From NCBI RefSeq assembly GCF_028464145.1, contig NZ_JAQPCG010000010.1, positions 124,001 through 188,000 on the forward strand: DNA of 64,000 nucleotides, read 5' to 3'. Each line of letters begins with the position of its first letter. The stretch's first letter is position 1. This stretch comes from Maribacter sp. PR1 (GTDB lineage Bacteria > Bacteroidota > Bacteroidia > Flavobacteriales > Flavobacteriaceae). Shown one piece after another: positions 1 to 64,000 of the stretch. A program made the position numbers and the translations under genes. Below the pieces are notes generated by a model. That model made no database searches. It worked only from the letters and a program-made list of their open reading frames with translations, and was not told the origin of the DNA.

Positions 1-1
1 A

Positions 2-691
2 ATAGTTCTGGTAAAGAACCCCGTAAATCCTGACTTAGCCCTTTGGTTGGGCGGAATTGAAAGGCTGTACACTGCTGGGATAAAAAAATTAGGAGCCATA
101 CATAGAGGTTTTTCTACCTATGAAAAAACGAAATACAGAAATATTCCGGAGTGGCAAATGGCCGTTGAATTCCAGGATAAATTCCCGGATTTACCTTTGA
201 TCAACGACCCTTCACATATCACGGGCAAGCGAGATATGATTTTTGATGTTTCCCAAACGGCGTTGGATTTAAATTTTGACGGACTTATGATTGAAACGCA
301 TCATGATCCAGATAATGCGTGGAGCGATGCTGCCCAGCAAGTGACGCCCCAAAAATTGATACAGATCATGAAGGATTTAAAAATTAGAAAGGAATCTGAC
401 CCTGAAGCGGAATACAATTCAAAATTGAGCAACCTAAGAGCACAGATTGATGTTATTGACAATCAGCTCATAGAAACCTTAGGAAAAAGAATGAAGATTT
501 CCGATGGTATTGGCGAACTTAAAAAAGAAAAAAACGTGGCCGTATTACAATCCAATAGATGGAACCAGATTTTAGGCGCTATGATCTTGGAAGGTGAGAC
601 TAAAGGGCTTAGTGAGGAATTTGTTTTGAGAATGTTCAAGGCAATACATCAAGAATCCATCAATCATCAAGAAAAGATTGTGAACGGATAA
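2..691 (+). CDS. Bifunctional DAHP synthase / chorismate mutase, C-terminal part
   Basis: The reading frame is open from the window edge, so the true start lies upstream; 229 residues are visible. The first part is the end of a class I DAHP synthase barrel (phosphoenolpyruvate + erythrose 4-phosphate, first step of the shikimate pathway), seen in GAIHRGFSTYEK, INDPSHITGKR and IETHHDP. From about residue 140 a type II (AroQ) chorismate mutase follows, with LRAQIDVIDNQLIETLGKRM and the helical pattern typical of the fold. Such fusions are common in Bacteroidota and supply prephenate for Phe/Tyr. The gene ends at a symmetric hairpin. Function is clear; only the N-terminus is missing. Confidence 0.93.
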   Translation: MVLVKNPVNPDLALWLGGIERLYTAGIKKLGAIHRGFSTYEKTKYRNIPEWQMAVEFQDKFPDLPLINDPSHITGKRDMIFDVSQTALDLNFDGLMIETHHDPDNAWSDAAQQVTPQKLIQIMKDLKIRKESDPEAEYNSKLSNLRAQIDVIDNQLIETLGKRMKISDGIGELKKEKNVAVLQSNRWNQILGAMILEGETKGLSEEFVLRMFKAIHQESINHQEKIVNG

Positions 692-695
692 AATT

Positions 696-724
696 AAAAG
701 CCCCGGTACAACCGGGGCTTTTAA
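696..724. terminator. Bidirectional intrinsic terminator
   Basis: A GC-rich inverted repeat (AGCCCCGGT, loop ACA, ACCGGGGCT) at 699-719 is flanked by A-rich sequence on the left and T-rich on the right. It can therefore end transcription from both convergent genes. Confidence 0.85.
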
Positions 725-1165
725 TTATTTTTTAAATATAAATCTGGTTACAAAGATTCCCTGTCCATCTTTTTCGCCAGCATCAGCTTCTACACCACTG
801 GTAACAAATATCAACTCCCATCCTTCTGCAGCCATAGCGGTGAGTTTTGAAGAAATAAGGGCATCATTGGCCGCAATATTTTGAAATCTAATTCCAGCGA
901 TATTATAAAAGTTAAGTAGTTTGGTTTCTTCAAAATCCTTTACTCTTATATCTCCTCTTTTAGATTTGTTTCGGGTATTGTCATCGGCAGTTTGTTCGGA
1001 AGTATATTCTTCAAAATCTTTTTCTTCCTGTGCATCAATAATTCGGGACCTGCCCAGACCACTGGGGACTATGGATTCAACCGTTGTAATAATTTTGTAT
1101 TCCTGGGCATGGGTGCCAATCGTTGCTGTTAAGGCTAAAATAAAGGTGACTAGTGCTTTCTTCAT
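725..1165 (-). CDS. Secreted hypothetical protein
   Basis: 146 residues with a clear N-terminal signal peptide (MKKALVTFILALTATIGTHA, cleavage probably before QEYK). The middle is charged and rich in Glu, Asp, Lys and Arg. The C-terminal third has LTAMAAEGWELIFVTSG followed by a strand-like end (FVTRFIFKK), a pattern reminiscent of the small DUF4177-type fold with its GWEL motif; that resemblance is only suggestive. It stands alone, convergent with the DAHP synthase gene and divergent from rsgA. It is probably exported to the periplasm. No function can be given. Confidence 0.72.
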   Translation of the reverse strand: MKKALVTFILALTATIGTHAQEYKIITTVESIVPSGLGRSRIIDAQEEKDFEEYTSEQTADDNTRNKSKRGDIRVKDFEETKLLNFYNIAGIRFQNIAANDALISSKLTAMAAEGWELIFVTSGVEADAGEKDGQGIFVTRFIFKK

Positions 1166-1328
1166 GGTTTTTGAATTCTATAAAAAGGATAAAGTGATTA
1201 CTTTCTAAAATTAAAATAAAAATGTACGACTGTTATATATATAGCAACATATTTAGAAATTCCCTTATGCCTTGGTTTTATTCTAATTCTGAAAGTATTA
1301 TTGTTTCTTTGTATCAACAAGTATATAA

Positions 1329-2282
1329 ATGGAAGGAACAGTTTATAAATCGACAGGAAGTTGGTATACCGTAAAAGCCACGGATGGATTGTTCTATGAA
1401 TGTAGAATTAAGGGAAAATTTAGGATAAAAGGCATTAAAAGTACCAACCCAATAGCAGTTGGCGACAAGGTCCATTTTGAACTGGATGATAAAGGCGAGG
1501 AGCATGTGGGTGTAATCCATAGTATTGATGACCGTAAAAATTACATTATTCGAAAATCGGTCAATTTGTCCAAGCAAACGCACATCATAGCGGCAAATCT
1601 TGATCAGGTGTTTTTGCTGATTACATTAAACAACCCAACGACCTACACCATTTTTATAGATAGATTTTTGGTCACTGCAGAGGCGTACGAAGTTCCCGTG
1701 GTTTTAGTCTTTAATAAGATTGATACCTACAACAAGGAAGAAATGGACGAGGTTAAATTTTTAGCAGCACTTTATCGTGAAATAGGGTATACCTGTATTG
1801 GTATTTCGGCCAAGACCGGAAAGAATGTTGACAGGATAAAAGAAATGATGACCGGAAAAATTTCAATGTTCGCTGGGCACTCGGGGGTAGGAAAATCCAC
1901 TTTGATCAATGCAATCGAGCCTAATTTGGATATAAAGACCGCGGAGATATCGGAACAACATTTGCAAGGTCAGCACACCACCACATTTGCAGAAATGTTT
2001 GATCTTAGTTTTGAAGCACAAATAATTGACACCCCGGGTATAAAAGGATTTGGGATCGTGGATATGGAGCGGGAGGAAATTGGAGATTACTTTCCAGAAC
2101 TATTTGAGTTGAAGCAAGACTGTAAGTTCAATAATTGTATTCATTTAGATGAGCCCAAGTGTGCGGTAAAAGATGCATTAGAAGAAGGAAAGGTCTCATA
2201 CAGTCGATATCGAAGCTATTTGCAAATGATTACCGGGGAGGAAGAGAACTATAGAATAGATATACACGGAGAAAGAAAATGA
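1329..2282 (+). CDS. rsgA: Ribosome small subunit-dependent GTPase A
   Basis: Circularly permuted GTPase that helps late maturation of the 30S subunit. An N-terminal OB-fold region is followed by the G motifs in permuted order: NKID near residue 125 (G4), the P-loop GHSGVGKST near 182 (G1) and DTPG near 234 (G3). The C-terminal zinc knuckle is present from about residue 265 (C-x5-C-x-H-x5-C). The length of 317 residues is normal. Its last four bases (ATGA) overlap the start of dtd, which indicates translational coupling. Confidence 0.96.
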   Translation: MEGTVYKSTGSWYTVKATDGLFYECRIKGKFRIKGIKSTNPIAVGDKVHFELDDKGEEHVGVIHSIDDRKNYIIRKSVNLSKQTHIIAANLDQVFLLITLNNPTTYTIFIDRFLVTAEAYEVPVVLVFNKIDTYNKEEMDEVKFLAALYREIGYTCIGISAKTGKNVDRIKEMMTGKISMFAGHSGVGKSTLINAIEPNLDIKTAEISEQHLQGQHTTTFAEMFDLSFEAQIIDTPGIKGFGIVDMEREEIGDYFPELFELKQDCKFNNCIHLDEPKCAVKDALEEGKVSYSRYRSYLQMITGEEENYRIDIHGERK

Positions 2283-2731
2283 GAACTATAATTCAACGCG
2301 TTTCCAGGGCAAGTGTAACTGTTGATCGTGAGGTGATTTCATCCATGGATAATGGTTTGTTGCTATTATTGGGAATTGAAAATGGGGATGCTCAAGAGGA
2401 TATGGATTGGCTCATAAGAAAGATAGTAAACCTTCGTATTTTCAATGATGAGGAGGGAGTAATGAACAAGTCCTTGATGGATGTAGGGGGCGATATCATT
2501 GTTGTGAGCCAATTTACTTTACATGCTTCTACTAAAAAAGGGAATAGACCCTCATATTTAAAGGCTGCAAAACCCGATGTGGCAATTCCTATTTATGAAA
2601 ATTTCTTAAAAAAACTGGAAAATGAATTAGGTAAAAAAGTAGGCACTGGTATTTTCGGAGCCGATATGAAAGTAGAGCTAGTTAATGACGGACCTGTTAC
2701 AATTTTAATAGATACAAAGAACAAGGAATAA
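2279..2731 (+). CDS. dtd: D-aminoacyl-tRNA deacylase
   Basis: Hydrolyses D-aminoacyl-tRNA (D-Tyr, D-Asp and others), recycling tRNA and keeping D-amino acids out of proteins. Both family signatures are visible: SQFTLHAS near residue 80 and GPVTILID near the C-terminus. The length of 150 residues matches the family. The ATGA overlap with rsgA places the two in one transcript, so both serve translation quality control. Confidence 0.96.
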   Translation: MRTIIQRVSRASVTVDREVISSMDNGLLLLLGIENGDAQEDMDWLIRKIVNLRIFNDEEGVMNKSLMDVGGDIIVVSQFTLHASTKKGNRPSYLKAAKPDVAIPIYENFLKKLENELGKKVGTGIFGADMKVELVNDGPVTILIDTKNKE

Positions 2732-2813
2732 AGTTTTTAAACGTTTTTCTTTGTAACTTTTGTAAGAAAAATAATATATTGCCGTTAGTAAATTAGCCTA
2801 CTTAAACTAACCA

Positions 2814-4721
2814 ATGCAATTGACTTTCCGTATTTTTTTCCTGTTCCTATGTCTAACAGGCACTGCTCAAAATCAAAAATATCAATCTCTTTTATTGGAT
2901 AGTTCATTGTCCGATAATGCAAATGCCATTGTAAGAATTGATGAAATGAATATTCATTTATCATCTTATAATGAAATGTCCTATGAGGTTAATCAAGTGG
3001 TTACTATTCTAAATTCCAAGGGGAATAGCTTTGGAGTTAATAGAGTTGGATATGATAAGGAGAAGAAGATAAAGGACCTAGAGGTATACATATATGATAA
3101 TCTGGGTAATGAAATAGACCATATAAAAAAGAGGGATTTTGAGGATGTTAGTGTAAATGACGGAATATCGCTGTATAATGATGATAGGATGCTAGTAAAT
3201 AGATACACTCCTGTTAGTTATCCTTGTACCATAGCCTTGCATTACACTATTGAAACTAGTGATACGGGATTCTTTCCTCAATGGTATTTTGTGTCGGATT
3301 ATAATGTGAGTGTAGAAGAAAGTAGATACACCATTAATTATAGTGATTATGGTATAAAACCTCAAATTAAAGAATATAACCTAGAAGAAATTCAAGTTTC
3401 TAAAAAAGAAAGTGAAGGTATAATCACCTATGAAGCTGCGGATATTAAGGCGTATCGACCAGAGCAAATGGCTCCTTCTTTTTCCAAAATAATCCCAAGA
3501 CTAAGAGTGCAGCTGAAACAATTTAGTTTAAAAGGTGAAACCGCAGAATTTAATGATTGGAAAGATTTTGGTTTATGGGTCAATAACTCCCTATTAAAAG
3601 ACAGGTCAAATCTTAATGCGGAGACAACAAGTAAGGTAAAAAGTCTTGTTAGTGGGGTGTCCGATACTTTGGAGCGAGCAAAAATCATCTATAAATATGT
3701 TCAGGACAATACGAGGTATATAAGTGTACAGATTGGAATAGGCGGTTGGAAACCGATTAGTGCATTGGATGTCGATAAGGTCAAATACGGTGATTGTAAA
3801 GGATTGTCCAACTACACCCGTGCATTACTAAAGGCAGCGGGAGTCGAGTCTTACTACACTGTAATACAAGCTGGGAATGGAAAAATTGATTTTGAACAGG
3901 ATTTTGCAGGTCTTCAGGGTAACCATGCCATATTAACTATTCCTTACAAAAACGAATATTATTGGATAGACTGTACTTCTCAAGTTCATCCATTTGGGTT
4001 TTTGGGTGATTTTACGGACGATAGAAAAGCCTTGGTAGTTAAACCAGAAGGAGGTGAACTTATAAAAACTGCGAGTTACCTTAACGAACAAAATTTCCAG
4101 GGAATCAATGGTGAATATATTTTGGATCCCGTAGGCAATATATTAGGTTTTGTTAAAATCTCTACCAAAGGAGTTCAATATGACAATCGCTTTGGGCTGG
4201 AAAAAGAATCACCAGAGGATGTGGTCAAATATTATCAAAACACATGGAACAATATCAATAATTTAAAATTGGACGACTACAGTTTTGAAAACGATAAGGA
4301 CCAAGTTCTGTTTACGGAAACCGTCACTTTCAAAGCTTCCAATTATGCATCGATAAGTGGAAACCGAATCTTATTTTCCGTAAATGCTTTCAATAATAAC
4401 AGTTTTGTTCCAAATAGGTATAGGAACAGAAAATTTCCTTTTGAGATTACACGAGGTTATTTAGATGAGGATACTCTACTGATTAAATTACCGGACGGGT
4501 ATAAGATTGAAGCAGTCCCGGAAGCGTTTAACGAAGAAAATGAATTCGGCCATTATAAGGTTAGCTTCGAACCAAAGGAAGAAGGCCATTCAATAGTATA
4601 TAAAAGAAGCCTATTTATCAAAAATGGATTTTACCCTAAGGAGAAATACGGGGATTACCGTGAGTTTAGAAAAATGACTGCCAAAATGGATAATAGTCAA
4701 ATAGTACTCGTAAAAAAATAA
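2814..4721 (+). CDS. DUF3857 / transglutaminase-like secreted protein, triad intact
   Basis: 635 residues with a signal peptide (cleavage probably after GTAQ). The N-terminal half fits DUF3857 (strand-rich, with NSKGNSFGVNRVGYDKEKKIKDL). The middle holds a transglutaminase-like fold with a complete Cys-His-Asp triad: C328 in GDCKG, H371 in NHAIL and D386 in WIDCT. The C-terminus is a beta-rich domain. It is the first of three tandem paralogues (gaps of 29 and 71 bp), probably one transcription unit. Location is periplasmic or surface. The fold could catalyse a protease or amidase-like reaction; the substrate is unknown. Confidence 0.88.
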   Translation: MQLTFRIFFLFLCLTGTAQNQKYQSLLLDSSLSDNANAIVRIDEMNIHLSSYNEMSYEVNQVVTILNSKGNSFGVNRVGYDKEKKIKDLEVYIYDNLGNEIDHIKKRDFEDVSVNDGISLYNDDRMLVNRYTPVSYPCTIALHYTIETSDTGFFPQWYFVSDYNVSVEESRYTINYSDYGIKPQIKEYNLEEIQVSKKESEGIITYEAADIKAYRPEQMAPSFSKIIPRLRVQLKQFSLKGETAEFNDWKDFGLWVNNSLLKDRSNLNAETTSKVKSLVSGVSDTLERAKIIYKYVQDNTRYISVQIGIGGWKPISALDVDKVKYGDCKGLSNYTRALLKAAGVESYYTVIQAGNGKIDFEQDFAGLQGNHAILTIPYKNEYYWIDCTSQVHPFGFLGDFTDDRKALVVKPEGGELIKTASYLNEQNFQGINGEYILDPVGNILGFVKISTKGVQYDNRFGLEKESPEDVVKYYQNTWNNINNLKLDDYSFENDKDQVLFTETVTFKASNYASISGNRILFSVNAFNNNSFVPNRYRNRKFPFEITRGYLDEDTLLIKLPDGYKIEAVPEAFNEENEFGHYKVSFEPKEEGHSIVYKRSLFIKNGFYPKEKYGDYREFRKMTAKMDNSQIVLVKK

Positions 4722-4750
4722 TCGCCTTTAAAAAATTAACCAATCAAACC

Positions 4751-6808
4751 ATGAAAAAAATTAAGAATTCAATATCCATTACCTTACTATTATTTGGTCT
4801 TTGCTTAAATGCACAGGACTATAAGTTTGGAAAAGTATCCAAAGAGGAACTGGAAGAAAAATATTATCCAAAGGATTCTTCCGCCGCTGCAGTTGTTCTG
4901 TATAGAAATGAAAGAATATGGTTCCAGTATTATCAAAAATCAGGATTTCAGGTAGTTACCAATGTACATGAAAGAATAAAAATTTATAATAAGGATGGTT
5001 TTGATTATGCTACAAAAGCGGAGCAATTATATAAGAATGGCACCGACGCTGAAAACCTTTCAGGTCTAAAGGCATTTACATACAATCTGGTCGATGATAA
5101 GATTGTAAAGGATAAACTGGAAAAGTCAGGACAGTTTCAAACCTCTTTGAACAAATATAGAAATGAAGAAAAATTCACATTACCCAATATAAAAGAAGGA
5201 AGCGTGGTTGAATACGAATATGAAATCCATTCCCCTTTTTATTACAATATAGCCGAGATTGCGCTACAGTATGATATACCGATAAAAAAGGAGGAAATAA
5301 GTATCGCTACACCTGAATATTTTGTATTTAAGCCTTTTATGAAAGGATATCTAATGATTCAGCCAAAATATAGCACAAACAGCGGTACTATAAATATCCA
5401 ATCAAAAAGTAGGTCTCAATCGGTTCGTAATATACAAAATACCAAGTATTCCAATAGTCAAATTGATTATAAGGTAAATACTGTTCAATATAACGTGGAG
5501 CATGTTCCGGCATTAAAAGAAGAACCCTATGTAAATTACATGGATAATTATAGGAGTGCAGTAAAATATGAGCTACAATATGTGAAATTTCCCAACGCAC
5601 CAATAAAGAGTTATACCTCTACATGGGAAAGTGTTATTAAGAACATTTATAAGAGTGAGAGTTTTGGAGGACAGTTAAAAGGAAACCGTTTTTTCAATGA
5701 AGAATTGGAGAAACTTAAGAATGCGAGTAGCTCCCAATCTGAATTGGCATTATCTATTTTTAAGCATATACAGGAAAGGATGACCTGGAACAAATATTTT
5801 GGATATTATGTTGATAAGGGAATTAAAGATGCATATAAGGAGAGAACAGGAAATATTGCAGATATTAATTTGTTATTACTTGCTATTCTACAAGAAGCAG
5901 GTTTGGAAGCTAATCCGGTGTTGATTAGTACGCGAAGTAATGGTGTGCCTCTTTTTCCTACAATGGAAGGTTTTAATTATGTAATTGCTTCGGTTCAGTT
6001 AGGAGAGGGCACAGTTCTCTTGGATGCCTCTAACAAATATACCAAGCCTAATTTACTGCCTACTAGAGCCTTGAATTGGTTAGGTAGGTTAATAAAAAAG
6101 GATGAAACTTATGAAACAATAAATTTATCACCTCAGAGCATTTCTGCGGAGAATACTGTAATGATGGTAGACCTTTCATCCGAAGGCAAGTTGAATGGCA
6201 AATTACGCAAGGTTTACAATGAGTATAATGCCTACCAATTTAGAAATACAAACATTGCAATTTCTGAAGATTCTTATCTGGAAAAACTTGAAAATCGAAA
6301 TCATGGTATGGAAATTTCTGATTATAGAATAAAGAACAAAAAGACGGTAGGAAAACCTATTACTGAGAGCTATGCCTTTAATTTGGACAATCAGGTTGAC
6401 GTAATAAATGACAAGATTTATTTTTCTCCCATGTTCTTTATGGCAACCGAAGAGAACCCTTTCAAACTAAACGAAAGAAACTATCCCGTTGATTTTTCTT
6501 ATCCTTGGCAAGAAAAGTACATCATCAACGTAAATATTCCGGAAGGTTATCATCTTCTTTCGAAACCTAAAGATATAAGCCTGGTAATGCCAAACAATAT
6601 GGGGTCCTTCAAATATCAAATAATGCTTAGGGGGACAAGCTTACAGTTAAGTGTGGATTTAATGATGAACCAGGCCGTTGTCGGTACTGAACAATATGGA
6701 GGCTTAAAAGAACTCTATAGTAAAGTTGTTGAAAAGCAGGTGGAGAAAGTTGTTCTAACCAAAGTCATAGGTGAAACATCAATTAATGAACTTAAGGAGG
6801 GAAAATAA
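4751..6808 (+). CDS. DUF3857 / transglutaminase-like secreted protein, triad lost
   Basis: 685 residues with a signal peptide (MKKIKNSISITLLLFGLCLNAQ). It has the same layout as its upstream neighbour: a DUF3857-like N-terminal half, then a transglutaminase-like core beginning FKHIQERMTWNKYFGYY. The segment that should carry the nucleophile reads RTGNIADIN, without cysteine. The position of the catalytic His reads GFNYVIAS. Only the Asp strand (VLLDASN) is kept. It is therefore probably non-catalytic, perhaps a binding or structural subunit. The neighbours and the strong similarity to the third gene suggest an older duplication. Confidence 0.86.
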   Translation: MKKIKNSISITLLLFGLCLNAQDYKFGKVSKEELEEKYYPKDSSAAAVVLYRNERIWFQYYQKSGFQVVTNVHERIKIYNKDGFDYATKAEQLYKNGTDAENLSGLKAFTYNLVDDKIVKDKLEKSGQFQTSLNKYRNEEKFTLPNIKEGSVVEYEYEIHSPFYYNIAEIALQYDIPIKKEEISIATPEYFVFKPFMKGYLMIQPKYSTNSGTINIQSKSRSQSVRNIQNTKYSNSQIDYKVNTVQYNVEHVPALKEEPYVNYMDNYRSAVKYELQYVKFPNAPIKSYTSTWESVIKNIYKSESFGGQLKGNRFFNEELEKLKNASSSQSELALSIFKHIQERMTWNKYFGYYVDKGIKDAYKERTGNIADINLLLLAILQEAGLEANPVLISTRSNGVPLFPTMEGFNYVIASVQLGEGTVLLDASNKYTKPNLLPTRALNWLGRLIKKDETYETINLSPQSISAENTVMMVDLSSEGKLNGKLRKVYNEYNAYQFRNTNIAISEDSYLEKLENRNHGMEISDYRIKNKKTVGKPITESYAFNLDNQVDVINDKIYFSPMFFMATEENPFKLNERNYPVDFSYPWQEKYIINVNIPEGYHLLSKPKDISLVMPNNMGSFKYQIMLRGTSLQLSVDLMMNQAVVGTEQYGGLKELYSKVVEKQVEKVVLTKVIGETSINELKEGK

Positions 6809-6879
6809 GCCTGCAAACGATTTAAATAGTTAAAAGGTTCTTCTTAACCATGGAATAGTCCATTTTAAAATTAAATGCT

Positions 6880-8859
6880 ATGTCAGTTATCAATAAAATA
6901 TTCTTCGCAATTTGTACTTTCTTAATGGTTGTATCCATTTCGTTTGCACAAAATAGCGTTGAATTTGGAAGGCTTTCCAATGTTGATTTAAATTTTAATT
7001 CTTACGAAAAAGATAGTTTGGCCGACGCCGTTTATTTATACGAATACGGGGATAATTATTTTGAGGTAAGAGATAATAGAATTTGGCTAATTACAAAATA
7101 CCATGCTAAAATCAAAGTTTTAACCTTGGAAGGGATTGATCAATCCATAATTGAAGTGCCTTATTACCATACTGATAAAAGTACCGAGAAAATCAATGAT
7201 TTGAAGGCTCTTACACATAATTCAGGGATTTCCATGGGAGTTAAAAAAAGTGAAATTTTTGATATTGATGTCAGTGAGAATTGGTCAGAAAAAAGATTTA
7301 CATTTCCTAATGTCAAGGTTGGGTCAATTTTGGAATATACTTATGAGATTCAGTCTCCATTTCATTTTAATCTTAAAGGGTGGGATTTTCAATCGGATAT
7401 ACCCAAAATCTATTCGGAATATAATGCAAGGATACCAGGTAATTGGGTTTACAACAGGGCCTTGATAGGAGAAAGGAAGCTGGATTTTAATGAGGCAAAG
7501 GTGAAAAAATATTGTTTTTCGATTCCGGGAGGAACGAACGAGGCCAGTTGCGAAGTTTTAAAATATATCATGAAGGATATTCCTGCATATGAAGAATCTG
7601 AAGAGTTCATGTTATCCTCAAATAATTATAAGTCTAGATTGGAATTTGAATTATCTGAATACAAAATGTTTAGGGGAGGTACTGAAAAGTTTACAAAAAC
7701 ATGGAAAGATGTGGATACAGAATTTAAAACCGATAAGGATATTGGAAGTCAGTTAAGGAAAAGGAATTTCTTTGAAAAAAATGTGGACCCTACATTGTTT
7801 ACAGTTGGAGAACCATTAGATAGGGCAAAAAAGATTTATTCGTTTGTCCAGAATCATTTTACTTGGAACGAAAAGTACGGTATATGGCATAATAACAGGG
7901 TTAAGGATGCCTTTGAGGAAAAAAGTGGCAATGTTGCTGAAATCAACATTGCACTGATTAATTTGTTGAATGCCAGGGGATTTAACGCCAATATAATGCT
8001 TATGGCAACTCGAAAAAGAGGACTTCCTAAAAAAACCCATCCGGTAATGACAGACTTCAACTATATAGTGGCAAAAGTGGATATTGATGGGGTTACTTAT
8101 TTGTTGGATGCAACGGAAAGGAATCTGCCTTTTGGGATGTTACCTTATCGTTGTTTAAATTATTATGGGCGAGTAATGGATTTTGATAAGGAAAGCTATT
8201 GGTATGATATAATACCGGAGGGGAGAAACAATCAAAGTGTTAGGATGCAGATAAAATTAAATCCTAAAGAAAGAAAAATGGAAGGGATTCTAGATTTAAT
8301 TAATTCTGGTTATCAAAGTGTATCCCGACGGGATTTGTTGGAATCTATGAGCCGTGAAAAATACCTTGAAGAATTTGAAAAAACTATTGGTAATGAGTTT
8401 TACGTTAATTCATATGCTATTAAGGATGAATACTCCGGCGAAAAAAAATTAGTGGAGCGTTTTGAATTTGATGTTGAGGAAGGATTTCAAGCATCCAATA
8501 TCTATTTAAACCCTTTCTTATTTAAATTTTTTGACAAAAACCCTTTTTTAAGTACAAGAAGAAGCTACCCCATTGATTTCGGCTTTATAAGAAATTATGA
8601 ATATTTTCTTAATGTTGAGGTTCCGAAGGGTTATAGGTTAAAAGAATTACCTAAGTCCAAAAATATAGCTTTACCCGATAATCTTGGAGCGATAAAATTT
8701 AACATTAATGAAAATGCTTCAGGAACAATTAACATGGTATTTAGCTTTGCTTTAAATTCAACCCATTTTGACAGTCAAAATTTTGAAATGATTAGAGATT
8801 TTTTTAGTGAAGGAGTCGATATACAAACACATTCTTTAATAGTTTTGGAGAAAATATAA
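6880..8859 (+). CDS. DUF3857 / transglutaminase-like secreted protein, triad lost (second copy)
   Basis: 659 residues with a signal peptide (cleavage probably after VSISFAQ). It aligns along its length with the preceding protein, e.g. KRFTFPNVKVGSILEYTYEI and IQSPFHFN. In the transglutaminase-like core the nucleophile segment is KSGNVAEIN (no Cys) and the His segment is DFNYIVAK, while the Asp strand (YLLDATE) remains. Like the second gene it should lack transglutaminase or protease chemistry. The trio may form a heteromeric envelope complex with one active and two inactive members; that is inference. Confidence 0.86.
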   Translation: MSVINKIFFAICTFLMVVSISFAQNSVEFGRLSNVDLNFNSYEKDSLADAVYLYEYGDNYFEVRDNRIWLITKYHAKIKVLTLEGIDQSIIEVPYYHTDKSTEKINDLKALTHNSGISMGVKKSEIFDIDVSENWSEKRFTFPNVKVGSILEYTYEIQSPFHFNLKGWDFQSDIPKIYSEYNARIPGNWVYNRALIGERKLDFNEAKVKKYCFSIPGGTNEASCEVLKYIMKDIPAYEESEEFMLSSNNYKSRLEFELSEYKMFRGGTEKFTKTWKDVDTEFKTDKDIGSQLRKRNFFEKNVDPTLFTVGEPLDRAKKIYSFVQNHFTWNEKYGIWHNNRVKDAFEEKSGNVAEINIALINLLNARGFNANIMLMATRKRGLPKKTHPVMTDFNYIVAKVDIDGVTYLLDATERNLPFGMLPYRCLNYYGRVMDFDKESYWYDIIPEGRNNQSVRMQIKLNPKERKMEGILDLINSGYQSVSRRDLLESMSREKYLEEFEKTIGNEFYVNSYAIKDEYSGEKKLVERFEFDVEEGFQASNIYLNPFLFKFFDKNPFLSTRRSYPIDFGFIRNYEYFLNVEVPKGYRLKELPKSKNIALPDNLGAIKFNINENASGTINMVFSFALNSTHFDSQNFEMIRDFFSEGVDIQTHSLIVLEKI

Positions 8860-8880
8860 CAGGTCTTAAATACGGGTATA

Positions 8881-9207
8881 ATGAACATAGAAAATGCACA
8901 ACAAGCCGTAGATAAATGGATTAAGGAGCATGGAGTACGATATTTTAACGAGCTGACCAATATGGCGCAACTTACTGAAGAGGTGGGGGAGGTCGCTCGA
9001 ATCATCGCCAGAAGGTACGGGGAACAAAGCGAAAAGGAATCGGACAAAACTAAGGACCTTGGTGAGGAATTGGCAGATGTATTGTTTGTTCTGCTTTGTT
9101 TGGCCAATCAAACAGGTATAGATTTACAACAGGCTTTTGACAATAAGTTAGATTTGAAAACAAAGCGTGATCATGACCGTCACCACAATAATAAAAAGCT
9201 GAAATAG
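8881..9207 (+). CDS. MazG-like nucleotide pyrophosphohydrolase
   Basis: 108 residues, all-alpha NTP-PPase fold. The metal-binding motifs are visible as EEVGEVAR (ExxE) and EELADVLF (ExxD). Members of this single-domain group hydrolyse (deoxy)nucleoside triphosphates to monophosphate and pyrophosphate and are regarded as housecleaning enzymes. The C-terminus is highly basic (KRDHDRHHNNKKLK). It starts 21 bp after the DUF3857 trio and lies 36 bp before aroA. The exact substrate cannot be read from sequence. Confidence 0.88.
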   Translation: MNIENAQQAVDKWIKEHGVRYFNELTNMAQLTEEVGEVARIIARRYGEQSEKESDKTKDLGEELADVLFVLLCLANQTGIDLQQAFDNKLDLKTKRDHDRHHNNKKLK

Positions 9208-9210
9208 TAC

Positions 9211-9218
9211 TATCTTTG
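9211..9218 (+). promoter_or_regulatory. Possible Bacteroidota -7 box before aroA
   Basis: TATCTTTG fits the TAnnTTTG -7 consensus of the Bacteroidota primary sigma factor, about 26 bp before the aroA start. No clear TTG -33 element is seen at the usual distance, so this is weak. Confidence 0.35.
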
Positions 9219-9243
9219 GGGTTCGTTTATAATAGCAATTACC

Positions 9244-10473
9244 TTGAAAATTCACCTTTCCGGACCAAATAATAAATTACTCGCAGCGACTATAAAAATA
9301 ACAGGTTCAAAGAGCGAATCTAATCGTTCTTTGTTGTTGTCCGCCCTGTATCCAGGAATTGAAATTAAAAATCTTTCCAATTCCGATGATGCCCAAGTCA
9401 TGGAAAAAGGATTAAGAATAAAGGAAGGTACTGTGGATATTCATCATGCGGGTACGGCCATGCGTTTTCTTACGGGTTATTTCGCCGCTTTAGAAGGAAG
9501 TGATATTGTACTTACGGGTTCAAAAAGAATGACGGAGAGGCCCATTCGTATTCTGGTTGACGCATTAAAAGAATTAGGTGCGGATATCTCATATGTCAAA
9601 GCAGCGGGGTATCCACCTTTACGTATAAAAGGTAAAAAACTTGTAAGAAACAAAGTGAGCCTACCTGCTAATGTTAGCAGTCAATATATTTCTTCCCTGC
9701 TATTGATTGCTCCTAGTCTGAAAAATGGTTTAGAACTGGAATTGGTTGGTAAAATAACCTCCGTCCCCTATATAAAAATGACTTTGGGATTATTGTCCGA
9801 AATAGGAGTTCAGAGCAGTTTTGAAGGAAATCTTATTAAGGTAGAAACAAAAAGCGACGTAAACTCAACTACTCTGGTAGTGGAATCCGATTGGAGTTCA
9901 GCTTCCTATTTTTATAGCATAGTGGCACTTTCTAAAGTAGGGACGGAAATTATACTTTCTGCCTATAAGGAAAACAGTCTTCAGGGAGACAGTGTTCTAC
10001 AGGAAGTTTATAAAGACTTTGGAGTAGAAACCTCATTTGGAGAAAATCAAATTGCGATAAAAAAAATTGCTGAAGCTTCCCAGTCAAAAATCCAATGCGA
10101 TTTGGCAAACGCTCCGGATATAGCCCAAACAATTGCAGTTACATGTTTTGGCTTAGGTTTAAGTTGTCATTTAGTTGGCTTACATACATTAAAAATAAAG
10201 GAGACAGATAGGTTGGAGGCCTTACATACAGAATTAACCAAATTAGGTGCCGATATTTCAGTCACGGACAAATCACTCACTTTAAATATTACTAATGCTA
10301 TTAATATGGATGTGGCTATAGATACCTATAATGACCATAGAATGGCAATGGCCTTTGCTCCATTGGCCATGAGGACCTCCATTGTAATAAATGATGCTAT
10401 GGTGGTTACCAAGTCCTATCCAGATTTTTGGAGCGACTTACAAAAACTTCAATTTCAGGTAAAGGAATTATAA
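9244..10473 (+). CDS. aroA: 3-phosphoshikimate 1-carboxyvinyltransferase (EPSP synthase)
   Basis: Sixth shikimate step: transfers enolpyruvate from PEP to shikimate 3-phosphate. 409 residues. Motifs are SKSESNRS near residue 22 (phosphate binding), HHAGTAMRFLTG near 75 where many homologues have an Asn-Ala-Gly, KETDR and the C-terminal YNDHRMAMAFA. The start is a TTG codon; no better in-frame ATG is available upstream of the conserved N-terminal strand. It follows the MazG-like gene by 36 bp. Together with the DAHP synthase at the left edge it serves aromatic amino acid synthesis, although the two are not adjacent. Confidence 0.94.
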   Translation: MKIHLSGPNNKLLAATIKITGSKSESNRSLLLSALYPGIEIKNLSNSDDAQVMEKGLRIKEGTVDIHHAGTAMRFLTGYFAALEGSDIVLTGSKRMTERPIRILVDALKELGADISYVKAAGYPPLRIKGKKLVRNKVSLPANVSSQYISSLLLIAPSLKNGLELELVGKITSVPYIKMTLGLLSEIGVQSSFEGNLIKVETKSDVNSTTLVVESDWSSASYFYSIVALSKVGTEIILSAYKENSLQGDSVLQEVYKDFGVETSFGENQIAIKKIAEASQSKIQCDLANAPDIAQTIAVTCFGLGLSCHLVGLHTLKIKETDRLEALHTELTKLGADISVTDKSLTLNITNAINMDVAIDTYNDHRMAMAFAPLAMRTSIVINDAMVVTKSYPDFWSDLQKLQFQVKEL

Positions 10474-10485
10474 TTCGTCATTTAC

Positions 10486-10517
10486 TTGACAACCCCCTAT
10501 TGCGGATTGTATATTTG
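10486..10517 (+). promoter_or_regulatory. Bacteroidota-type promoter for queA
   Basis: TTG at 10486-10488 and TATATTTG at 10510-10517 are separated by 21 bp, a good match to the -33/-7 consensus (TTG, 19-21 bp, TAnnTTTG). The predicted transcription start is a few bases downstream, about 25 bp before the queA ATG. Confidence 0.7.
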
Positions 10518-10548
10518 CAGCCGCAAAATGCTTCATAAAAAGAAATAG

Positions 10549-11601
10549 ATGAAATTATCCAATTTTAGTTTTGAACTTCCAAAGGAATTATTGGCAGAGC
10601 ATCCATCAGAAAATAGGGATGAATCCAAGTTAATGGTCGTACATGCCGGTACCGGTAAGATTGAACATAAGATGTTCAAGGACATGATCGATTATTTTGA
10701 TGAAGGTGATGTAATGGTACTTAACAATACAAAGGTATTTCCTGCTCGTTTGTTCGGAAATAAAGAAAAAACAGGTGCTCGCATTGAGGTGTTTTTGTTG
10801 AGGGAACTTAATGAAGAACAACGCCTGTGGGACGTTTTGGTTGACCCAGCGCGTAAGATTAGAATAGGGAACAAACTATATTTTGGAGAAGACGAAAGTT
10901 TAGTGGCCGAGGTAATAGACAATACAACTTCCCGGGGTAGGACCTTGAGGTTTTTGTATGATGGGGCCTATTTGGATTTCAGAAGAAAACTTCGGGAGCT
11001 TGGCGAAACACCACTTCCCAAATATATTAAAAGGGAAGTTGAGCCAGAAGATGAACAGCGATACCAAACAATTTATGCGAAGCATGAAGGAGCGGTGGCT
11101 GCCCCTACTGCCGGTCTTCATTTTTCCAAACATCTTTTAAAAAGACTTGAGATAAAAGGTATAGATTTTGCCGAACTAACACTCCACGTGGGGCTAGGGA
11201 CTTTTAATCCGGTCGAAGTAGAAGATCTTTCCAAGCACAAAATGGATAGTGAGGAATTAGTTATAGAAGAGAAGGCAACAGAGGTTGTAAACAACGCTAT
11301 AATAGAAAAGAGAAGAATTTGTGCGGTAGGCACAACAGCTATGAGAGGTCTGGAAAGTGCTGTATCTTCCAATCATACGTTGAATACTTTTGAGGGGTGG
11401 ACGAATAAGTTTATTTTTCCTCCTTATGAATTTAGTATTGCCAACGCTATGATAACTAATTTTCACTTGCCAAAATCAACCTTGCTGATGATGGTTTCGG
11501 CATTCATGGGTCATGATTTAATGAAAAAAGCATACAAGGAGGCGATTTTGGAAGGCTATAGGTTCTATTCCTATGGTGATGCTATGTTGATTTTGAGATA
11601 A
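10549..11601 (+). CDS. queA: S-adenosylmethionine:tRNA ribosyltransferase-isomerase
   Basis: Converts preQ1 in tRNA to epoxyqueuosine using the ribosyl part of SAM. 350 residues, full length. Signature stretches include [21 protein letters not shown] near the middle and YSYGDAMLI at the C-terminus. It has its own promoter-like sequence upstream and an intrinsic terminator downstream, so it is probably monocistronic. Function is confident from conserved motifs over the whole length. Confidence 0.96.
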
Positions 11602-11637
11602 TTACAATGACCTTCTTAAGAGAAGGAAAATATATAG

Positions 11638-11676
11638 ATCCCGCTTTGTCATTATATTGAAAAGCGGGATTTTTTA
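11638..11676 (+). terminator. Intrinsic terminator after queA
   Basis: ATCCCGCTTT (11638-11647) pairs with AAAGCGGGAT (11661-11670) over a 13-nt loop and is followed directly by six T. Confidence 0.88.
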
Positions 11677-11694
11677 TAGCTATATTACTGTCGG

Positions 11695-12732
11695 ATGAAA
11701 GCTAAGAAGGACATACGGGCATTAACTAGAGACCAATTAAGGGAGTTTTTCGTATCTAACGGAGACAAAGCTTTTCGAGGCAATCAGGTATACGAGTGGT
11801 TATGGCAAAAATCGGCCCATTCCTTTGATGTAATGACCAATCTTTCCAAGGCGACACGTGATATGTTAGCGGATAATTTTGTAATCAACCATATTAGGGT
11901 TGATCAAATGCAGAGAAGCTCGGACGGTACAATTAAGAATGCAGTTCGGTTACATGACGATTTAATTGTGGAGTCGGTACTTATCCCAACGAAAACAAGG
12001 ACTACCGCCTGTGTGTCCAGCCAGGTTGGGTGTAGTTTGGATTGTAAGTTTTGTGCAACGGCAAGATTAAAGAGAATGCGCAATCTAAATCCGGACGAAA
12101 TCTATGATCAAGTAGTTGCTATAGACAATGAAAGTCGTTTATATTTTGAAAGACCGCTAAGCAATATTGTTTTTATGGGAATGGGAGAACCCTTGATGAA
12201 TTATAACAATGTACTTAAAGCCATTGAAAAAATTACGTCTCCAGAAGGATTGGGCATGTCTCCAAAAAGAATAACGGTATCAACGTCCGGTGTTCCTAAA
12301 TTGATAAAAAAAATGGCAGATGATGCCGTGAAGTTTAAATTGGCGGTTTCACTGCATTCCGCCATAGACGAAACTAGGACTTCTATTATGCCTTTTAATG
12401 CAACCTTCACATTGTCAGATTTAAGGGAAGCTTTGGTTTATTGGTACCAGAAAACAAATAGCCGTATTACCTATGAATATGTGGTTTGGGAAGGAATCAA
12501 CGATAAAAGGGAAGATGTTGACGCTTTAGTCGATTTCTGTAGGTTTGCGCCCTCAAAAGTTAATCTGATAGAATATAATCCAATAGATGATGGTCAATTT
12601 AAACAAGCATCCAAAAAGGCCATAGAGATGTATGTAGATCAACTTGAAAAAAACGGAATTACGGTAACGGTAAGACGTTCTCGGGGAAAAGATATAGACG
12701 CTGCCTGTGGGCAACTGGCTAATAAGTCCTAA
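11695..12732 (+). CDS. rlmN: Dual-specificity rRNA/tRNA methyltransferase RlmN
   Basis: Radical SAM enzyme that makes 2-methyladenosine at 23S rRNA A2503 and tRNA A37. The [4Fe-4S] motif is CSLDCKFC (C-x3-C-x2-C). The second catalytic cysteine near the C-terminus is present in AACGQLANKS. 345 residues is the normal length. The gene starts about 20 bp after the queA terminator, so its promoter must overlap that hairpin region. Substrate assignment is from the family. Confidence 0.96.
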   Translation: MKAKKDIRALTRDQLREFFVSNGDKAFRGNQVYEWLWQKSAHSFDVMTNLSKATRDMLADNFVINHIRVDQMQRSSDGTIKNAVRLHDDLIVESVLIPTKTRTTACVSSQVGCSLDCKFCATARLKRMRNLNPDEIYDQVVAIDNESRLYFERPLSNIVFMGMGEPLMNYNNVLKAIEKITSPEGLGMSPKRITVSTSGVPKLIKKMADDAVKFKLAVSLHSAIDETRTSIMPFNATFTLSDLREALVYWYQKTNSRITYEYVVWEGINDKREDVDALVDFCRFAPSKVNLIEYNPIDDGQFKQASKKAIEMYVDQLEKNGITVTVRRSRGKDIDAACGQLANKS

Positions 12733-12903
12733 GGGCTGAATTTGAATTGGTGCGGCTTATTATCCAGGGTGGTCGGAGCCTATCCATTTATCGATACCAT
12801 TTGGCTTAAAACTAAAAAAATTCTCCTATCAACTAATATCTAAGCTACGAATTACTGTACACTGGTCACTTTTCCCTAATTTTGAAAGTCTAAGCCAAAC
12901 TGC

Positions 12904-13881
12904 TTGAAAATTGTATCTCAAATAAAGGAGCCGGTAAACCGGGAAATGGAACTTTTTGAATCCAAATTCCGGGAGTCCATGACTTCACAAGTTGCGCTAC
13001 TTAATAGAATTACGTATTACATCGTCAATAGGAAAGGAAAACAAATGCGACCTATGTTTGTGTTCCTTACAGCCAAATTGTTGAATGATGGAGAGGTCAA
13101 TGAGCGTACCTACCGCGGGGCTTCCGTCATAGAATTGATACATACCGCTACTTTGGTACATGACGATGTTGTGGATGAAAGTGACAAGCGAAGGGGGTTT
13201 TTCTCAATCAATGCATTATGGAAGAATAAGATTGCTGTTTTAGTAGGGGACTATCTTCTGTCAAAGGGCCTTCTTCTTTCAATTGACAATGGTGATTTTG
13301 ATTTACTACGGATTATATCAGTTGCTGTTCGCGAAATGAGCGAAGGAGAACTTTTACAGATTGAGAAGGCCAGAAGATTGGATATCACCGAGGAGGTCTA
13401 TTATGATATCATTCGACAAAAAACGGCAACCTTAATTGCCGCATGTTGTGGTTTAGGCGCTTGTTCCGTTAAACCTGATAGTAATGATGTAGAAACCTTC
13501 CGGAAATTTGGGGAATTGTGCGGCATGGCATTCCAAATAAAGGACGATTTATTTGATTATGGAGAAGAGAAAATAGGAAAACCTACTGGGATAGACATCA
13601 AGGAACAAAAAATGACACTACCGTTAATCTATGCCTTGAATAACTGCTCTAAAAAAGAAAAAAGCTGGTTGATAAACTCCATTAAGAACCACAATAAAAA
13701 TAAAAAGCGGGTCAAAGAGGTAATTGCTTTTGTGAAAAAAATTGGTGGACTGGATTACGCGGTTACCAAAATGCTAGCGTTTAAAGATGAGGCGCTATAC
13801 TTGCTCAACACCTACCCCAAATCCGATTACAAGGACGCTCTAGAACTTATGGTGAATTACGTTGTGGAGCGTAAAAAATAA
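12904..13881 (+). CDS. Polyprenyl diphosphate synthase
   Basis: Trans-isoprenyl diphosphate synthase that extends prenyl chains with isopentenyl diphosphate, probably supplying the menaquinone side chain. Two Asp-rich motifs are visible: HDDVVDESDKRRG near residue 85 and KDDLFDYGEE near 216, with the GKPTGIDIKEQKMTLP segment after the second. 325 residues. The start is TTG, 171 bp after rlmN; a TAATTTTG box at 12877-12884 could be its -7 element. Chain length cannot be fixed from the sequence alone. Confidence 0.93.
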   Translation: MKIVSQIKEPVNREMELFESKFRESMTSQVALLNRITYYIVNRKGKQMRPMFVFLTAKLLNDGEVNERTYRGASVIELIHTATLVHDDVVDESDKRRGFFSINALWKNKIAVLVGDYLLSKGLLLSIDNGDFDLLRIISVAVREMSEGELLQIEKARRLDITEEVYYDIIRQKTATLIAACCGLGACSVKPDSNDVETFRKFGELCGMAFQIKDDLFDYGEEKIGKPTGIDIKEQKMTLPLIYALNNCSKKEKSWLINSIKNHNKNKKRVKEVIAFVKKIGGLDYAVTKMLAFKDEALYLLNTYPKSDYKDALELMVNYVVERKK

Positions 13882-14002
13882 TTTTTCTCTTTATTTTTAC
13901 CACATAAATTATTGATTTATAGTTTATTAAATAATATTTTCGATTACTAGGCAACTATAACGTATCTCTATGCGTCTATATAAATAGAAGACCTTAAAAG
14001 AT

Positions 14003-14566
14003 TTGAAGATTATACCTTTTTATAAAAACGAACGGCAACTTATAAAGAAAGCCATTGATGGGAACAGGGAAGCCCAAAAGACTTTATATGCCAAACATGC
14101 CCCTAAAATGTTGGGTGTTTGTAGGCAGTATGTAAAGGATATTCACTTTGCTGAAGATGTAATGATACAGGGATTCGTGAAAATGTTCAATCATCTAGAG
14201 TCGTTTAAATTTCAGGGAAGTTTTGAAGGATGGGTTAGGAGAATTATGATTCGGGAGAGTATCTCCTTTCTTAGAAAGCAGCAATTTGTTGTGTACGATG
14301 ATGGGATTTTTGAAAACAATCAAGGCTCTTACTCTGGACTAACAACAGAAATGGATACGGAGCATATTCAACAACTCATAGATGCCCTGCCACAAGGATA
14401 TAAAATGGTTTTTGTTCTATATACCATAGAGGGATATAAGCATCAGGAAATTGCAGATATGTTGGACATCTCGGAAAGCACTTCCAAATCACAACTGTTT
14501 AAGGCGAGAAAAATTCTTAAAGAAAATTTACAGAAACAAAATATCATCGGTTATGGAACCAGATAA
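14003..14566 (+). CDS. RNA polymerase sigma-70 family (ECF) factor
   Basis: 187 residues with the two ECF regions. Sigma region 2 spans about residues 10-85 (DGNREAQKTLYAKHAPKML, FEGWVRRIMIRES). Region 4 spans about 115-170 and ends in a helix-turn-helix (YKHQEIADMLDISESTSKSQLFKAR). The start is TTG. The stop overlaps the next gene by 14 bp, so the sigma factor and the membrane protein behind it are coupled, as is usual for sigma/anti-sigma pairs. The target promoters are unknown; autoregulation of this three-gene cassette is likely. Confidence 0.92.
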   Translation: MKIIPFYKNERQLIKKAIDGNREAQKTLYAKHAPKMLGVCRQYVKDIHFAEDVMIQGFVKMFNHLESFKFQGSFEGWVRRIMIRESISFLRKQQFVVYDDGIFENNQGSYSGLTTEMDTEHIQQLIDALPQGYKMVFVLYTIEGYKHQEIADMLDISESTSKSQLFKARKILKENLQKQNIIGYGTR

Positions 14567-15323
14567 ATTCGAAAAGTACATTAAAAACAAGATGGGAGAA
14601 CGGGAAATTTCCCCTTCGGATGAAGCATGGGATAAAATTTCCAGTCAGCTTAATAGCTCAAAAAAAGAAAGTAAGCCTAAGTACTTCTGGATGGGGATTG
14701 CAGCCAGTTTATTGATTTTGGTAAGTCTTTCCTTATTTTATTTTAATTCATCGAATGAAATTGAGGGTGTAGAAAATAATAAAGTGGTAAATACCGAAGA
14801 TTCCGATTCCAATGACAAAATTAAAGAGGAAGATAGAACCATCAATTTGGTCAAGGAAGCTCCGGATGCTGTTGTAATGGAAAAGGAAACTGAAAAAGGC
14901 ACTGTCAACTCCAAAAGTGAAGGCAACGGTTTACTACCAAAGCTGGATTTGGTTCAAGAGGATTTAAGCGACACCAATTCTTTGGCAACAAATACAGATA
15001 GAATAGAACTACCGGAAAAAACATTAGAGCTTGTACTGCCAAAAGATATTTTAAATGCCAAAATTGCTGAGGTCATTGCACAGGTAGATGCTATTGAAGC
15101 AAATGGAAAGGTATCCGATGGGGAAGTAGATTCTTTATTGTTAAATGCCCAAAAAGATATTCTAAGGGAAAAGCTTTTCAATCAAGATAGAACCGTTAAT
15201 GCCATGGCTTTGTTAACGGAGGTTGAGGATGAACTTGATCAATCCTTCCGAGACCAAATTTTTGAATCGCTCAAAGCCGGTTTTCTAAAAGTAAGGACTG
15301 CTGTCGCGGACCGAAATAATTAA
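14553..15323 (+). CDS. Single-pass membrane protein, probable anti-sigma factor
   Basis: 256 residues starting MEPDKFEKYIKNKMGER; I chose this ATG because it overlaps the sigma gene end and gives a sensible N-terminus. Residues 1-45 are a small cytoplasmic segment with SPSDEAWDKISSQL, typical of Bacteroidota ECF-linked membrane proteins. One transmembrane helix follows at about 48-67 (FWMGIAASLLILVSLSLFYF). The rest (about 190 residues) is acidic and Ser/Asn-rich with a helical C-terminus, predicted periplasmic. Anti-sigma activity is inferred from topology and gene order only. Confidence 0.8.
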   Translation: MEPDKFEKYIKNKMGEREISPSDEAWDKISSQLNSSKKESKPKYFWMGIAASLLILVSLSLFYFNSSNEIEGVENNKVVNTEDSDSNDKIKEEDRTINLVKEAPDAVVMEKETEKGTVNSKSEGNGLLPKLDLVQEDLSDTNSLATNTDRIELPEKTLELVLPKDILNAKIAEVIAQVDAIEANGKVSDGEVDSLLLNAQKDILREKLFNQDRTVNAMALLTEVEDELDQSFRDQIFESLKAGFLKVRTAVADRNN

Positions 15324-15416
15324 TAATCAATACCATTTAAATCACCTTAAGCTCCATAATTTACTATGGGGAGTGGGACTGGAGTTTTATTCATCAAAAA
15401 TCAAAATCAATTAAAA

Positions 15417-16496
15417 ATGAGAACAATTACAACATTTGCCTTATTATTTTTCACTTTGTTCGTAGTGAATTCATTAAGTGCTCAAGAGGAATACGAAAAA
15501 AAAATTGAAGCGTTAAAGAGTCAAAAAATAAAAATTACCGAACAAGAAAAAGGTGCTTTAAAGTATGAAGTTGCCGATATTAATGAGCGCCTTGAAGATG
15601 GACTAATATCCATAGAGGAAGCTAAAACATTAAAAGAAGCTGCGGCTGAAAAACGAGCTTTAAATATAGAGAATAGGTTAATGATTATTGATAACCAAAT
15701 TGCTCTTTTGGAAAGAAATGAGGGTGTGCTATTAACCGATATTAAAGTAGATTCCGTTGAGGAAGGACAAATCCGAATTGGCATCGATATCGGGGGTAAG
15801 CCTGCTGAGAGTTTTATTTTTAATTCTAAGCCCTGGAAAAGGGAAATAAAATATGATCGCAGAACTTACTCTGATTTTGTGCTTGCGGTTGGCTTAAATA
15901 ATGCAATTATAGATGGGCAATCCTTGGACGAATCGCCTTATAAGATTGGGGGTAGTCGTTTTTTTGAAATGGGCTGGCAATGGCGTACCCGCGTTTTTCG
16001 GAACACAAATTTTCTAAGATTGAATTATGGTTTTTCGTTTCAGTTCAATGGACTTAAGATTAAGGACAACCAATATTTTGTGTTAAATGATGAAGGGAAT
16101 GCAGAACTACAGGATTTTGACTTAGAACTGCAAAAAGCGAAGTTTAGAATGGATAATCTTGTTTTTCCTATTCATCTGGAATTCGGTCCATCAAAACTTA
16201 AGAAGACGGAAAAGACCATGAGATATTCGTTGCACAATCAGTTTCGCTTGGGAATAGGTGCTTACGGTGGTTTTAACCTGGGAACCCGACAAAAACTTAA
16301 GTATAACCAAAATGGGGATGGTGTAAAGGATAAATTGAAGCGGGACTATAATACCAATGATTTAATCTACGGACTAAGTGCTTATGCAGGTTTTGACGGT
16401 GTGCTGCTATATTTAAAATATGATTTAAACCCTATTTTTAATAATGCAGATATTGAGCAAAGAAATGTATCCCTAGGATTGAGGTTTGATCTTTAA
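15417..16496 (+). CDS. Secreted protein with coiled-coil N-terminus and barrel-like C-terminus
   Basis: 359 residues from the ATG of MRTITTFALLFFTLFVV, a typical signal peptide with cleavage after LSAQ; an in-frame ATG 51 bp upstream would spoil it. Residues about 22-105 are charged and helical (coiled-coil-like, rich in Glu and Lys). The remainder has alternating aromatic strands and ends NVSLGLRFDL, a C-terminal pattern common in Bacteroidota outer membrane barrels. It follows the sigma/anti-sigma pair by about 90 bp and may be its output or envelope sensor. No specific function is recognisable. Confidence 0.75.
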   Translation: MRTITTFALLFFTLFVVNSLSAQEEYEKKIEALKSQKIKITEQEKGALKYEVADINERLEDGLISIEEAKTLKEAAAEKRALNIENRLMIIDNQIALLERNEGVLLTDIKVDSVEEGQIRIGIDIGGKPAESFIFNSKPWKREIKYDRRTYSDFVLAVGLNNAIIDGQSLDESPYKIGGSRFFEMGWQWRTRVFRNTNFLRLNYGFSFQFNGLKIKDNQYFVLNDEGNAELQDFDLELQKAKFRMDNLVFPIHLEFGPSKLKKTEKTMRYSLHNQFRLGIGAYGGFNLGTRQKLKYNQNGDGVKDKLKRDYNTNDLIYGLSAYAGFDGVLLYLKYDLNPIFNNADIEQRNVSLGLRFDL

Positions 16497-16526
16497 GAAT
16501 TAAGTTTTTTGTTTATTTGAGTTAGT

Positions 16527-16558
16527 AAGGACATATCCAGAAAAGGTATGTCCTTTTT
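16527..16558 (+). terminator. Intrinsic terminator after the sigma cassette
   Basis: AAGGACATA (16527-16535) pairs with TATGTCCTT (16547-16555), with an 11-nt loop, followed by a T-rich tail that runs into the end of the convergent zinc-ribbon gene. Confidence 0.82.
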
Positions 16559-16799
16559 AATTTTCAATGGCGGTGCTCATTGCTTCACTAAATTCTTCCG
16601 GGTAAAAGACCCGTTTGCAGTGACTGCACTCCACTACTTTGGATGAGGAAATTTTAAAGAGCTTTATCCAAAATAGGTGAAAGTAGTTCGAGGAAATAAA
16701 GGCATTTAGGGTACTGGTTTGGTTACAGTATGGACAAGAAACACCATCGAGGGATTTCGTTTCGGATTTGCCAGGTCGTGTTCCAAAGAAAAGAATCAT
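16557..16799 (-). CDS. Small zinc-ribbon protein
   Basis: 80 residues with two CxxC knuckles (CPYC near residue 22 and CSHC near 58) separated by an aromatic stretch (FHLFWIKLFKISS) that can form the ribbon hairpin. This is the layout of zinc-ribbon domains that bind nucleic acid or protein. It lies between the sigma cassette terminator and dnaG, on the opposite strand, with no operon partner. The position beside dnaG is noteworthy because the primase itself has lost its zinc ligands, but a link is speculation. Confidence 0.7.
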   Translation of the reverse strand: MILFFGTRPGKSETKSLDGVSCPYCNQTSTLNAFISSNYFHLFWIKLFKISSSKVVECSHCKRVFYPEEFSEAMSTAIEN

Positions 16800-16876
16800 T
16801 ATTTTCCCTTATTTTCACCAAATGTACTAATTTTAAAGGCTATTTACGCTCGTAGTCCATTGATGAAAATAGAAGG

Positions 16877-18856
16877 ATGATTTCCAAAACCACCATAGAC
16901 CAAGTATATGAAACTGTTCGTTTAGAGGAGGTAATTGGAGATTTTGTACAACTAAAAAAATCTGGTTCCAACTTTAAGGGCCTTAGTCCGTTTTCAGATG
17001 AGCGTACACCAAGCTTTATGGTTTCCCCAGTGAAACAGATCTGGAAAGACTTTAGCAGTGGAAAAGGAGGGAATGTGGTCGCTTTTTTAATGGAGCATGA
17101 GCATTTTACCTATCCTGAGGCCATAAAATATTTGGCGAAAAAATATAATATTGAAATAGAGGAGACAGAGCAATCCAATGAGCAAAAGGAGCAGGCCAAT
17201 GAACGCGAAAGTATGTATTTGGTGTCCGAATATGCCGCGAAATATTTTGGGGATATTTTATGGACTTCAGAATTGGGCAAGGCTATAGGTCTTAGTTATT
17301 TTAAGGAACGTGGGTTTACGGATGAGACCATTGAAAAATTTGGTCTGGGATACTGTCTCGATCAATGGGACGGATTTACTAAGGCGGCCTTAGACAAAGG
17401 TTATAAATTGGATTATCTTGAAAAAACTGGACTGACGATTGTAAAAGAAGATCAAAACAATCCAAATAACCCCAGAAAGTTTGATCGTTTCAAAGGTAGG
17501 GTGATGTTTCCTATACACTCCTTGAGTGGAAGGGTCTTGGGGTTTGGAGGTCGTATTCTTACGAATGAAAAAAAGGCCGCCAAATATTTAAATTCGCCCG
17601 AAAGTGAAATTTACCATAAAAGTAAGGTGCTTTATGGTATTTACTTTGCAAAGCAAGCCATTGCCAAAGAGGATAATTGCTATTTGGTAGAAGGTTATAC
17701 GGATGTAATTCAATTTTATCAAAGAGGAATACAAAATGTCGTTTCCTCGAGCGGAACTGCCTTGACGCCGGAACAGATTCGTTTAATAAACCGTTTGACC
17801 AAAAATATCACAGTTCTTTTTGATGGTGACGCAGCTGGGTTAAGAGCTTCATTACGTGGTATAGATTTGATTTTGGAGCAGGGGATGAATGTTAGAGTAT
17901 GCACCTTTCCAGAAGGTGAGGACCCGGACAGTTTTGCCAAAAACAATGATCTGGAAGAGGTTGAAAGCTATCTAAAGGAGAATTCCAAGGATTTTATTCA
18001 GTTTAAAGCATCACTATTGATTAAGGAAGCTTCGAACGATCCAATAAAAAGAGCCGATACGGTACGGGATATAGTCAATAGTATTTCTAAGATACCAGAT
18101 CGTATTAAAAAGGAAATATACGTACAGGAATGTGCCCAAATAATGAATGTCTCTGAAAATGTCCTTTTTAGTACATTGGCGCAAATAGGTAAAAAAAATC
18201 AAGCGGATGCCATTAAGAAAGAAAGACAGGAACAAAAGGCTTTCGATGTGGTTAGGAATGAACCCGTCAGTGAGAAGGTAGATGTGCAATATGAATTAGA
18301 GCGAAAAATTATTGAAAGTCTTTTGCTTTATGGTGATCAAAAGGAAGAGTTTGAAGACCTTATTTTAAAGGAAAATGAGAGTGGTGACCTAGTTCTGGAA
18401 CCAGAATCGTTAGAAATAAAGGTTTATGAAAAAGTGTATTTGGATTTACAAGAAGATGAAATAGAGCTAGCAAACACAAATTTTAGGGATGTATATTATA
18501 AATTGATTGCTTCTTTGAATGAAAGCGAGGAATTTAAAGTAAGTGACTTTATTGCCGAGTTAGAACAGGATATGGCTAATGAAGTGTCTTCTATCTTAAT
18601 GGAGGAGGAACGCTATACGTTAGATAATTGGGAACGGAAGGATATTTATCCCAAGACTAAAGGTATTGGGGTCGCTCAATTGGTCAGTGAAACAATTCTT
18701 ACATTAAGGTGCTACTTAATCAAGAAAAGAATGCAATCATTACAGCATGAAACAGAGAATGGGCGAGTTGATAATAAGGAAATATTGGAGGAGATTATGA
18801 ACTATTTACAATTGAATAAATTGTTGAACCAAAAGTTAAATAGGGTTCTCACCTAG
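16877..18856 (+). CDS. dnaG: DNA primase, zinc ligands replaced
   Basis: Makes RNA primers for DNA replication. 659 residues. The N-terminal CHC2-type region is recognisable (GLSPFSDERTPSFMVSP, DFSSGKGGNVVAFLMEHE), but the four zinc ligand positions (usually Cys, His, Cys, Cys) read S37, S40, D58 and S61. The TOPRIM core is intact: LVEGYTDVIQFYQ and VLFDGDAAG provide the acidic metal-binding residues. The C-terminal third matches the DnaB-interacting region only loosely. It stands alone and ends at a bidirectional hairpin. Catalytic function is expected; DNA recognition must work without zinc. Confidence 0.94.
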   Translation: MISKTTIDQVYETVRLEEVIGDFVQLKKSGSNFKGLSPFSDERTPSFMVSPVKQIWKDFSSGKGGNVVAFLMEHEHFTYPEAIKYLAKKYNIEIEETEQSNEQKEQANERESMYLVSEYAAKYFGDILWTSELGKAIGLSYFKERGFTDETIEKFGLGYCLDQWDGFTKAALDKGYKLDYLEKTGLTIVKEDQNNPNNPRKFDRFKGRVMFPIHSLSGRVLGFGGRILTNEKKAAKYLNSPESEIYHKSKVLYGIYFAKQAIAKEDNCYLVEGYTDVIQFYQRGIQNVVSSSGTALTPEQIRLINRLTKNITVLFDGDAAGLRASLRGIDLILEQGMNVRVCTFPEGEDPDSFAKNNDLEEVESYLKENSKDFIQFKASLLIKEASNDPIKRADTVRDIVNSISKIPDRIKKEIYVQECAQIMNVSENVLFSTLAQIGKKNQADAIKKERQEQKAFDVVRNEPVSEKVDVQYELERKIIESLLLYGDQKEEFEDLILKENESGDLVLEPESLEIKVYEKVYLDLQEDEIELANTNFRDVYYKLIASLNESEEFKVSDFIAELEQDMANEVSSILMEEERYTLDNWERKDIYPKTKGIGVAQLVSETILTLRCYLIKKRMQSLQHETENGRVDNKEILEEIMNYLQLNKLLNQKLNRVLT

Positions 18857-18881
18857 TACATTCGTAACCACTTTAAAAAAT

Positions 18882-18908
18882 AAAAGACCCGCAATTGCGG
18901 GTCTTTTA
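18882..18908. terminator. Bidirectional terminator between dnaG and the response regulator
   Basis: AAAAGACCCGCAATTGCGGGTCTTTT is almost perfectly symmetric: an 11-bp GC-centred stem with A- and T-tails on the two sides. It serves the convergent genes on both strands. Confidence 0.9.
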
Positions 18909-18929
18909 TTTTTATTTTAAAAAGGATTT

Positions 18930-19559
18930 TTAATATAGCTCCAATGCTTTTGCCTGTTGCAATAGATCTACCATATTATCTACATTAAGCTTTTTCATTA
19001 ATCGTGCTTTGTAGGTACTCACGGTTTTCTCATTAAGGTTTAATCCTTGAGCAACCTCTTTGTTACGTTTACCACTGGCAAGCAGTTTTAATACTTCAAC
19101 TTCTCTAGTGGATAATTTTCTGAAGAACCTTCTTGGTTTTTTTGTTCCTTCGTCAAAGGCCAGTCTTTGGGCCAATTCATTGGTAATGAACATACTACCT
19201 TCACTAACTTTGTTAACCGCCGATAAAATATAATCCACGCCAGAAGATTTGGATAAGTATCCAAATGCACCTGCCCTAATAGCACTTAGCGCATAGACGT
19301 CCTCGGATTGTCCGCTGTACATCAGCACTTTTACGTTGGGATATTCTTTTTTAATTTTTCTTAAAGCGGCTATTCCATTCATCTCAGGAATATCCATTTC
19401 AAGCATTACAACATCGGGGGTTACATTCTGTAGTTTTTTGAAAAGCTCTTCAGTGGTGGCAACATCGTCCACCATTTCAAAACCAGATGCGGATTCCAAT
19501 ACATTCCTAACACCCATACGGATTATAGGATGATTATCCGCAATTAAAACTTTTATCAT
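18930..19559 (-). CDS. LuxR/NarL-type response regulator with Glu at the phospho-acceptor site
   Basis: 209 residues. The receiver domain occupies 1-120 and a LuxR-type helix-turn-helix 145-205 (LSTREVEVLKLLASGKRNKEVA). Aligned on PDVVxxDxxxPxMxG, the residue that is normally the phosphorylated Asp is Glu (E54 in PDVVMLEMDIPEMNG). The acidic pair is D8-N9. The switch residues and the conserved Lys (YLSK) are kept. No histidine kinase gene is nearby. It is probably a transcription factor that works without phosphorylation, perhaps permanently in the active form. Its regulon is unknown. Confidence 0.9.
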   Translation of the reverse strand: MIKVLIADNHPIIRMGVRNVLESASGFEMVDDVATTEELFKKLQNVTPDVVMLEMDIPEMNGIAALRKIKKEYPNVKVLMYSGQSEDVYALSAIRAGAFGYLSKSSGVDYILSAVNKVSEGSMFITNELAQRLAFDEGTKKPRRFFRKLSTREVEVLKLLASGKRNKEVAQGLNLNEKTVSTYKARLMKKLNVDNMVDLLQQAKALELY

Positions 19560-19726
19560 TATGTTGATTTTTCAAGATAGTTTAGGCCATTTCTCTATGT
19601 GAAAAAGAGTACATGCAATGTAGGACTAAATAATCTAAATTAGAAGACAAAGATGTACTATTTTTCCATAAGGGCATTAAATCGCCTTTATTATTCGATT
19701 TATTAACCTGATTATTAGGTGAGTGG

Positions 19727-20515
19727 TTATTTTATCGATTCTGGAATGACACAAACTGGTATAGGCTGCATTTTATGTTGGTTCATGGTGTTGAACCTCA
19801 GAAATATAGAAAAAACTTCCTTGTCCCTACCGGTAAAATCCTCTAGTGTTTTTCCTTTGTCTTTCATTTTCATGGCCCATTCCAGCTCGGGGTAAGAGGC
19901 CCCAATTTGATCTTCATCTGTTCTATCGTCACCCCATAAACCATCGGTTGGAGCAGCTTTTATTACCTCCTCATTAACCCCCAATTTTTTGGCAATCTCA
20001 TAAACTTCGGTTTTTAACAGGTCTGCAATCGGGCTTAAATCTACTCCACCATCACCATATTTGGTATAGAAACCAACACCAAAATCCTCAACCTTATTTC
20101 CGGTCCCTGCGACCAGATACTTATTGAGTGCGGCAAAGTAATAAAGACTGGTCATTCTTAACCTGGCTCGCGTATTGGCAAGTGACATAAAGCGTTCTTC
20201 CTCATCTTCAACTTTTGGAAAAGAAGCTACAAGGCTATCAAATACAGGTGTAAGGTTTACGGGTTGCCTTTTAACATTGGGAAAATTATTTTGTAGCCAA
20301 TCAATATGTCTGGAAGCTCGGTCTGATTGGTTTTCGGCTTGGTGGATGGGCATTTCCAAACAAAGTAAGTCCAAACCTGTTTTTGCACATAACGTTGAGG
20401 TAACGGCAGAATCAATTCCTCCAGAAACACCTATTACAAAACCTTTTTGGTGTGCATCGTTTGCATAATCCTTTAGCCAACCTACAATATGATCAATTAC
20501 TTTTTCCGTTTGCAT
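19727..20515 (-). CDS. nadE: NH3-dependent NAD+ synthase
   Basis: Adenylates and amidates nicotinic acid adenine dinucleotide to NAD+. The PP-loop SGGIDS near residue 30 binds ATP pyrophosphate; further conserved segments are AGTGNKVEDFGVGFYTKYGD and TDGLWGDDRTDEDQIG. There is no glutaminase domain, so ammonia is the nitrogen source. 262 residues is normal for the short form. It is divergent from gldB with a 90-bp intergenic region that must hold both promoters. Confidence 0.94.
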   Translation of the reverse strand: MQTEKVIDHIVGWLKDYANDAHQKGFVIGVSGGIDSAVTSTLCAKTGLDLLCLEMPIHQAENQSDRASRHIDWLQNNFPNVKRQPVNLTPVFDSLVASFPKVEDEEERFMSLANTRARLRMTSLYYFAALNKYLVAGTGNKVEDFGVGFYTKYGDGGVDLSPIADLLKTEVYEIAKKLGVNEEVIKAAPTDGLWGDDRTDEDQIGASYPELEWAMKMKDKGKTLEDFTGRDKEVFSIFLRFNTMNQHKMQPIPVCVIPESIK

Positions 20516-20604
20516 ACCCTTATAATATTTGTTTAGATCGATTAACTTTGCCTAAAAATAAGTTGTACTTATTTAAAAATAAAATGTATCCGGAAATACT
20601 TGGT

Positions 20605-21561
20605 ATGAGAAAACCCATTTTTATTGTATTGTCAATTTTACTGATTTTTATTGGATGTAATGACAGTGACAAGGTAGAGGAAGAAATATCCAATATTCCT
20701 TTGGATTTGAAAGTAAATAGGTTCGATAGGCAATTCGCCGAATCTGATGAAGATGGCCTTCCCAAACTTCGCAAAATGTATCCTTACCTGTTTCCAGCTC
20801 CCGATAGTGTATGGATTGCCAAAATGAACGATTCCCTTCAAATTGAACTATTCCAGCAGGTAGGAAATACATTCAGTAGTTTTGAAGATGAAGAGGTTGG
20901 GCTTTTAAATCTGTTTAAACACATTAAATATTATTTCCCTGAACAGAAAACACCAAAAATCATCACGGTCACTAATGATGTGGATTATGAGAATAGAATT
21001 ATACTGGCCGATACGCTGCTTTTTATTGGTCTGGATAATTATTTGGGATCACAACATAAGTATTACGGTGGTTTTCAGCGCTACGTGGCCATAGTGTTGG
21101 ATAGGAAGTTTATGGTTAGCGATGTTGCCAGTGCCTTTGCTAAAAAGGTGGTTCCAAGGCCAAGGGACAGAGCTTATTTAGCTAGGATGGTATATTTTGG
21201 AAAAGAACTGTATTTGAAGGATAAGTTGATGCCCGATACAAAAGACGAAATAAAAATAGGCTATACCGAGAATGAAATGAACTGGGCCGTTGCCAATGAG
21301 GAACCTATTTGGAGAAACTTTATTGAAAATGAATATCTATATAGTACCGATGCAAAATTGAATCAACGTTTTTTGGACCCGGCACCATTTTCCAAATTTG
21401 GGTTGGAACTTGATAACGAATCTCCTGGACGCCTAGGTAGATATATTGGCTGGCAGATTGTTAAGGCATTTATGGACAATAATGATGTAAATCTAAAACA
21501 ACTATTGGCCATGCCTGCTGAAGAAATATTTAAAAAGTCTAATTATAAACCAAGAAGTTAA
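20605..21561 (+). CDS. gldB: Gliding motility lipoprotein GldB
   Basis: 318 residues counted from MRKPIFIVLSILLIFIGC, a lipoprotein signal with Cys18 as the likely lipidated residue; an ATG 21 bp upstream (20584) is an alternative start. The mature part is soluble and aromatic-rich and fits GldB, a lipoprotein required for gliding and linked to the type IX secretion machinery in flavobacteria. The stop codon abuts the start of gldC directly, an arrangement known from other gliding flavobacteria. It supports the view that the host glides. Confidence 0.9.
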   Translation: MRKPIFIVLSILLIFIGCNDSDKVEEEISNIPLDLKVNRFDRQFAESDEDGLPKLRKMYPYLFPAPDSVWIAKMNDSLQIELFQQVGNTFSSFEDEEVGLLNLFKHIKYYFPEQKTPKIITVTNDVDYENRIILADTLLFIGLDNYLGSQHKYYGGFQRYVAIVLDRKFMVSDVASAFAKKVVPRPRDRAYLARMVYFGKELYLKDKLMPDTKDEIKIGYTENEMNWAVANEEPIWRNFIENEYLYSTDAKLNQRFLDPAPFSKFGLELDNESPGRLGRYIGWQIVKAFMDNNDVNLKQLLAMPAEEIFKKSNYKPRS

Positions 21562-21897
21562 ATGGCAGATTTACATGAGTCGGAAATAAAACTGAGAGTA
21601 GGACTTGATGAAAATCGAGTGCCTGAAAAGCTTTATTGGTCCGCTCAGGATGGGGGGATAGATAATGAGGAGGCCAAGGCAATGTTGCTTTCCGTTTGGG
21701 ACAGTAAAAACCAAGAGTCATTGAAAATTGATTTGTGGACAAAAGATATGCCTGTAGAGGAAATGAAAATATTTTTTCATCAAACATTGGTATCCTTGTC
21801 GGATACCTTTATGAGGGCAACCCAAGATGAAAAAATGACGGCCACTATGAAGGATTTCTGCGCATATTTCGCTGAAAAATTAGATTTAAAAAAGTGA
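21562..21897 (+). CDS. gldC: Gliding motility protein GldC
   Basis: 111 residues, soluble and without a signal peptide. The sequence (LHESEIKLRVGLDENRVPEKLYWSA and so on) fits GldC, which is cytoplasmic and enhances gliding. It begins one base after the gldB stop. The 3' end is convergent with engB, separated by 20 bp. The molecular role of GldC is not established; the assignment rests on sequence and on the gldB linkage. Confidence 0.9.
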   Translation: MADLHESEIKLRVGLDENRVPEKLYWSAQDGGIDNEEAKAMLLSVWDSKNQESLKIDLWTKDMPVEEMKIFFHQTLVSLSDTFMRATQDEKMTATMKDFCAYFAEKLDLKK

Positions 21898-21917
21898 AGG
21901 GGGCAGTTTAAAACCCT

Positions 21918-22544
21918 TTAAACCGGACTATTTTTATTTACTTCAAAGAATTCCAGGTTAATAGCTTCTATATAGGACAAGAGCTCATCCCTACCCATTT
22001 TTTTACTAGATGAGGTTATGAAATATTGTGGGGCCTCCTCCCAAATATCTTCCAATAAGTACTGTAAATACGTGGAAACTTGCCTTTGTATTGCCTGTGG
22101 CTTTAATTTATCCGCTTTAGTAAAAACAATGGCGAAGGGTATTCCGTTTTCCCCCATCCATTGCATGAACTCCAAATCTATAGGTTGTGGTTTATGCCTT
22201 ATGTCAATTAAGACAAATGAACAAACCAACTGCTGACGTTGTAAAAAGTAATTGGTAATATACTTCTGAAACGTTCTTTTCTCTTTTTTTGAAACTTTAG
22301 CATATCCATAACCAGGTAAATCCACCAAAAACCAATTTTCGTTTATCTTGAAATGATTAATAAGCTGGGTTTTTCCAGGTCTGCCTGAGGTTTTGGCTAA
22401 ACTCTTACGTTCCGTTAACATGTTTATTAAGGAAGATTTACCTACGTTGGACCTTCCTATAAACGCGTACTCGGGAATAGGCTCATTGGGACATTTCTCG
22501 ACGTCCGAATTGCTCATCACAAAGTCTGCCGACTTAATCTTCAT
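21918..22544 (-). CDS. engB: Ribosome biogenesis GTPase EngB/YsxC/YihA
   Basis: Small GTPase required for assembly of the 50S subunit. 208 residues. G1 is GRSNVGKSS near residue 31, G3 is [14 protein letters not shown] near 75, G4 is TKADK near 147 and G5 is TSSSKK near 180. It is transcribed with the alpha/beta hydrolase upstream of it, with a 10-bp gap. The length is normal. Confidence 0.95.
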
Positions 22545-22554
22545 GAGTGTAAGT

Positions 22555-23319
22555 TTAGAAATTACGCTCCTGTAGCCAGTTGTCCAAAATAGTATTGAAC
22601 TCTTCTGGGTGTTCCATCATTGGGGCATGTCCGCATTCCTTGATCCAAAATAAATTGGAATCAGGTAAAAGCTCGTGAAAAAGTTCGGCTACATCAGGAG
22701 GGGTTACCGTGTCGTTTTCTCCCCAAATAATACAGGTAGGTGTATTCATGGTCGGTAAATCCGTGCTCATATTATGACGAATGGCACTTTTTGCAATAGC
22801 TAAAGTTTTTACCAATTTCACTCGGTCATTCACTGTTGCAAAGACTTCATCTACAATCTCTTTGGTGGCAACTTCTGGATTATAGAAGACATCTTGTGCC
22901 TTCTTTTTTATGAATTCATAGTCGCCCCTTTTTGGGTAACCGTCACCCATGGCGCTTTCATATAGACCTGAACTCCCTGTAATTACCAAAGCTTTGACCA
23001 TTTTAGGGTATAGTTTGGTATGGAGCAATCCAATATGTCCTCCCAATGAATTACCTAAAAGAATCACATCTTTTAAACCTTTGTATTCAATAAACTTCTC
23101 GAGATACTTCGCAAAGTTTTTTACATTGGTTTTTAACATGGGCATGTCATAGATGGGAAGTTCAGGGACCAGTACCTTATATCCCTTTTTGGGAAAATGG
23201 TCCGTAACACCATGAAAATTACTTAGGCCGCCCATGAGCCCATGAAGTATAATAATAGGGGAACCTTCCCCTTTTTCTATATACCTGAATTTTCCGTCTT
23301 TGATTATTTCGTCCTCCAT
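22555..23319 (-). CDS. Alpha/beta hydrolase
   Basis: 254 residues, cytoplasmic. The oxyanion segment [10 protein letters not shown] is near residue 25, the nucleophile elbow is GNSLGG near 89, the acid lies in [12 protein letters not shown] near 194 and the catalytic His in [14 protein letters not shown] near 226. This is the typical arrangement of small esterases and C-C bond hydrolases; the substrate cannot be told. It shares a transcript with engB and is divergent from the dcw operon. Confidence 0.88.
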
Positions 23320-23509
23320 CTACTAGGGTTCTGATATTTGGGCAAATATAGGTAAATAGATAGAATACATACTATCATTTAACTCGGGTGAAATTAGATT
23401 CAATTCTAGATTCATCTTTATCGTGTTAGGTCCAAGCAACCTATTTTTTGATGTTTTGAGATCAACTTGGGACAATATTGAGGTAAAAATTTACTATTTT
23501 ATTAACAAA

Positions 23510-23534
23510 GTGGTTTTTTGTGGTAAAATGTGGT
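23510..23534 (+). promoter_or_regulatory. Probable MraZ operator: three GTGGT repeats, 10-bp period
   Basis: GTGGT occurs at 23510-23514, 23520-23524 and 23530-23534, each followed by five A/T bases. Exact 10-bp spacing of short direct repeats upstream of mraZ is the known layout of MraZ binding sites (TGGGN repeats in E. coli). A TATATTTG box at 23546-23553 lies just downstream and is the likely -7 element, so bound MraZ would block this promoter. Confidence 0.72.
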
Positions 23535-23578
23535 AATAATATTTATATATTTGAGTTATATAAGAAAGACCATCAATT

Positions 23579-24052
23579 TTGGAAATCTATTTTTCAGGTG
23601 TTTATAACTGTAAGGCAGATGCCAAGGGAAGGGTAATGTTACCCGTATCCCTTAGGAATCAAATGGCTCCAATGTTGGGCAATGGTTTTTATGTAAAGAA
23701 GTCCTATTACGATGAGTGTTTGGAATTGTATCCCAAGCATGAGTGGGAATCTGAGGTTAAAAAACTCAATGAAAAACTGGGTGACAGTAGAAAGGACCGT
23801 GAGTTTAAGAGGAAGTTCACCTCGGGACTTAGGCAGGTAGAAATCGATGCAACGGGAAGGTTGTTGATACCTAAAGATGTTATCGGGCTGGTGAGTATTA
23901 AAAAAGAAGTGGTGCTGTCTCCCATGGATAGACATCTGGAAATCTGGGACAAGGCGACTTACGACGGAGATGTGGAATCTTCTCCTGAGGAAAGAGAGCA
24001 GTTGGCTTATGAAGTCAAGTATGCTGAAAAGCCGGGGGGAGATGTATCATAA
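23579..24052 (+). CDS. mraZ: Transcriptional regulator MraZ
   Basis: 157 residues with the two AbrB-like double-psi halves: the first around SGVYNCKADAKGRVMLPVSL and the second around RQVEIDATGRLLIPKD. MraZ represses its own dcw operon. The start is TTG, the only candidate that keeps the conserved N-terminal strand. The 3' end overlaps rsmH by 11 bp. Its operator is probably the triple repeat starting 69 bp upstream. Confidence 0.95.
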   Translation: MEIYFSGVYNCKADAKGRVMLPVSLRNQMAPMLGNGFYVKKSYYDECLELYPKHEWESEVKKLNEKLGDSRKDREFKRKFTSGLRQVEIDATGRLLIPKDVIGLVSIKKEVVLSPMDRHLEIWDKATYDGDVESSPEEREQLAYEVKYAEKPGGDVS

Positions 24053-24935
24053 TCCCGTATTGCTAAAAGAGTCCGTAGACGGTCTGGCGATTAAGGAGAA
24101 TGGTGTTTATGTTGATGTGACATTTGGCGGAGGAGGTCATTCCAAGGAAATATTAAAAAGATTGGGCGAAAAAGGAAAGTTGTTCGCCTTTGATCAAGAT
24201 GAGGACGCGCAAAGTAATCGTCTAGATGATGAGAGGTTTGTTCTTATAGGTGAGAATTTTAGATATATCACCCAGTTCTTGAAGTTCTATGGCATTCGGA
24301 AAGTAGATGGGATTTTGGCTGATTTTGGGGTTTCCTCGCATCAGTTCGATGAAGCGGTCAGGGGTTTTTCGACCCGCTTTGATGCGGAATTGGATATGAG
24401 GATGAGCAAGCGAAACAGTCTTTCGGCCAATGAAGTCATAAACAGGTATTCCTATGACGATTTAAGGAAAGTGTTTTTTGTCTATGGTGATTTGCGAAAT
24501 GCAAATGCCATAGCAAACACAATTATCTCAGCTAGGGAAATCAACCCCATTAGGACTACGGAAGAATTAAAGGAGGTGTTGAAGAAGTTCCTGCCAGAAC
24601 ATAAGAAACATAAGATTTTGGCTCAAATCTATCAGGCCATTCGGATAGAAGTGAATCAAGAGATAGCGGTGATAAAGGAATTTTTGGAACAAGTTCCCGA
24701 GTTGTTAAAGAAAGGTGGAAGATTGAGCGTGATTAGTTACCACTCCTTAGAAGACCGTTTGGTGAAAAGGTTTATAAGATCCGGACAATTTGAAGGGGAG
24801 CCGGAAAAGGATTTTTATGGAAATATAGATGTTCCATTAAAAAAAGCAGGTCAGTTGATTGTTCCTTCTAAAGAGGAGATAGCAATAAATAGTAGGGCAA
24901 GAAGTGCCAAGTTAAGAATAGCGAAACGGATATAA
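24042..24935 (+). CDS. rsmH: 16S rRNA (cytosine-N4) methyltransferase RsmH
   Basis: Methylates N4 of C1402 in 16S rRNA. I place the start at the ATG of MYHNPVLLKESV, the conserved N-terminus, overlapping the mraZ end. 297 residues. The SAM-binding motif is DVTFGGGGHS near residue 24, and the late motif SYHSLEDRLVKRF is intact. Second gene of the dcw operon, as in most bacteria. Confidence 0.95.
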   Translation: MYHNPVLLKESVDGLAIKENGVYVDVTFGGGGHSKEILKRLGEKGKLFAFDQDEDAQSNRLDDERFVLIGENFRYITQFLKFYGIRKVDGILADFGVSSHQFDEAVRGFSTRFDAELDMRMSKRNSLSANEVINRYSYDDLRKVFFVYGDLRNANAIANTIISAREINPIRTTEELKEVLKKFLPEHKKHKILAQIYQAIRIEVNQEIAVIKEFLEQVPELLKKGGRLSVISYHSLEDRLVKRFIRSGQFEGEPEKDFYGNIDVPLKKAGQLIVPSKEEIAINSRARSAKLRIAKRI

Positions 24936-24944
24936 TACTATAGG

Positions 24945-25277
24945 ATGAAAGTAAAAAAGGGCATACTGGATATTTTAAAGGGCAAGTTCTTGGTGGATGG
25001 AGATTCGTTAAAAAACTGGCGCTTTATCATTTTTACTTCCTTTTTGGCCGCCATCATGATCAGTAGTTCCCATAGTGCCGATAAAAAGGTTCACAAGATT
25101 GCGGCATTGAACGAAAACGTAAAAGAGTTGAAAAATGAATTCGTGGATGCACGCTCAGACTTGCAACAATTAAAGTTGGAGTCGACCATTACAAGTACGG
25201 TGCTCAAGAAAAATTTATATCCTTCTGAAACACCGCCAAAAAAAATTAAAGTTAAATCCTTAAAAGCTTCCGAATAA
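24945..25277 (+). CDS. ftsL: FtsL-like division protein
   Basis: 110 residues: a short cytoplasmic N-terminus, one transmembrane segment at about 27-43 (FIIFTSFLAAIMISSSH), then a helical periplasmic stretch with heptad character (IAALNENVKELKNEFVDARSD). Size, topology and position between rsmH and ftsI are those of FtsL, which forms a coiled coil with a FtsB-type partner and recruits FtsW/FtsI. No FtsB gene is present in this cluster. The assignment rests mostly on position. Confidence 0.82.
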   Translation: MKVKKGILDILKGKFLVDGDSLKNWRFIIFTSFLAAIMISSSHSADKKVHKIAALNENVKELKNEFVDARSDLQQLKLESTITSTVLKKNLYPSETPPKKIKVKSLKASE

Positions 25278-25279
25278 CA

Positions 25280-27286
25280 ATGCCTGCAACCGAAAAATCC
25301 ATATTGTCCAGACTGTATATTGTAGCAGCCTGCTTAGTGATTTTTGCGGGTGCCGTCCTGTTTAAACTGGTTTCCATACAAGTAGTGGATGGGGAGAAGT
25401 ATATAGCTTTGGCCGAGACTAGGACCACAAAAATGTTCACCATCGCTCCGAATAGGGGAAATCTTTATTCCGATGATGGTAGCTTATTGGCGACTTCAGT
25501 TTCTAAATACAATATTCATTTTGATGCCGTTACGGTTAGCGAAAAGGATTTTACGGAAAATGTAAAACCACTGTCAGATGCACTCGCGAAATTATTCAAT
25601 AGTGAATCGTCACATTATCAACAAATTCTTAGAAAGGCCAGGCAAAACAAAAATAGGTACGCCCTTATTGCTAGAAATTTAGACTATTCGGACTATATGG
25701 CCGTCAAGGGCTTTCCACTATTTGAAAAGGGACCTTTTAAGGGCGGTATTGTCATTGAGCAGCGAACCAAAAGGGAACATCCTTTAGGAAAAATAGCGGA
25801 GCGCAGTGTAGGGTACGAACGGGTAGATGAAAATGGCTATCGAACCAGAGTGGGTATGGAAGGTGCTTTTAGTGAATATTTAAGTGGAGTAGAAGGCAAG
25901 AGGACGAAAGTAAAAATTGCCAAGAATCAATGGAAGCCCATAGGTAATGATAATATAGTAGAACCTAAAGATGGTTATGATGTTTATTCTACTATAGATA
26001 TCAATATTCAGGATATTGCTCACCATGCCTTGCTAAAACAATTGGAACATTATAAGGCAGATCATGGGTCTGTTATTGTAATGGAGACAAAAACGGGTGA
26101 GGTCAAAGCCATTTCTAATTTAGGGAGAACTTCGGAAGGCAAGTATTATGAGCGATTAAATTATGCTATTGGAGAATCTCATGAGCCTGGATCTACATTC
26201 AAGTTGGTAAACCTTGTGGCAGCGCTCGAGGATAAAGTAATAGATACGAGTACAGTTGTTGATACGGAAAAGGGTCGGTGGAAAATTTATAACCATTACG
26301 TTCGTGATTCCAAAAATGGTGGGTACGGAGAAATATCCGTAGCCAAGGCTTTCGAGGTTTCTTCGAACACAGCTTTCGCAAAAATTATACACAATAACTA
26401 TAAGGAAAACCCTGAAAAATATGTGAACCGCCTAATGAGTATGGATATCCATAAGAAGTTGGGGCTTCCAGTAAAGGGTGAGGGTAAACCGGTATTACGG
26501 TATCCGGGCGATAAAGGCTGGTCCGGGTTGTCCTTGGCTCAGATGGCCTACGGCTACGAAGTGGCCATGACACCTTTGCAAACCTTGGCTTTTTACAATG
26601 CCATCGCAAATGATGGAGAATTAATCAAACCTAGGTTGATTAAAGAGGTGAAGGAATGGAACAAAACAGTTAAAAAGTTTGATAAGGAAGTATTAAATCC
26701 TTCCATATGTTCCAAGGAAACGGCAAGAAAGGTTCAACAATTATTAAAAGATGTTGTTGAAAAGAAACATGGAACTGGGCATGGATTATATTCTTCGAAT
26801 TTTTCAATGGCAGGGAAAACGGGAACTTGTCAGAAGAATTATGTCAGCAAGGATCCCGACAAACTTAAATATATTTCCTCCTTTGCAGGTTATTTTCCCG
26901 CGGACAATCCTAAGTATTCCTGTATCGTGGTCATCCACGAACCCGATAAAAGCGTCGGGTATTACGGAGCCGACGTGTCAGGTCCTGTATTTAAGTCGGT
27001 AGCTCAAAAAATATATGCCACATCTCCTTTAATAGATGAAGTAGATGTAAAGGATACGTTGGAAAACAGGTTGGAAGAAGCTTATCAAGGTTATTTTGCC
27101 AGTGTTCAGAAACAGCATAAGGAAGTTCCAAATGTACGGGGAATGAGCGGAATGGATGCTGTATCAATCTTAGAAAATCTTGGCTTGGAAGTAGAGGTAA
27201 AAGGGAATGGAAGGGTTAAAAGTCAGTCAATTTCCAAAGGAACCGACTTGAAAAAAGTTAGAAAAATAGTACTGGAGTTATCATGA
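25280..27286 (+). CDS. ftsI: Septal penicillin-binding protein (transpeptidase) with one PASTA domain
   Basis: 668 residues, class B PBP that cross-links septal peptidoglycan. N-terminal anchor at about 13-32; dimerization domain; transpeptidase motifs SxxK at S305-K308, SxN at S361-N363 and KTGT at 513-516, all intact. The C-terminus carries a single PASTA repeat (from VPNVRGMSGMDAV near residue 615), which binds muropeptides or cell-wall strands in other proteins. It starts 2 bp after ftsL and overlaps murE by 4 bp. Confidence 0.95.
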   Translation: MPATEKSILSRLYIVAACLVIFAGAVLFKLVSIQVVDGEKYIALAETRTTKMFTIAPNRGNLYSDDGSLLATSVSKYNIHFDAVTVSEKDFTENVKPLSDALAKLFNSESSHYQQILRKARQNKNRYALIARNLDYSDYMAVKGFPLFEKGPFKGGIVIEQRTKREHPLGKIAERSVGYERVDENGYRTRVGMEGAFSEYLSGVEGKRTKVKIAKNQWKPIGNDNIVEPKDGYDVYSTIDINIQDIAHHALLKQLEHYKADHGSVIVMETKTGEVKAISNLGRTSEGKYYERLNYAIGESHEPGSTFKLVNLVAALEDKVIDTSTVVDTEKGRWKIYNHYVRDSKNGGYGEISVAKAFEVSSNTAFAKIIHNNYKENPEKYVNRLMSMDIHKKLGLPVKGEGKPVLRYPGDKGWSGLSLAQMAYGYEVAMTPLQTLAFYNAIANDGELIKPRLIKEVKEWNKTVKKFDKEVLNPSICSKETARKVQQLLKDVVEKKHGTGHGLYSSNFSMAGKTGTCQKNYVSKDPDKLKYISSFAGYFPADNPKYSCIVVIHEPDKSVGYYGADVSGPVFKSVAQKIYATSPLIDEVDVKDTLENRLEEAYQGYFASVQKQHKEVPNVRGMSGMDAVSILENLGLEVEVKGNGRVKSQSISKGTDLKKVRKIVLELS

Positions 27287-28746
27287 AAATGTTAAAGGAC
27301 ATATTGTTCGGTGTACACATTTCTGCAGTTAGTGGAACAACTAATTGTGAGGTTGCATCGGTATGTTTCGATTCTAGAAAAATCCAGAAAGGGGATGCAT
27401 TTGTAGCAATCAGAGGGACCATTACAGATGGACATGAATACATTGAAAAGGCCGTAGACTCTGGGGCAAGGGCAATTGTATGTGAGGAATTACCTAAGCA
27501 AATGCTAGATGAGGTTACTTATGTGGAAGTTGAAAATGGACATCAGGCGTTGGCAATCATGGCTTCCAATTTCTATGATACCCCCTCTAAAAATTTGAAG
27601 TTGGTCGGAGTAACAGGCACGAATGGCAAAACGACCATTTCAAGTCTTTTGTATCAATTATTCAAAAAAGCGGGTTATAAAGTTGGATTACTGTCTACCA
27701 TAAAAATTATGGTAGACGATACCGAATATCCAACTACCCATACTACTCCGGATGCCTTGGTAATCAATCATCATTTGAAATTGATGAACAATGCAGGAGT
27801 TGAATTTTGTTTTATGGAGGTAAGCTCCCATGGAATTCATCAAAAAAGAACGGAGGGACTAGTTTTTGAAGGTGCCATTTTCACCAACTTATCGCATGAC
27901 CACTTAGACTATCATAAAACCTTTGATGAGTACAGGGATACCAAGAAAATATTATTTGATAATCTTTCTAAAAAAGCGTTTGCACTTACCAATATCGATG
28001 ATAAAAATGGTTTAGTGATGCTGCAGAATACCAAGGCCAGGAAATATACTTACGCCTTAAAGAATTATGCGGATTACCGAGCTCAGATTTTGGAAAATCA
28101 ATTTGATGGCCAATTATTAAAGATTGATGACAATGAATTGTGGACCAAGTTGATAGGTCACTTTAACGCCTATAATATGCTTTGCATTTATGCGGCGGCT
28201 GATTTATTAGGCTTGGAAAAATTGGAAACATTGCGGCTTTTAAGCGAGTTGGAAAATGTAGATGGACGATTTCAATATTATATATCAGAAAATAAAATAA
28301 CGGCTATAGTTGATTATGCCCATACGCCGGATGCTTTAAAAAATGTGCTTGAGACAATCAACACGTTGAGGACTGGAAATGAAAACGTCATCACCGTTGT
28401 GGGGTGTGGTGGCGACAGAGACAGATCTAAGCGTCCGGTAATGGGCAATATCGCTTCGGAGATGAGCAATAAAATAATATTTACATCGGACAATCCCAGA
28501 ACGGAATCCCCTAGTGCTATTATCTCTGAAATGGAAGGTGGTGTGGAGCCGCAGCATACTAAAAAGATTTTATCCATTGAAAATAGGGAACAAGCCATAA
28601 AGACGGCATGCCAATTAGCAAACACCAACGACATAATTCTTATTGCCGGTAAAGGTCATGAAACCTATCAGGAAACAAATGGCAAGCGTGTGGATTTTGA
28701 TGATTTTAAAATTGTAAAAAAGCTATTGCAGACTTTGGAGAAGTAA
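27283..28746 (+). CDS. murE: UDP-MurNAc-L-Ala-D-Glu:meso-diaminopimelate ligase
   Basis: Adds the third peptide residue to the peptidoglycan precursor. 487 residues. The ATP loop GTNGKTT is at 112-118. The specificity motif is DNPR at 403-406, which marks meso-diaminopimelate rather than lysine as the substrate, as expected for a Gram-negative wall. The start codon overlaps the ftsI stop (ATGA). Confidence 0.96.
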   Translation: MKMLKDILFGVHISAVSGTTNCEVASVCFDSRKIQKGDAFVAIRGTITDGHEYIEKAVDSGARAIVCEELPKQMLDEVTYVEVENGHQALAIMASNFYDTPSKNLKLVGVTGTNGKTTISSLLYQLFKKAGYKVGLLSTIKIMVDDTEYPTTHTTPDALVINHHLKLMNNAGVEFCFMEVSSHGIHQKRTEGLVFEGAIFTNLSHDHLDYHKTFDEYRDTKKILFDNLSKKAFALTNIDDKNGLVMLQNTKARKYTYALKNYADYRAQILENQFDGQLLKIDDNELWTKLIGHFNAYNMLCIYAAADLLGLEKLETLRLLSELENVDGRFQYYISENKITAIVDYAHTPDALKNVLETINTLRTGNENVITVVGCGGDRDRSKRPVMGNIASEMSNKIIFTSDNPRTESPSAIISEMEGGVEPQHTKKILSIENREQAIKTACQLANTNDIILIAGKGHETYQETNGKRVDFDDFKIVKKLLQTLEK

Positions 28747-28775
28747 GAATGCTATAAAAAGACGAAATAATAAAT

Positions 28776-29996
28776 ATGTTAACCTACCTGTTCGAATATT
28801 TAGAAAAGCAATATCAGCTGCCTGGAGCAAGTTTGTTCCAGTTCAGTACTTTTCGCGCAGGCATGGCTATTTTGTTTTCGTTGATAATTGCAACTGCTTA
28901 TGGTAAAAGAATCATTCTATTTCTTCAAAAACAACAAGTAGGGGAGACCATAAGGGATTTGGGCTTGGAAGGTCAAAAACAAAAAGCAGGTACGCCTACA
29001 ATGGGCGGCATAATCATCATTTTGGCAACTTTAATTCCAGTGTTGCTTTTTGCAAGGTTGGAAAATATATATATCATCTTATTGATATTTACAACCTTGT
29101 GGATGGGGGTTATCGGTTTTCTGGATGATTATATTAAAGTATTTAAAAAGAACAAGGAAGGTCTTAAGGGTAGGTTTAAAGTGTTAGGGCAAGTTGTTCT
29201 AGGTCTAATCGTAGGTGCGGTCCTATATTTTCATCCGGATGTAACCATGAGAGACCATGATAAAACCATTATCACAGAACAATTTACAGTTGAGGAGGTA
29301 AGAGGTCAGGAAATAAAATCTACAATGACCACAGTTCCTTTCTTTAAAAACAATGAGTTCGATTACGGCAACTTAATTGGGTGGATAGATGAAGAAGCCC
29401 AGGATTACGCTTGGCTAATATTCATACCCATAATTATTTTGATAGTTACAGCAGTATCCAATGGGGCTAATCTAACTGATGGTATCGATGGTTTGGCCGC
29501 AGGTACTTCTGCTATAATTGTATTTACCCTCGGTGTTTTTGCGTTGGTTTCGGGTAATATAATTTTCTCCGAATACTTGGATATTATGTATATCCCTAGG
29601 GTTGGGGAGCTCTTGGTTTTTATTACGGCTTTTGTGGGGGCTCTGGTCGGTTTCCTGTGGTATAATACTTTTCCCGCACAAGTTTTTATGGGGGATACGG
29701 GAAGTCTTACGATTGGAGGAGTAATTGCAGTGATAGCTATCATAGTTAGAAAGGAACTGTTAATACCCTTGTTATGTGGAATATTTTTCGCGGAATCCAT
29801 ATCGGTAATGCTTCAGGTGGGGTACTTCAAGTATACCAAGAAGAAATTCGGTGATGGCAGGCGAATATTTTTAATGTCGCCATTGCATCACCACTATCAA
29901 AAGAAAGGCTATCACGAAAGTAAGATTGTAACCCGATTTTGGATAGTAGGTATTATGTTGGCCATTGTAACCATTGTGACACTAAAAGTTAGATAG
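28776..29996 (+). CDS. mraY: Phospho-MurNAc-pentapeptide transferase
   Basis: Integral membrane enzyme that makes lipid I from UDP-MurNAc-pentapeptide and undecaprenyl phosphate. 406 residues against about 360 in E. coli. Conserved loops are [14 protein letters not shown] (near residue 113), [12 protein letters not shown] and [11 protein letters not shown]. The extra length is a soluble segment of roughly 50 residues at about 150-205 (from [13 protein letters not shown] onward). The next gene starts immediately after the stop. Confidence 0.96.
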
Positions 29997-31331
29997 ATGC
30001 CATATTTGGTTGTACTCGGTGGTGGTGAAAGTGGTGTGGGTACGGCCATTTTAGGATTGAAAAAGGGATATGAAGTATTTGTATCCGATAAGGGAAAAAT
30101 AAAGGATAAATACAAAAACGTTCTTAAACATTTTGGGATTGATTGGGAGGAATCCAAACATACAGCGGATAAAGTCATGAAGGCAGATTTGGTCATGAAA
30201 AGTCCTGGTATACCGGATGCCGTTCCCTTGGTAAGGGAATTGGTAAAAAGGAATATACCGGTTATTTCTGAGATTGAATTTGCAACTCGATATACCGATG
30301 CTAAAATTATTGGAATTACGGGAAGTAACGGGAAGACCACCACGACTATGCTTACCTACCATATTTTAAAGGAAGCGGGTTTGAATGTAGGCATGGCAGG
30401 TAACATCGGGGATAGTTTCGCCAAGATGGTCGCGGAGGAAGAATTTGACTACTACGTCTTGGAAATCAGTAGTTTTCAGCTAGACGGTATTCGGGAATTT
30501 AAACCTCATATCTCGGTAATTACGAATATTACGCCAGATCATTTGGATAGGTACGAATACCAGTTCGAGAAGTATATAGCCTCTAAATTTCTAATTACCA
30601 AGAATCAATTGTCCAGCGATTATTTCATTTATGATGCGGACGATGAAGTACTTGTAGGCTGGTTAGATAAGCACCCAATACAATCCAGATTATTACCTTT
30701 TTCCTTGGAAAAAATCTTTGAGGAAGGGGCTTATACAAGTAACGACGAAATTAAAATAACAACTCAAGAAGACACTATAGAAATGATGAAAGACACCTTA
30801 GCGCTGGAAGGACAGCACAATGTAAAAAATACTATGGCAGCGGCATTGGCAGCCAAGTTGGTGGGCATCCGTAAGGAAACCATTAGGGAGTGTATCTCTA
30901 ATTTTCAAGGTGCACCGCATCGTTTGGAAAAAGTATTAAAAATACACCATGTCCAATATATTAACGATTCCAAGGCAACGAATGTTAATGCTACATATTA
31001 TGCCTTGGATAGCGTAAAGACCCCAACTGTTTGGATTGTAGGCGGTGTTGACAAAGGCAATGAGTACAAGGAATTAATGCCTTTGGTAAGAGAAAAGGTC
31101 AAGGCGATAGTATGTCTTGGTCTTGATAACGAAAAAATCAAGGAAACCTTTGGGAATGTTGTTGACCTTTTGGTTGAAACGTATGCGATGGAAGAAGCGG
31201 TAAAAGTGGCCTATAAGATTGCCGAAAGAGGTGATACGGTGCTATTATCTCCTGCATGTGCCAGTTTTGATTTATTTGACAACTACGAGGATCGTGGGAA
31301 TCAGTTTAAAAATTGTGTAAAAAATCTATAA
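29997..31331 (+). CDS. murD: UDP-MurNAc-L-alanine:D-glutamate ligase
   Basis: Second Mur ligase. 444 residues. N-terminal Rossmann-like domain (VVLGGGESGVGTA), the central ATP loop ITGSNGKTTTT near residue 105, and the C-terminal domain with INDSKATN and LLSPACASFDLFDNYEDRG, a MurD hallmark. No gap to mraY and 3 bp to ftsW. Confidence 0.96.
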   Translation: MPYLVVLGGGESGVGTAILGLKKGYEVFVSDKGKIKDKYKNVLKHFGIDWEESKHTADKVMKADLVMKSPGIPDAVPLVRELVKRNIPVISEIEFATRYTDAKIIGITGSNGKTTTTMLTYHILKEAGLNVGMAGNIGDSFAKMVAEEEFDYYVLEISSFQLDGIREFKPHISVITNITPDHLDRYEYQFEKYIASKFLITKNQLSSDYFIYDADDEVLVGWLDKHPIQSRLLPFSLEKIFEEGAYTSNDEIKITTQEDTIEMMKDTLALEGQHNVKNTMAAALAAKLVGIRKETIRECISNFQGAPHRLEKVLKIHHVQYINDSKATNVNATYYALDSVKTPTVWIVGGVDKGNEYKELMPLVREKVKAIVCLGLDNEKIKETFGNVVDLLVETYAMEEAVKVAYKIAERGDTVLLSPACASFDLFDNYEDRGNQFKNCVKNL

Positions 31332-31334
31332 ATA

Positions 31335-32537
31335 GTGCGTAATCTTTTGCAAAATATTAATGGGGATAAAGCCATTTGGGCCATCGCAGCACTTCTAGCC
31401 CTGTTTTCTTTTTTGCCGGTATATAGTGCCAGCAGTAATTTGGTGTACGTCGTGGGTAATGGAACCACAGCGGGGCATTTAATTAAACATGCGCTATTAC
31501 TTTTTTTAGGTTTTGGGATTATTTATGGTGTACATAAAATACCTACACATTTCTTTAAAGGACTTTCCCTGATTGCCATGCCTATAATAATTGTATTGTT
31601 GGTATTTGTATTGGCCCAGGGGACTACCTCTGGTGAAACCAATGCAAGTCGTTGGATTCGTCTTCCCTTAGTAGGGTTTGGTTTTCAGCCATCCAATTTG
31701 GCAGCTGTAGTATTAATGATTTATGTTGCACGTTACCTATCCAAAATTAGAGAAATCAAAGTTACTTTTAAGGAGAGTATTTTACCACTTTGGCTTCCTG
31801 TCTTTTTGGTTGTGGTTCTAATATTACCGGCCAACTTTTCAACGGCAGGAATTATTTTTTCCATGGTCTTAATGTTGTGTTTCTTGGGAGGTTATCCATT
31901 GAAATATTTACTAGGTATCGTAGGTACGGGGATAGGGTGTCTTACCTTATTTGTACTCATAGCAAAAGCAGCTCCCAATTTATTTCCGAATAGGGTAGAT
32001 ACTTGGATGAGCCGAATCGATAGTTTTAGCAATCCTGAAGATACGGAAGCCAACTATCAGATAGAAAAGGCAAAAATAGCGATTGCCACTGGCGGGGTTA
32101 TGGGTAAAGGTGCCGGTAAAAGCGTACAGAAGAATTTTCTTCCGCAAAGTTCTTCGGATTTTATCTATGCCATCATCGTAGAAGAATATGGATTGATAGG
32201 TGGTTTTGCATTAATGTTTTTTTATCTGTTTTTGCTCTTTAGGATTGTGGTAGTGGCCAATGGATGTAGCACTATTTTCAGTAAGCTTTTGGTGTTAGGC
32301 GTGGGTCTGCCCATCGTATTTCAGGCATTGATCAATATGGCCGTTGCCGTGGAGCTGTTTCCGGTTACGGGACAGAATTTGCCACTGATCAGTAGTGGCG
32401 GAACCTCTAGCTGGATGACCTGTTTGGCCATAGGAATCATTTTGAGCGCAAGCAATAAAAATACGGCGCAGACCAAGGAAAGTACTGTGGATATCGATGA
32501 GAGTAACCCCTTAGAAGTATTGAGTGGGCAATTATAG
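31335..32537 (+). CDS. ftsW: Septal peptidoglycan glycosyltransferase FtsW
   Basis: SEDS-family polymerase that works with FtsI at the septum. 400 residues with about ten transmembrane segments. The family motif near the C-terminus ([15 protein letters not shown]) and the loop with [22 protein letters not shown] are present. The start is GTG, 3 bp after murD. The last 14 bp overlap murG. Confidence 0.94.
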
Positions 32538-33612
32538 GTTTATCATTTCCGGAGGGGGAACAGGAGGTCATATTTATCCGGCAATTTCAATTGCCGATGA
32601 ACTGAAACGAAGATATCCGAATGCCGAATTCCTTTTTGTGGGAGCAAAGGATAGGATGGAAATGGAGAAGGTTCCCCAAGCGGGATACAAAATTGAAGGA
32701 TTGTGGATAACAGGGATACAACGGAAACTGACCCTTAAAAATTTAATGTTTCCAATAAAATTGATTAGTAGTTTGATAAAGGCAAGCAAAATAGTGACCA
32801 GATTTAAACCACATGCCGTGGTGGGTACCGGTGGTTTTGCGAGTGGACCTTTATTGAAAGTGGCCTCAAGTAGGGGTATACCCTGTGTGATCCAGGAACA
32901 AAATTCCTTCGCAGGTATCACGAATAAATTACTGAAGGATAAGGTCTCCAAGATTTGTGTCGCCTACGATGGAATGGAACAATTTTTTCCAAAAGACAAA
33001 ATCGTTAAAACTGGGAATCCGGTGAGGGCAGATTTAATTTCCTTATCGGAGGATAAAAAGGAATCCTTGGACTTTTTTGGTTTAAACCAAGAAAAAGCAA
33101 CCTTGTTAGTGCTTGGGGGAAGTCTCGGGTCTAAAAGAATAAATAGTTTGATCGCCGAAAATTTGGATTTCTTCAAGTCATTGAAAATTCAATTGATATG
33201 GCAATGTGGAAAAGGGTATATAGAAACCTATAAACATCTGAATTCAGAAACCGTTAAAGTGCATGCCTTTTTAAACGATATGGCCAAGGCTTATGCTTCA
33301 GCGGATTTTATTATCTCCAGGTCTGGTGCCGGAGCCGTATCGGAACTTTGTTTGGTAGGTAAACCAACAATTTTTATTCCTTCTCCCGTGGTGGCAGAAG
33401 ATCATCAAACTAAAAACGCCCTAGCTCTAGTAGAGGAGGATGCAGCTATTATGATTAGGGAAGAGGATTTGGATGAAAAATTTAAAATCGACTTTCAGGA
33501 AATTTTGGATTCAACAGCAAGAAAGGAAGAGCTTTCTAAAAATATCAGCGCTTTGGCTTTACCAAACGCGACCAAGGACATTTGTGATGAAATAGAAAAA
33601 TTATTGAATTAG
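32524..33612 (+). CDS. murG: UDP-GlcNAc:lipid I N-acetylglucosaminyltransferase
   Basis: Makes lipid II at the inner face of the membrane. 362 residues, GT-B fold. N-terminal [11 protein letters not shown] near residue 10 and GTGGFASGP near 100; C-terminal donor site with [11 protein letters not shown] near 260 and EDHQTKNA. The start is a GTG within the end of ftsW, which makes translational coupling likely. Confidence 0.96.
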
Positions 33613-33617
33613 CTACA

Positions 33618-34970
33618 ATGACAATAACGGACATACATAGGGTTTACTTCATCGGTATAGGAGGAATCGGTATGTCCGCATTGGCTCGTTATTTTAAGTT
33701 TATCGGTAAGGAAGTAGCTGGTTATGATAAAACCGAAACACCGCTGACCGATGATTTATCGAGTCATGGTATATCTGTTCATTACGAAGATAACTTGGCG
33801 CTTGTACCTGGTCATTTTTTAAATGCTGAAGAAACACTGGTTGTATATACTCCAGCGGTAAAGAATTCCCACAAGGAGTATCAATATTTCTTGAAAAACC
33901 ATTTTATAATTAAAAAGCGCTCGGAAGTTCTGGGGCTAATTACTAAGGATTCCTTTTGTTTTGCCGTTGCAGGTACGCATGGTAAAACCACAACCTCAAG
34001 TATACTCGCACACCTATTAAAGGAAACAGGAACTCCTTTAACAGCATTTTTAGGAGGAATTTCAGAAGATTTTAATAGCAATTTCCTATTGGAAGGAACC
34101 GACTATTCCGTGGTGGAAGCCGATGAGTTTGACCGCTCTTTTTTAAGGTTATCTCCTAATGTAGCTTGCATAACCTCAATGGATGCAGACCATTTGGATA
34201 TTTACGGTGATGCCGAAGAATTAAACAAGTCGTTTCTGGAGTTTGTCGACCGTATAAAACCGGGCGGTAAACTGTTTGTTAGGAACGGATTGCCTTTAGA
34301 AGGTATTACGTATGGTATAGAAGATGATTCGGACTATTGTATCCGAAATATAAAAGTAGAACATGGTGCCTACATATTTGATTTGGGAACGCCGGAAAAA
34401 ACATATTCCGGTGTTAAGTTCAACAAGCCGGGAAGACATAATTTATTGAACGGTTTGGTTGCTTTTGCTATGGCGATACAAGCAGGTTCCCCACCGTATC
34501 GCCTAGCTGAGGCTTTATCCACTTTTAAAGGGGTTCAAAGAAGGTTTACCTATAGAGTAAAAAATGAGGACTTCGTATTTATTGACGATTATGCACATCA
34601 CCCTACCGAAATAGATGCTGTTTTTGATGCTATAAGCGAAATGCATCCCAATAAAAAAGTATTAGCGGTTTTTCAACCCCATTTATATAGCAGAACCAGG
34701 GATTTCGGTGATGATTTTGCTAAAAGTTTATCGCGATTTCCAAGTGTTGTCCTATTAGAAATTTATCCAGCCAGGGAGGAACCCATTTCGGGTATCGATT
34801 CGGCTTGGTTGATGGAAAAAATGACCAATTCATATAAAAAAATCATTAATAAAAGTGAATTGGTTTCTGAGATTAAATCCCAAAATCCTGAGGTTCTTGT
34901 AATGATGGGAGCCGGGGACATAGGATTGGAAATTATTAAAGTTAAAAAGGAATTAGAGTATGCGCGTTAA
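33618..34970 (+). CDS. murC: UDP-MurNAc:L-alanine ligase
   Basis: First Mur ligase. 450 residues. N-terminal GIGGIGMSALAR (UDP-MurNAc domain), ATP loop AGTHGKTTTSS near residue 117, and the C-terminal DDYAHHPTEIDA. It overlaps ftsQ by 11 bp. A ddl gene, often found here in other phyla, is absent between murC and ftsQ. Confidence 0.96.
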   Translation: MTITDIHRVYFIGIGGIGMSALARYFKFIGKEVAGYDKTETPLTDDLSSHGISVHYEDNLALVPGHFLNAEETLVVYTPAVKNSHKEYQYFLKNHFIIKKRSEVLGLITKDSFCFAVAGTHGKTTTSSILAHLLKETGTPLTAFLGGISEDFNSNFLLEGTDYSVVEADEFDRSFLRLSPNVACITSMDADHLDIYGDAEELNKSFLEFVDRIKPGGKLFVRNGLPLEGITYGIEDDSDYCIRNIKVEHGAYIFDLGTPEKTYSGVKFNKPGRHNLLNGLVAFAMAIQAGSPPYRLAEALSTFKGVQRRFTYRVKNEDFVFIDDYAHHPTEIDAVFDAISEMHPNKKVLAVFQPHLYSRTRDFGDDFAKSLSRFPSVVLLEIYPAREEPISGIDSAWLMEKMTNSYKKIINKSELVSEIKSQNPEVLVMMGAGDIGLEIIKVKKELEYAR

Positions 34971-35679
34971 TTGGAACTTAATTAAAATGGTTGCGCTAGT
35001 GTTAGTAATAATGGGTCTTTACGCATTTTCTAACAATAGAAATCGCAGCAAAAATGTAACCACGACCCAAATCGAGTTTTTGGGAGATCAGAATTTGTAT
35101 ATCACTGAAGGAGCGGTTAATAAATTGTTAATACAAAATTATGGACGCCTAGAAAATGTGCCTAAAGAAAAATTAGTTTTGAATACTATAGAAAAGGCCC
35201 TAGAGGCCAATGAAATGGTGAAAAGTGCCCAAGTCTATCTAACTGTAGATGGTAAGCTTACGTCAAAAATTGTTCAACGTAAACCAATCGGACGCATAGA
35301 GGGGAATTCAAAATTCTATCTGGATGATGAAGGAAAACGGATGCCGTTTTCGTCCAATTATTCGGCGAGGGTTCCTATTATCACAGGGGATATCACCGGT
35401 AGAAGCCTGGAGGATGTATATAAAATATTGGAGTTTATAAACGAGGACGATTTTTTACGAAAAAATATAATTGGTATTCATATCAAAGCGGAGGATGATT
35501 ACCAATTGAAATTTAGGCTGAATCAGTTTGTAGTGAATTTAGGAGGTATTGAAAATTTGGAAGCAAAGTTCAGCAACTTTAAAGCATTTTACGCTAAAGC
35601 CAATAAGGACAAAACCTTAGAGGATTTTGCGGTAGTTAGTTTGGAATTCAATAACCAGGTAGTGTGCACTAAAATATAA
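34960..35679 (+). CDS. ftsQ: Cell division protein FtsQ
   Basis: 239 residues: cytoplasmic tail, one transmembrane helix at about 8-25 (MVALVLVIMGLYAFSNN), then a periplasmic POTRA-like domain and a beta region ending near the C-terminus. Sequence conservation in FtsQ is low, so the call uses topology, size and the murC-ftsQ-ftsA order. It links FtsL/FtsB with the rest of the divisome. Confidence 0.88.
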   Translation: MRVNWNLIKMVALVLVIMGLYAFSNNRNRSKNVTTTQIEFLGDQNLYITEGAVNKLLIQNYGRLENVPKEKLVLNTIEKALEANEMVKSAQVYLTVDGKLTSKIVQRKPIGRIEGNSKFYLDDEGKRMPFSSNYSARVPIITGDITGRSLEDVYKILEFINEDDFLRKNIIGIHIKAEDDYQLKFRLNQFVVNLGGIENLEAKFSNFKAFYAKANKDKTLEDFAVVSLEFNNQVVCTKI

Positions 35680-35684
35680 CAACA

Positions 35685-37013
35685 ATGGAACAAGGTAATT
35701 ATTCAGTCGGTTTAGACATTGGAACAACTAAGATTGTTGCCATCATCGGTAAGAAGAACGAATATGGTAAAATCGAGGTTTTAGGAATAGGTAAATCCAA
35801 AAGCCTGGGCGTTCATAGGGGTGTTGTTAATAATATCACACAAACAATCAAATCTATACAACAAGCTGTTGAGCAGGCAGAGACCAACTCTGGACTCAAG
35901 ATTGGTTCTGTAGTAGTGGGTATCGCGGGTCAGCATATTCGAAGTCTTCAACATAGTGACTACATTACGAGAAAGGATTCCGAAGAAGTTATTAATGAGG
36001 ATGACTTGGATTCTTTGTGTAACCAGGTATATAAACTGATTATGCTTCCTGGTGAGGAAATTATTCACGTCTTGCCGCAGGAGTATAAAGTGGATGGACA
36101 AGCAGAAATTAAACAGCCCATTGGAATGTACGGAGGTCGCTTGGAAGCAAATTTCCACGTAGTCGTAGGTCAGGTCACTTCTATCAAGAATGTGGGTCGC
36201 TGTATTAAAAGTGCTGGTCTGGATTTGGGTAATATTACTTTAGAACCCCTGGCTTCATCTGATGCTGTTCTAAGCCATGAAGAAAAGGAGGCCGGCGTTG
36301 CCTTAATCGATATAGGGGGAGGCACTACGGATTTGGCCATTTTCAAGGATGGTATTATTAGACATACTGCGGTAATTCCTTTTGGTGGAGGTGTAATTAC
36401 AGAGGATATAAAAGAGGGATGTTCCATTATAGAAAAGCAGGCCGAAACCTTAAAAACAAGATTTGGTTCAGCTTGGCCAGGAGAAAATAAGGACAATGAA
36501 ATCGTTTCCATACCAGGTCTTCGCGGTAGGGAACCTAAAGAAATCACACTAAAAAATCTTTCCAAGATTATCCACGCAAGGGTTGTGGAAATAGTTGAGC
36601 AGGTATATGTGGAGATAAAGAATTATGGCCACGATGAGCAAAAGAAAAAATTGATTGCCGGTATAGTCCTGACTGGAGGCGGTAGTCAATTAAAGCATTT
36701 GAAACAATTGGTGGAGTACATTACCGGTATGGATACTAGAATTGGTTATCCTAATGAGCATTTGGCCGGTGATTCCGAAGAGGAAGTGGCAAGTCCACTG
36801 TATGCAACTGCGGTTGGTCTATTGATGAATGCAATTAATAATCAGGAAAAAAAGGCAGCTCCTAAAGAAGTACCAATGGATTCGGAGGAAATGGAGCCCG
36901 TTATGGCTGGTCACGAAGAAGACGTAATGGGAACACCTTTGAAAAGGGAAAGGAAATCGGTTTTTGATAAATGGTCTGAAAAATTAAAGGACTTTTTAGA
37001 CAATGCCGAGTAA
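35685..37013 (+). CDS. ftsA: Cell division protein FtsA
   Basis: Actin-like ATPase that anchors FtsZ to the membrane. 442 residues. Phosphate-1 segment GLDIGTTKIVAIIG at the N-terminus, phosphate-2 IDIGGGTTDLAIF near residue 208, and adenosine-binding GIVLTGGGSQLKHL. The C-terminus ends in a basic/amphipathic helix (FDKWSEKLKDFLDNAE) after a short linker, the usual membrane-targeting element. Five base pairs separate it from ftsQ and 47 from ftsZ. Confidence 0.95.
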   Translation: MEQGNYSVGLDIGTTKIVAIIGKKNEYGKIEVLGIGKSKSLGVHRGVVNNITQTIKSIQQAVEQAETNSGLKIGSVVVGIAGQHIRSLQHSDYITRKDSEEVINEDDLDSLCNQVYKLIMLPGEEIIHVLPQEYKVDGQAEIKQPIGMYGGRLEANFHVVVGQVTSIKNVGRCIKSAGLDLGNITLEPLASSDAVLSHEEKEAGVALIDIGGGTTDLAIFKDGIIRHTAVIPFGGGVITEDIKEGCSIIEKQAETLKTRFGSAWPGENKDNEIVSIPGLRGREPKEITLKNLSKIIHARVVEIVEQVYVEIKNYGHDEQKKKLIAGIVLTGGGSQLKHLKQLVEYITGMDTRIGYPNEHLAGDSEEEVASPLYATAVGLLMNAINNQEKKAAPKEVPMDSEEMEPVMAGHEEDVMGTPLKRERKSVFDKWSEKLKDFLDNAE

Positions 37014-37060
37014 TAAAAAAATTAAGAATAAGCACATAATAACCAGTAACAATAGCAAGT

Positions 37061-38968
37061 ATGAGTAAGCAAAACGAATTTGATAGCATCTCTTTTGATC
37101 TTCCAAAAAATCAAAGCAACGTTATAAAAGTCATCGGTGTAGGAGGTGGTGGTAGCAATGCCATTAACCACATGTTCCAGGCCGGTATCAATGGGGTAGA
37201 CTTCGTCATCTGTAATACGGATTCACAGGCTTTGGACAATAGTCCGGTCCCAAATAAAATTCAACTTGGTGTTTCGTTAACCGAAGGTTTGGGAGCTGGT
37301 GCCAACCCGGAGGTGGGAGAACAGGCTGCGATGGAGAGTATGGAAGACATCAAAAGTATGTTGGATAAAACCACTAAAATGATATTCATTACTGCTGGAA
37401 TGGGCGGAGGAACTGGGACTGGTGCTGCTCCCGTTATCGCCAAGTTCGCGAAAGAAATGGACGTTCTTACTGTGGGTATCGTTACCATGCCGTTTCAGTT
37501 TGAAGGTAAGATGCGATGTGATCAGGCACAACTTGGAATAGAGAAGTTGCGTAAAAATGTGGATTCCTTAATAGTAATCAATAACAATAAATTAAGGGAA
37601 GTATATGGAAACCTTGGTTTTAAGGCTGGTTTTTCCAAAGCGGATGAAGTGTTGGCAACGGCAGCTAGGGGTATTGCGGAGGTAATCACACACCACTATA
37701 CGCAGAATATAGATTTACGTGATGCCAAAACCGTACTTTCCAATAGTGGTACGGCCATCATGGGCTCTGCCATAGCTTCCGGTTCCGCAAGGGCAAACGA
37801 GGCGATAATGAAAGCATTGGATTCTCCGTTATTGAACGATAATAAGATAACTGGAGCAAAGAATGTATTGCTGTTAATCGTTTCTGGAGCACAGGAAATT
37901 ACCATTGATGAAATAGGGGAAATAAACGATCACATACAAATTGAAGCAGGTTACGGAGCCAATATTATTATGGGGGTTGGTGAAGATGAGTCTTTGGGTG
38001 AAGCAATTGCTGTTACGGTCATAGCCACGGGTTTTAATGTAGAGCAACAGGATGATATTGTAAATACAGAAGCAAAAAAAATCATTCACACCCTTGAGGA
38101 TAGCCAAAAAGCGGAAAGGGAGTTGCTCTCAAACAATAAAACGGTCCACACCTTAGAAGTTGAGGAAGAGGAGGAAGAAATTGAAAAACCAATGGCGAGA
38201 TATCAATTTCTGGATGAGGGAGATTTCGATTTAATTCCAACTACCAATTATATCCGGAATTTTAACGTGTTCTATGATGAAGTTGTAGCTGAGAATGTTT
38301 CGGATGAGGATTTTGTAATAATTGAATCTACTGCTCAATTGAGGGATATCGAGGTAGTAGAGCCGGAAATCTTAAAACAAAAAGAGGAAGAAGATCAAGT
38401 TGCCATGAGTTTTGATATGCCGTTGGAAGATGAGGAAAGTGAAAATGTCGTATTATTCAATTTAGATGATGAAGTAAAGGATTTGGATGTTAAGGATAGT
38501 GTTGAAATTATACCTGTTTTGGAATACAACAAAAAAGGAGAGACGCGATATAGTTTGGATGACTATATGGAATTGGAGAATAAATTGACGGGAGCAAAGT
38601 CAAAAGCTGAGGAATTTGAGCCCAAAATTGTAGAGGATGAGTTGATTTTTGAAAAGAAAACCATTTCCCAGAAAGAAACAAGACCTCAGGAGTCTTCTGT
38701 TGACCCCATGGAAACTCCAATAGAAGAGTTATTGAAGGAAAGGGCGGATGAGCGTCGAAGAAAGCTTAAGGATTTTAACTATAAATTTAAAAATAGTTTG
38801 AGTAACATCGATGAGATAGAAAAGGAGCCGGCTTATAAGAGACAAGGGGTAAACCTAAACGATAATCCACAGGAAAAAAAAATTTCCAGAACGAGTCTAA
38901 GCGATGATAGCAACGATGAAATTCAACTTAGGTCCAACAATTCATTTTTACACGATAACGTAGATTAA
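37061..38968 (+). CDS. ftsZ: Cell division protein FtsZ with a long C-terminal linker
   Basis: Tubulin-like GTPase that forms the division ring. 635 residues compared with 383 in E. coli. The GTPase and T7-loop domain covers about 15-335 (GVGGGGSNAINHM, GGGTGTGAAPVIA, and NLGFKAGFSKADEV where the catalytic T7 loop is expected). From about 340 to 620 runs an acidic, low-complexity linker (EVEEEEEEIEKPM and more). The last residues (LRSNNSFLHDNVD) probably form the short peptide that binds FtsA. Long linkers are seen in other Bacteroidota. Last gene of the dcw operon. Confidence 0.96.
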   Translation: MSKQNEFDSISFDLPKNQSNVIKVIGVGGGGSNAINHMFQAGINGVDFVICNTDSQALDNSPVPNKIQLGVSLTEGLGAGANPEVGEQAAMESMEDIKSMLDKTTKMIFITAGMGGGTGTGAAPVIAKFAKEMDVLTVGIVTMPFQFEGKMRCDQAQLGIEKLRKNVDSLIVINNNKLREVYGNLGFKAGFSKADEVLATAARGIAEVITHHYTQNIDLRDAKTVLSNSGTAIMGSAIASGSARANEAIMKALDSPLLNDNKITGAKNVLLLIVSGAQEITIDEIGEINDHIQIEAGYGANIIMGVGEDESLGEAIAVTVIATGFNVEQQDDIVNTEAKKIIHTLEDSQKAERELLSNNKTVHTLEVEEEEEEIEKPMARYQFLDEGDFDLIPTTNYIRNFNVFYDEVVAENVSDEDFVIIESTAQLRDIEVVEPEILKQKEEEDQVAMSFDMPLEDEESENVVLFNLDDEVKDLDVKDSVEIIPVLEYNKKGETRYSLDDYMELENKLTGAKSKAEEFEPKIVEDELIFEKKTISQKETRPQESSVDPMETPIEELLKERADERRRKLKDFNYKFKNSLSNIDEIEKEPAYKRQGVNLNDNPQEKKISRTSLSDDSNDEIQLRSNNSFLHDNVD

Positions 38969-38991
38969 AATCAATCCATATATAAAGTTTT

Positions 38992-39027
38992 AAACCCGGA
39001 AACAAAATATGTTTTCGGGTTTATTCT
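38992..39027 (+). terminator. Terminator closing the dcw operon
   Basis: AAACCCGGAAAC (38992-39003) pairs with GTTTTCGGGTTT (39011-39022), a 12-bp stem with one G-T pair and a 7-nt loop, followed by T-rich sequence. Confidence 0.85.
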
Positions 39028-39028
39028 T

Positions 39029-39036
39029 TATCTTTG
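39029..39036 (+). promoter_or_regulatory. Probable -7 box for the yqeY-like gene
   Basis: TATCTTTG fits TAnnTTTG and ends 20 bp before the ATG. It sits in the tail of the dcw terminator, so the gene is probably transcribed independently. No convincing TTG -33 element is visible. Confidence 0.45.
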
Positions 39037-39055
39037 CAATCCAAAATTATAGACC

Positions 39056-39505
39056 ATGAGTTTACAGTCAAAAGTAATGGAGCAAATGAAAGTAGCGATG
39101 AAGGCAAAGGATACTGTAGCCTTGGAATCTTTACGTGCTATTAAATCTGCCCTATTATTGGCCAGTACAAGTGGTTCAGGTTCTGAAATAAGTGTGGAAG
39201 ATGAGGTTAAGCTTGTTCAAAAATTGGTTAAGCAACGAAAGGACAGTGCCGCAATATTTATTGAACAGGGTAGACAAGATTTGGCGAATCCGGAATTGGC
39301 CCAAGTTGCGGTTATAGAACAATTTTTACCGGAACAGCTTACAGAAGAAGAGGTAGAAAAAGTGGTAGTGCAAACTATCGATGCCACAGGTGCTACCGGT
39401 ATGAAGGATATGGGTAAGGTTATGGGTATTGTTTCGAAGGAATTGGCTGGCCAGGCCGATGGTAAAATGATATCAACCATAGTAAAACAAAAATTAAACG
39501 CTTAG
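39056..39505 (+). CDS. GatB/YqeY domain protein
   Basis: 149 residues, all-helical. Family features are visible: MKAKDTVALESLRAIKSALL, EDEVKLVQKLVKQRKDSA, FLPEQLTEEEVE and the C-terminal MKDMGKVMGIVSKELAGQADG. The fold is also the tail domain of GatB, which binds tRNA in the Glu-/Asp-tRNA amidotransferase; the free-standing protein has no proven function. It is directly followed by tRNA-Arg. Confidence 0.9.
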   Translation: MSLQSKVMEQMKVAMKAKDTVALESLRAIKSALLLASTSGSGSEISVEDEVKLVQKLVKQRKDSAAIFIEQGRQDLANPELAQVAVIEQFLPEQLTEEEVEKVVVQTIDATGATGMKDMGKVMGIVSKELAGQADGKMISTIVKQKLNA

Positions 39506-39513
39506 AATACATT

Positions 39514-39587
39514 GGCTCCGTGGCGCAACTGAATAGCGCATCAGATTTCGGCTCTGAGGGTTGGGGGTTTGAATCCCTCCGGGGTCA
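39514..39587 (+). tRNA. tRNA-Arg (anticodon TCG)
   Basis: All arms fold: acceptor GGCTCCG/CGGGGTC (two G-T pairs), D stem GCGC/GCGC, anticodon stem TCAGA/TCTGA with loop TTTCGGC (anticodon TCG, reading CGA), and T stem GGGGG/CCCTC with loop TTTGAAT. The discriminator is A at 39587. CCA is not encoded. The 3' half is shared with the end of a serine recombinase gene on the other strand, so this is the integration site of a mobile element. Confidence 0.93.
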
Positions 39588-41157
39588 CTAAACGGGATTT
39601 TTCACAAATTGAGTGGAATTTCCCGTTTTTTATTTCCTTCAAATTACCTGAAAACGAACCGATTGTGCCAAAAATTTCGTTGACCCGAAAAGTTTGAACT
39701 GCTTTGTTTTTGAAGTCATACACAATCCCGTCAGGGAACACCATATATTGTATGGCCCTTTTTGTTTCCAAATCCCCTAACTTCCATAAATACGGTAAGT
39801 TACAAGCGTAATCGAGTGCCATTTTTACTGACTTTTTGAGGTTTGAACTATTTATCCCGCTATTCTCCAATTTCATCTCCAATTCCCTTTGTTTAGCTTT
39901 CAGTTCAGGCATAAAAAGATCATATTGGGACTTTGTGATTTCGTTCAGCACTACATACCTTCTTTCCAATGTATTTATCTGCTCTCCGATTTGAGCGAGT
40001 TCTTTGGTCAATCGTTTTTGGTCGTTAAGTGCTTCTTGATTGTAAGCCAACAAGGTATCGTGTATGATATCGGTCAAAGGTTCGATATACTTTTTATCGG
40101 CTATGGTATACCTGTTCAAAACATTTATAAACTCTTCATGGAGCTTTTTTGCGCTTCTACTTTCCCTGCTTCCCTTACGCCTGTTCTTGTAATAATATAG
40201 CCCCTTTTTCTTCACAATAAACCCAGTATAAGGTGTCCCACAAACCGAAGATCTGACAAACTGTTTTAATGGCAGATTTTCATCGTCGTACGAATATTTC
40301 TTGGGTGTATCTCCCTCGTGAAGTAGATTATGGATCTTTAAAAAGATTTCTTTCGATATCAGGGCCTCGTGTTTTCCTTGAATCACTTCTCCAGGAATTA
40401 GGCTATTGACAATAAGTCCACAATAGAACGGGTTTCTAAAAAGATCGGTCAATTTTTTTGCGTTTATGTCCAGACCCTTTTCTTTGAGCCGTTTTGCAAT
40501 CTCGACATGGGACATATTGGAATTTGCCTTCCATAAAAAAGCCTGCTTCAACAATCTTCCTTCATTGGTGATTACAAAATTGGGGGTCTTTCCTTTACCG
40601 GGGTTCGTATTGGTGTATCCAAATGGGTAGGCTCCTGTCCAATGGCCCCTTCGTAACTTTTCCCGCATTCCAGTAATTGATTTGTCCCTACGGACCTGAT
40701 TGTCAAAGTGGGAAAACATATGATAGAGGTTTTCTTGAAAGGTGCCCGCACTCGTGGTTACATCGATTTCCTGGGTGGCGGATATAACGGCCACTCCCTG
40801 CTTTTTTAACTGCTCGCTGATATAGGCACCGTTCGCGCCCGTACGTGAAAACCTATCATAGGAATAGACAATGATATAGCCAATGTTCTTTCTCCTTTTG
40901 ACATACTTCAACATCCTTTGGAATTCCCTACGTTCATCGCTCTTTGCGGATTCATAGGTTCCCCCGAAATATTCCAGTACTTCCAATTCTTTTCGAAGTG
41001 CATACTCCTGGCAATATTTAAGTTGAGTGCTTAGACTGGCATTTTTGTCAAATTGCTCCTTACTTGAAACACGGGTGTAGATAACGGCCGTATTGTTTTT
41101 CCCTATAATCCTTCCCTTTTCCCTTTTGGCAAATTGATCAAATACCTCTAAGTTCAT
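39541..41157 (-). CDS. Large serine recombinase (integrase) of the mobile element
   Basis: 538 residues from the ATG of MNLEVFDQF, which overlaps the preceding small gene by ATGA; an in-frame ATG 27 bp upstream is less likely. The resolvase domain is at about 22-165 with catalytic S31 in YTRVSSKEQ and YDRFSRTG. A recombinase domain follows (HWTGAYPFGYTNTN), then a zinc-ribbon-like segment (VCGTPYTGF) where I expect more cysteines than the one seen, then a coiled coil at about 370-430 and a C-terminal tail. The last 15 codons and the TGA stop are the antisense of tRNA-Arg. It should catalyse integration and excision. Confidence 0.9.
   Translation of the reverse strand: MNLEVFDQFAKREKGRIIGKNNTAVIYTRVSSKEQFDKNASLSTQLKYCQEYALRKELEVLEYFGGTYESAKSDERREFQRMLKYVKRRKNIGYIIVYSYDRFSRTGANGAYISEQLKKQGVAVISATQEIDVTTSAGTFQENLYHMFSHFDNQVRRDKSITGMREKLRRGHWTGAYPFGYTNTNPGKGKTPNFVITNEGRLLKQAFLWKANSNMSHVEIAKRLKEKGLDINAKKLTDLFRNPFYCGLIVNSLIPGEVIQGKHEALISKEIFLKIHNLLHEGDTPKKYSYDDENLPLKQFVRSSVCGTPYTGFIVKKKGLYYYKNRRKGSRESRSAKKLHEEFINVLNRYTIADKKYIEPLTDIIHDTLLAYNQEALNDQKRLTKELAQIGEQINTLERRYVVLNEITKSQYDLFMPELKAKQRELEMKLENSGINSSNLKKSVKMALDYACNLPYLWKLGDLETKRAIQYMVFPDGIVYDFKNKAVQTFRVNEIFGTIGSFSGNLKEIKNGKFHSICEKSRLVTPEGFKPPTLRAEI
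39590..39631 (+). terminator. Hairpin after tRNA-Arg
   Basis: AAACGGGA (39590-39597) pairs with TCCCGTTT (39621-39628) over a 23-nt loop, followed by T-rich sequence. It lies inside the recombinase reading frame, so the tRNA transcript now ends in a terminator contributed by the element. Confidence 0.6.
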
Positions 41158-41327
41158 ATGTTCCCTTTTTGGACATGGCGGCAAACTATGTTGGCGAATT
41201 CCCGGAGTTGTTCCACGATCTTTTTCGCTTCTTCCTCCTGGCAGTCTTCAAAACCTTTATAAGTCTTGAGCCATGTACTGTTGAATGTTCTGTTTTTCCG
41301 CTTTAGCTCGATTATCGGGTTTGACAT
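41154..41327 (-). CDS. Small hypothetical protein upstream of the recombinase
   Basis: 57 residues (MSNPIIELKRKNRTFNSTWL to HVQKGNI). The stop overlaps the recombinase ATG (ATGA), which strongly suggests a real, translationally coupled gene. It is mostly helical by composition, with KTYKGFEDCQEEEAKKIVEQ and two later cysteines or histidines (CRH). It could be a recombination directionality or regulatory partner of the recombinase, but only the arrangement supports that. No family is recognised. Confidence 0.6.
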   Translation of the reverse strand: MSNPIIELKRKNRTFNSTWLKTYKGFEDCQEEEAKKIVEQLREFANIVCRHVQKGNI

Positions 41328-41463
41328 TTCCGTTAAATAGCAATAGCTCCTTCATGTTGTAAGGTCACCACCGTATTTGCATAAGCAGGCTTTAATTTAC
41401 CCTTTTTAACTATTTAAATCCAGTATCGGATGACAATTTTATTCCTTGAATATCAATGGTTGG

Positions 41464-41754
41464 TTAACTTCTTTTTGTTTTTGCCAGAGGGGAGACTTTT
41501 TTCCTGAATATCCTGTTTACACAAACAATCTTGCCATTGGTTTGTTTGATTTCCAGGTTCTGAAAATCATGTTGTTTCAACATATCGATGATACGCTCCC
41601 CTGTGTCCAATCGTTCCAGACCTTCAATAGCATCGACCTCCCCGTTCTTGATGATCACTTTGATGGACAGGAACCTTTTACTGCGTATCATCTCCAATAC
41701 CTGGATCTCGGAGGGGGTCATTCCTGAAGGTTTTTGCTTGTTGTTATTTTCCAT
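41464..41754 (-). CDS. Hypothetical mobile-element protein
   Basis: 96 residues. The N-terminal part (MTPSEIQVLEMIRSKRFLSI) reads like a short helical DNA-binding segment. It is followed by strand-rich sequence (IKVIIKNGEVDAIEGLERLD) and a basic tail (RKKVSPLAKTKRS). It lies 11 bp downstream of the relaxase gene and probably belongs to the same transcript. It may be an accessory or repressor protein of the element. I do not recognise the family. Confidence 0.65.
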   Translation of the reverse strand: MENNNKQKPSGMTPSEIQVLEMIRSKRFLSIKVIIKNGEVDAIEGLERLDTGERIIDMLKQHDFQNLEIKQTNGKIVCVNRIFRKKVSPLAKTKRS

Positions 41755-41765
41755 AAGTTCAAGTT

Positions 41766-42815
41766 CTAGAAGCCCAGCCCTTTCCTTTTCTTCTTTCTTT
41801 TGGACTTCTTCTTATTAATATCATCTTTGAGTTCCAGTTTGAAAGGATTCCACTCCGCTTCATCCAATAAAGGCCCGGTCATTCCATTTTCCTTAATTTC
41901 TCCCACATGACTTTTTGATTGTTGAGCAGAATTTCGAGTGCCTTTTGCAGTCCCATTATTTCTTGGTTCAACCTTGACTGTTCCTTCATCGTTTCCTTCG
42001 TGAGCTTGATCAGTTCCCCGTTCTTTTCCATTAGCCGATAATATAACTGAACGGTCTCTTGTTTGCTCATAATCGATTTGTTTTACAATACTGTTCCATG
42101 AGAATTTTTTGCCTAGGGTACTGCCTTTATATACCACATCTTGATATTTGAAAGATATCCCCGAAACCCTGCCTGTGGTTTTGCTTACGTTGAATCTTGG
42201 CGAGATATTTTGCTCTTGTAGCAACTTGATAAATTCTGTTGTGTCCATTGCTTTTGAGATTGCCGAACCGATTCGCTCCTGTAGGACAAGTTTGATAGGT
42301 ACATCGCCTGTTCTAAGGGTTTTCTCTATTTCCTTTTGGTCAAGTGATTTTTTTCCACCAATTTTTGTTGAAATCTGAGTCAATCCATATTTCTTCTCCA
42401 AATCATTGAGCACTTCCCGGCTTCTTCTTTTAATGTTACTGTCACTCGTTATCCTGCCTGAATACCTGACCCTATTGGCCACTATATGGATGTGTTCGTG
42501 TTCCGTGTCCGTATGACGGTACATAATGAACTGGTTGTTATCGAAGCCCATCTTCATTAGATAGTCACATCCGAATGAAGCAAACTCCTTATCGTTCAAT
42601 TCATCTGAGTAGGGCAGGTTCAAGGAAACATGAAGGACCGCATTCCCAAGTCCCGGACGCATTTGCCTGATCAAATTGAATTCCTGTGTCATGTTTACCG
42701 CTGTGGAAGGCTCTATATTGGAATCGATGACATATCCTACTCCTTCGTTTACCTTTTTTTCATTGTAGACCAGAACACCATAGAAATCTTTCCCTATTGT
42801 TATCTTACCTATCAT
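41766..42815 (-). CDS. mobA: MobA/VirD2-type relaxase
   Basis: 349 residues. The N-terminal relaxase domain (about 1-150) has tyrosines at 12 and 17 as candidate nicking residues and the histidine cluster H101, H106, H108, H110 in HTDTEHEHIH for metal binding. It should nick oriT and pilot the strand during mobilization. The C-terminal 100 residues are low-complexity, polar and end in a Lys-rich tail (KKKSKRKKKRKG). The start overlaps mobC by 11 bp. A second reading frame within the C-terminal part may be coding (see 41879-42070). Confidence 0.9.
   Translation of the reverse strand: MIGKITIGKDFYGVLVYNEKKVNEGVGYVIDSNIEPSTAVNMTQEFNLIRQMRPGLGNAVLHVSLNLPYSDELNDKEFASFGCDYLMKMGFDNNQFIMYRHTDTEHEHIHIVANRVRYSGRITSDSNIKRRSREVLNDLEKKYGLTQISTKIGGKKSLDQKEIEKTLRTGDVPIKLVLQERIGSAISKAMDTTEFIKLLQEQNISPRFNVSKTTGRVSGISFKYQDVVYKGSTLGKKFSWNSIVKQIDYEQTRDRSVILSANGKERGTDQAHEGNDEGTVKVEPRNNGTAKGTRNSAQQSKSHVGEIKENGMTGPLLDEAEWNPFKLELKDDINKKKSKRKKKRKGLGF
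41879..42070 (-). CDS. Candidate overlapping gene inside mobA: coiled-coil protein
   Basis: 63 residues in another frame on the same strand as mobA, starting with ATG. The product (MSKQETVQLYYRLMEKNGEL onward) has regular spacing of Leu, Ile and Met typical of an amphipathic helix or coiled coil over almost its full length, ending WEKLRKME. In this interval the mobA frame reads as polar low-complexity sequence (NGKERGTDQAHEGNDEG). The alternative frame thus looks more protein-like than the annotated one. Real expression is unproven. Confidence 0.45.
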   Translation of the reverse strand: MSKQETVQLYYRLMEKNGELIKLTKETMKEQSRLNQEIMGLQKALEILLNNQKVMWEKLRKME

Positions 42816-43152
42816 TGTTCGAGATACTTGATTTGAGCTGTTTCAATAGCATTTTTACCTCCTCCAATTGTTTATGAATGCTGAAAGGGTCACGGATACC
42901 TGAGTTCGAGACCCTAGTGAGTTGGTTCAGGTTGTTTCCCATCCGGCTCAGTTCGATAAACAGTTTCCGGTCCAAAGGATCTACCTTTTTCGTTGGCAGG
43001 GATTTTCCCGTACATTTTCTTCGGATATACCCGGCGACTGACAGCCCAATGGTCTCCGCATTATTGGTAATGATCACGTATTCACTTTGTGAAACCCTAA
43101 AGGCGATGACAATCGTCCTTTTTTTTGATATGTCCTTTTTAGGTCTTGCCAT
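42805..43152 (-). CDS. mobC: MobC-like mobilization (relaxosome) protein
   Basis: 115 residues. A basic N-terminus (MARPKKDISKKRT) leads into a ribbon-helix-helix-like region (IAFRVSQSEYVIITNNAETI, LSVAGYIRRKC), followed by the family segment LSRMGNNLNQLTR and a coiled C-terminus. MobC proteins bind oriT and help the relaxase. It is first in the minus-strand operon mobC-mobA-orf96, and the region just upstream is the expected oriT. Confidence 0.88.
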   Translation of the reverse strand: MARPKKDISKKRTIVIAFRVSQSEYVIITNNAETIGLSVAGYIRRKCTGKSLPTKKVDPLDRKLFIELSRMGNNLNQLTRVSNSGIRDPFSIHKQLEEVKMLLKQLKSSISNNDR

Positions 43153-43189
43153 TTTCTATGGTTTTGGTATTGTTCTAAAGGTCATTTGT

Positions 43190-43221
43190 AAACGAAGTGC
43201 GCAGTTTTTGTTTACAAAAAC
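43190..43221. other. Candidate origin of transfer (oriT)
   Basis: Immediately upstream of mobC lies AAGTGCGCAG (43195-43204), similar to the TAAGTGCGC nick region known from IncQ-type plasmids. It overlaps by one base a perfect inverted repeat GTTTTTGT-TT-ACAAAAAC (43204-43221). An inverted repeat beside a conserved nick motif next to mobC is the normal oriT layout. The nick position and the match to this relaxase type are unverified. Confidence 0.4.
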
Positions 43222-43725
43222 ACAACTTGCTCCGTGACCTCCGATCAACTATACCACAAACCTATTGTCTATTGATTGTTTACAAGGGATTTGCCGTACA
43301 GAGTTATATGTACGGTAAATTTATCCAGTGTTGGAAATAAGGAATTGGACGAAATCACAGGGGTGAGTTTCTATGGAAAGGGAGAAAAATGGTCAATGTA
43401 TGAATATACCCTTAATTTTAATCTCTTTACCAGTTGTCCAATTGTCATTTTCCAAACTGATTTTTAAAGCCCGTTTGGGCCAATAGTGGAAAGGGAAAAA
43501 ACAGAAAGGGTATGACATTGAGGAAAGGGAACTTAAAAATGGTGATTGTTCAATAATGAGGCTTGGCACCTTATCCGCAAACAGCCTTAACATAGCAAAT
43601 CATCAAGACAAATTTATTAGCGTTTTGAAAAATCCTTACCTCTATACGATGATTACCAGTGTTCTTTTGTCCAGTTTCCTTCCTGTATATTTTACTTTAA
43701 TCCTCCTTTATTTTCCTTGGAGCAC
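43222..43725. other. Non-coding stretch upstream of mobC
   Basis: No convincing gene is seen. It holds an imperfect hairpin at 43291-43318 (TTGCCGTACA / TGTACGGTAA, one mismatch). Small frames on both strands here have aromatic-rich or random composition and no good start context. The stretch ends at the paired palindromes. Confidence 0.5.
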
Positions 43726-43745
43726 ATGATCATTTAAATGATCAT
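43726..43745. repeat. Perfect 20-bp palindrome
   Basis: ATGATCATTTAAATGATCAT reads the same on both strands. Its centre is exactly 22 bp from the centre of the next palindrome, about two helical turns. Likely a binding site for a dimeric DNA-binding protein. Confidence 0.8.
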
Positions 43746-43748
43746 ACA

Positions 43749-43766
43749 TTTGTACGATCGTACAAA
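43749..43766. repeat. Perfect 18-bp palindrome
   Basis: TTTGTACGATCGTACAAA is self-complementary and lies three bases after the previous palindrome, five bases before the IS end. Together they look like a tandem operator or iteron-like site belonging to the mobile element. Confidence 0.8.
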
Positions 43767-43843
43767 AAATGTGTCTCGTCCTGAAAAAAGTTGTCACTTA
43801 AAGCGGTTGATACTATAACGAGTTTACACATTTTTCAATAATC

Positions 43844-44857
43844 TTAGGTCAGGTTTACACCCAAGGTTCCCTTTGTTATCATGCAGGGGTTTGTTCCCTG
43901 ATCATATTTATGTCTTTCCTTCCAATAATTTTTCCATGCCCTTGGTATCGGTCCGTGGGACATGTGGGCCGAATCGGGGGTCTGCATATTGAGACTTAGA
44001 TGGGGCCTACGGCCATTGTAAGAGGAGACGATGTCCCCGAACATATCTATTGCCTCCACTTTGAGCCTTGGTCTATTGTTCTTGAGCCATTCGGTCTTCA
44101 GTATGCCGTTCACCCTTTCGGCTATTGCATTTTCCAAGGGATCCACCTTTTCTGTCATACTGATCCCGATGCCGGCACCCTTAAGGATGCTTATGTACCT
44201 GTCGCAGCAGTACTGGATGCCCCTGTCCGAATGGTGCACCGGTTTGGGACCGGTCCCATGCGGCAACTGTGATATGGCCATGTTCAGGGCGCCGATCGCA
44301 CCGGAGGCCGTTAGTTTTGGGGATATGTCCCATCCTATTATCTTCCTGGAATATGCGTCCGTGACGAGCGAAAGGTACATGAATCCCTCCATCGTGTCGA
44401 TATAGGTTATGTCACTGACCCAGAGCTGGTGTGGGGCATCGACCGTCATCTCCCTTGCCAGGTTGGGGTACCGCCGAAACGAATGGTGTGAATTGGTGGT
44501 CCTTGCCCTGCCTCTGGAGCGTCGCAGCAGCATCGAGTTTTCCCGCAGGAGGGCGAAGAGCGCATCCATGCCCATTGAAACCTGTTGTGGGCAGGATGGC
44601 CCGAAGATGATGCTGTGGAGCTTGCGCACGCCCACGCCGGGAAGTATGGCGCGTTCATTCTGAACCATCTCGAGCACCAACTGCTTTTCGGCAAGTGTCC
44701 TGTACTCGTATCTCAAAAACTTATAATAGGCCTGTCTCGTTTTGCCAAACAGTCCGCACAGCGTCCCAACACTTGTTTTGGGCATGGTCTCTTTCATTTC
44801 TTGGACTGTTTGGCACCAGACTTTTTCTGATGTTGATCTTAAGGTCCCTTTCCGCAA
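43844..44857 (-). CDS. IS3-family transposase OrfB (DDE integrase domain)
   Basis: Up to 337 residues; in IS3 elements the functional product is an OrfAB fusion made by -1 frameshifting. The DDE residues are visible in WVSDITYID, HHSDRGIQY and the Glu of NAIAERVNG. The N-terminal part has the HTH_21-like segment (GVGVRKLHSIIF). The frame is intact to the stop, so the transposase may be active. It overlaps orfA by 137 bp. Confidence 0.9.
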   Translation of the reverse strand: MRKGTLRSTSEKVWCQTVQEMKETMPKTSVGTLCGLFGKTRQAYYKFLRYEYRTLAEKQLVLEMVQNERAILPGVGVRKLHSIIFGPSCPQQVSMGMDALFALLRENSMLLRRSRGRARTTNSHHSFRRYPNLAREMTVDAPHQLWVSDITYIDTMEGFMYLSLVTDAYSRKIIGWDISPKLTASGAIGALNMAISQLPHGTGPKPVHHSDRGIQYCCDRYISILKGAGIGISMTEKVDPLENAIAERVNGILKTEWLKNNRPRLKVEAIDMFGDIVSSYNGRRPHLSLNMQTPDSAHMSHGPIPRAWKNYWKERHKYDQGTNPCMITKGTLGVNLT

Positions 44858-45161
44858 TGTCTATCATTTTGTTGGCGGCCAGATTTTTGAGCTTCTCGCT
44901 TGCCAGATCGGACTCAAGTTCCCTGATCCTGGCCAGCATCCCCTCCGGGGAGTCCGGTAGGACAGTTGAGGCCGGTTCCTTGGTGGTACCGTCGTTCGGC
45001 AGGGCCTGGTCCGGACAGAACCTTTTCACCCATTGTTGCACGGATGAAGGTGTTTTGAGACCATACAGTTTTGCCGTTGCCGCCATGCTGAGATCCGATC
45101 CCAGATAGTGGGAGGCAACCTTTCGTTTAAAATCGTCCGAATAGGAGTTTACACTTTTCAT
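44721..45161 (-). CDS. IS3-family OrfA (helix-turn-helix, leucine zipper)
   Basis: 146 residues from MKSVNSYSDDFKRK; this ATG gives the normal OrfA N-terminus, while an in-frame start 54 bp upstream would reach the terminal repeat. The HTH is around SMAATAKLYGLKTPSSVQQW, followed by a helical heptad region (ARIRELESDLASEKLKNLAA). OrfA binds the IS ends and is the N-terminal half of the OrfAB transposase. Confidence 0.88.
   Translation of the reverse strand: MKSVNSYSDDFKRKVASHYLGSDLSMAATAKLYGLKTPSSVQQWVKRFCPDQALPNDGTTKEPASTVLPDSPEGMLARIRELESDLASEKLKNLAANKMIDIAERDLKINIRKSLVPNSPRNERDHAQNKCWDAVRTVWQNETGLL
44820..44828 (-). promoter_or_regulatory. Probable programmed -1 frameshift site
   Basis: On the minus strand AGAAAAAGT carries five A and a G at the point where the orfA frame (I-R-K-S) and the orfB frame (S-E-K-V) overlap. 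Such A-runs are the usual slippery sites for OrfAB production in IS3 elements. Confidence 0.6.
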
Positions 45162-45214
45162 GATTAAATTTAAATTATTGCTTCTATCATGACAACCTAT
45201 TCTAGGACAAGACA

Positions 45215-45730
45215 AGGGTTAAATGGCCCAAGAACATGATACCTACATGTAATTCAATATTAAGTGATTTGGATTATACGATTAGGAACATAGGAAATCC
45301 AAAGAGATTTCCAATCCTTTCTTCTTTCTCCCTTTCCACAAAAGAGCGCCCGACAGGGCGCCACCTTCCATGACCAAAACACAATGGTTTCTTGTAGGGA
45401 AACAACCAATTTAACGGAATGGAGAAATCTTTTTGGTAGCGGTGAGAGAATAAATGCAAGAGGGCGATAAAGCGTCCTCTTGTTTTTATGAGTGATCCAG
45501 AGGATGTTGATATCAAATTGGGAACAAACTCACTGTTTTGTCATATTCCTATACTGTGACATTCCCACTGAATTCTATAAGGGACTGTTATTGCATTCTG
45601 CTTTGACATATTCTTTATCTGGCTTTCCTGTCAAAAAGAAGAAATAACAGAAACCCAATCGACATTACTTAAATTTTCCAATAAGTGTAATGCACATGCA
45701 TATAAGTTATCACCCAAAAATCAATCTGTC
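45215..45730. other. Non-coding stretch with two strong hairpins
   Basis: Two GC-rich stems stand out: GCGCCC-GACA-GGGCGC at 45346-45361, which reads as a terminator on the minus strand (followed there by TCTTTT), and a 9-bp stem at 45458-45481 followed by T-rich sequence on the plus strand. The 100 bp between them contain no convincing gene; the 80-codon minus-strand frame here looks accidental. The pair could be remnants of terminators or the ends of a small structured RNA. Confidence 0.45.
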
Positions 45731-47177
45731 CTAGTTACTGTTTGTAGTATTGTTTGTATACGGTTCGTTGGTTTCAAAAAGTGCCCTTATCTCCCTTTTT
45801 TCGGATGATTTTATATGAGTTACTGCTTTTTGGCAAAAGTCATTGAACAATGTAGGATTGTCCAGGTTACCGTTGACCCATTCTGCCAAATATCCATTGA
45901 ATCCTTCAAAACCCATGGTTTGGATCAGCTTATAAAATGCCACGGCCCCTTTATTGATTTCAAGATATTCCGCTCCATCGGCATAGAGCAATGGTGGTTC
46001 TTGGTTGGGCTCGTTATTTTTGTCCTTGCCATACTTTTCCAACTTTTCTTGATAAGCTGATTACCGCTTCCCCACCTATTTCATTTTTCACATACAAGAG
46101 TCCCAACGCCTCTGGCAACCCTATTGTAAGCATATCCGCCCCTTGCACATTGGCAATGGTCAAGTTTTTTTGCAGCCACAGTTTGGCCAATCCACTACCG
46201 ATGGTTTGATAGAGATAGGCTTTTTCCTGTAAACCTTCGGTATCGGCCACCCAACCTTCTTTTTCAGAAAGTGCAATGGTATTGGCAAAGGTATACCGAT
46301 CGTCTTGCCAACGGTGTATTTCTACCAATTGAAGTTGATTGTCGACCGAATTGGCCCCAAAGTTGGTTTGCATAAAAGCAACCCCTTTTTTTAATGCTTC
46401 TTGATAGAGGTCCACATTGAACGAATGGGTGGGTTTATGCAGAATGGAATAGTCTATATTCCCGGCCTTGCCCTTGCCAACGCTATAGTCTGATGATCCT
46501 ACCTGCCAATTGAACACTTGGGGTTTCTTAATGGTATAGATGGAAGTGGTTCTACCATCTTCAGTTTCCATTTTTTGTAAGGCTCCGGCCGTAAACGGAA
46601 TTTGGCCTTCTTCGGTACTAATAATAATTTTACCTGTAACCCAATCGGCATCCGTAGCAAACACATTTTGGGTAAGGGCAAAGGCATTATCAACAGTGGC
46701 CATTCTGGAATCCAGACGTTCCAATCCCTGTTCTTGGCGTTTCCGGTTTTCCAATAACTCCTTGTCGCTATCATATCCTTTCACAGGTAAAAAATCCTGA
46801 AGACTACCAAAACTTCCCTTTTTGGTCAAATCTGCCTGAAAATCGCTCTGCACAAAACCGACATATTGTTTGCTCCCTACCAAGGAAAGCTGCAACACGC
46901 TATCTTTTTGTAAGGTAGACGGGATTGGATAGGCGGTCAGGTTTTGCTCGACATCCCCTTTTCCCATGGTCAATTCTTGTCCGTTCAGCTTCACATTGGA
47001 TAATTGGACAAAATCCTTGGTATTGAAAAACAAGGTATCTGCCCCCTTTTCGTTGTTCAATGTGATATCAGCAGTAAATTCTGCCCTTCTTTTTGAAGGA
47101 AATAGATCCAATTTTACATCGATTGTTTCATATTTGGGCTGTGGTTTGGTTTCCAGATACTTGTATTTTATCTCGTA
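45731..47177 (-). pseudogene. Decayed M1-type metallopeptidase-like domain
   Basis: The frame continues directly from the permease after its TAG codon (YEIKYKYLETKPQPKYETID), runs to 46014, and resumes in another frame (EKYGKDKNNEP to the stop at 45731), so at least one frameshift lies near 46040. The fold is that of the peptidase half of the ABC permease/M1 aminopeptidase fusion known in flavobacteria. Where HEXXH is expected the sequence reads TIGSGLAKLWLQ, and the later acidic motif reads IGLPEALGL. Zinc and catalytic residues are therefore gone. Loss of the catalytic motif may be older than the frame lesions. Confidence 0.75.
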
Positions 47178-49022
47178 CTAGGCATCCAATCGTTCCTCTT
47201 CGGCATCTGGGATAAAGTTGCCATTATCATACACATTTTTGGTGATGAACGACATCAAAAACAAGAATGCCCCAAAAAACAACACCATCACACCTTTGGA
47301 AACCATGCTAAGTTGCATATTCTTCAACGAAAGTCTGTTTTTCCATTTTTTATCCGAGCCCCGCTTCCATAGCCAAACACCGGTCATGACCAAGGTAATG
47401 GCCAAAGCCAACCACAATAGGAAGAACCAATTGGCCGATTCTTGAAATATACCATAACCGCTCATTTCCGAATAATCTTCAACTCCAGGAGTAAAACCAT
47501 ATCCTAGCCTTAAATCTTCAATGATGCCCATATCAAAGGAAACAATCAAGAAGATGAAAATGGCCACACAAAGAAGGTGTGTGAAAATTCGATGGCTGGT
47601 CAAAGCTCCCACAAAAAACACCAAAGACGCCCAAAGTACAAAGTTCAAAAAGGCCCAACGATAGAGCAAAAGGTCCTCTGCAAATTGTCCTAAATCTATA
47701 TAAGAAGCTCCACCCAACAACACTTGGGTAAACACGGATACTACAATAAAGCTCACACTTAATATAAAAGACAGTCCAATAATCGCTGCCAATCTGGAAA
47801 GTTGGGTAACCCAGACAGGAACGGGCAACGAATCTGTTATTTGCCAAATATTGACCGTCTTGTCCTTAAAAAACAACTCGCCGGCCCAAATCATGATCAA
47901 CATGGTTATAAAAACGCCCCATTGCAACCTAAAATAGGTCATATTGCTACTGATGGGATATTCATTACCAATATAATAAGCCGCATTCCAAGTAACATTT
48001 TGCAAAAACACCATCAATAAGATAATACCGAGGATTATTTTGAAGGAAGTAGGGCGAACAATGTTCAGGAACTCCAATTTTGAGAGTGACCATAGTTTAG
48101 TGAGAAAATTAGGTACTTTGTATTGTTTCACGACCTCTGGCAATTTTATGGATGCCGTAGAAAATGACACTTTCTTGCCTTCTTTGATTTTTTTGGATTT
48201 ATCGGTACCGGCCTGTATGACGTACTTGAAAGAGAAGCGTAGATATGCCGCTATGGCAAACACCATGGCAAGTCCCATCCAAAGCAATCGGTTCTTTAAA
48301 ACATAGCCGGTCAGTTTGAACAGTTCGGTATTTTTTTGTGTGGGACTCAACAGTTCGGTATAGTGCTGTGCCGCTACATAGCCTCCCGAATCCGCCAAGA
48401 TGTAAGCCATTAGATTATCCCCACCCCCGGTTTCGTAGGAAGTTTGGGCGATTAAAAATAGAATGACCACCAAGAATACGGCCAAATAACTTGTGGTCAT
48501 TCTACGGGTAAACACAATGGCAAAAAATACAACGGATACATAAAAAAAGAGGTTGGGTACGGTAAACATGATCCAACCGTGAAACAAAGGGCCCCATTGA
48601 ACCGGACCAAAACGACCAGCCTCGCCAATGCCGGAAAACGGCACCAACAAATGCCCAACAATCATACCCGTACTTAGAATGACAAGGTATAGGAAAGCGG
48701 CCAAAAAGCGGCCTATAAAAAATTGTTTTTCATTGATGGGCAGTGCATAGGTCCACTCCGCGGATTTATACCTGATCTCTTTGTAAAGCACACCTCCGGT
48801 AGCTATGGCAATGATGATGATCATAAGCATACCCATGGCCGCATAGTTTCTATACAAAATGCTCGAAGCGTTCATAAGCACCCCTTCGTTGGAAAAGAAA
48901 TCAAACGATCCCTTGGTATACCATATCATCTGAAAGGCAAGCATGAGAAAGAAAACAAGGGTAACCCAACTAAATACACGCTGTCTTAGCTCGTTTTTTA
49001 CTATGGAAAATATTGTTTTCAT
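47178..49022 (-). CDS. ABC-2 type transporter permease, cut short by an in-frame TAG
   Basis: 614 residues with about twelve membrane segments in two ABC-2-like halves (first around [20 protein letters not shown], second around FKIILGIILLMVFLQNV). Homologues in flavobacteria continue as one protein into an M1 peptidase-like domain; here TAG at 47178-47180 separates the parts and the next codons are in the same frame. The gene follows the remnant of its ATPase by one base. The permease may still be translated, but without a full ATPase the transporter is unlikely to work. Confidence 0.75.
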   Translation of the reverse strand: MKTIFSIVKNELRQRVFSWVTLVFFLMLAFQMIWYTKGSFDFFSNEGVLMNASSILYRNYAAMGMLMIIIIAIATGGVLYKEIRYKSAEWTYALPINEKQFFIGRFLAAFLYLVILSTGMIVGHLLVPFSGIGEAGRFGPVQWGPLFHGWIMFTVPNLFFYVSVVFFAIVFTRRMTTSYLAVFLVVILFLIAQTSYETGGGDNLMAYILADSGGYVAAQHYTELLSPTQKNTELFKLTGYVLKNRLLWMGLAMVFAIAAYLRFSFKYVIQAGTDKSKKIKEGKKVSFSTASIKLPEVVKQYKVPNFLTKLWSLSKLEFLNIVRPTSFKIILGIILLMVFLQNVTWNAAYYIGNEYPISSNMTYFRLQWGVFITMLIMIWAGELFFKDKTVNIWQITDSLPVPVWVTQLSRLAAIIGLSFILSVSFIVVSVFTQVLLGGASYIDLGQFAEDLLLYRWAFLNFVLWASLVFFVGALTSHRIFTHLLCVAIFIFLIVSFDMGIIEDLRLGYGFTPGVEDYSEMSGYGIFQESANWFFLLWLALAITLVMTGVWLWKRGSDKKWKNRLSLKNMQLSMVSKGVMVLFFGAFLFLMSFITKNVYDNGNFIPDAEEERLDA

Positions 49023-49023
49023 T

Positions 49024-49119
49024 TTAGTGTTCGCTTAAAATTTTAAAATAGGCATCTTCTAAAGAAGGTTTTTTAGCATCAAAATCACCATTGGGTAAAT
49101 CATTATATTGGGTAAGAAT
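49024..49119 (-). pseudogene. C-terminal remnant of an ABC transporter ATPase
   Basis: About 30 codons (KILTQYNDLPNGDFDAKKPS, then LEDAYFKILSEH) end one base before the permease start. LEDAY with this ending is the typical C-terminus of ABC-2 ATPases. In-frame stops lie directly upstream and no Walker motifs are found nearby, so the rest of the gene has been deleted. Confidence 0.7.
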
Positions 49120-49414
49120 TTTTTAAAAATGGAACAATCACCAAAATCGATTTAATTGTATTTTTTGAGGCACGATTTCCATGATAAAACCAAAGAAAAA
49201 ACGGGTCTGCAAATTAAACTCTGTCTGAAAGTAATTAAGTATTAATTTTTAGAGGTCAGTAGTTAGTTACTTATCCAAGATTTCACTTGGTGTATCATTG
49301 TACATTATAATGATGAACATCGATTCAAATCTAACAAAAAGGTCGCCAAGGACCGCCATGGGGATAGCATTTTAGATGTCGATAAAGCTCAACAACCGGA
49401 ACACGGCCAGCATA
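49120..49414. other. Intergenic remnant region
   Basis: Between the ATPase remnant and the RND operon. On the minus strand about 35 codons around 49250-49360 (MAVLGDLFVRFESMFIIIMY, then NDTPSEILDK) look protein-like but follow an in-frame stop, so this may be another gene remnant. The deletion that removed the ATPase probably ended here. No terminator for the RND operon is obvious. Confidence 0.35.
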
Positions 49415-52400
49415 TCACAGCGTGTGGTCTGGGTTAAAGCCATCTACCAATTTTTTATGCTCGTAATCGGCCACCATAAGCTCCTCATAATCAGTTTTTG
49501 TTCCCTTGGTAAACTTATGTACCAATTTTTCCATTAAATTGTATATTACCGGTACTATTATCAAGGTCAAGAAAAGCGAACTTATCAATCCCCCGATGAT
49601 AACCCAGGCAAGACCATTTTTCCATCCCGATCCCGGGCCTGAGGCCAACGCAATGGGAAGCATCCCGAAAACCATGGCAATGGTAGTCATTAGAATTGGG
49701 CGGAGACGTGCGTGGTTGGCCTGTATCAAGGCGTTCCTGACCGTTTCCCCTGACCGGACCCTTTCGTTGGCAAAGTCAACCAGGATAATGGCGTTTTTAC
49801 ACACTAGCCCGATCAACATAATTATACCAAGAATGGTAAAGATGTTCAGGGAATTGTTCGTTAACGCCAATGCCAGCAAAGCTCCGATGAACGATAAGGG
49901 AATGGAAAAAAGAACTACGAACGGGTGCACAAAACTGTCGTACAGGGAAACCATTACCAAATAGACCAATATAATAGCTGCCAACATAGCAATTCCCAGT
50001 GTTCCGAACCCTTCCGATTGCCTTTCTTTATCCCCACCCCATACGTAATCGACCCCCGTGGGCCGTTCGACATCCTGGAAGGCAGCTTCCCATTCATCCG
50101 CGACCGTACCAGCTGGTCTGCCAACGGACTGCCCTTTTACGGTAACCGACGCGGTCTTATCCCGGCGTTCCAATTGGCTCGGGCCCAACGTTTCGGTGAT
50201 GTCGGCGAACTGTGAGAGTTTTACCTCTTGCCCTTGGTCATTAGTAAGGATCAAATCCCCTACATCGACAATGCTTTTTCTATCAAAACTATTGTAGCGA
50301 ATGTTAATATCATATTCATATTCCCCTGCCCTGAATTTGCCATCGGTATTCCCGTTAAATGCTGTTTGCATTGTCAACCCCACCGTTTGTAACGATAATC
50401 CCAGGGAGGCCATTTTATCCCGATCTACTTGAACATTGATTTCAGGATTTCCCGTTTCTACGGACAATTCAATTTCCGTGGCCCCAGGAATCTTATGCAG
50501 TTCCGCCTCCGCCTTTCTGGCAAAGACCATGGCACTATCCAAACTAGGTCCGGTCACTACCAAGGCCAACGGGGCTTCCTCCGCCACTCCCAAAAGACTT
50601 ATAGGGACGGTTTTCACCTTGGCTCCGACCAAAATTTTCTCTAAACGACGTTTTGTTTTGGCGGCAAATACATAAGAATCGTCCTGCCTTTCATTTTCAT
50701 CAACCATTTGGACGTTTATTTCCGCCTTGTAAGCTGTAGCCTGTGAAGCTCCTAAGCCTTCGCTGGTCTGGCCTACAGTGGTGATAAGGCTCTTGACTTC
50801 TTCCTGTGTATTCAAAAAGGCCTCTGCTTTTTGGGCCATAAAATTACTTTCTTCCAATGAGGCATCTTTTGGTAGTTCTATCTGCACCAAAAACTCGCCC
50901 CTATCCGATGTGGCAAAGAATTCGCCTCCAATAAATCCTGCCGCTACCAAGGCGATCGAAGCAAAGAAGATAACCAAAACGATGGACAGCGTGGTTTTAT
51001 AATGATCCAGGCACCAGGTCAATAAGCCGGAGATCCAATTCGTGAAACGTTTTAATTGTGTTTCGAATTTGATGATAAGCCTACCGAACAGGTTTTTACC
51101 TGTGATATGCTCCAATTTTCCGAAACGGGACGATAACCAAGGAATAATGGTAAACGATGCCAATAGGGACAACAAGGTCGAAATAATTATGGTCACACAA
51201 AATTGGGTAATGATTTTGGACACCAGACCGCTGCTCATGGCAATGGGAAAAAAGACGACCACGATTACCAGCGTTATGGATGTTACCGTGCCCCCGATTT
51301 CAGCGGTACCGTCATAGGCCGCACGGACACGGTTTTTGCCCATTTCCATATGCCGGTAAATGTTTTCGAGTACAACGATGGCATCGTCCACCAAGATGCC
51401 TACGACCAAAGACAATCCTAATAAACTCATTAAGTTCAAGGTATAATCCAACAACAAAAAGCCTATAAATGTCGCAACCAACGATGCGGGTATGGACACC
51501 ATTACAATTAGCGAGTTTCTTACACTGTGCAAGAAGAACAGCATTACGATCGCCACCAATAACACGGCGATCAATAGGTCATGGATTACGGAATCGGCCG
51601 CCTCTAGGGTAAAAACACTACTGTCATTGGCGACATTGAGACTGAGGTCTATGGTTTTATAATCGGTCTCGAGCTGTGCTATCCGTTTTAATATATCTTC
51701 ACTTACAGCTACGGCATTGGCATCGGACTGCTTGATCACCTGCAGTAGGATGGCACTTTTTTGCTTTACCCGTGCAATTTTTTCAGGTATTTTTTGACTG
51801 TCCTGAACATCCGCAATATCACTGAGCCTCACTTGGATGCCATCTTTATCAGCGACTACCAGATTGCGCAGCTCTTCAACATTTTTATATTTTCCGGCCA
51901 ACCGGATCAATATTTTTTGCTGCCTGGTCTGAATATTTCCTGTGGGGAAATCCAAATTCGAGGCCAGGATGGTCTGTTGGACCTGGGGTATGGAAAGGTT
52001 ATATCCATGAAGTCGGTCGGCGTCTAAATTTACCTGGATTTCCCTTTCTTGCCCCCCGATCAAATTTATCTGTGCCACACCATTGACCCGGGAAAGCAAA
52101 GGGGCAATTTTTTTATCAATCAGGTCATAAAACTTAATTTCATCCATAGTGCCATTAGCACCAATTGTCATAATCGGAAGGTCGCTCAATGAAAATTTGC
52201 TTAAGGAGGGTGTTTTGGCATCATCGGGCAGATCACTGATAATGGCATTGATTTTCCGTTGTGCATCGTTTAGGGAAATATCAACATTGGCATCATCCGT
52301 CAAGGTAATCGCAACCGTGGAAAGGCTTTCATAAGAACGGGATTCTATTTTTTTGATGTTCTCCAGAGAGGCAACCGCATCCTCTATTTTTTTTGTCACG

Positions 52401-52585
52401 GTATTTTCGATCTCGCTGGGCGAGGCACCGGGGTAGATAGTGGCGACGGTTATGACATTTCGGTCGAATTTGGGTATCAATTCATACCCCAGTTGGTTAT
52501 AACTGAACAGGCCCCCAAGGGTAAGTATGGTGAATAGCACAATGACCAATGAAGGCCTTTTTATGGAAATTTCCGCTAATTTCAT
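49415..52585 (-). CDS. RND efflux transporter, inner membrane pump
   Basis: 1056 residues with the AcrB-type twelve-helix layout: first helix near 12-28, large periplasmic loops at about 40-330 and 560-860. Proton-relay residues are present: the Asp pair in GILVDDAIVVLENIY (TM4) and Lys in GLVCKNAIILVDFAN (TM10). This points to the drug/amphiphile (HAE-like) group rather than a metal pump. Third gene of a TolC-MFP-RND operon (gaps 8 and 36 bp). Substrates are unknown; a TetR gene upstream is the likely regulator. Confidence 0.93.
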   Translation of the reverse strand: MKLAEISIKRPSLVIVLFTILTLGGLFSYNQLGYELIPKFDRNVITVATIYPGASPSEIENTVTKKIEDAVASLENIKKIESRSYESLSTVAITLTDDANVDISLNDAQRKINAIISDLPDDAKTPSLSKFSLSDLPIMTIGANGTMDEIKFYDLIDKKIAPLLSRVNGVAQINLIGGQEREIQVNLDADRLHGYNLSIPQVQQTILASNLDFPTGNIQTRQQKILIRLAGKYKNVEELRNLVVADKDGIQVRLSDIADVQDSQKIPEKIARVKQKSAILLQVIKQSDANAVAVSEDILKRIAQLETDYKTIDLSLNVANDSSVFTLEAADSVIHDLLIAVLLVAIVMLFFLHSVRNSLIVMVSIPASLVATFIGFLLLDYTLNLMSLLGLSLVVGILVDDAIVVLENIYRHMEMGKNRVRAAYDGTAEIGGTVTSITLVIVVVFFPIAMSSGLVSKIITQFCVTIIISTLLSLLASFTIIPWLSSRFGKLEHITGKNLFGRLIIKFETQLKRFTNWISGLLTWCLDHYKTTLSIVLVIFFASIALVAAGFIGGEFFATSDRGEFLVQIELPKDASLEESNFMAQKAEAFLNTQEEVKSLITTVGQTSEGLGASQATAYKAEINVQMVDENERQDDSYVFAAKTKRRLEKILVGAKVKTVPISLLGVAEEAPLALVVTGPSLDSAMVFARKAEAELHKIPGATEIELSVETGNPEINVQVDRDKMASLGLSLQTVGLTMQTAFNGNTDGKFRAGEYEYDINIRYNSFDRKSIVDVGDLILTNDQGQEVKLSQFADITETLGPSQLERRDKTASVTVKGQSVGRPAGTVADEWEAAFQDVERPTGVDYVWGGDKERQSEGFGTLGIAMLAAIILVYLVMVSLYDSFVHPFVVLFSIPLSFIGALLALALTNNSLNIFTILGIIMLIGLVCKNAIILVDFANERVRSGETVRNALIQANHARLRPILMTTIAMVFGMLPIALASGPGSGWKNGLAWVIIGGLISSLFLTLIIVPVIYNLMEKLVHKFTKGTKTDYEELMVADYEHKKLVDGFNPDHTL

Positions 52586-52621
52586 AGTATGGAATAAAAT
52601 GTTTCAGGTTATTGTCCGGTT

Positions 52622-53686
52622 CTAGTCGATGATGTCTATCTTGGAACCGTTCTGTAGATTGATCTGCCCGGTAACTATTACGAGTTCATTGCTGTCCAGA
52701 CCATCTAATATTTCGACCTTATCACCGAATATTCTTCCAGCCGTTACACCGGTCAGTTTTGCAACTCCATCCTCAGCGACAAAAACCTGGTTACTGCTTA
52801 CACTTCCCAGGAACGCATTTCTAGGGGCCACCAGTATCTTTTCGCTTTCCCGGTCTGACGAGGTGAAGGATGCCGTCCCGTACATGCCCGCCTTCAAGGC
52901 GTTGTCCGGATTGTTCGATATCTCGATTTCCACAGGAAAATTCAAACTGCTATCCGATTTCGGTGCTATAAACGTGATTTTCCCTGCAAATGTCCTGTCT
53001 GGTAAGACACTGGCTTTTACATTTACCGGGGCACCCGTTTTTAAACTGGCCACTTGGGACTCGTTGACCGTAACCCTAAGTTTAAGTTTGGAGACATCGA
53101 CAATTTCGAACATTGGTGTTGCTGTTGCCAGAACAGAACCTGGTTCGATAAAACGCTTATTTACAACTCCTTTTATCGTAGCTTTTATGCTGACATCACT
53201 CGCATTTACCCTCGCTTGTTCCAGTCTCGATTGTGCAGTAACCAAGGTCAACTTGGCCTGATCCATTTGTTGTTCGGTCACTCCACCGGTTTTTAAGGCA
53301 TTTTCAAAACGGTTGAAATTTTTGGACGCATTCTGATAGGCCGCTTCGGCCGCGTGCAGTTCTGCCGATACCTGCTCACTTCTCACAACTGCCAAAGTCT
53401 TGCCCACTCTGACATGATCACCTTCTTCTACCAATACCCTAACGACTCTACCTGGCTTTTCCGCAGAAAAATCCAGTTCTTTAAAGGGCTCGAAGTTTCC
53501 ATTGGCGGTAAAATTGAGGGGAATAGTTTCCATCTTTACCGTATCAACCTTTACAGTGACACTAGCATTTTTCTGTGCAACTATATCCGTTTTTGCTTGA
53601 TTTTCTTGTTTGTTGTTCATTAAGATGAAGGCAATCAGGGCCAATACCACTAAAATTGTAAGTATGTATATTATGTTCTTTTTCAT
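52622..53686 (-). CDS. RND efflux periplasmic adaptor (membrane fusion protein)
   Basis: 354 residues. N-terminal membrane anchor at about 5-22, then the split lipoyl domain (ERPGRVVRVLVEEGDHVRVG-like segment; second half near IKATIKGVVNKRFIEPG), a helical hairpin (about 110-160) and beta-barrel and membrane-proximal domains. It connects the RND pump with the TolC-type channel. Located between the two in the operon. Confidence 0.93.
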   Translation of the reverse strand: MKKNIIYILTILVVLALIAFILMNNKQENQAKTDIVAQKNASVTVKVDTVKMETIPLNFTANGNFEPFKELDFSAEKPGRVVRVLVEEGDHVRVGKTLAVVRSEQVSAELHAAEAAYQNASKNFNRFENALKTGGVTEQQMDQAKLTLVTAQSRLEQARVNASDVSIKATIKGVVNKRFIEPGSVLATATPMFEIVDVSKLKLRVTVNESQVASLKTGAPVNVKASVLPDRTFAGKITFIAPKSDSSLNFPVEIEISNNPDNALKAGMYGTASFTSSDRESEKILVAPRNAFLGSVSSNQVFVAEDGVAKLTGVTAGRIFGDKVEILDGLDSNELVIVTGQINLQNGSKIDIID

Positions 53687-53694
53687 CGTGCTTA

Positions 53695-55035
53695 TTAGTT
53701 TGTTAGTGACTTTAATTCCCCTTTAGACTTCAACAACAGGATTTCTGCCAGTTTGTATTGTAAAATTGCGGAGTTAAAGTTGTTCCTAGCCTCGGTCAAG
53801 GCGTTTTCCGCATCCAATAGATCCGTTAGCGGAGCCAAACCTTGGACGTAATTGTTTCTGGTATTGTCCAAAACTGCCTGTGCCAACCTGACATTTTCGT
53901 TTTGATTGTTGACGGTCGCAATACTATTGTTTATTTGGGTTCGGGCATTTTCGTAATCAAGATCTAAGGCCAATTCGGTATCCTTGATATCCTCTTGTAA
54001 GATCCGCAGATCTATATCGGCCTGCATTACTTTGGAACGTGTACCAAAACCTGCGAAAATGGGAATTTTCAAATTCAATCCTATCGATGAAAAATCGGAC
54101 CAATATACCTTGTCCTCAGGCTTTTTGAACCAGGGAAGGTCCGGGCCTTGGCCAAGATAGTTGTACCCAACTGTTAGGGAAAGCGTTGGATAATATTCCG
54201 CCTTGACCGCCATTTTCTGGTAAGTCAACAATTGTTCCTGCTTTTTGAGAAGCAGATACTCCGATCGATTCTCGGTATCCGGGGATGAAACTACCTCGCT
54301 TGGTCTGAATTCGAACTCGATTTCCGGAATTTCGATTTGGGCGGTTATGGGCATTCCCATAAAAAATTTCAGGGTATTTTCTTGAAGTTGTAGCGCATTG
54401 TTTATCTGGAGCCGTTGGGTCTCTAGATTTGAAATTTTAACAATAATCCTGTCCAAATCGATTTTCTTCGCTAGCCCATTTTGAAACTGGCCCTCAATGA
54501 TATTTTTCGCCTTGATCGTATTTGCCAACGTACTATCAAGTACCTGAAGGTTTAAACGCTGTAGATATACTTGATAGTAACTATTGGCTACCTTTTCTAT
54601 TACCTGCTCTTGAGTTAATCGATTATTGATCTGATAAAACTCACGGGTAGTTTTTGCTGCTTTTAAACCTGTGTAAACCGATTGGTCAAATAAGTTCTGG
54701 TTCAACGAAACACCAAAGACCGAATTCCATTTTTGCCCCAAAGTTGCCTGTATAACGGTGCCCGGTTGCCCAAAGGAACTTCCATCGATCACATTGGTCT
54801 GTAGGATGGGATTATAGACCAAACTACCATTTCCTGTGATCTGTGGCAATGCTCGCGAACGAACTTCCTGGATTTGGTACTCACTATTTTCAATGGCCAG
54901 CTTCGATTTTTGTGCATCGGCCTTGTATTCAAGAGCATAGGAAACGGCATCCTTTAGGCTAAGCTGCTTTATTTCCTGGGCATTGGCTACGCAAACAAGG
55001 CATAAAAGGGAAATGCTTAAAATTTTTTTGATCAT
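53695..55035 (-). CDS. TolC-family outer membrane channel
   Basis: 446 residues with signal peptide (cleavage after VCVANA). Two repeats of long helices (for example SKLAIENSEYQIQEVRSRAL and LALDLDYENARTQINNSIAT) with beta strands between them (SVFGVSLNQNLFD, SSIGLNLKIPIFAG). First gene of the pump operon; forms the exit duct across the outer membrane. Confidence 0.93.
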   Translation of the reverse strand: MIKKILSISLLCLVCVANAQEIKQLSLKDAVSYALEYKADAQKSKLAIENSEYQIQEVRSRALPQITGNGSLVYNPILQTNVIDGSSFGQPGTVIQATLGQKWNSVFGVSLNQNLFDQSVYTGLKAAKTTREFYQINNRLTQEQVIEKVANSYYQVYLQRLNLQVLDSTLANTIKAKNIIEGQFQNGLAKKIDLDRIIVKISNLETQRLQINNALQLQENTLKFFMGMPITAQIEIPEIEFEFRPSEVVSSPDTENRSEYLLLKKQEQLLTYQKMAVKAEYYPTLSLTVGYNYLGQGPDLPWFKKPEDKVYWSDFSSIGLNLKIPIFAGFGTRSKVMQADIDLRILQEDIKDTELALDLDYENARTQINNSIATVNNQNENVRLAQAVLDNTRNNYVQGLAPLTDLLDAENALTEARNNFNSAILQYKLAEILLLKSKGELKSLTN

Positions 55036-55132
55036 AAACGGATACGTATTTAATGGGGGAGAAATTTTAGGATGTCCTATAGGGTTTTTTAAGATCCTCT
55101 TGTTTTATGTATAATTCTTTATTACCTAAAGT

Positions 55133-55573
55133 TTAGGAGCCGTTTCTATGGATGCTATATATACATCTTGCCAAAGCCACTAAATCTTTTTGTCCACTTT
55201 GGAAAAGTTCCACGTCCACCACGTTGATGGATTTACCACTTTTAACAATCTTTGCCTTGGCCAAAATATCCCCTTCAACGGTAGGATGGAGATAATCGAT
55301 CCGCATATCCAAGGTATTTATCCTGTCCTGTAAGGAATCGAGGGTCGTCGCTCCGGCAGCTCCTCCAGCCGTATCGGCCATAGCGGCCAAAATTCCTCCA
55401 TGCCATCGTTTTTGCAGATAGTCGCCTATGAATTCTTTCTTAAAAGGGACTTTGATGCACACGTACCCAAGTCTGATTTCCATAATTTCTAACCCGAATA
55501 TTTTATTGGCCGGCATCATGTTTTCAATAGCATGCTTTAAAAACAAATAGTCGTCTTGCCCTATTTCCTGCAT
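55133..55573 (-). CDS. Hotdog-fold thioesterase (PaaI/4HBT type)
   Basis: 146 residues. The motif RWHGGILAAMADTAGGAA near residue 60 holds the His-Gly-Gly turn and the catalytic acid of the acyl-CoA thioesterase group. A strand-rich C-terminus completes the hotdog fold. It is transcribed divergently from the TetR gene across a 79-bp region with inverted repeats, so it is probably controlled by that regulator. Substrate unknown. Confidence 0.88.
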   Translation of the reverse strand: MQEIGQDDYLFLKHAIENMMPANKIFGLEIMEIRLGYVCIKVPFKKEFIGDYLQKRWHGGILAAMADTAGGAAGATTLDSLQDRINTLDMRIDYLHPTVEGDILAKAKIVKSGKSINVVDVELFQSGQKDLVALARCIYSIHRNGS

Positions 55574-55609
55574 TGGTCAGATTTTAAAAATTAAAAGATT
55601 TTTTTTTTG

Positions 55610-55650
55610 CTAAAATAAATATTATTTTAGACTTTCTAACTAAAAAAGTC
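55610..55650. promoter_or_regulatory. Two inverted repeats between thioesterase and TetR genes (operator)
   Basis: CTAAAATAA-ATA-TTATTTTAG at 55610-55630 is a perfect 9-bp inverted repeat. It is directly followed by GACTTT-N9-AAAGTC at 55630-55650, ending two bases before the TetR start codon. The location between divergent genes is where a TetR dimer would act on both promoters. Confidence 0.6.
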
Positions 55651-55652
55651 AA

Positions 55653-56261
55653 ATGTTCAATATTGAAAGTACCGATAATTTTTCGTTAATACTTGATTCC
55701 GCCAAAAAAAGATTTTGCCGTTATGGCCTTAAAAAAACAACAATGACGGAGATTGCCGGGGATATAGGTCTATCAAAAGCATCCCTATACTACTACTTCT
55801 CCACTAAAGAAGAACTTTTCAAGGAAGTAGTAAAGCAAGAACATAAAACATTTTTAAACGAGATTGAAGGTCTTCTTTCTTCGGTTGTCCCTGCAGAAGA
55901 GTTATTCCATATTTACCTAGAAAGGCGACTGATCTACTTTCGCGATTTTGCACACCTCAGTTCTTTGAGCCTGGAATCTATAAACAGTTTAAAACCCGTT
56001 TACGCCCGCCTATTCGAAAACCTTCGCAAAGAAGAAATACGACTTGTGAGTAAAATATTGGAAAAAGGTATTGCCGCCCAAGATTTTGAAAATCTTGATA
56101 TTGCTTATTATTCGCAATTGTTCATTGCCATTTTCCAAGGGTTGCGGCACAATGTACTTATTAAAAAAGACACAATAAATATCACGGAAATTGAGTATTC
56201 TCTATTGCAGAGACAATATGAAAGCGCATTAAAAATGTTCGTGAAAGGAATCAAAAAATAA
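55653..56261 (+). CDS. TetR/AcrR-family regulator
   Basis: 202 residues. The N-terminal HTH is TMTEIAGDIGLSKASLYYYF with STKEELFKEVV, at about residues 32-65; the rest is the all-helical ligand and dimer domain. It is divergent from the thioesterase and the pump operon, which are its probable targets. The operator candidates are the two inverted repeats just before its start. Confidence 0.92.
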   Translation: MFNIESTDNFSLILDSAKKRFCRYGLKKTTMTEIAGDIGLSKASLYYYFSTKEELFKEVVKQEHKTFLNEIEGLLSSVVPAEELFHIYLERRLIYFRDFAHLSSLSLESINSLKPVYARLFENLRKEEIRLVSKILEKGIAAQDFENLDIAYYSQLFIAIFQGLRHNVLIKKDTINITEIEYSLLQRQYESALKMFVKGIKK

Positions 56262-56330
56262 ATCGTAGGCCGGCCTTTAGAAAAAAGGAAACTAATTATT
56301 TGTTGCCTGTGCCATTATAATTTTTTTGTA

Positions 56331-57262
56331 ATGAAAAACAAGATGCTGCCCAAGATTAGATATTTGCCTTTTTATGCCATCTCGACCCTGCCGATGCCTG
56401 TTCTGTACCTGTTATCGGACATATTGTTTGTAGTGGTCTATTACCTCATGAAGTATAGAAGGAACTTAGTCTCGGACAATATCAAAAAATCCTTTCCTCA
56501 AAAACCACAAATTACACTGAGAAAAATTGAAAAGAACTTCTATCGGCATTTCTGTGATATACTTGTCGAATCGATTAAGACATTGACCATCAGTAAAAGG
56601 TCGGCAATGAAACGTTTGCGTATAGAGAATCCGGATTTGGTAGAACATTATTTAAGCGAGAATAAAAATATTTTGCTTTACACTGCCCATCAGGGAAATT
56701 GGGAATGGTTGATATTCCTACCACTTTTTTTCCTTACCGATCAGACACTTTATACAAACCAATTAAAAACCACTATTTCAATAGCCTATTTAAAATTATC
56801 AGAGAACGATTTGGTGTCCATTGCATTGAATCCACCAAGGGATATAGGACCATTATCGACCTTGAACGAAAGAATGTCATTATGTTGAACTGCATCATCG
56901 GCGATCAAAGCCCTGTCAGAATCAGTACCAAACATTGCTGCCATTTTTTGAACAGGGAAACAGCTTTTTTCTAGGGGCCGAAAAGCTTGCCAAAAAAACC
57001 AGTGAAGTTGTTTTGTTCCCTTCTTACAAAAAAATAAAAAGAGGGTACTATGGACTACATTTTTAGTTTGATAACGGAAAGTCCCGTTTCCGTGAGAATC
57101 AATGGGATTATAGAAGACTATGCAGAGGCATTGGAAAACGTGATCTTTAAATCGCCGGAACTTTGGCTATGGAGCCAAAGAAGATGGAAGTTAAGTGCCT
57201 CAATTTGGGATTTTAAAGTACCCGGCATTATTTGGTCTATCCAAAATGCTATTGAAATTTAA
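56331..57262 (+). pseudogene. Lipid A-type acyltransferase (LpxL/HtrB family), three frame changes
   Basis: The N-terminal membrane helix and the catalytic HQGNWEW (His-x4-acid motif, here with Glu) are in the first frame. Conserved sequence then continues in a second frame (TLYKPIKNHYFNSLFKIIRE), a third (FLGAEKLAKKTSEVVLFPSY) and again the second (SLITESPVSVRI to LWLWSQRRWK). The three switches fall at runs of seven, six and five T (56725-56731, 56965-56970, 57060-57064). The intact enzyme would acylate lipid A or a related lysophospholipid. It is either a pseudogene or the runs are miscalled. Confidence 0.82.
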
Positions 57263-57399
57263 GACCAGTTATATTTGACTAGAAAGAACCGAAACAAAAG
57301 GTTTAACGACCTAATATTATTTATCATTTTGGTGATCTTTATCATATTTCGCTATCGTTATAAATACGTAACTTTATGTTGCCTTAATAATTTAACCCA

Positions 57400-57996
57400 A
57401 TGATCTGTAAATCCGAACTTGTTGCATGCTCCGCCTTAAACTTCGCTCAATTTGGGAGTAAACGGTTCACACTCGATGAGTTGGCAAATCAGCTTGGCAT
57501 ATCAAAGAAGACCATCTACAATTATTTTAGGAAAAAAGAAGAATTGGTTCAAGAGAGTACGGTCTATCTACTGCAAAGATATTCAAGGGAGATCCAAGAA
57601 TCGGAGATTGCTTTCTGTAAAGATCCTCTGGAAAAGATAATACTGATATACAAAAAGGGTTTCGAACATTTAAAATTTTTCAGTCCCACGTTCCTTTTCG
57701 GACTAAAGAAATATTACCCTAAGGCCTATGATCTCTATTATAGCTTTCGAAATGATTTGGTAAATAAAACTATTTACGAACTCTTTGTCGATGCACAAAA
57801 ATTGGGCTTTATTCAAAATGAGGTGAACTTGAGATTGGTTTGTGAACTGTACTTTTTGAATTTGAACACTATCGCTTTTGGTAAAACCAGTCTGTTTGAT
57901 AAATATACCCAGCACGAGATTCTACAACATCTCATAATCAACACCATAAAAGGTATTGTAACCGAAGATTACACCAACAGGTTTATCCAAAAATAG
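57400..57996 (+). CDS. TetR/AcrR-family regulator
   Basis: 198 residues. HTH at about 24-52: FTLDELANQLGISKKTIYNYF followed by RKKEELVQ. The C-terminal helical domain is different from that of the first TetR protein of this region. It follows the broken acyltransferase by 137 bp on the same strand. Regulators of this type often sit beside acyltransferase and pump genes in Bacteroidota. Target unknown. Confidence 0.9.
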   Translation: MICKSELVACSALNFAQFGSKRFTLDELANQLGISKKTIYNYFRKKEELVQESTVYLLQRYSREIQESEIAFCKDPLEKIILIYKKGFEHLKFFSPTFLFGLKKYYPKAYDLYYSFRNDLVNKTIYELFVDAQKLGFIQNEVNLRLVCELYFLNLNTIAFGKTSLFDKYTQHEILQHLIINTIKGIVTEDYTNRFIQK

Positions 57997-58324
57997 ACTG
58001 ACAACCGTCATGTATTATAATTGCCCCCATCCTTAGGACAGGGACAGGGACAATTACAAACAAAAACTTGACGAGCTAGCCCATAAACTCGCCTAGCGAT
58101 CAGATAAAGTGCATTGGTCATTTTTGCGCCTCTTCCTTTCCTTACGCACCGCTCTTCAACTAGACTAGGATGGCATTGATAATTTCAGAAATCGGGGCTG
58201 TCGGTGGAAAACCACTTTGGGAAAGAAAAATCTGCGGAACTATCTCCATTTCAATAGTATCTTTATCGTGTACTTTGTGCATGGACTATGGAATTTAAGT
58301 ATGGTAACACTGATCTCAGAAGTC
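57997..58324. other. Intergenic region left of the degenerate IS
   Basis: No confident gene. A 41-codon frame on the minus strand ending near 58166 (MHKVHDKDTIEMEIVPQIFL and so on) looks somewhat protein-like and may be the fragment of another gene or transposase. A short GGGACA triplication at 58037-58053 is the only repeat seen. Confidence 0.35.
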
Positions 58325-58385
58325 TGTAAGGTTCCCTGAAAAACGAAGCGTTGGAAATTAGAGTTCAACGTTTAAATTTGAGGCA

Positions 58386-58650
58386 ATGAAAAAAAGCAGA
58401 TTCACCGAGACACAGATCATCAAGGTCCTAACGGCACAAGAAAAGGGAAAGACCGTTGCCGAGATATGCCGCGAGCACGGTATCAGCCAACCGACCTTTT
58501 ACAACTGGAAGGCAAAATAAGGGGGGCATGGGAGTAGACCAACTCAAGAAGATGAAGGAGATGGAGTCGGAACTTGCCGAGTTCAAGCGCATGTAAGCCG
58601 ATCTTGCCTTTGAGAACAACGCCCTGAAGAACCTTATCGAAAAAAGCTAA
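58386..58650 (+). pseudogene. Broken IS3 orfA
   Basis: Starts MKKSRFTETQIIKVLTAQEK with the HTH of a transposase_8-type OrfA (VAEICREHGISQPTFYNW). It stops at TAA after KAK, where homologues have Tyr. Sequence resumes in another frame (VDQLKKMKEMESELAEFKRM), meets another TAA in place of Tyr, and ends IEKS. Confidence 0.8.
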
Positions 58651-59487
58651 GCCCGCCGAGAAGCGAGAAGCTGTCGGATACCTGGCCAAAGAGGTAGGGT
58701 TGAGTATCAGGCGGCCTGTGGGGCGGTGAGCCTTAGTCTGTCGGTCTATTATTACCGTTTCAAGAGGAAGCCCGAAGACGAAGTGATTATGGATTCTTTG
58801 GAAAAGCTGGCCGAAGGTCACCCGACCTACGGGTTCAGAAAGATGTTCCATATGCTCAGGGCAATGGGCCACGGCTGGAACCACAAAAAAGTCTACAGGG
58901 TCTATGTGTTGATGGGGCTGAACATTCGAAGAAAGCGAAAGAGAAGGTTGCCCGAAAGGGTAAAGAGCCCACATATACACCCCGTGGACTGTAACATCAC
59001 ATGGAGTGCCGATTTCATGCAGGATACCTTGACCAACGGAAAATCGTTCAGGGTCTTCAACGTAATCGACGACCTAAACAGGGAACCCCTGGTGTCCACC
59101 GTCGACACTTCGCTCAGTGCGAGGAGGATAACAAGAGAACTGGACAGGCTCATCGAATGGAGGGGTTCACCGGAGACCATCCGCGTGGACAATGGCCCTG
59201 AGTTCACTTCGGCCATTTTCAATACATGGGCCACAAAGAACGGTGTCGAGATCCGGTATTTCCAACCGGGAAAACCGACCCAGAACACTTTGGTCGAGAG
59301 GTTCAACGGCATCTACCGTAAAGAGGTTTTGGATGCTTATCTGTTCACGGAGCTTGATCTGGTCAGGGACCAGACCCAGAGATGGTTCCGGGAATACAAC
59401 AATGTCCGACCACATGAATCATTGGGCAACAGGCCACCGAAAAAATTTTGGAAAGCCGAGGGAAATCCAGCTTTCCCTAATTGCTAA
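58641..59487 (+). pseudogene. Broken IS3 orfB
   Basis: The beginning (KKAKPAEKREAVGYLAKEVG) is in a different frame from the main part (from SLSLSVYYYRFKRK at about 58729); one base is missing near 58714. The rest is complete with the DDE residues in WSADFMQD, RVDNGPEF and LVERFNGIYRKE. Without the frameshift the transposase would look normal. Confidence 0.82.
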
Positions 59488-59549
59488 TGGACAGCCATTT
59501 CACAAAAGAAAGTATATTTATGGACGCTTTGCTTTAGGGGAACCTTACA

Positions 59550-59844
59550 CTATCTCTCGTCCAAAAAAAGTTTAAATCACTTCATATGCAAAATAACCTA
59601 CTGAAGCAAGGTCGTGTTTATGACTTATATTGAAAAATGGTTATTCCAAAACTTATCAAATTTTCTCAATAAACCTCAAATGTAATATTTCATGTTTTAA
59701 AGTAACGCCAAAGACAACAGGCACTGCCAGTAATTACCTTCTTTAGAAAAGCAGAAACGAAACACAAAACACCATAAATTCGTTACATAATTAGGCATTA
59801 GAAGCAAATGCAAAACCATGTTTTGATAATATGTAGATTGTTGT
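59550..59844. other. Intergenic region
   Basis: AT-rich spacer between the degenerate IS and the end of the epimerase-like gene. No gene, clear terminator or repeat is visible. Confidence 0.5.
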
Positions 59845-60801
59845 TTAAAGGCTTTGGTCTATTTGTATTAAAAAATAATACTTAACGGTTTCGCCCGGTT
59901 TCAATGTGACGAGGTGTGACTTTTTTTCAATATCTTTTGGAGAATCCTCAAAATCATGATGTGAGGCCATAGGCTCAATGCACACAAACGGATATCCTGG
60001 AGGGCTCCAAATATTGACATTCGGAAAATTACCCAGAATCAAACTTATGTATGGTTTTTGGCCAGATTTGGCCAGACCAATTTTAGTGATAACTGAATCT
60101 TTGATGAAAATCCCAGTATTAGGTATCCTGTCATCATCAAATCCAAGAGTTGTCTCATTTTGTAAAAAGGGGGCTACCGAATCTTTCAGAAGACTATTTT
60201 TAATTAGTTCTCTTTGGGCAGAAAGGGATTTATAAAAAAACAACTCATGCTTTTTTCTATCATTTGGTTGACCAAGTGACAGATTAAACCCAGGATGCCC
60301 CCCAAGTGCAAAATACATGCTATGGGTATCGTCATTTCTGATGACGTATTCGTTCAAGATGGTATTATCGGTCAATTTATATCGAACTGAAATTTTGAAC
60401 AAAAAGGGATAGTTTTCATGCAATATTTCTTTGTTGGGAACAAAACTTAATGTAACCTCATCATTTGATTTATGTTTTACTGTCATAAAGCGCTCTTTTA
60501 AAATTCCCATTTTCGGCATATCGTATTTGACGTTCCGAAAATAAAATTCGTTGTCCCTGAATCTGACATTTACTGGAAACATTATGGGAGCCCTGTCCGC
60601 CCAATATTCACCATTGCCCTGCCATAGGTACTCAAACTCACTGATTTTGCCTTTTATGCTTTGAAGTTCAGCCCCTTTTTTGCTTATTGATACCCTAATG
60701 GAATCATTTTCGAGCCAAAGTAACTCAGAACCTTGGCCATGGACTGTAAAGAAAAATGTCAAAAAAATAAATAAAAAAGCCAATACTTTCAGGTGTGGCA
60801 T
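59845..60801 (-). CDS. Secreted aldose 1-epimerase-like protein
   Basis: 318 residues from MPHLKVLAFLFIFLTFFF, a signal peptide with cleavage near VHGQG; a start 45 bp upstream is possible. The galactose mutarotase-like beta-sandwich is supported by GAELQSIKG, LWQGNGEYWADRAPIMFPV, ALGGHPGFNL (His-rich active site strand) and CIEPMASHHD. It should interconvert sugar anomers or bind a sugar in the periplasm. Although a terminator lies between it and the esterase, it probably belongs functionally to the polysaccharide locus. Confidence 0.85.
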   Translation of the reverse strand: MPHLKVLAFLFIFLTFFFTVHGQGSELLWLENDSIRVSISKKGAELQSIKGKISEFEYLWQGNGEYWADRAPIMFPVNVRFRDNEFYFRNVKYDMPKMGILKERFMTVKHKSNDEVTLSFVPNKEILHENYPFLFKISVRYKLTDNTILNEYVIRNDDTHSMYFALGGHPGFNLSLGQPNDRKKHELFFYKSLSAQRELIKNSLLKDSVAPFLQNETTLGFDDDRIPNTGIFIKDSVITKIGLAKSGQKPYISLILGNFPNVNIWSPPGYPFVCIEPMASHHDFEDSPKDIEKKSHLVTLKPGETVKYYFLIQIDQSL

Positions 60802-60910
60802 TTTACAATCCCACTTAAAAGTCTTTTTCGAATCTGTTGGTTTCACGGTGTGAATGTATTAGTTCATAATAAGAAAATCAGCATAAGGACAGGAACTGGA
60901 AGCAAAAGTA

Positions 60911-60933
60911 AAAAAGCGCAGACAAGCTGCGCT
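60911..60933 (-). terminator. Terminator after sulfatase-esterase genes
   Basis: On the minus strand AGCGCAG-CTTGT-CTGCGCT is a perfect 7-bp GC-rich stem followed by TTTTT. It closes the transcript coming from the esterase gene, about 37 bp after its stop. Confidence 0.85.
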
Positions 60934-60969
60934 CCCTTAAAAAAACTAACTCAAAATCAACCTATCATA

Positions 60970-62076
60970 TTACTTTTCACCATGTAGGTAAGCGGACATA
61001 GTCGGAAATACCTCACCGATGAGTTGCTCACTGACCTTGTCACTATGTTTGCCGGTGTACCAGCAGGTGCTATGTGGTATTTTTTCCTCTTTCAACAATG
61101 TAGAGAAATAAACTGAACCTTCGAGCAATCCGGGAGTTTCGTCCTGATAGCCACAACTCAATGCAATTTTTTTGTACTGGGTTAAATTGTTCTTGTAATT
61201 TTTCACTTTTTCTTCCAAATTCCCAAAACCAGCTACCCATTTCTCTAGGACTTCTTCTTTCTTGGAAAAGGTGCCATCGGCATTCATCGTAAACGGGAAT
61301 GCAATCTTTAAGGGTTGTGAAAGATCGGGAGAGAATGCAGATCCAAAGGCAAGAATACCAAATATGCTCGTTATCTTTCGGTCATACGATTTTAATTCTT
61401 GTTGCAAGGTTTCAGAAAAATCCTCATCCCTCACATTTACCATTTTTTCGGATAAATTCTGAACCTGCACCAAGGTCGAATCGTTCTTAAACATACCATT
61501 CAATAAATTATCATTTGCCAAAACGGCAGGACTCATGGCATAGGCCACAGAAAATACCTCGGGATGCCTTAAGCTGATATTGATTGTTCCACCTCCGCCC
61601 ATTGAATGTCCACTTATTCCACGAGATTCCCGTTTCGCCAAAGTTTTGTAATGGCTGTCAACATAAGTAATGACATCTCTTACAATAAAATCTTCCCAAT
61701 TTCCCGAAACAGGTGAATTGGCATACATCGACCCTTCAAACAGATTATGGCCGTTGAGTTCTATTAAGATGAACTCGTGTTCTTTACTATTCTTCATATA
61801 ACTGTCAAAAGCCTCCGTTTTGGGATATTCGCCAGCCTCAACGGTATAACCGTTCAAAAAATAGACAACTGGAAACAATTGATCTGAGTCTAAGTAAGAC
61901 GGTGGTAAATAAACCCCAATCTTTTGCACATCTTTCGTGCCTATTAAATTATCCTTAAGTGATGGAGCCGGAATCTCCACCAGCGAATAGTTGCTTTTTT
62001 GGTCCTGTGCTACTATGCCCCCGCCTAATAGAAGCAATAAAATAACCACACATTGAATTTGACCTCGTTTTTTCAT
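60970..62076 (-). CDS. Secreted esterase (alpha/beta hydrolase, esterase D type)
   Basis: 368 residues from MKKRGQIQCVVILLLLLGGG; this start gives a clean signal peptide (cleavage after GIVAQ). The nucleophile elbow is GISGHSMGGGG, preceded by VYFLNGYTVEAG, and the catalytic His is probably in WYTGKHSDKVSEQ. The family includes acetyl- and feruloyl-esterases that act on plant or algal polysaccharides. It follows the sulfatase by 59 bp in the same direction, so both probably remove substituents from one glycan. Confidence 0.87.
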   Translation of the reverse strand: MKKRGQIQCVVILLLLLGGGIVAQDQKSNYSLVEIPAPSLKDNLIGTKDVQKIGVYLPPSYLDSDQLFPVVYFLNGYTVEAGEYPKTEAFDSYMKNSKEHEFILIELNGHNLFEGSMYANSPVSGNWEDFIVRDVITYVDSHYKTLAKRESRGISGHSMGGGGTINISLRHPEVFSVAYAMSPAVLANDNLLNGMFKNDSTLVQVQNLSEKMVNVRDEDFSETLQQELKSYDRKITSIFGILAFGSAFSPDLSQPLKIAFPFTMNADGTFSKKEEVLEKWVAGFGNLEEKVKNYKNNLTQYKKIALSCGYQDETPGLLEGSVYFSTLLKEEKIPHSTCWYTGKHSDKVSEQLIGEVFPTMSAYLHGEK

Positions 62077-62135
62077 ATATATATTGTATATTGATAAATT
62101 AAAACTAGTTTGAAATTTAATTGATAATTCAAAGG

Positions 62136-63566
62136 TCAACCCCTGTCTTTCAACTGATCTTCCCCTTTGACCAAATTTAAATTATGGATTTTGACCAAGG
62201 CTTTGATTTGCTCAATGACATCAGGGTTACTTTCGGCAACATTATATTTTTCAGATGGGTCCACTTCAAGATTGTATAGGAGTGGGGGGTCATGTTCTTC
62301 ACGCATCGGTGGGCCATAGGCACCTTCCGTTATGAAATGGGCTTTGAAGGCTCCCAGCCTAACCGCATAAAGCTCATCTCCCCTGTAATAAAACACTTCT
62401 TTTCTCTCACTTGGTTTTTTTTCAAAGAGTGTTGGCCCAAGGTCATTTCCATCCATCTGTCGATCTTCGGGCAATGGCACGTTTGCCAATTTGCTGAAAG
62501 TGGTAAACAAATCCATGGTGGTGCCAATTTGGGTGACCAAACCAGGTTGGATTCGGCCTGGTCCCCAAAAAATACATGGCTCACGCATACCCCCTTCCCA
62601 TGTAGATCCTTTTCCTTCCCTCAATAACCCTGCACTTCCACCTTCTTGGTTCATGATGAGCCATGGTCCGTTGTCTGAGGTGAAGACTACAATTGTATTC
62701 TTATCTAGGCCACTATTTTTTAATTCGGCCAATATTTGTCCCACCCCATGGTCAATTTCTTCAACAACATCGCCATAGAGCCCCCTATCGCTGGTGCCCA
62801 GAAAGTCCTTTGATGCGAAAAGGGGCACATGTGGAAGATTATGGGCCAAATAAAGGAAAAAAGGTTTTTCCTTGTTCTTCCTTATGAACTGTACCGCCTC
62901 TTCATTATAACGTTTTGTCAATGTGTTCTGATCAGCTGGGCGCTCCACTATCTCCGTATTGCGCATCAGTGGAACATTGAAAGTATTTATATCTTTCCTC
63001 TCTTCCGATTTCCAAAAATCAATATACCCTTGAGTTGACCTGAATGGAATAATGTTGTCCATGTCATTGCTGTAAGGAATACCAAAATAATAGTCGAACC
63101 CTTGGCTCGTTGGCAAATACTCCTCTTTATGTCCCAAATGCCATTTGCCAATGCAAGCCGTCACATAATCGACTTTTTTTAATTGTTCGGCCAAGGTTAT
63201 CTCACTTTGCGGCAATCCTTTATGGGAATCGGGAAAAAGAACACGGTTCACCTTACTGGTCATTCCATTTCTGATGGGCAATCTCCCGGTCATCAATGCT
63301 GCCCTGCTGGGTGTGCATACGCTCGACCCAACATAGAAGTTCGTCCATTTTTGGCCTTCGACCGCCATTTGGTCCAGGTTTTTGGTGTGTATTGTAGGGT
63401 GCCCATATGAGCTTAAATCACCATACCCAAGGTCATCGGCAAAAATGACAACAAAGTTCGGAGGTACGTCTTCTCTCTGTGTAACTTGGTCGACATTGGC
63501 TTGTTGTCCCGTGCAGGTGCCAACCCATGACAAGAAGGCAAGTGTCAAAAACAGCTTTATGTTCAT
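62136..63566 (-). CDS. Secreted sulfatase (formylglycine-dependent, type I)
   Basis: 476 residues from MNIKLFLTLAFLSWVGTCTG, a signal peptide or lipoprotein signal; a start 24 bp upstream exists. The sulfatase signature is SSVCTPSRAALMTGR with C84 as the residue to be converted to formylglycine. The metal-binding start FADDLGYGDLS and the later TSDNGPW are intact. It is similar in layout to arylsulfatase A-type enzymes. In this locus it should desulfate a marine polysaccharide; the linkage is not readable. Confidence 0.92.
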   Translation of the reverse strand: MNIKLFLTLAFLSWVGTCTGQQANVDQVTQREDVPPNFVVIFADDLGYGDLSSYGHPTIHTKNLDQMAVEGQKWTNFYVGSSVCTPSRAALMTGRLPIRNGMTSKVNRVLFPDSHKGLPQSEITLAEQLKKVDYVTACIGKWHLGHKEEYLPTSQGFDYYFGIPYSNDMDNIIPFRSTQGYIDFWKSEERKDINTFNVPLMRNTEIVERPADQNTLTKRYNEEAVQFIRKNKEKPFFLYLAHNLPHVPLFASKDFLGTSDRGLYGDVVEEIDHGVGQILAELKNSGLDKNTIVVFTSDNGPWLIMNQEGGSAGLLREGKGSTWEGGMREPCIFWGPGRIQPGLVTQIGTTMDLFTTFSKLANVPLPEDRQMDGNDLGPTLFEKKPSERKEVFYYRGDELYAVRLGAFKAHFITEGAYGPPMREEHDPPLLYNLEVDPSEKYNVAESNPDVIEQIKALVKIHNLNLVKGEDQLKDRG

Positions 63567-63635
63567 GAATCTAATCGTATTTACTTTCATCTAAATTTAA
63601 TTTTTAATATTCAAGCAAGGCCTGGTAAATCCACA

Positions 63636-63686
63636 GAAGTCTACCAAGATAGACTTCAGTAAAGCGAAAAGGTTGGAAGAAACCTT
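63636..63686. other. Two hairpins between SusD and the sulfatase gene
   Basis: GAAGTCTA-CCAAGA-TAGACTTC (63636-63657) is a perfect 8-bp stem and AAGGTT-GGAAGA-AACCTT (63669-63686) a perfect 6-bp stem. Neither has a T-run in the direction of transcription. They may reduce read-through or stabilise the upstream transcript. Confidence 0.4.
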
Positions 63687-63774
63687 GAGGTAGGCCGACC
63701 ATTAAATTAATCTGGAATACTTTTCTTTTCATTATATATTATATTCTCGACTCCCAAAAAGAACACTGATGTTT

Positions 63775-63999
63775 TTAATATCCAGGATTTTGTTCCAAAT
63801 TTGAATTGGCATCCAGTTCTCTTTGGGGAATCGGATAGAGCACATGAAAATCCTGGGCATTTTTCCCCCTTGCTTGGGCCCTAGAAATCATGACCCCGTG
63901 TCTTATTTGGTCTTCCCTCGCATTTCCTTCAAAGTAAAATTCCCACTCCCTTTCACTCAATATGGCATCTCTTAAGGAATCTTTGCCAAAACTTCCCAG
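63775..63999 (-). CDS. SusD/RagB-type outer membrane lipoprotein, C-terminal end
   Basis: Only the last 74 residues are in the window; the frame is open at the right edge. SLRDAILSEREWEFYFEG, then REDQIRHGVM and LYPIPQRELDANSNLEQNPGY are the characteristic SusD C-terminus (R-E..EF.EG and PIP..E...NP.L.QNPGY). SusD captures oligosaccharides together with a SusC transporter, expected just beyond the edge. It defines the sulfatase/esterase genes downstream as part of a polysaccharide utilization locus. Confidence 0.93.
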   Translation of the reverse strand: MGSFGKDSLRDAILSEREWEFYFEGNAREDQIRHGVMISRAQARGKNAQDFHVLYPIPQRELDANSNLEQNPGY

Positions 64000-64000
64000 A

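Follow-up and report, generated by a model that had tools for sequence, protein, structure and literature searches.

A large serine recombinase gene that ends inside a tRNA-Arg gene, and a candidate alternative C-terminus encoded at the other end of its element

The window, i.e. the whole 64,000-nucleotide stretch of DNA analysed here, contains a tRNA-Arg(TCG) gene directly followed by an integrated element, Table 1. The element's first gene, on the opposite strand, encodes a large serine recombinase (LSR). Its open reading frame (39541-41184, minus strand, with the ATG at 41157) shows the N-terminal Resolvase domain (Pfam, 2.7e-26), the Recombinase domain behind it (2.6e-9) and the length of about 500 amino acids that characterise the class. 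The protein terminates in ...SRLVTPEGFKPPTLRAEI at a TGA within the tRNA gene and no earlier stop is found in frame, which bears out the earlier note's description of a frame running open into the tRNA. That note also took the last 15 codons to be purely antisense to the tRNA. This holds for 13 residues, PEGFKPPTLRAEI; the other two, V and T (GTGACC), are also coded by the right arm of the island and are therefore common to both forms of the recombinase, since the core shared by the two ends is GGTCACTAA.

Table 1. The tRNA gene, the left junction and the first genes of the element, in window positions.
Feature	Position	Strand	Evidence
Host tRNA-Arg(TCG) gene, used as attB, with the left junction (attL) at its 3' end	39514..39588	+	ARAGORN; other DNA after the same tRNA in 19/21 same-genus rows
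LSR gene in its integrated form, starting at ATG 41157; the tRNA supplies the final codons and the TGA (39541-39543)	39541..41157	-	ORF and Pfam
Host-derived codons PEGFKPPTLRAEI and stop, antisense to the tRNA	39541..39582	-	ORF, core comparison
T-loop GTTTGAA, proposed recognition motif; 5 bp nearer the core than in the element's right arm	39567..39573	+	
Core GGTCACTAA, the same in attL as at the right end of the island (C21)	39583..39591	+	End comparison
Element-borne hairpin and T-run straight after the tRNA, antisense to LSR codons	39590..39635	+	Fold -18.3 kcal/mol, z -4.89
96-aa ORF between LSR and relaxase	41464..41754	-	No Pfam family at E <= 0.001
MobA/VirD2-type relaxase	41766..42815	-	Pfam PF03432 5.4e-34
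NikA/MobC-type mobilisation protein	42805..43152	-	Pfam PF21983 7.5e-20, PF05713 2.3e-7
Insertion sequence within the element, two ORFs, rve domains in one	43844..45215	-	Gap vs copies C23 and C21

A relaxase and mobilisation genes, recognised by Pfam, lie within the integrated element, as in integrative and mobilizable elements. No second small serine recombinase lies beside the LSR gene; the next ORFs scanned are the 96-aa ORF, the relaxase and the NikA/MobC gene. The insertion sequence further on is presumably IS3-like. The ORFs to the right of the mobilisation genes (46014-57996), which we take to be a membrane permease, RND-type efflux genes and TetR-type regulators, apparently fall within the island limits set by synteny.

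A hairpin with a stem of at least 6 and a T-run of at least 4 directly after the tRNA, or a fragment of it, is present in 81 of 82 homologous junctions, some of which are the same locus in two collections, and in 10.5% of mononucleotide shuffles. The letters of the stem differ among the homologues. A terminator scan of the hairpin in the window gave no hit, we think because the scan wants one unbroken stem. It seems that the element displaces the native terminator of the tRNA and brings its own, placed antisense within the LSR codons.

Twenty-one same-genus rows include this tRNA, and the element is present in those of the window genome and G403 and absent from 19. The earlier note had pointed to empty sites as places where the element's sequence might be seen continuing past the tRNA. 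In these 19 rows the sequence differs from that of the element, and most have, by eye, their own hairpin-like sequence behind the tRNA. In G403, a single contig, the element sits at the same tRNA and its right end lies 20.3 kb on, at ...TGCGGAGGTCAC/TAGGGTAAATCCC (the slash marks the right end). It was located by the core and a native-type terminator, and the DNA beyond it matches G406 from ~80 bp after the tRNA. In the window genome the same DNA is found at C21:359464-365461, directly beyond ...CCAGTCGAGGTCAC/TAAGTTAAATCCC, which places the right end of the window island at C21:365461 by synteny. Similarity between tails, described below, was used for neither of these two ends. The ends of the window island are on different contigs (C2 and C21), and their pairing rests on synteny with G403 and G406; G398 was searched too, and its matches lie elsewhere. 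Were C2 to join C21 end to end, the island would comprise no less than the remaining 35.7 kb of C2 together with ~25 kb of C21.

For the C22 element of the window genome the right end, at 6.3 kb, was placed via the empty ACG site of G403. The attL and attR cores are identical over 8-10 bp, GGTCACTA in G403, GGTCACTAA in the window island and GAGGTCACTA in C22, in agreement with the proposed crossover at the 3' end of the tRNA; in the window it should fall inside the core. In the C13 element of G394 only TCAC is common to attL and attR, and the crossover is therefore at the last bases of the tRNA. The right ends of G287 and G076 were not found by empty-site comparison within about 40 kb.

Other ideas about the ends were dropped. 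A long tRNA repeat serving as attR in the window was searched for over the 64 kb with up to 3 mismatches, and the only match is the tRNA itself. An end common to five elements, ...AAGAGGCGGATTGG, has an in-frame stop in each of six copies (by eye) and therefore looks like the end of a gene. That the element supplies a new 3' half of the tRNA was also discarded, as in occupied sites the 3' strand of the acceptor stem matches the 5' strand of the same tRNA (by eye).

Several contigs have a more complex layout. At C22:173054-218347 of the window genome (G000; L012, L174), two native-like copies of the DNA downstream of tRNA-Arg(ACG) are found, 6.3 kb and ~45 kb after the tRNA, and a tail-coding arm precedes only the far one. 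On C23 of the same genome, at ~209320-209500, two similar right junctions lie ~180 bp apart, GAGTTCAC/GACACTCAAG and a 17-bp piece of tRNA followed by GACAATCAAG. Related elements repeat ~74 bp of the 3' end of a gene (EGFFNSYKSSGMKQAFITEFKRRIG, by eye) behind differing upstream sequence, and in G076:C3 a second copy of the 74-bp gene end is found at T+18889. Three tail-coding right arms are present within 46 kb at G010:C21:7400-53300, each followed by a different terminator-like sequence.

The recombinase belongs to a large family. The window genome itself has two more full-length copies, one beside tRNA-Arg(ACG) and one beside a 3' tRNA fragment, as well as one degraded copy. Among 397 genomes of the host's family, 16 (the window genome included) have a match at E <= 1e-100, giving 21 loci. 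A tRNA is found at the junction in 17 of these, and the frame reads into it in 16 of the 17. The exceptions are L032, which breaks earlier, L033 with a tRNA fragment and L034 at a contig end, and the junctions of L035 and L037 (40% identity) lack a tRNA. The protein is 97-100% identical in the named relatives Muricauda, Allomuricauda and Flagellimonas, and the host therefore probably belongs to this group of marine bacteria. Two relatives are in viral contigs, and plasmids and phages gave no match at E <= 1e-60; a circular form was not seen.

For a broader view we used the best 80 of 378 confirmed loci in named Bacteroidota. Their junctions have an intact tRNA in 63 cases, a tmRNA in 3, a contig end in 5 and something else in 9, namely L194, L197, L205 and L207 (tRNA fragments by eye), L240, L196, L244 (masked), L249 and L266. 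The targets at the 63 intact-tRNA loci of these best 80 include Arg (ACG 18, TCG 15, TCT 12), Met (6), Leu (TAA 5, CAA 2, TAG 1), Val (2) and Lys (2). At 62 of the 63 (best 80 of 378) the LSR frame enters the tRNA antisense with no prior stop, which is therefore more than chance; 48 of these frames stop inside the tRNA and 14 run through it. The exception among the best 80 is L231, a broken copy with a stop before the tRNA. A common codon phase is seen in 56 of the 63 loci of this best-80 set and in 5 more when ARAGORN's longer tRNA end is allowed for, which leaves L231 and L255 outside the agreeing 61. L231 (2 stops) and L018 (in-frame TAG) were omitted from the protein alignments. An LSR frame running into the tRNA is a trait of the whole family.

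Some recombinase copies stand beside a 3' fragment of a tRNA only: C23:193362 and C21:7073 in the window genome, and L194, L197, L205 and L207. The C23 and C21 copies have ~120 bp of left flank in common. This flank contains GTCAACA-type repeats and may be the arm of a different element, inserted into the same tRNA. For all six fragments, later entry of another element into that tRNA seems likelier than attP remnants.

Homologues with similar C-terminal residues might, as the earlier note envisaged, have turned up at unrelated sites. Those identified (66 of the best 80 of 378 loci, and those at tRNA fragments) sit at tRNA or tmRNA genes, in which the T-loop is conserved. The T-loop motif, TTCRAN(C/T), starts 16 bases from the GTG on the tRNA side at 48 of the 63 intact-tRNA loci among the best 80 of 378, with different letters in the remaining 15, which are mostly Leu and Met. 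A similar motif starts at 21 in 19 of 23 right arms, versus 16 in the tRNA. In serine integrases the ZD motif is 5 bp more distant from the centre in attP than in attB, according to the available text of PMC3783163. We infer that the family recognises the conserved T-loop, which would account for the use of many tRNAs and of tmRNA.

When the right ends are read in the frame of the recombinase, that of G403 gives VTSARQSSNFLREDIKIIIDKAFNIRNTKEVTEFNDILP and that of the window island VTSTGQNSNFLNKDIDLIISKSHKLSFSI, each followed by a stop. Such a tail, with the consensus VTSxGQSSNFLxEDIxLIISKS, is encoded at 23 right ends. A search with the DNA of one right arm gave hits at E < 1e-4 in 10 of 17 carrier genomes and none in the other 7 (G201, G271, G353, G245, G179, G362 and G315); the LSR of G201 is 89% identical but has an in-frame TAG. 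The tail is found in 19 of 22 right-end rows, which is not an unbiased rate as most of the tailed ends were themselves detected through their similarity to one such end, and the core is changed in two of the 19 (C23a and G010C21c). The tail-less rows are G394C14b, G271 and C22, the third end located by synteny, which reads VTSMIFH and a stop. Four further tails come from G437, G439 and G440. Three arms lie on the same contig as a recombinase ~76-91 kb away and are correctly oriented to it (G076 C3, G394 C13 and G010 C10). In L196, whose 13.5 kb locus contains no tRNA, the recombinase and a tail-like end (VNDMVQNSNQLIEDLKLLADILAA and a stop) are in one frame.

We analysed the codons of 21 distinct arms (20 right ends and L196), leaving out G226 (indel), G076 (same letters as G287C5a), G271, G394C14b, C22att and L293. 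The recombinase frame is free of stops over nt 9-66 in all 21. In the distal codons, 30-57 nt out, pN/pS is 0.376 and the variation is chiefly at third positions, a pattern of the purifying type. The entropies of the three codon positions are 0.57/0.30/1.28, and 0.0004 of 20,000 column shuffles are as extreme, a figure that is not a strict probability because the arms have a common ancestry. Both the layout of the two ends and this codon pattern emerge from comparison of the sequences, and they support an alternative C-terminus that is conserved at the protein level in the right ends found. The earlier note's idea that integration alters the C-terminus, so that the circle would code for another, gains support from this.

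The same arms could instead be constrained as DNA only, i.e. the right arm is kept for binding of the recombinase, it is by chance that the frame is open across the core, and the C-terminal residues matter in neither form. The codons close to the core vary less also at synonymous sites (pS 0.405 vs 0.586 further out), the T-loop-like motif keeps its fixed 5-bp shift, and the right end of C22 was located by synteny and has no tail, all as expected under such a constraint. The distal codons, however, vary mostly at third positions, the diverged arms of G071 and L196 retain a similar SN-L--D pattern, and the open spacer before the core is kept in 62 of 63 junctions (best 80 of 378). We therefore consider a pure DNA constraint unlikely.

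The predicted structure bears on this alternative as well. LSRs have a zinc-ribbon region with a coiled coil behind the Recombinase domain. The AlphaFold2 model of the homologue L196 has a mean pLDDT of 75.3 and a pTM of 0.37, with strands at 309-335 followed by long helices at 374-403 and 409-432. Its confident part ends near residue 502; the linker and tail have a pLDDT below 50, and the tail is a low-confidence helix with unusable placement, which would also suit residues that do not matter. Since the core and the tail both lie beyond this confident part, integration probably leaves the domains of the enzyme intact, unlike in the archaeal suicidal integrases.

A second alternative is that one C-terminus, with the tail or from the tRNA, serves as a degradation signal, integration then altering the amount of the enzyme and not its activity. 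C-terminal -AA ends can act as degradation signals. Two of the tails end in this way, L196 (...DILAA) and G071 (...YLKAA), and the same ending is seen in the tmRNA tags of three host loci, but such ends occur in only a minority of the tails and we rate this reading as quite improbable. That the conserved codons belong to an opposite-strand gene reading out of the right end of the element is hardly credible: between nt 9 and 66 the antisense frame also lacks stops in all 21 arms, with a distal pN/pS of 0.375 that is similar because third positions coincide, but upstream it is open for only 0-23 codons in all arms but one (at least 31), and it runs to different ends in host DNA with no common end.

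The reading we prefer, and hold to be likely, is that attP lies in the 3' end of the element's own LSR gene, that the circle codes for a tail which is replaced on integration, that the arms serve as site and as code, and that the T-loop is recognised. In the excised circle, the LSR frame would cross the core, which reads GTGACC on the LSR strand, and continue into the right end of the element, thereby coding for the conserved tail of 20-41 residues. Crossover with the 3' end of the tRNA would leave the codons of the tail stranded at the island's far end and install codons antisense to the tRNA instead. Each arm would be both DNA site and code, the left one acting as tRNA terminator as well and the right one carrying the tail codons. 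The circle would thus give an enzyme with the tail, and the integrated copy an enzyme with a tRNA-encoded end in its stead. The circle, the translation of the tail and the action of the terminator are what we infer from the two ends.

The swap may act as the switch that the earlier note proposed and may set direction or stability; hypothetically, integration is carried out by the tailed enzyme, and the tail-less form is kept in the integrated state. A wider proposal is that the gene layout carries the control of directionality. The tail would mark the circle, the tRNA-encoded end would hold the integrated state, a neighbouring element or a tandem copy could lend the tail back, and the same DNA would be site, code and tRNA terminator. 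We put this forward tentatively and on balance rather doubt it.

With a large family to compare, a candidate for the 3' gene fragment that had been missing, and two protein forms clearly predicted, the question whether gene layout can set the directionality of a serine integrase can be put to a direct test. The system also offers recombinases that may read the T-loop of tRNAs. A caution for annotation is that the C-terminus assigned to such a recombinase is host sequence.

Insertion of serine recombinases at tRNA genes is called rare in the part of PMC3218068 available, in line with the earlier note, which had considered it less usual. The same source describes serine recombinases at tRNA genes in mycobacterial AICEs (tRNA-Leu) and phage phiRSM1 (tRNA-Ser), in other hosts. 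A tRNA-Arg island of Riemerella carries a tyrosine integrase (PMC6764341, available text), and the accessible parts of PMC5704250, PMC6764341 and PMC12884075 contain no closer precedent. At the level of titles and abstracts, most subscription journals lying outside the scope, we recognised no account of this Bacteroidota arrangement. The A118/LI integrase has a ZD motif shifted by 5 bp in attP versus attB and a coiled coil within the ZD region, and an attP coding for the integrase C-terminus is not described in the text available (PMC3783163).

Elements with an attachment site inside one of their genes are known. In the integration-dependent immunity of mycobacteriophages attP lies in a coding gene and integration alters the C-terminus of the repressor, whereas here the altered gene is the recombinase. 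The archaeal virus SSV1 uses a tRNA-Arg gene. In the SSV-type suicidal integrases of archaea attP is inside the integrase gene and integration splits the gene ends, according to the accessible text of PMC8371274. The comparison of ends indicates both features here, attP in the own gene and separation of the gene ends. The SSV-type enzymes differ in being tyrosine recombinases that are split into inactive halves (PMC8371274, available part); here Pfam identifies a serine recombinase, and the loss would be limited to a tail lying outside the modelled domains.

The nearest precedent found is DsiB of the Dehalococcoides ssrA islands (McMurdie et al. 2011, PMC3146451). As in these DsiB/DsiA islands, a serine recombinase gene without a stop of its own overlaps attL with its 3' end and stops in the host gene. 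In the available text, the 3' end of dsiB always overlaps attL, with the stop in the host gene or in a neighbouring island, and the alignments diverge in that part, which in its ssrA-derived portion is considered unlikely to be functional (PMC3146451). DsiB is CcrB-like, is accompanied by a second small recombinase, DsiA, and has the single target ssrA; here tails are encoded at the other end, many tRNAs and tmRNA are targets, and a terminator-like hairpin is supplied. Its authors suggested that DsiB is perhaps fully functional only on the circle, or beside an island with a 3' gene fragment (PMC3146451, available text). They thus raised the idea of the circle without showing a conserved tail, for which the right ends described here provide a candidate.
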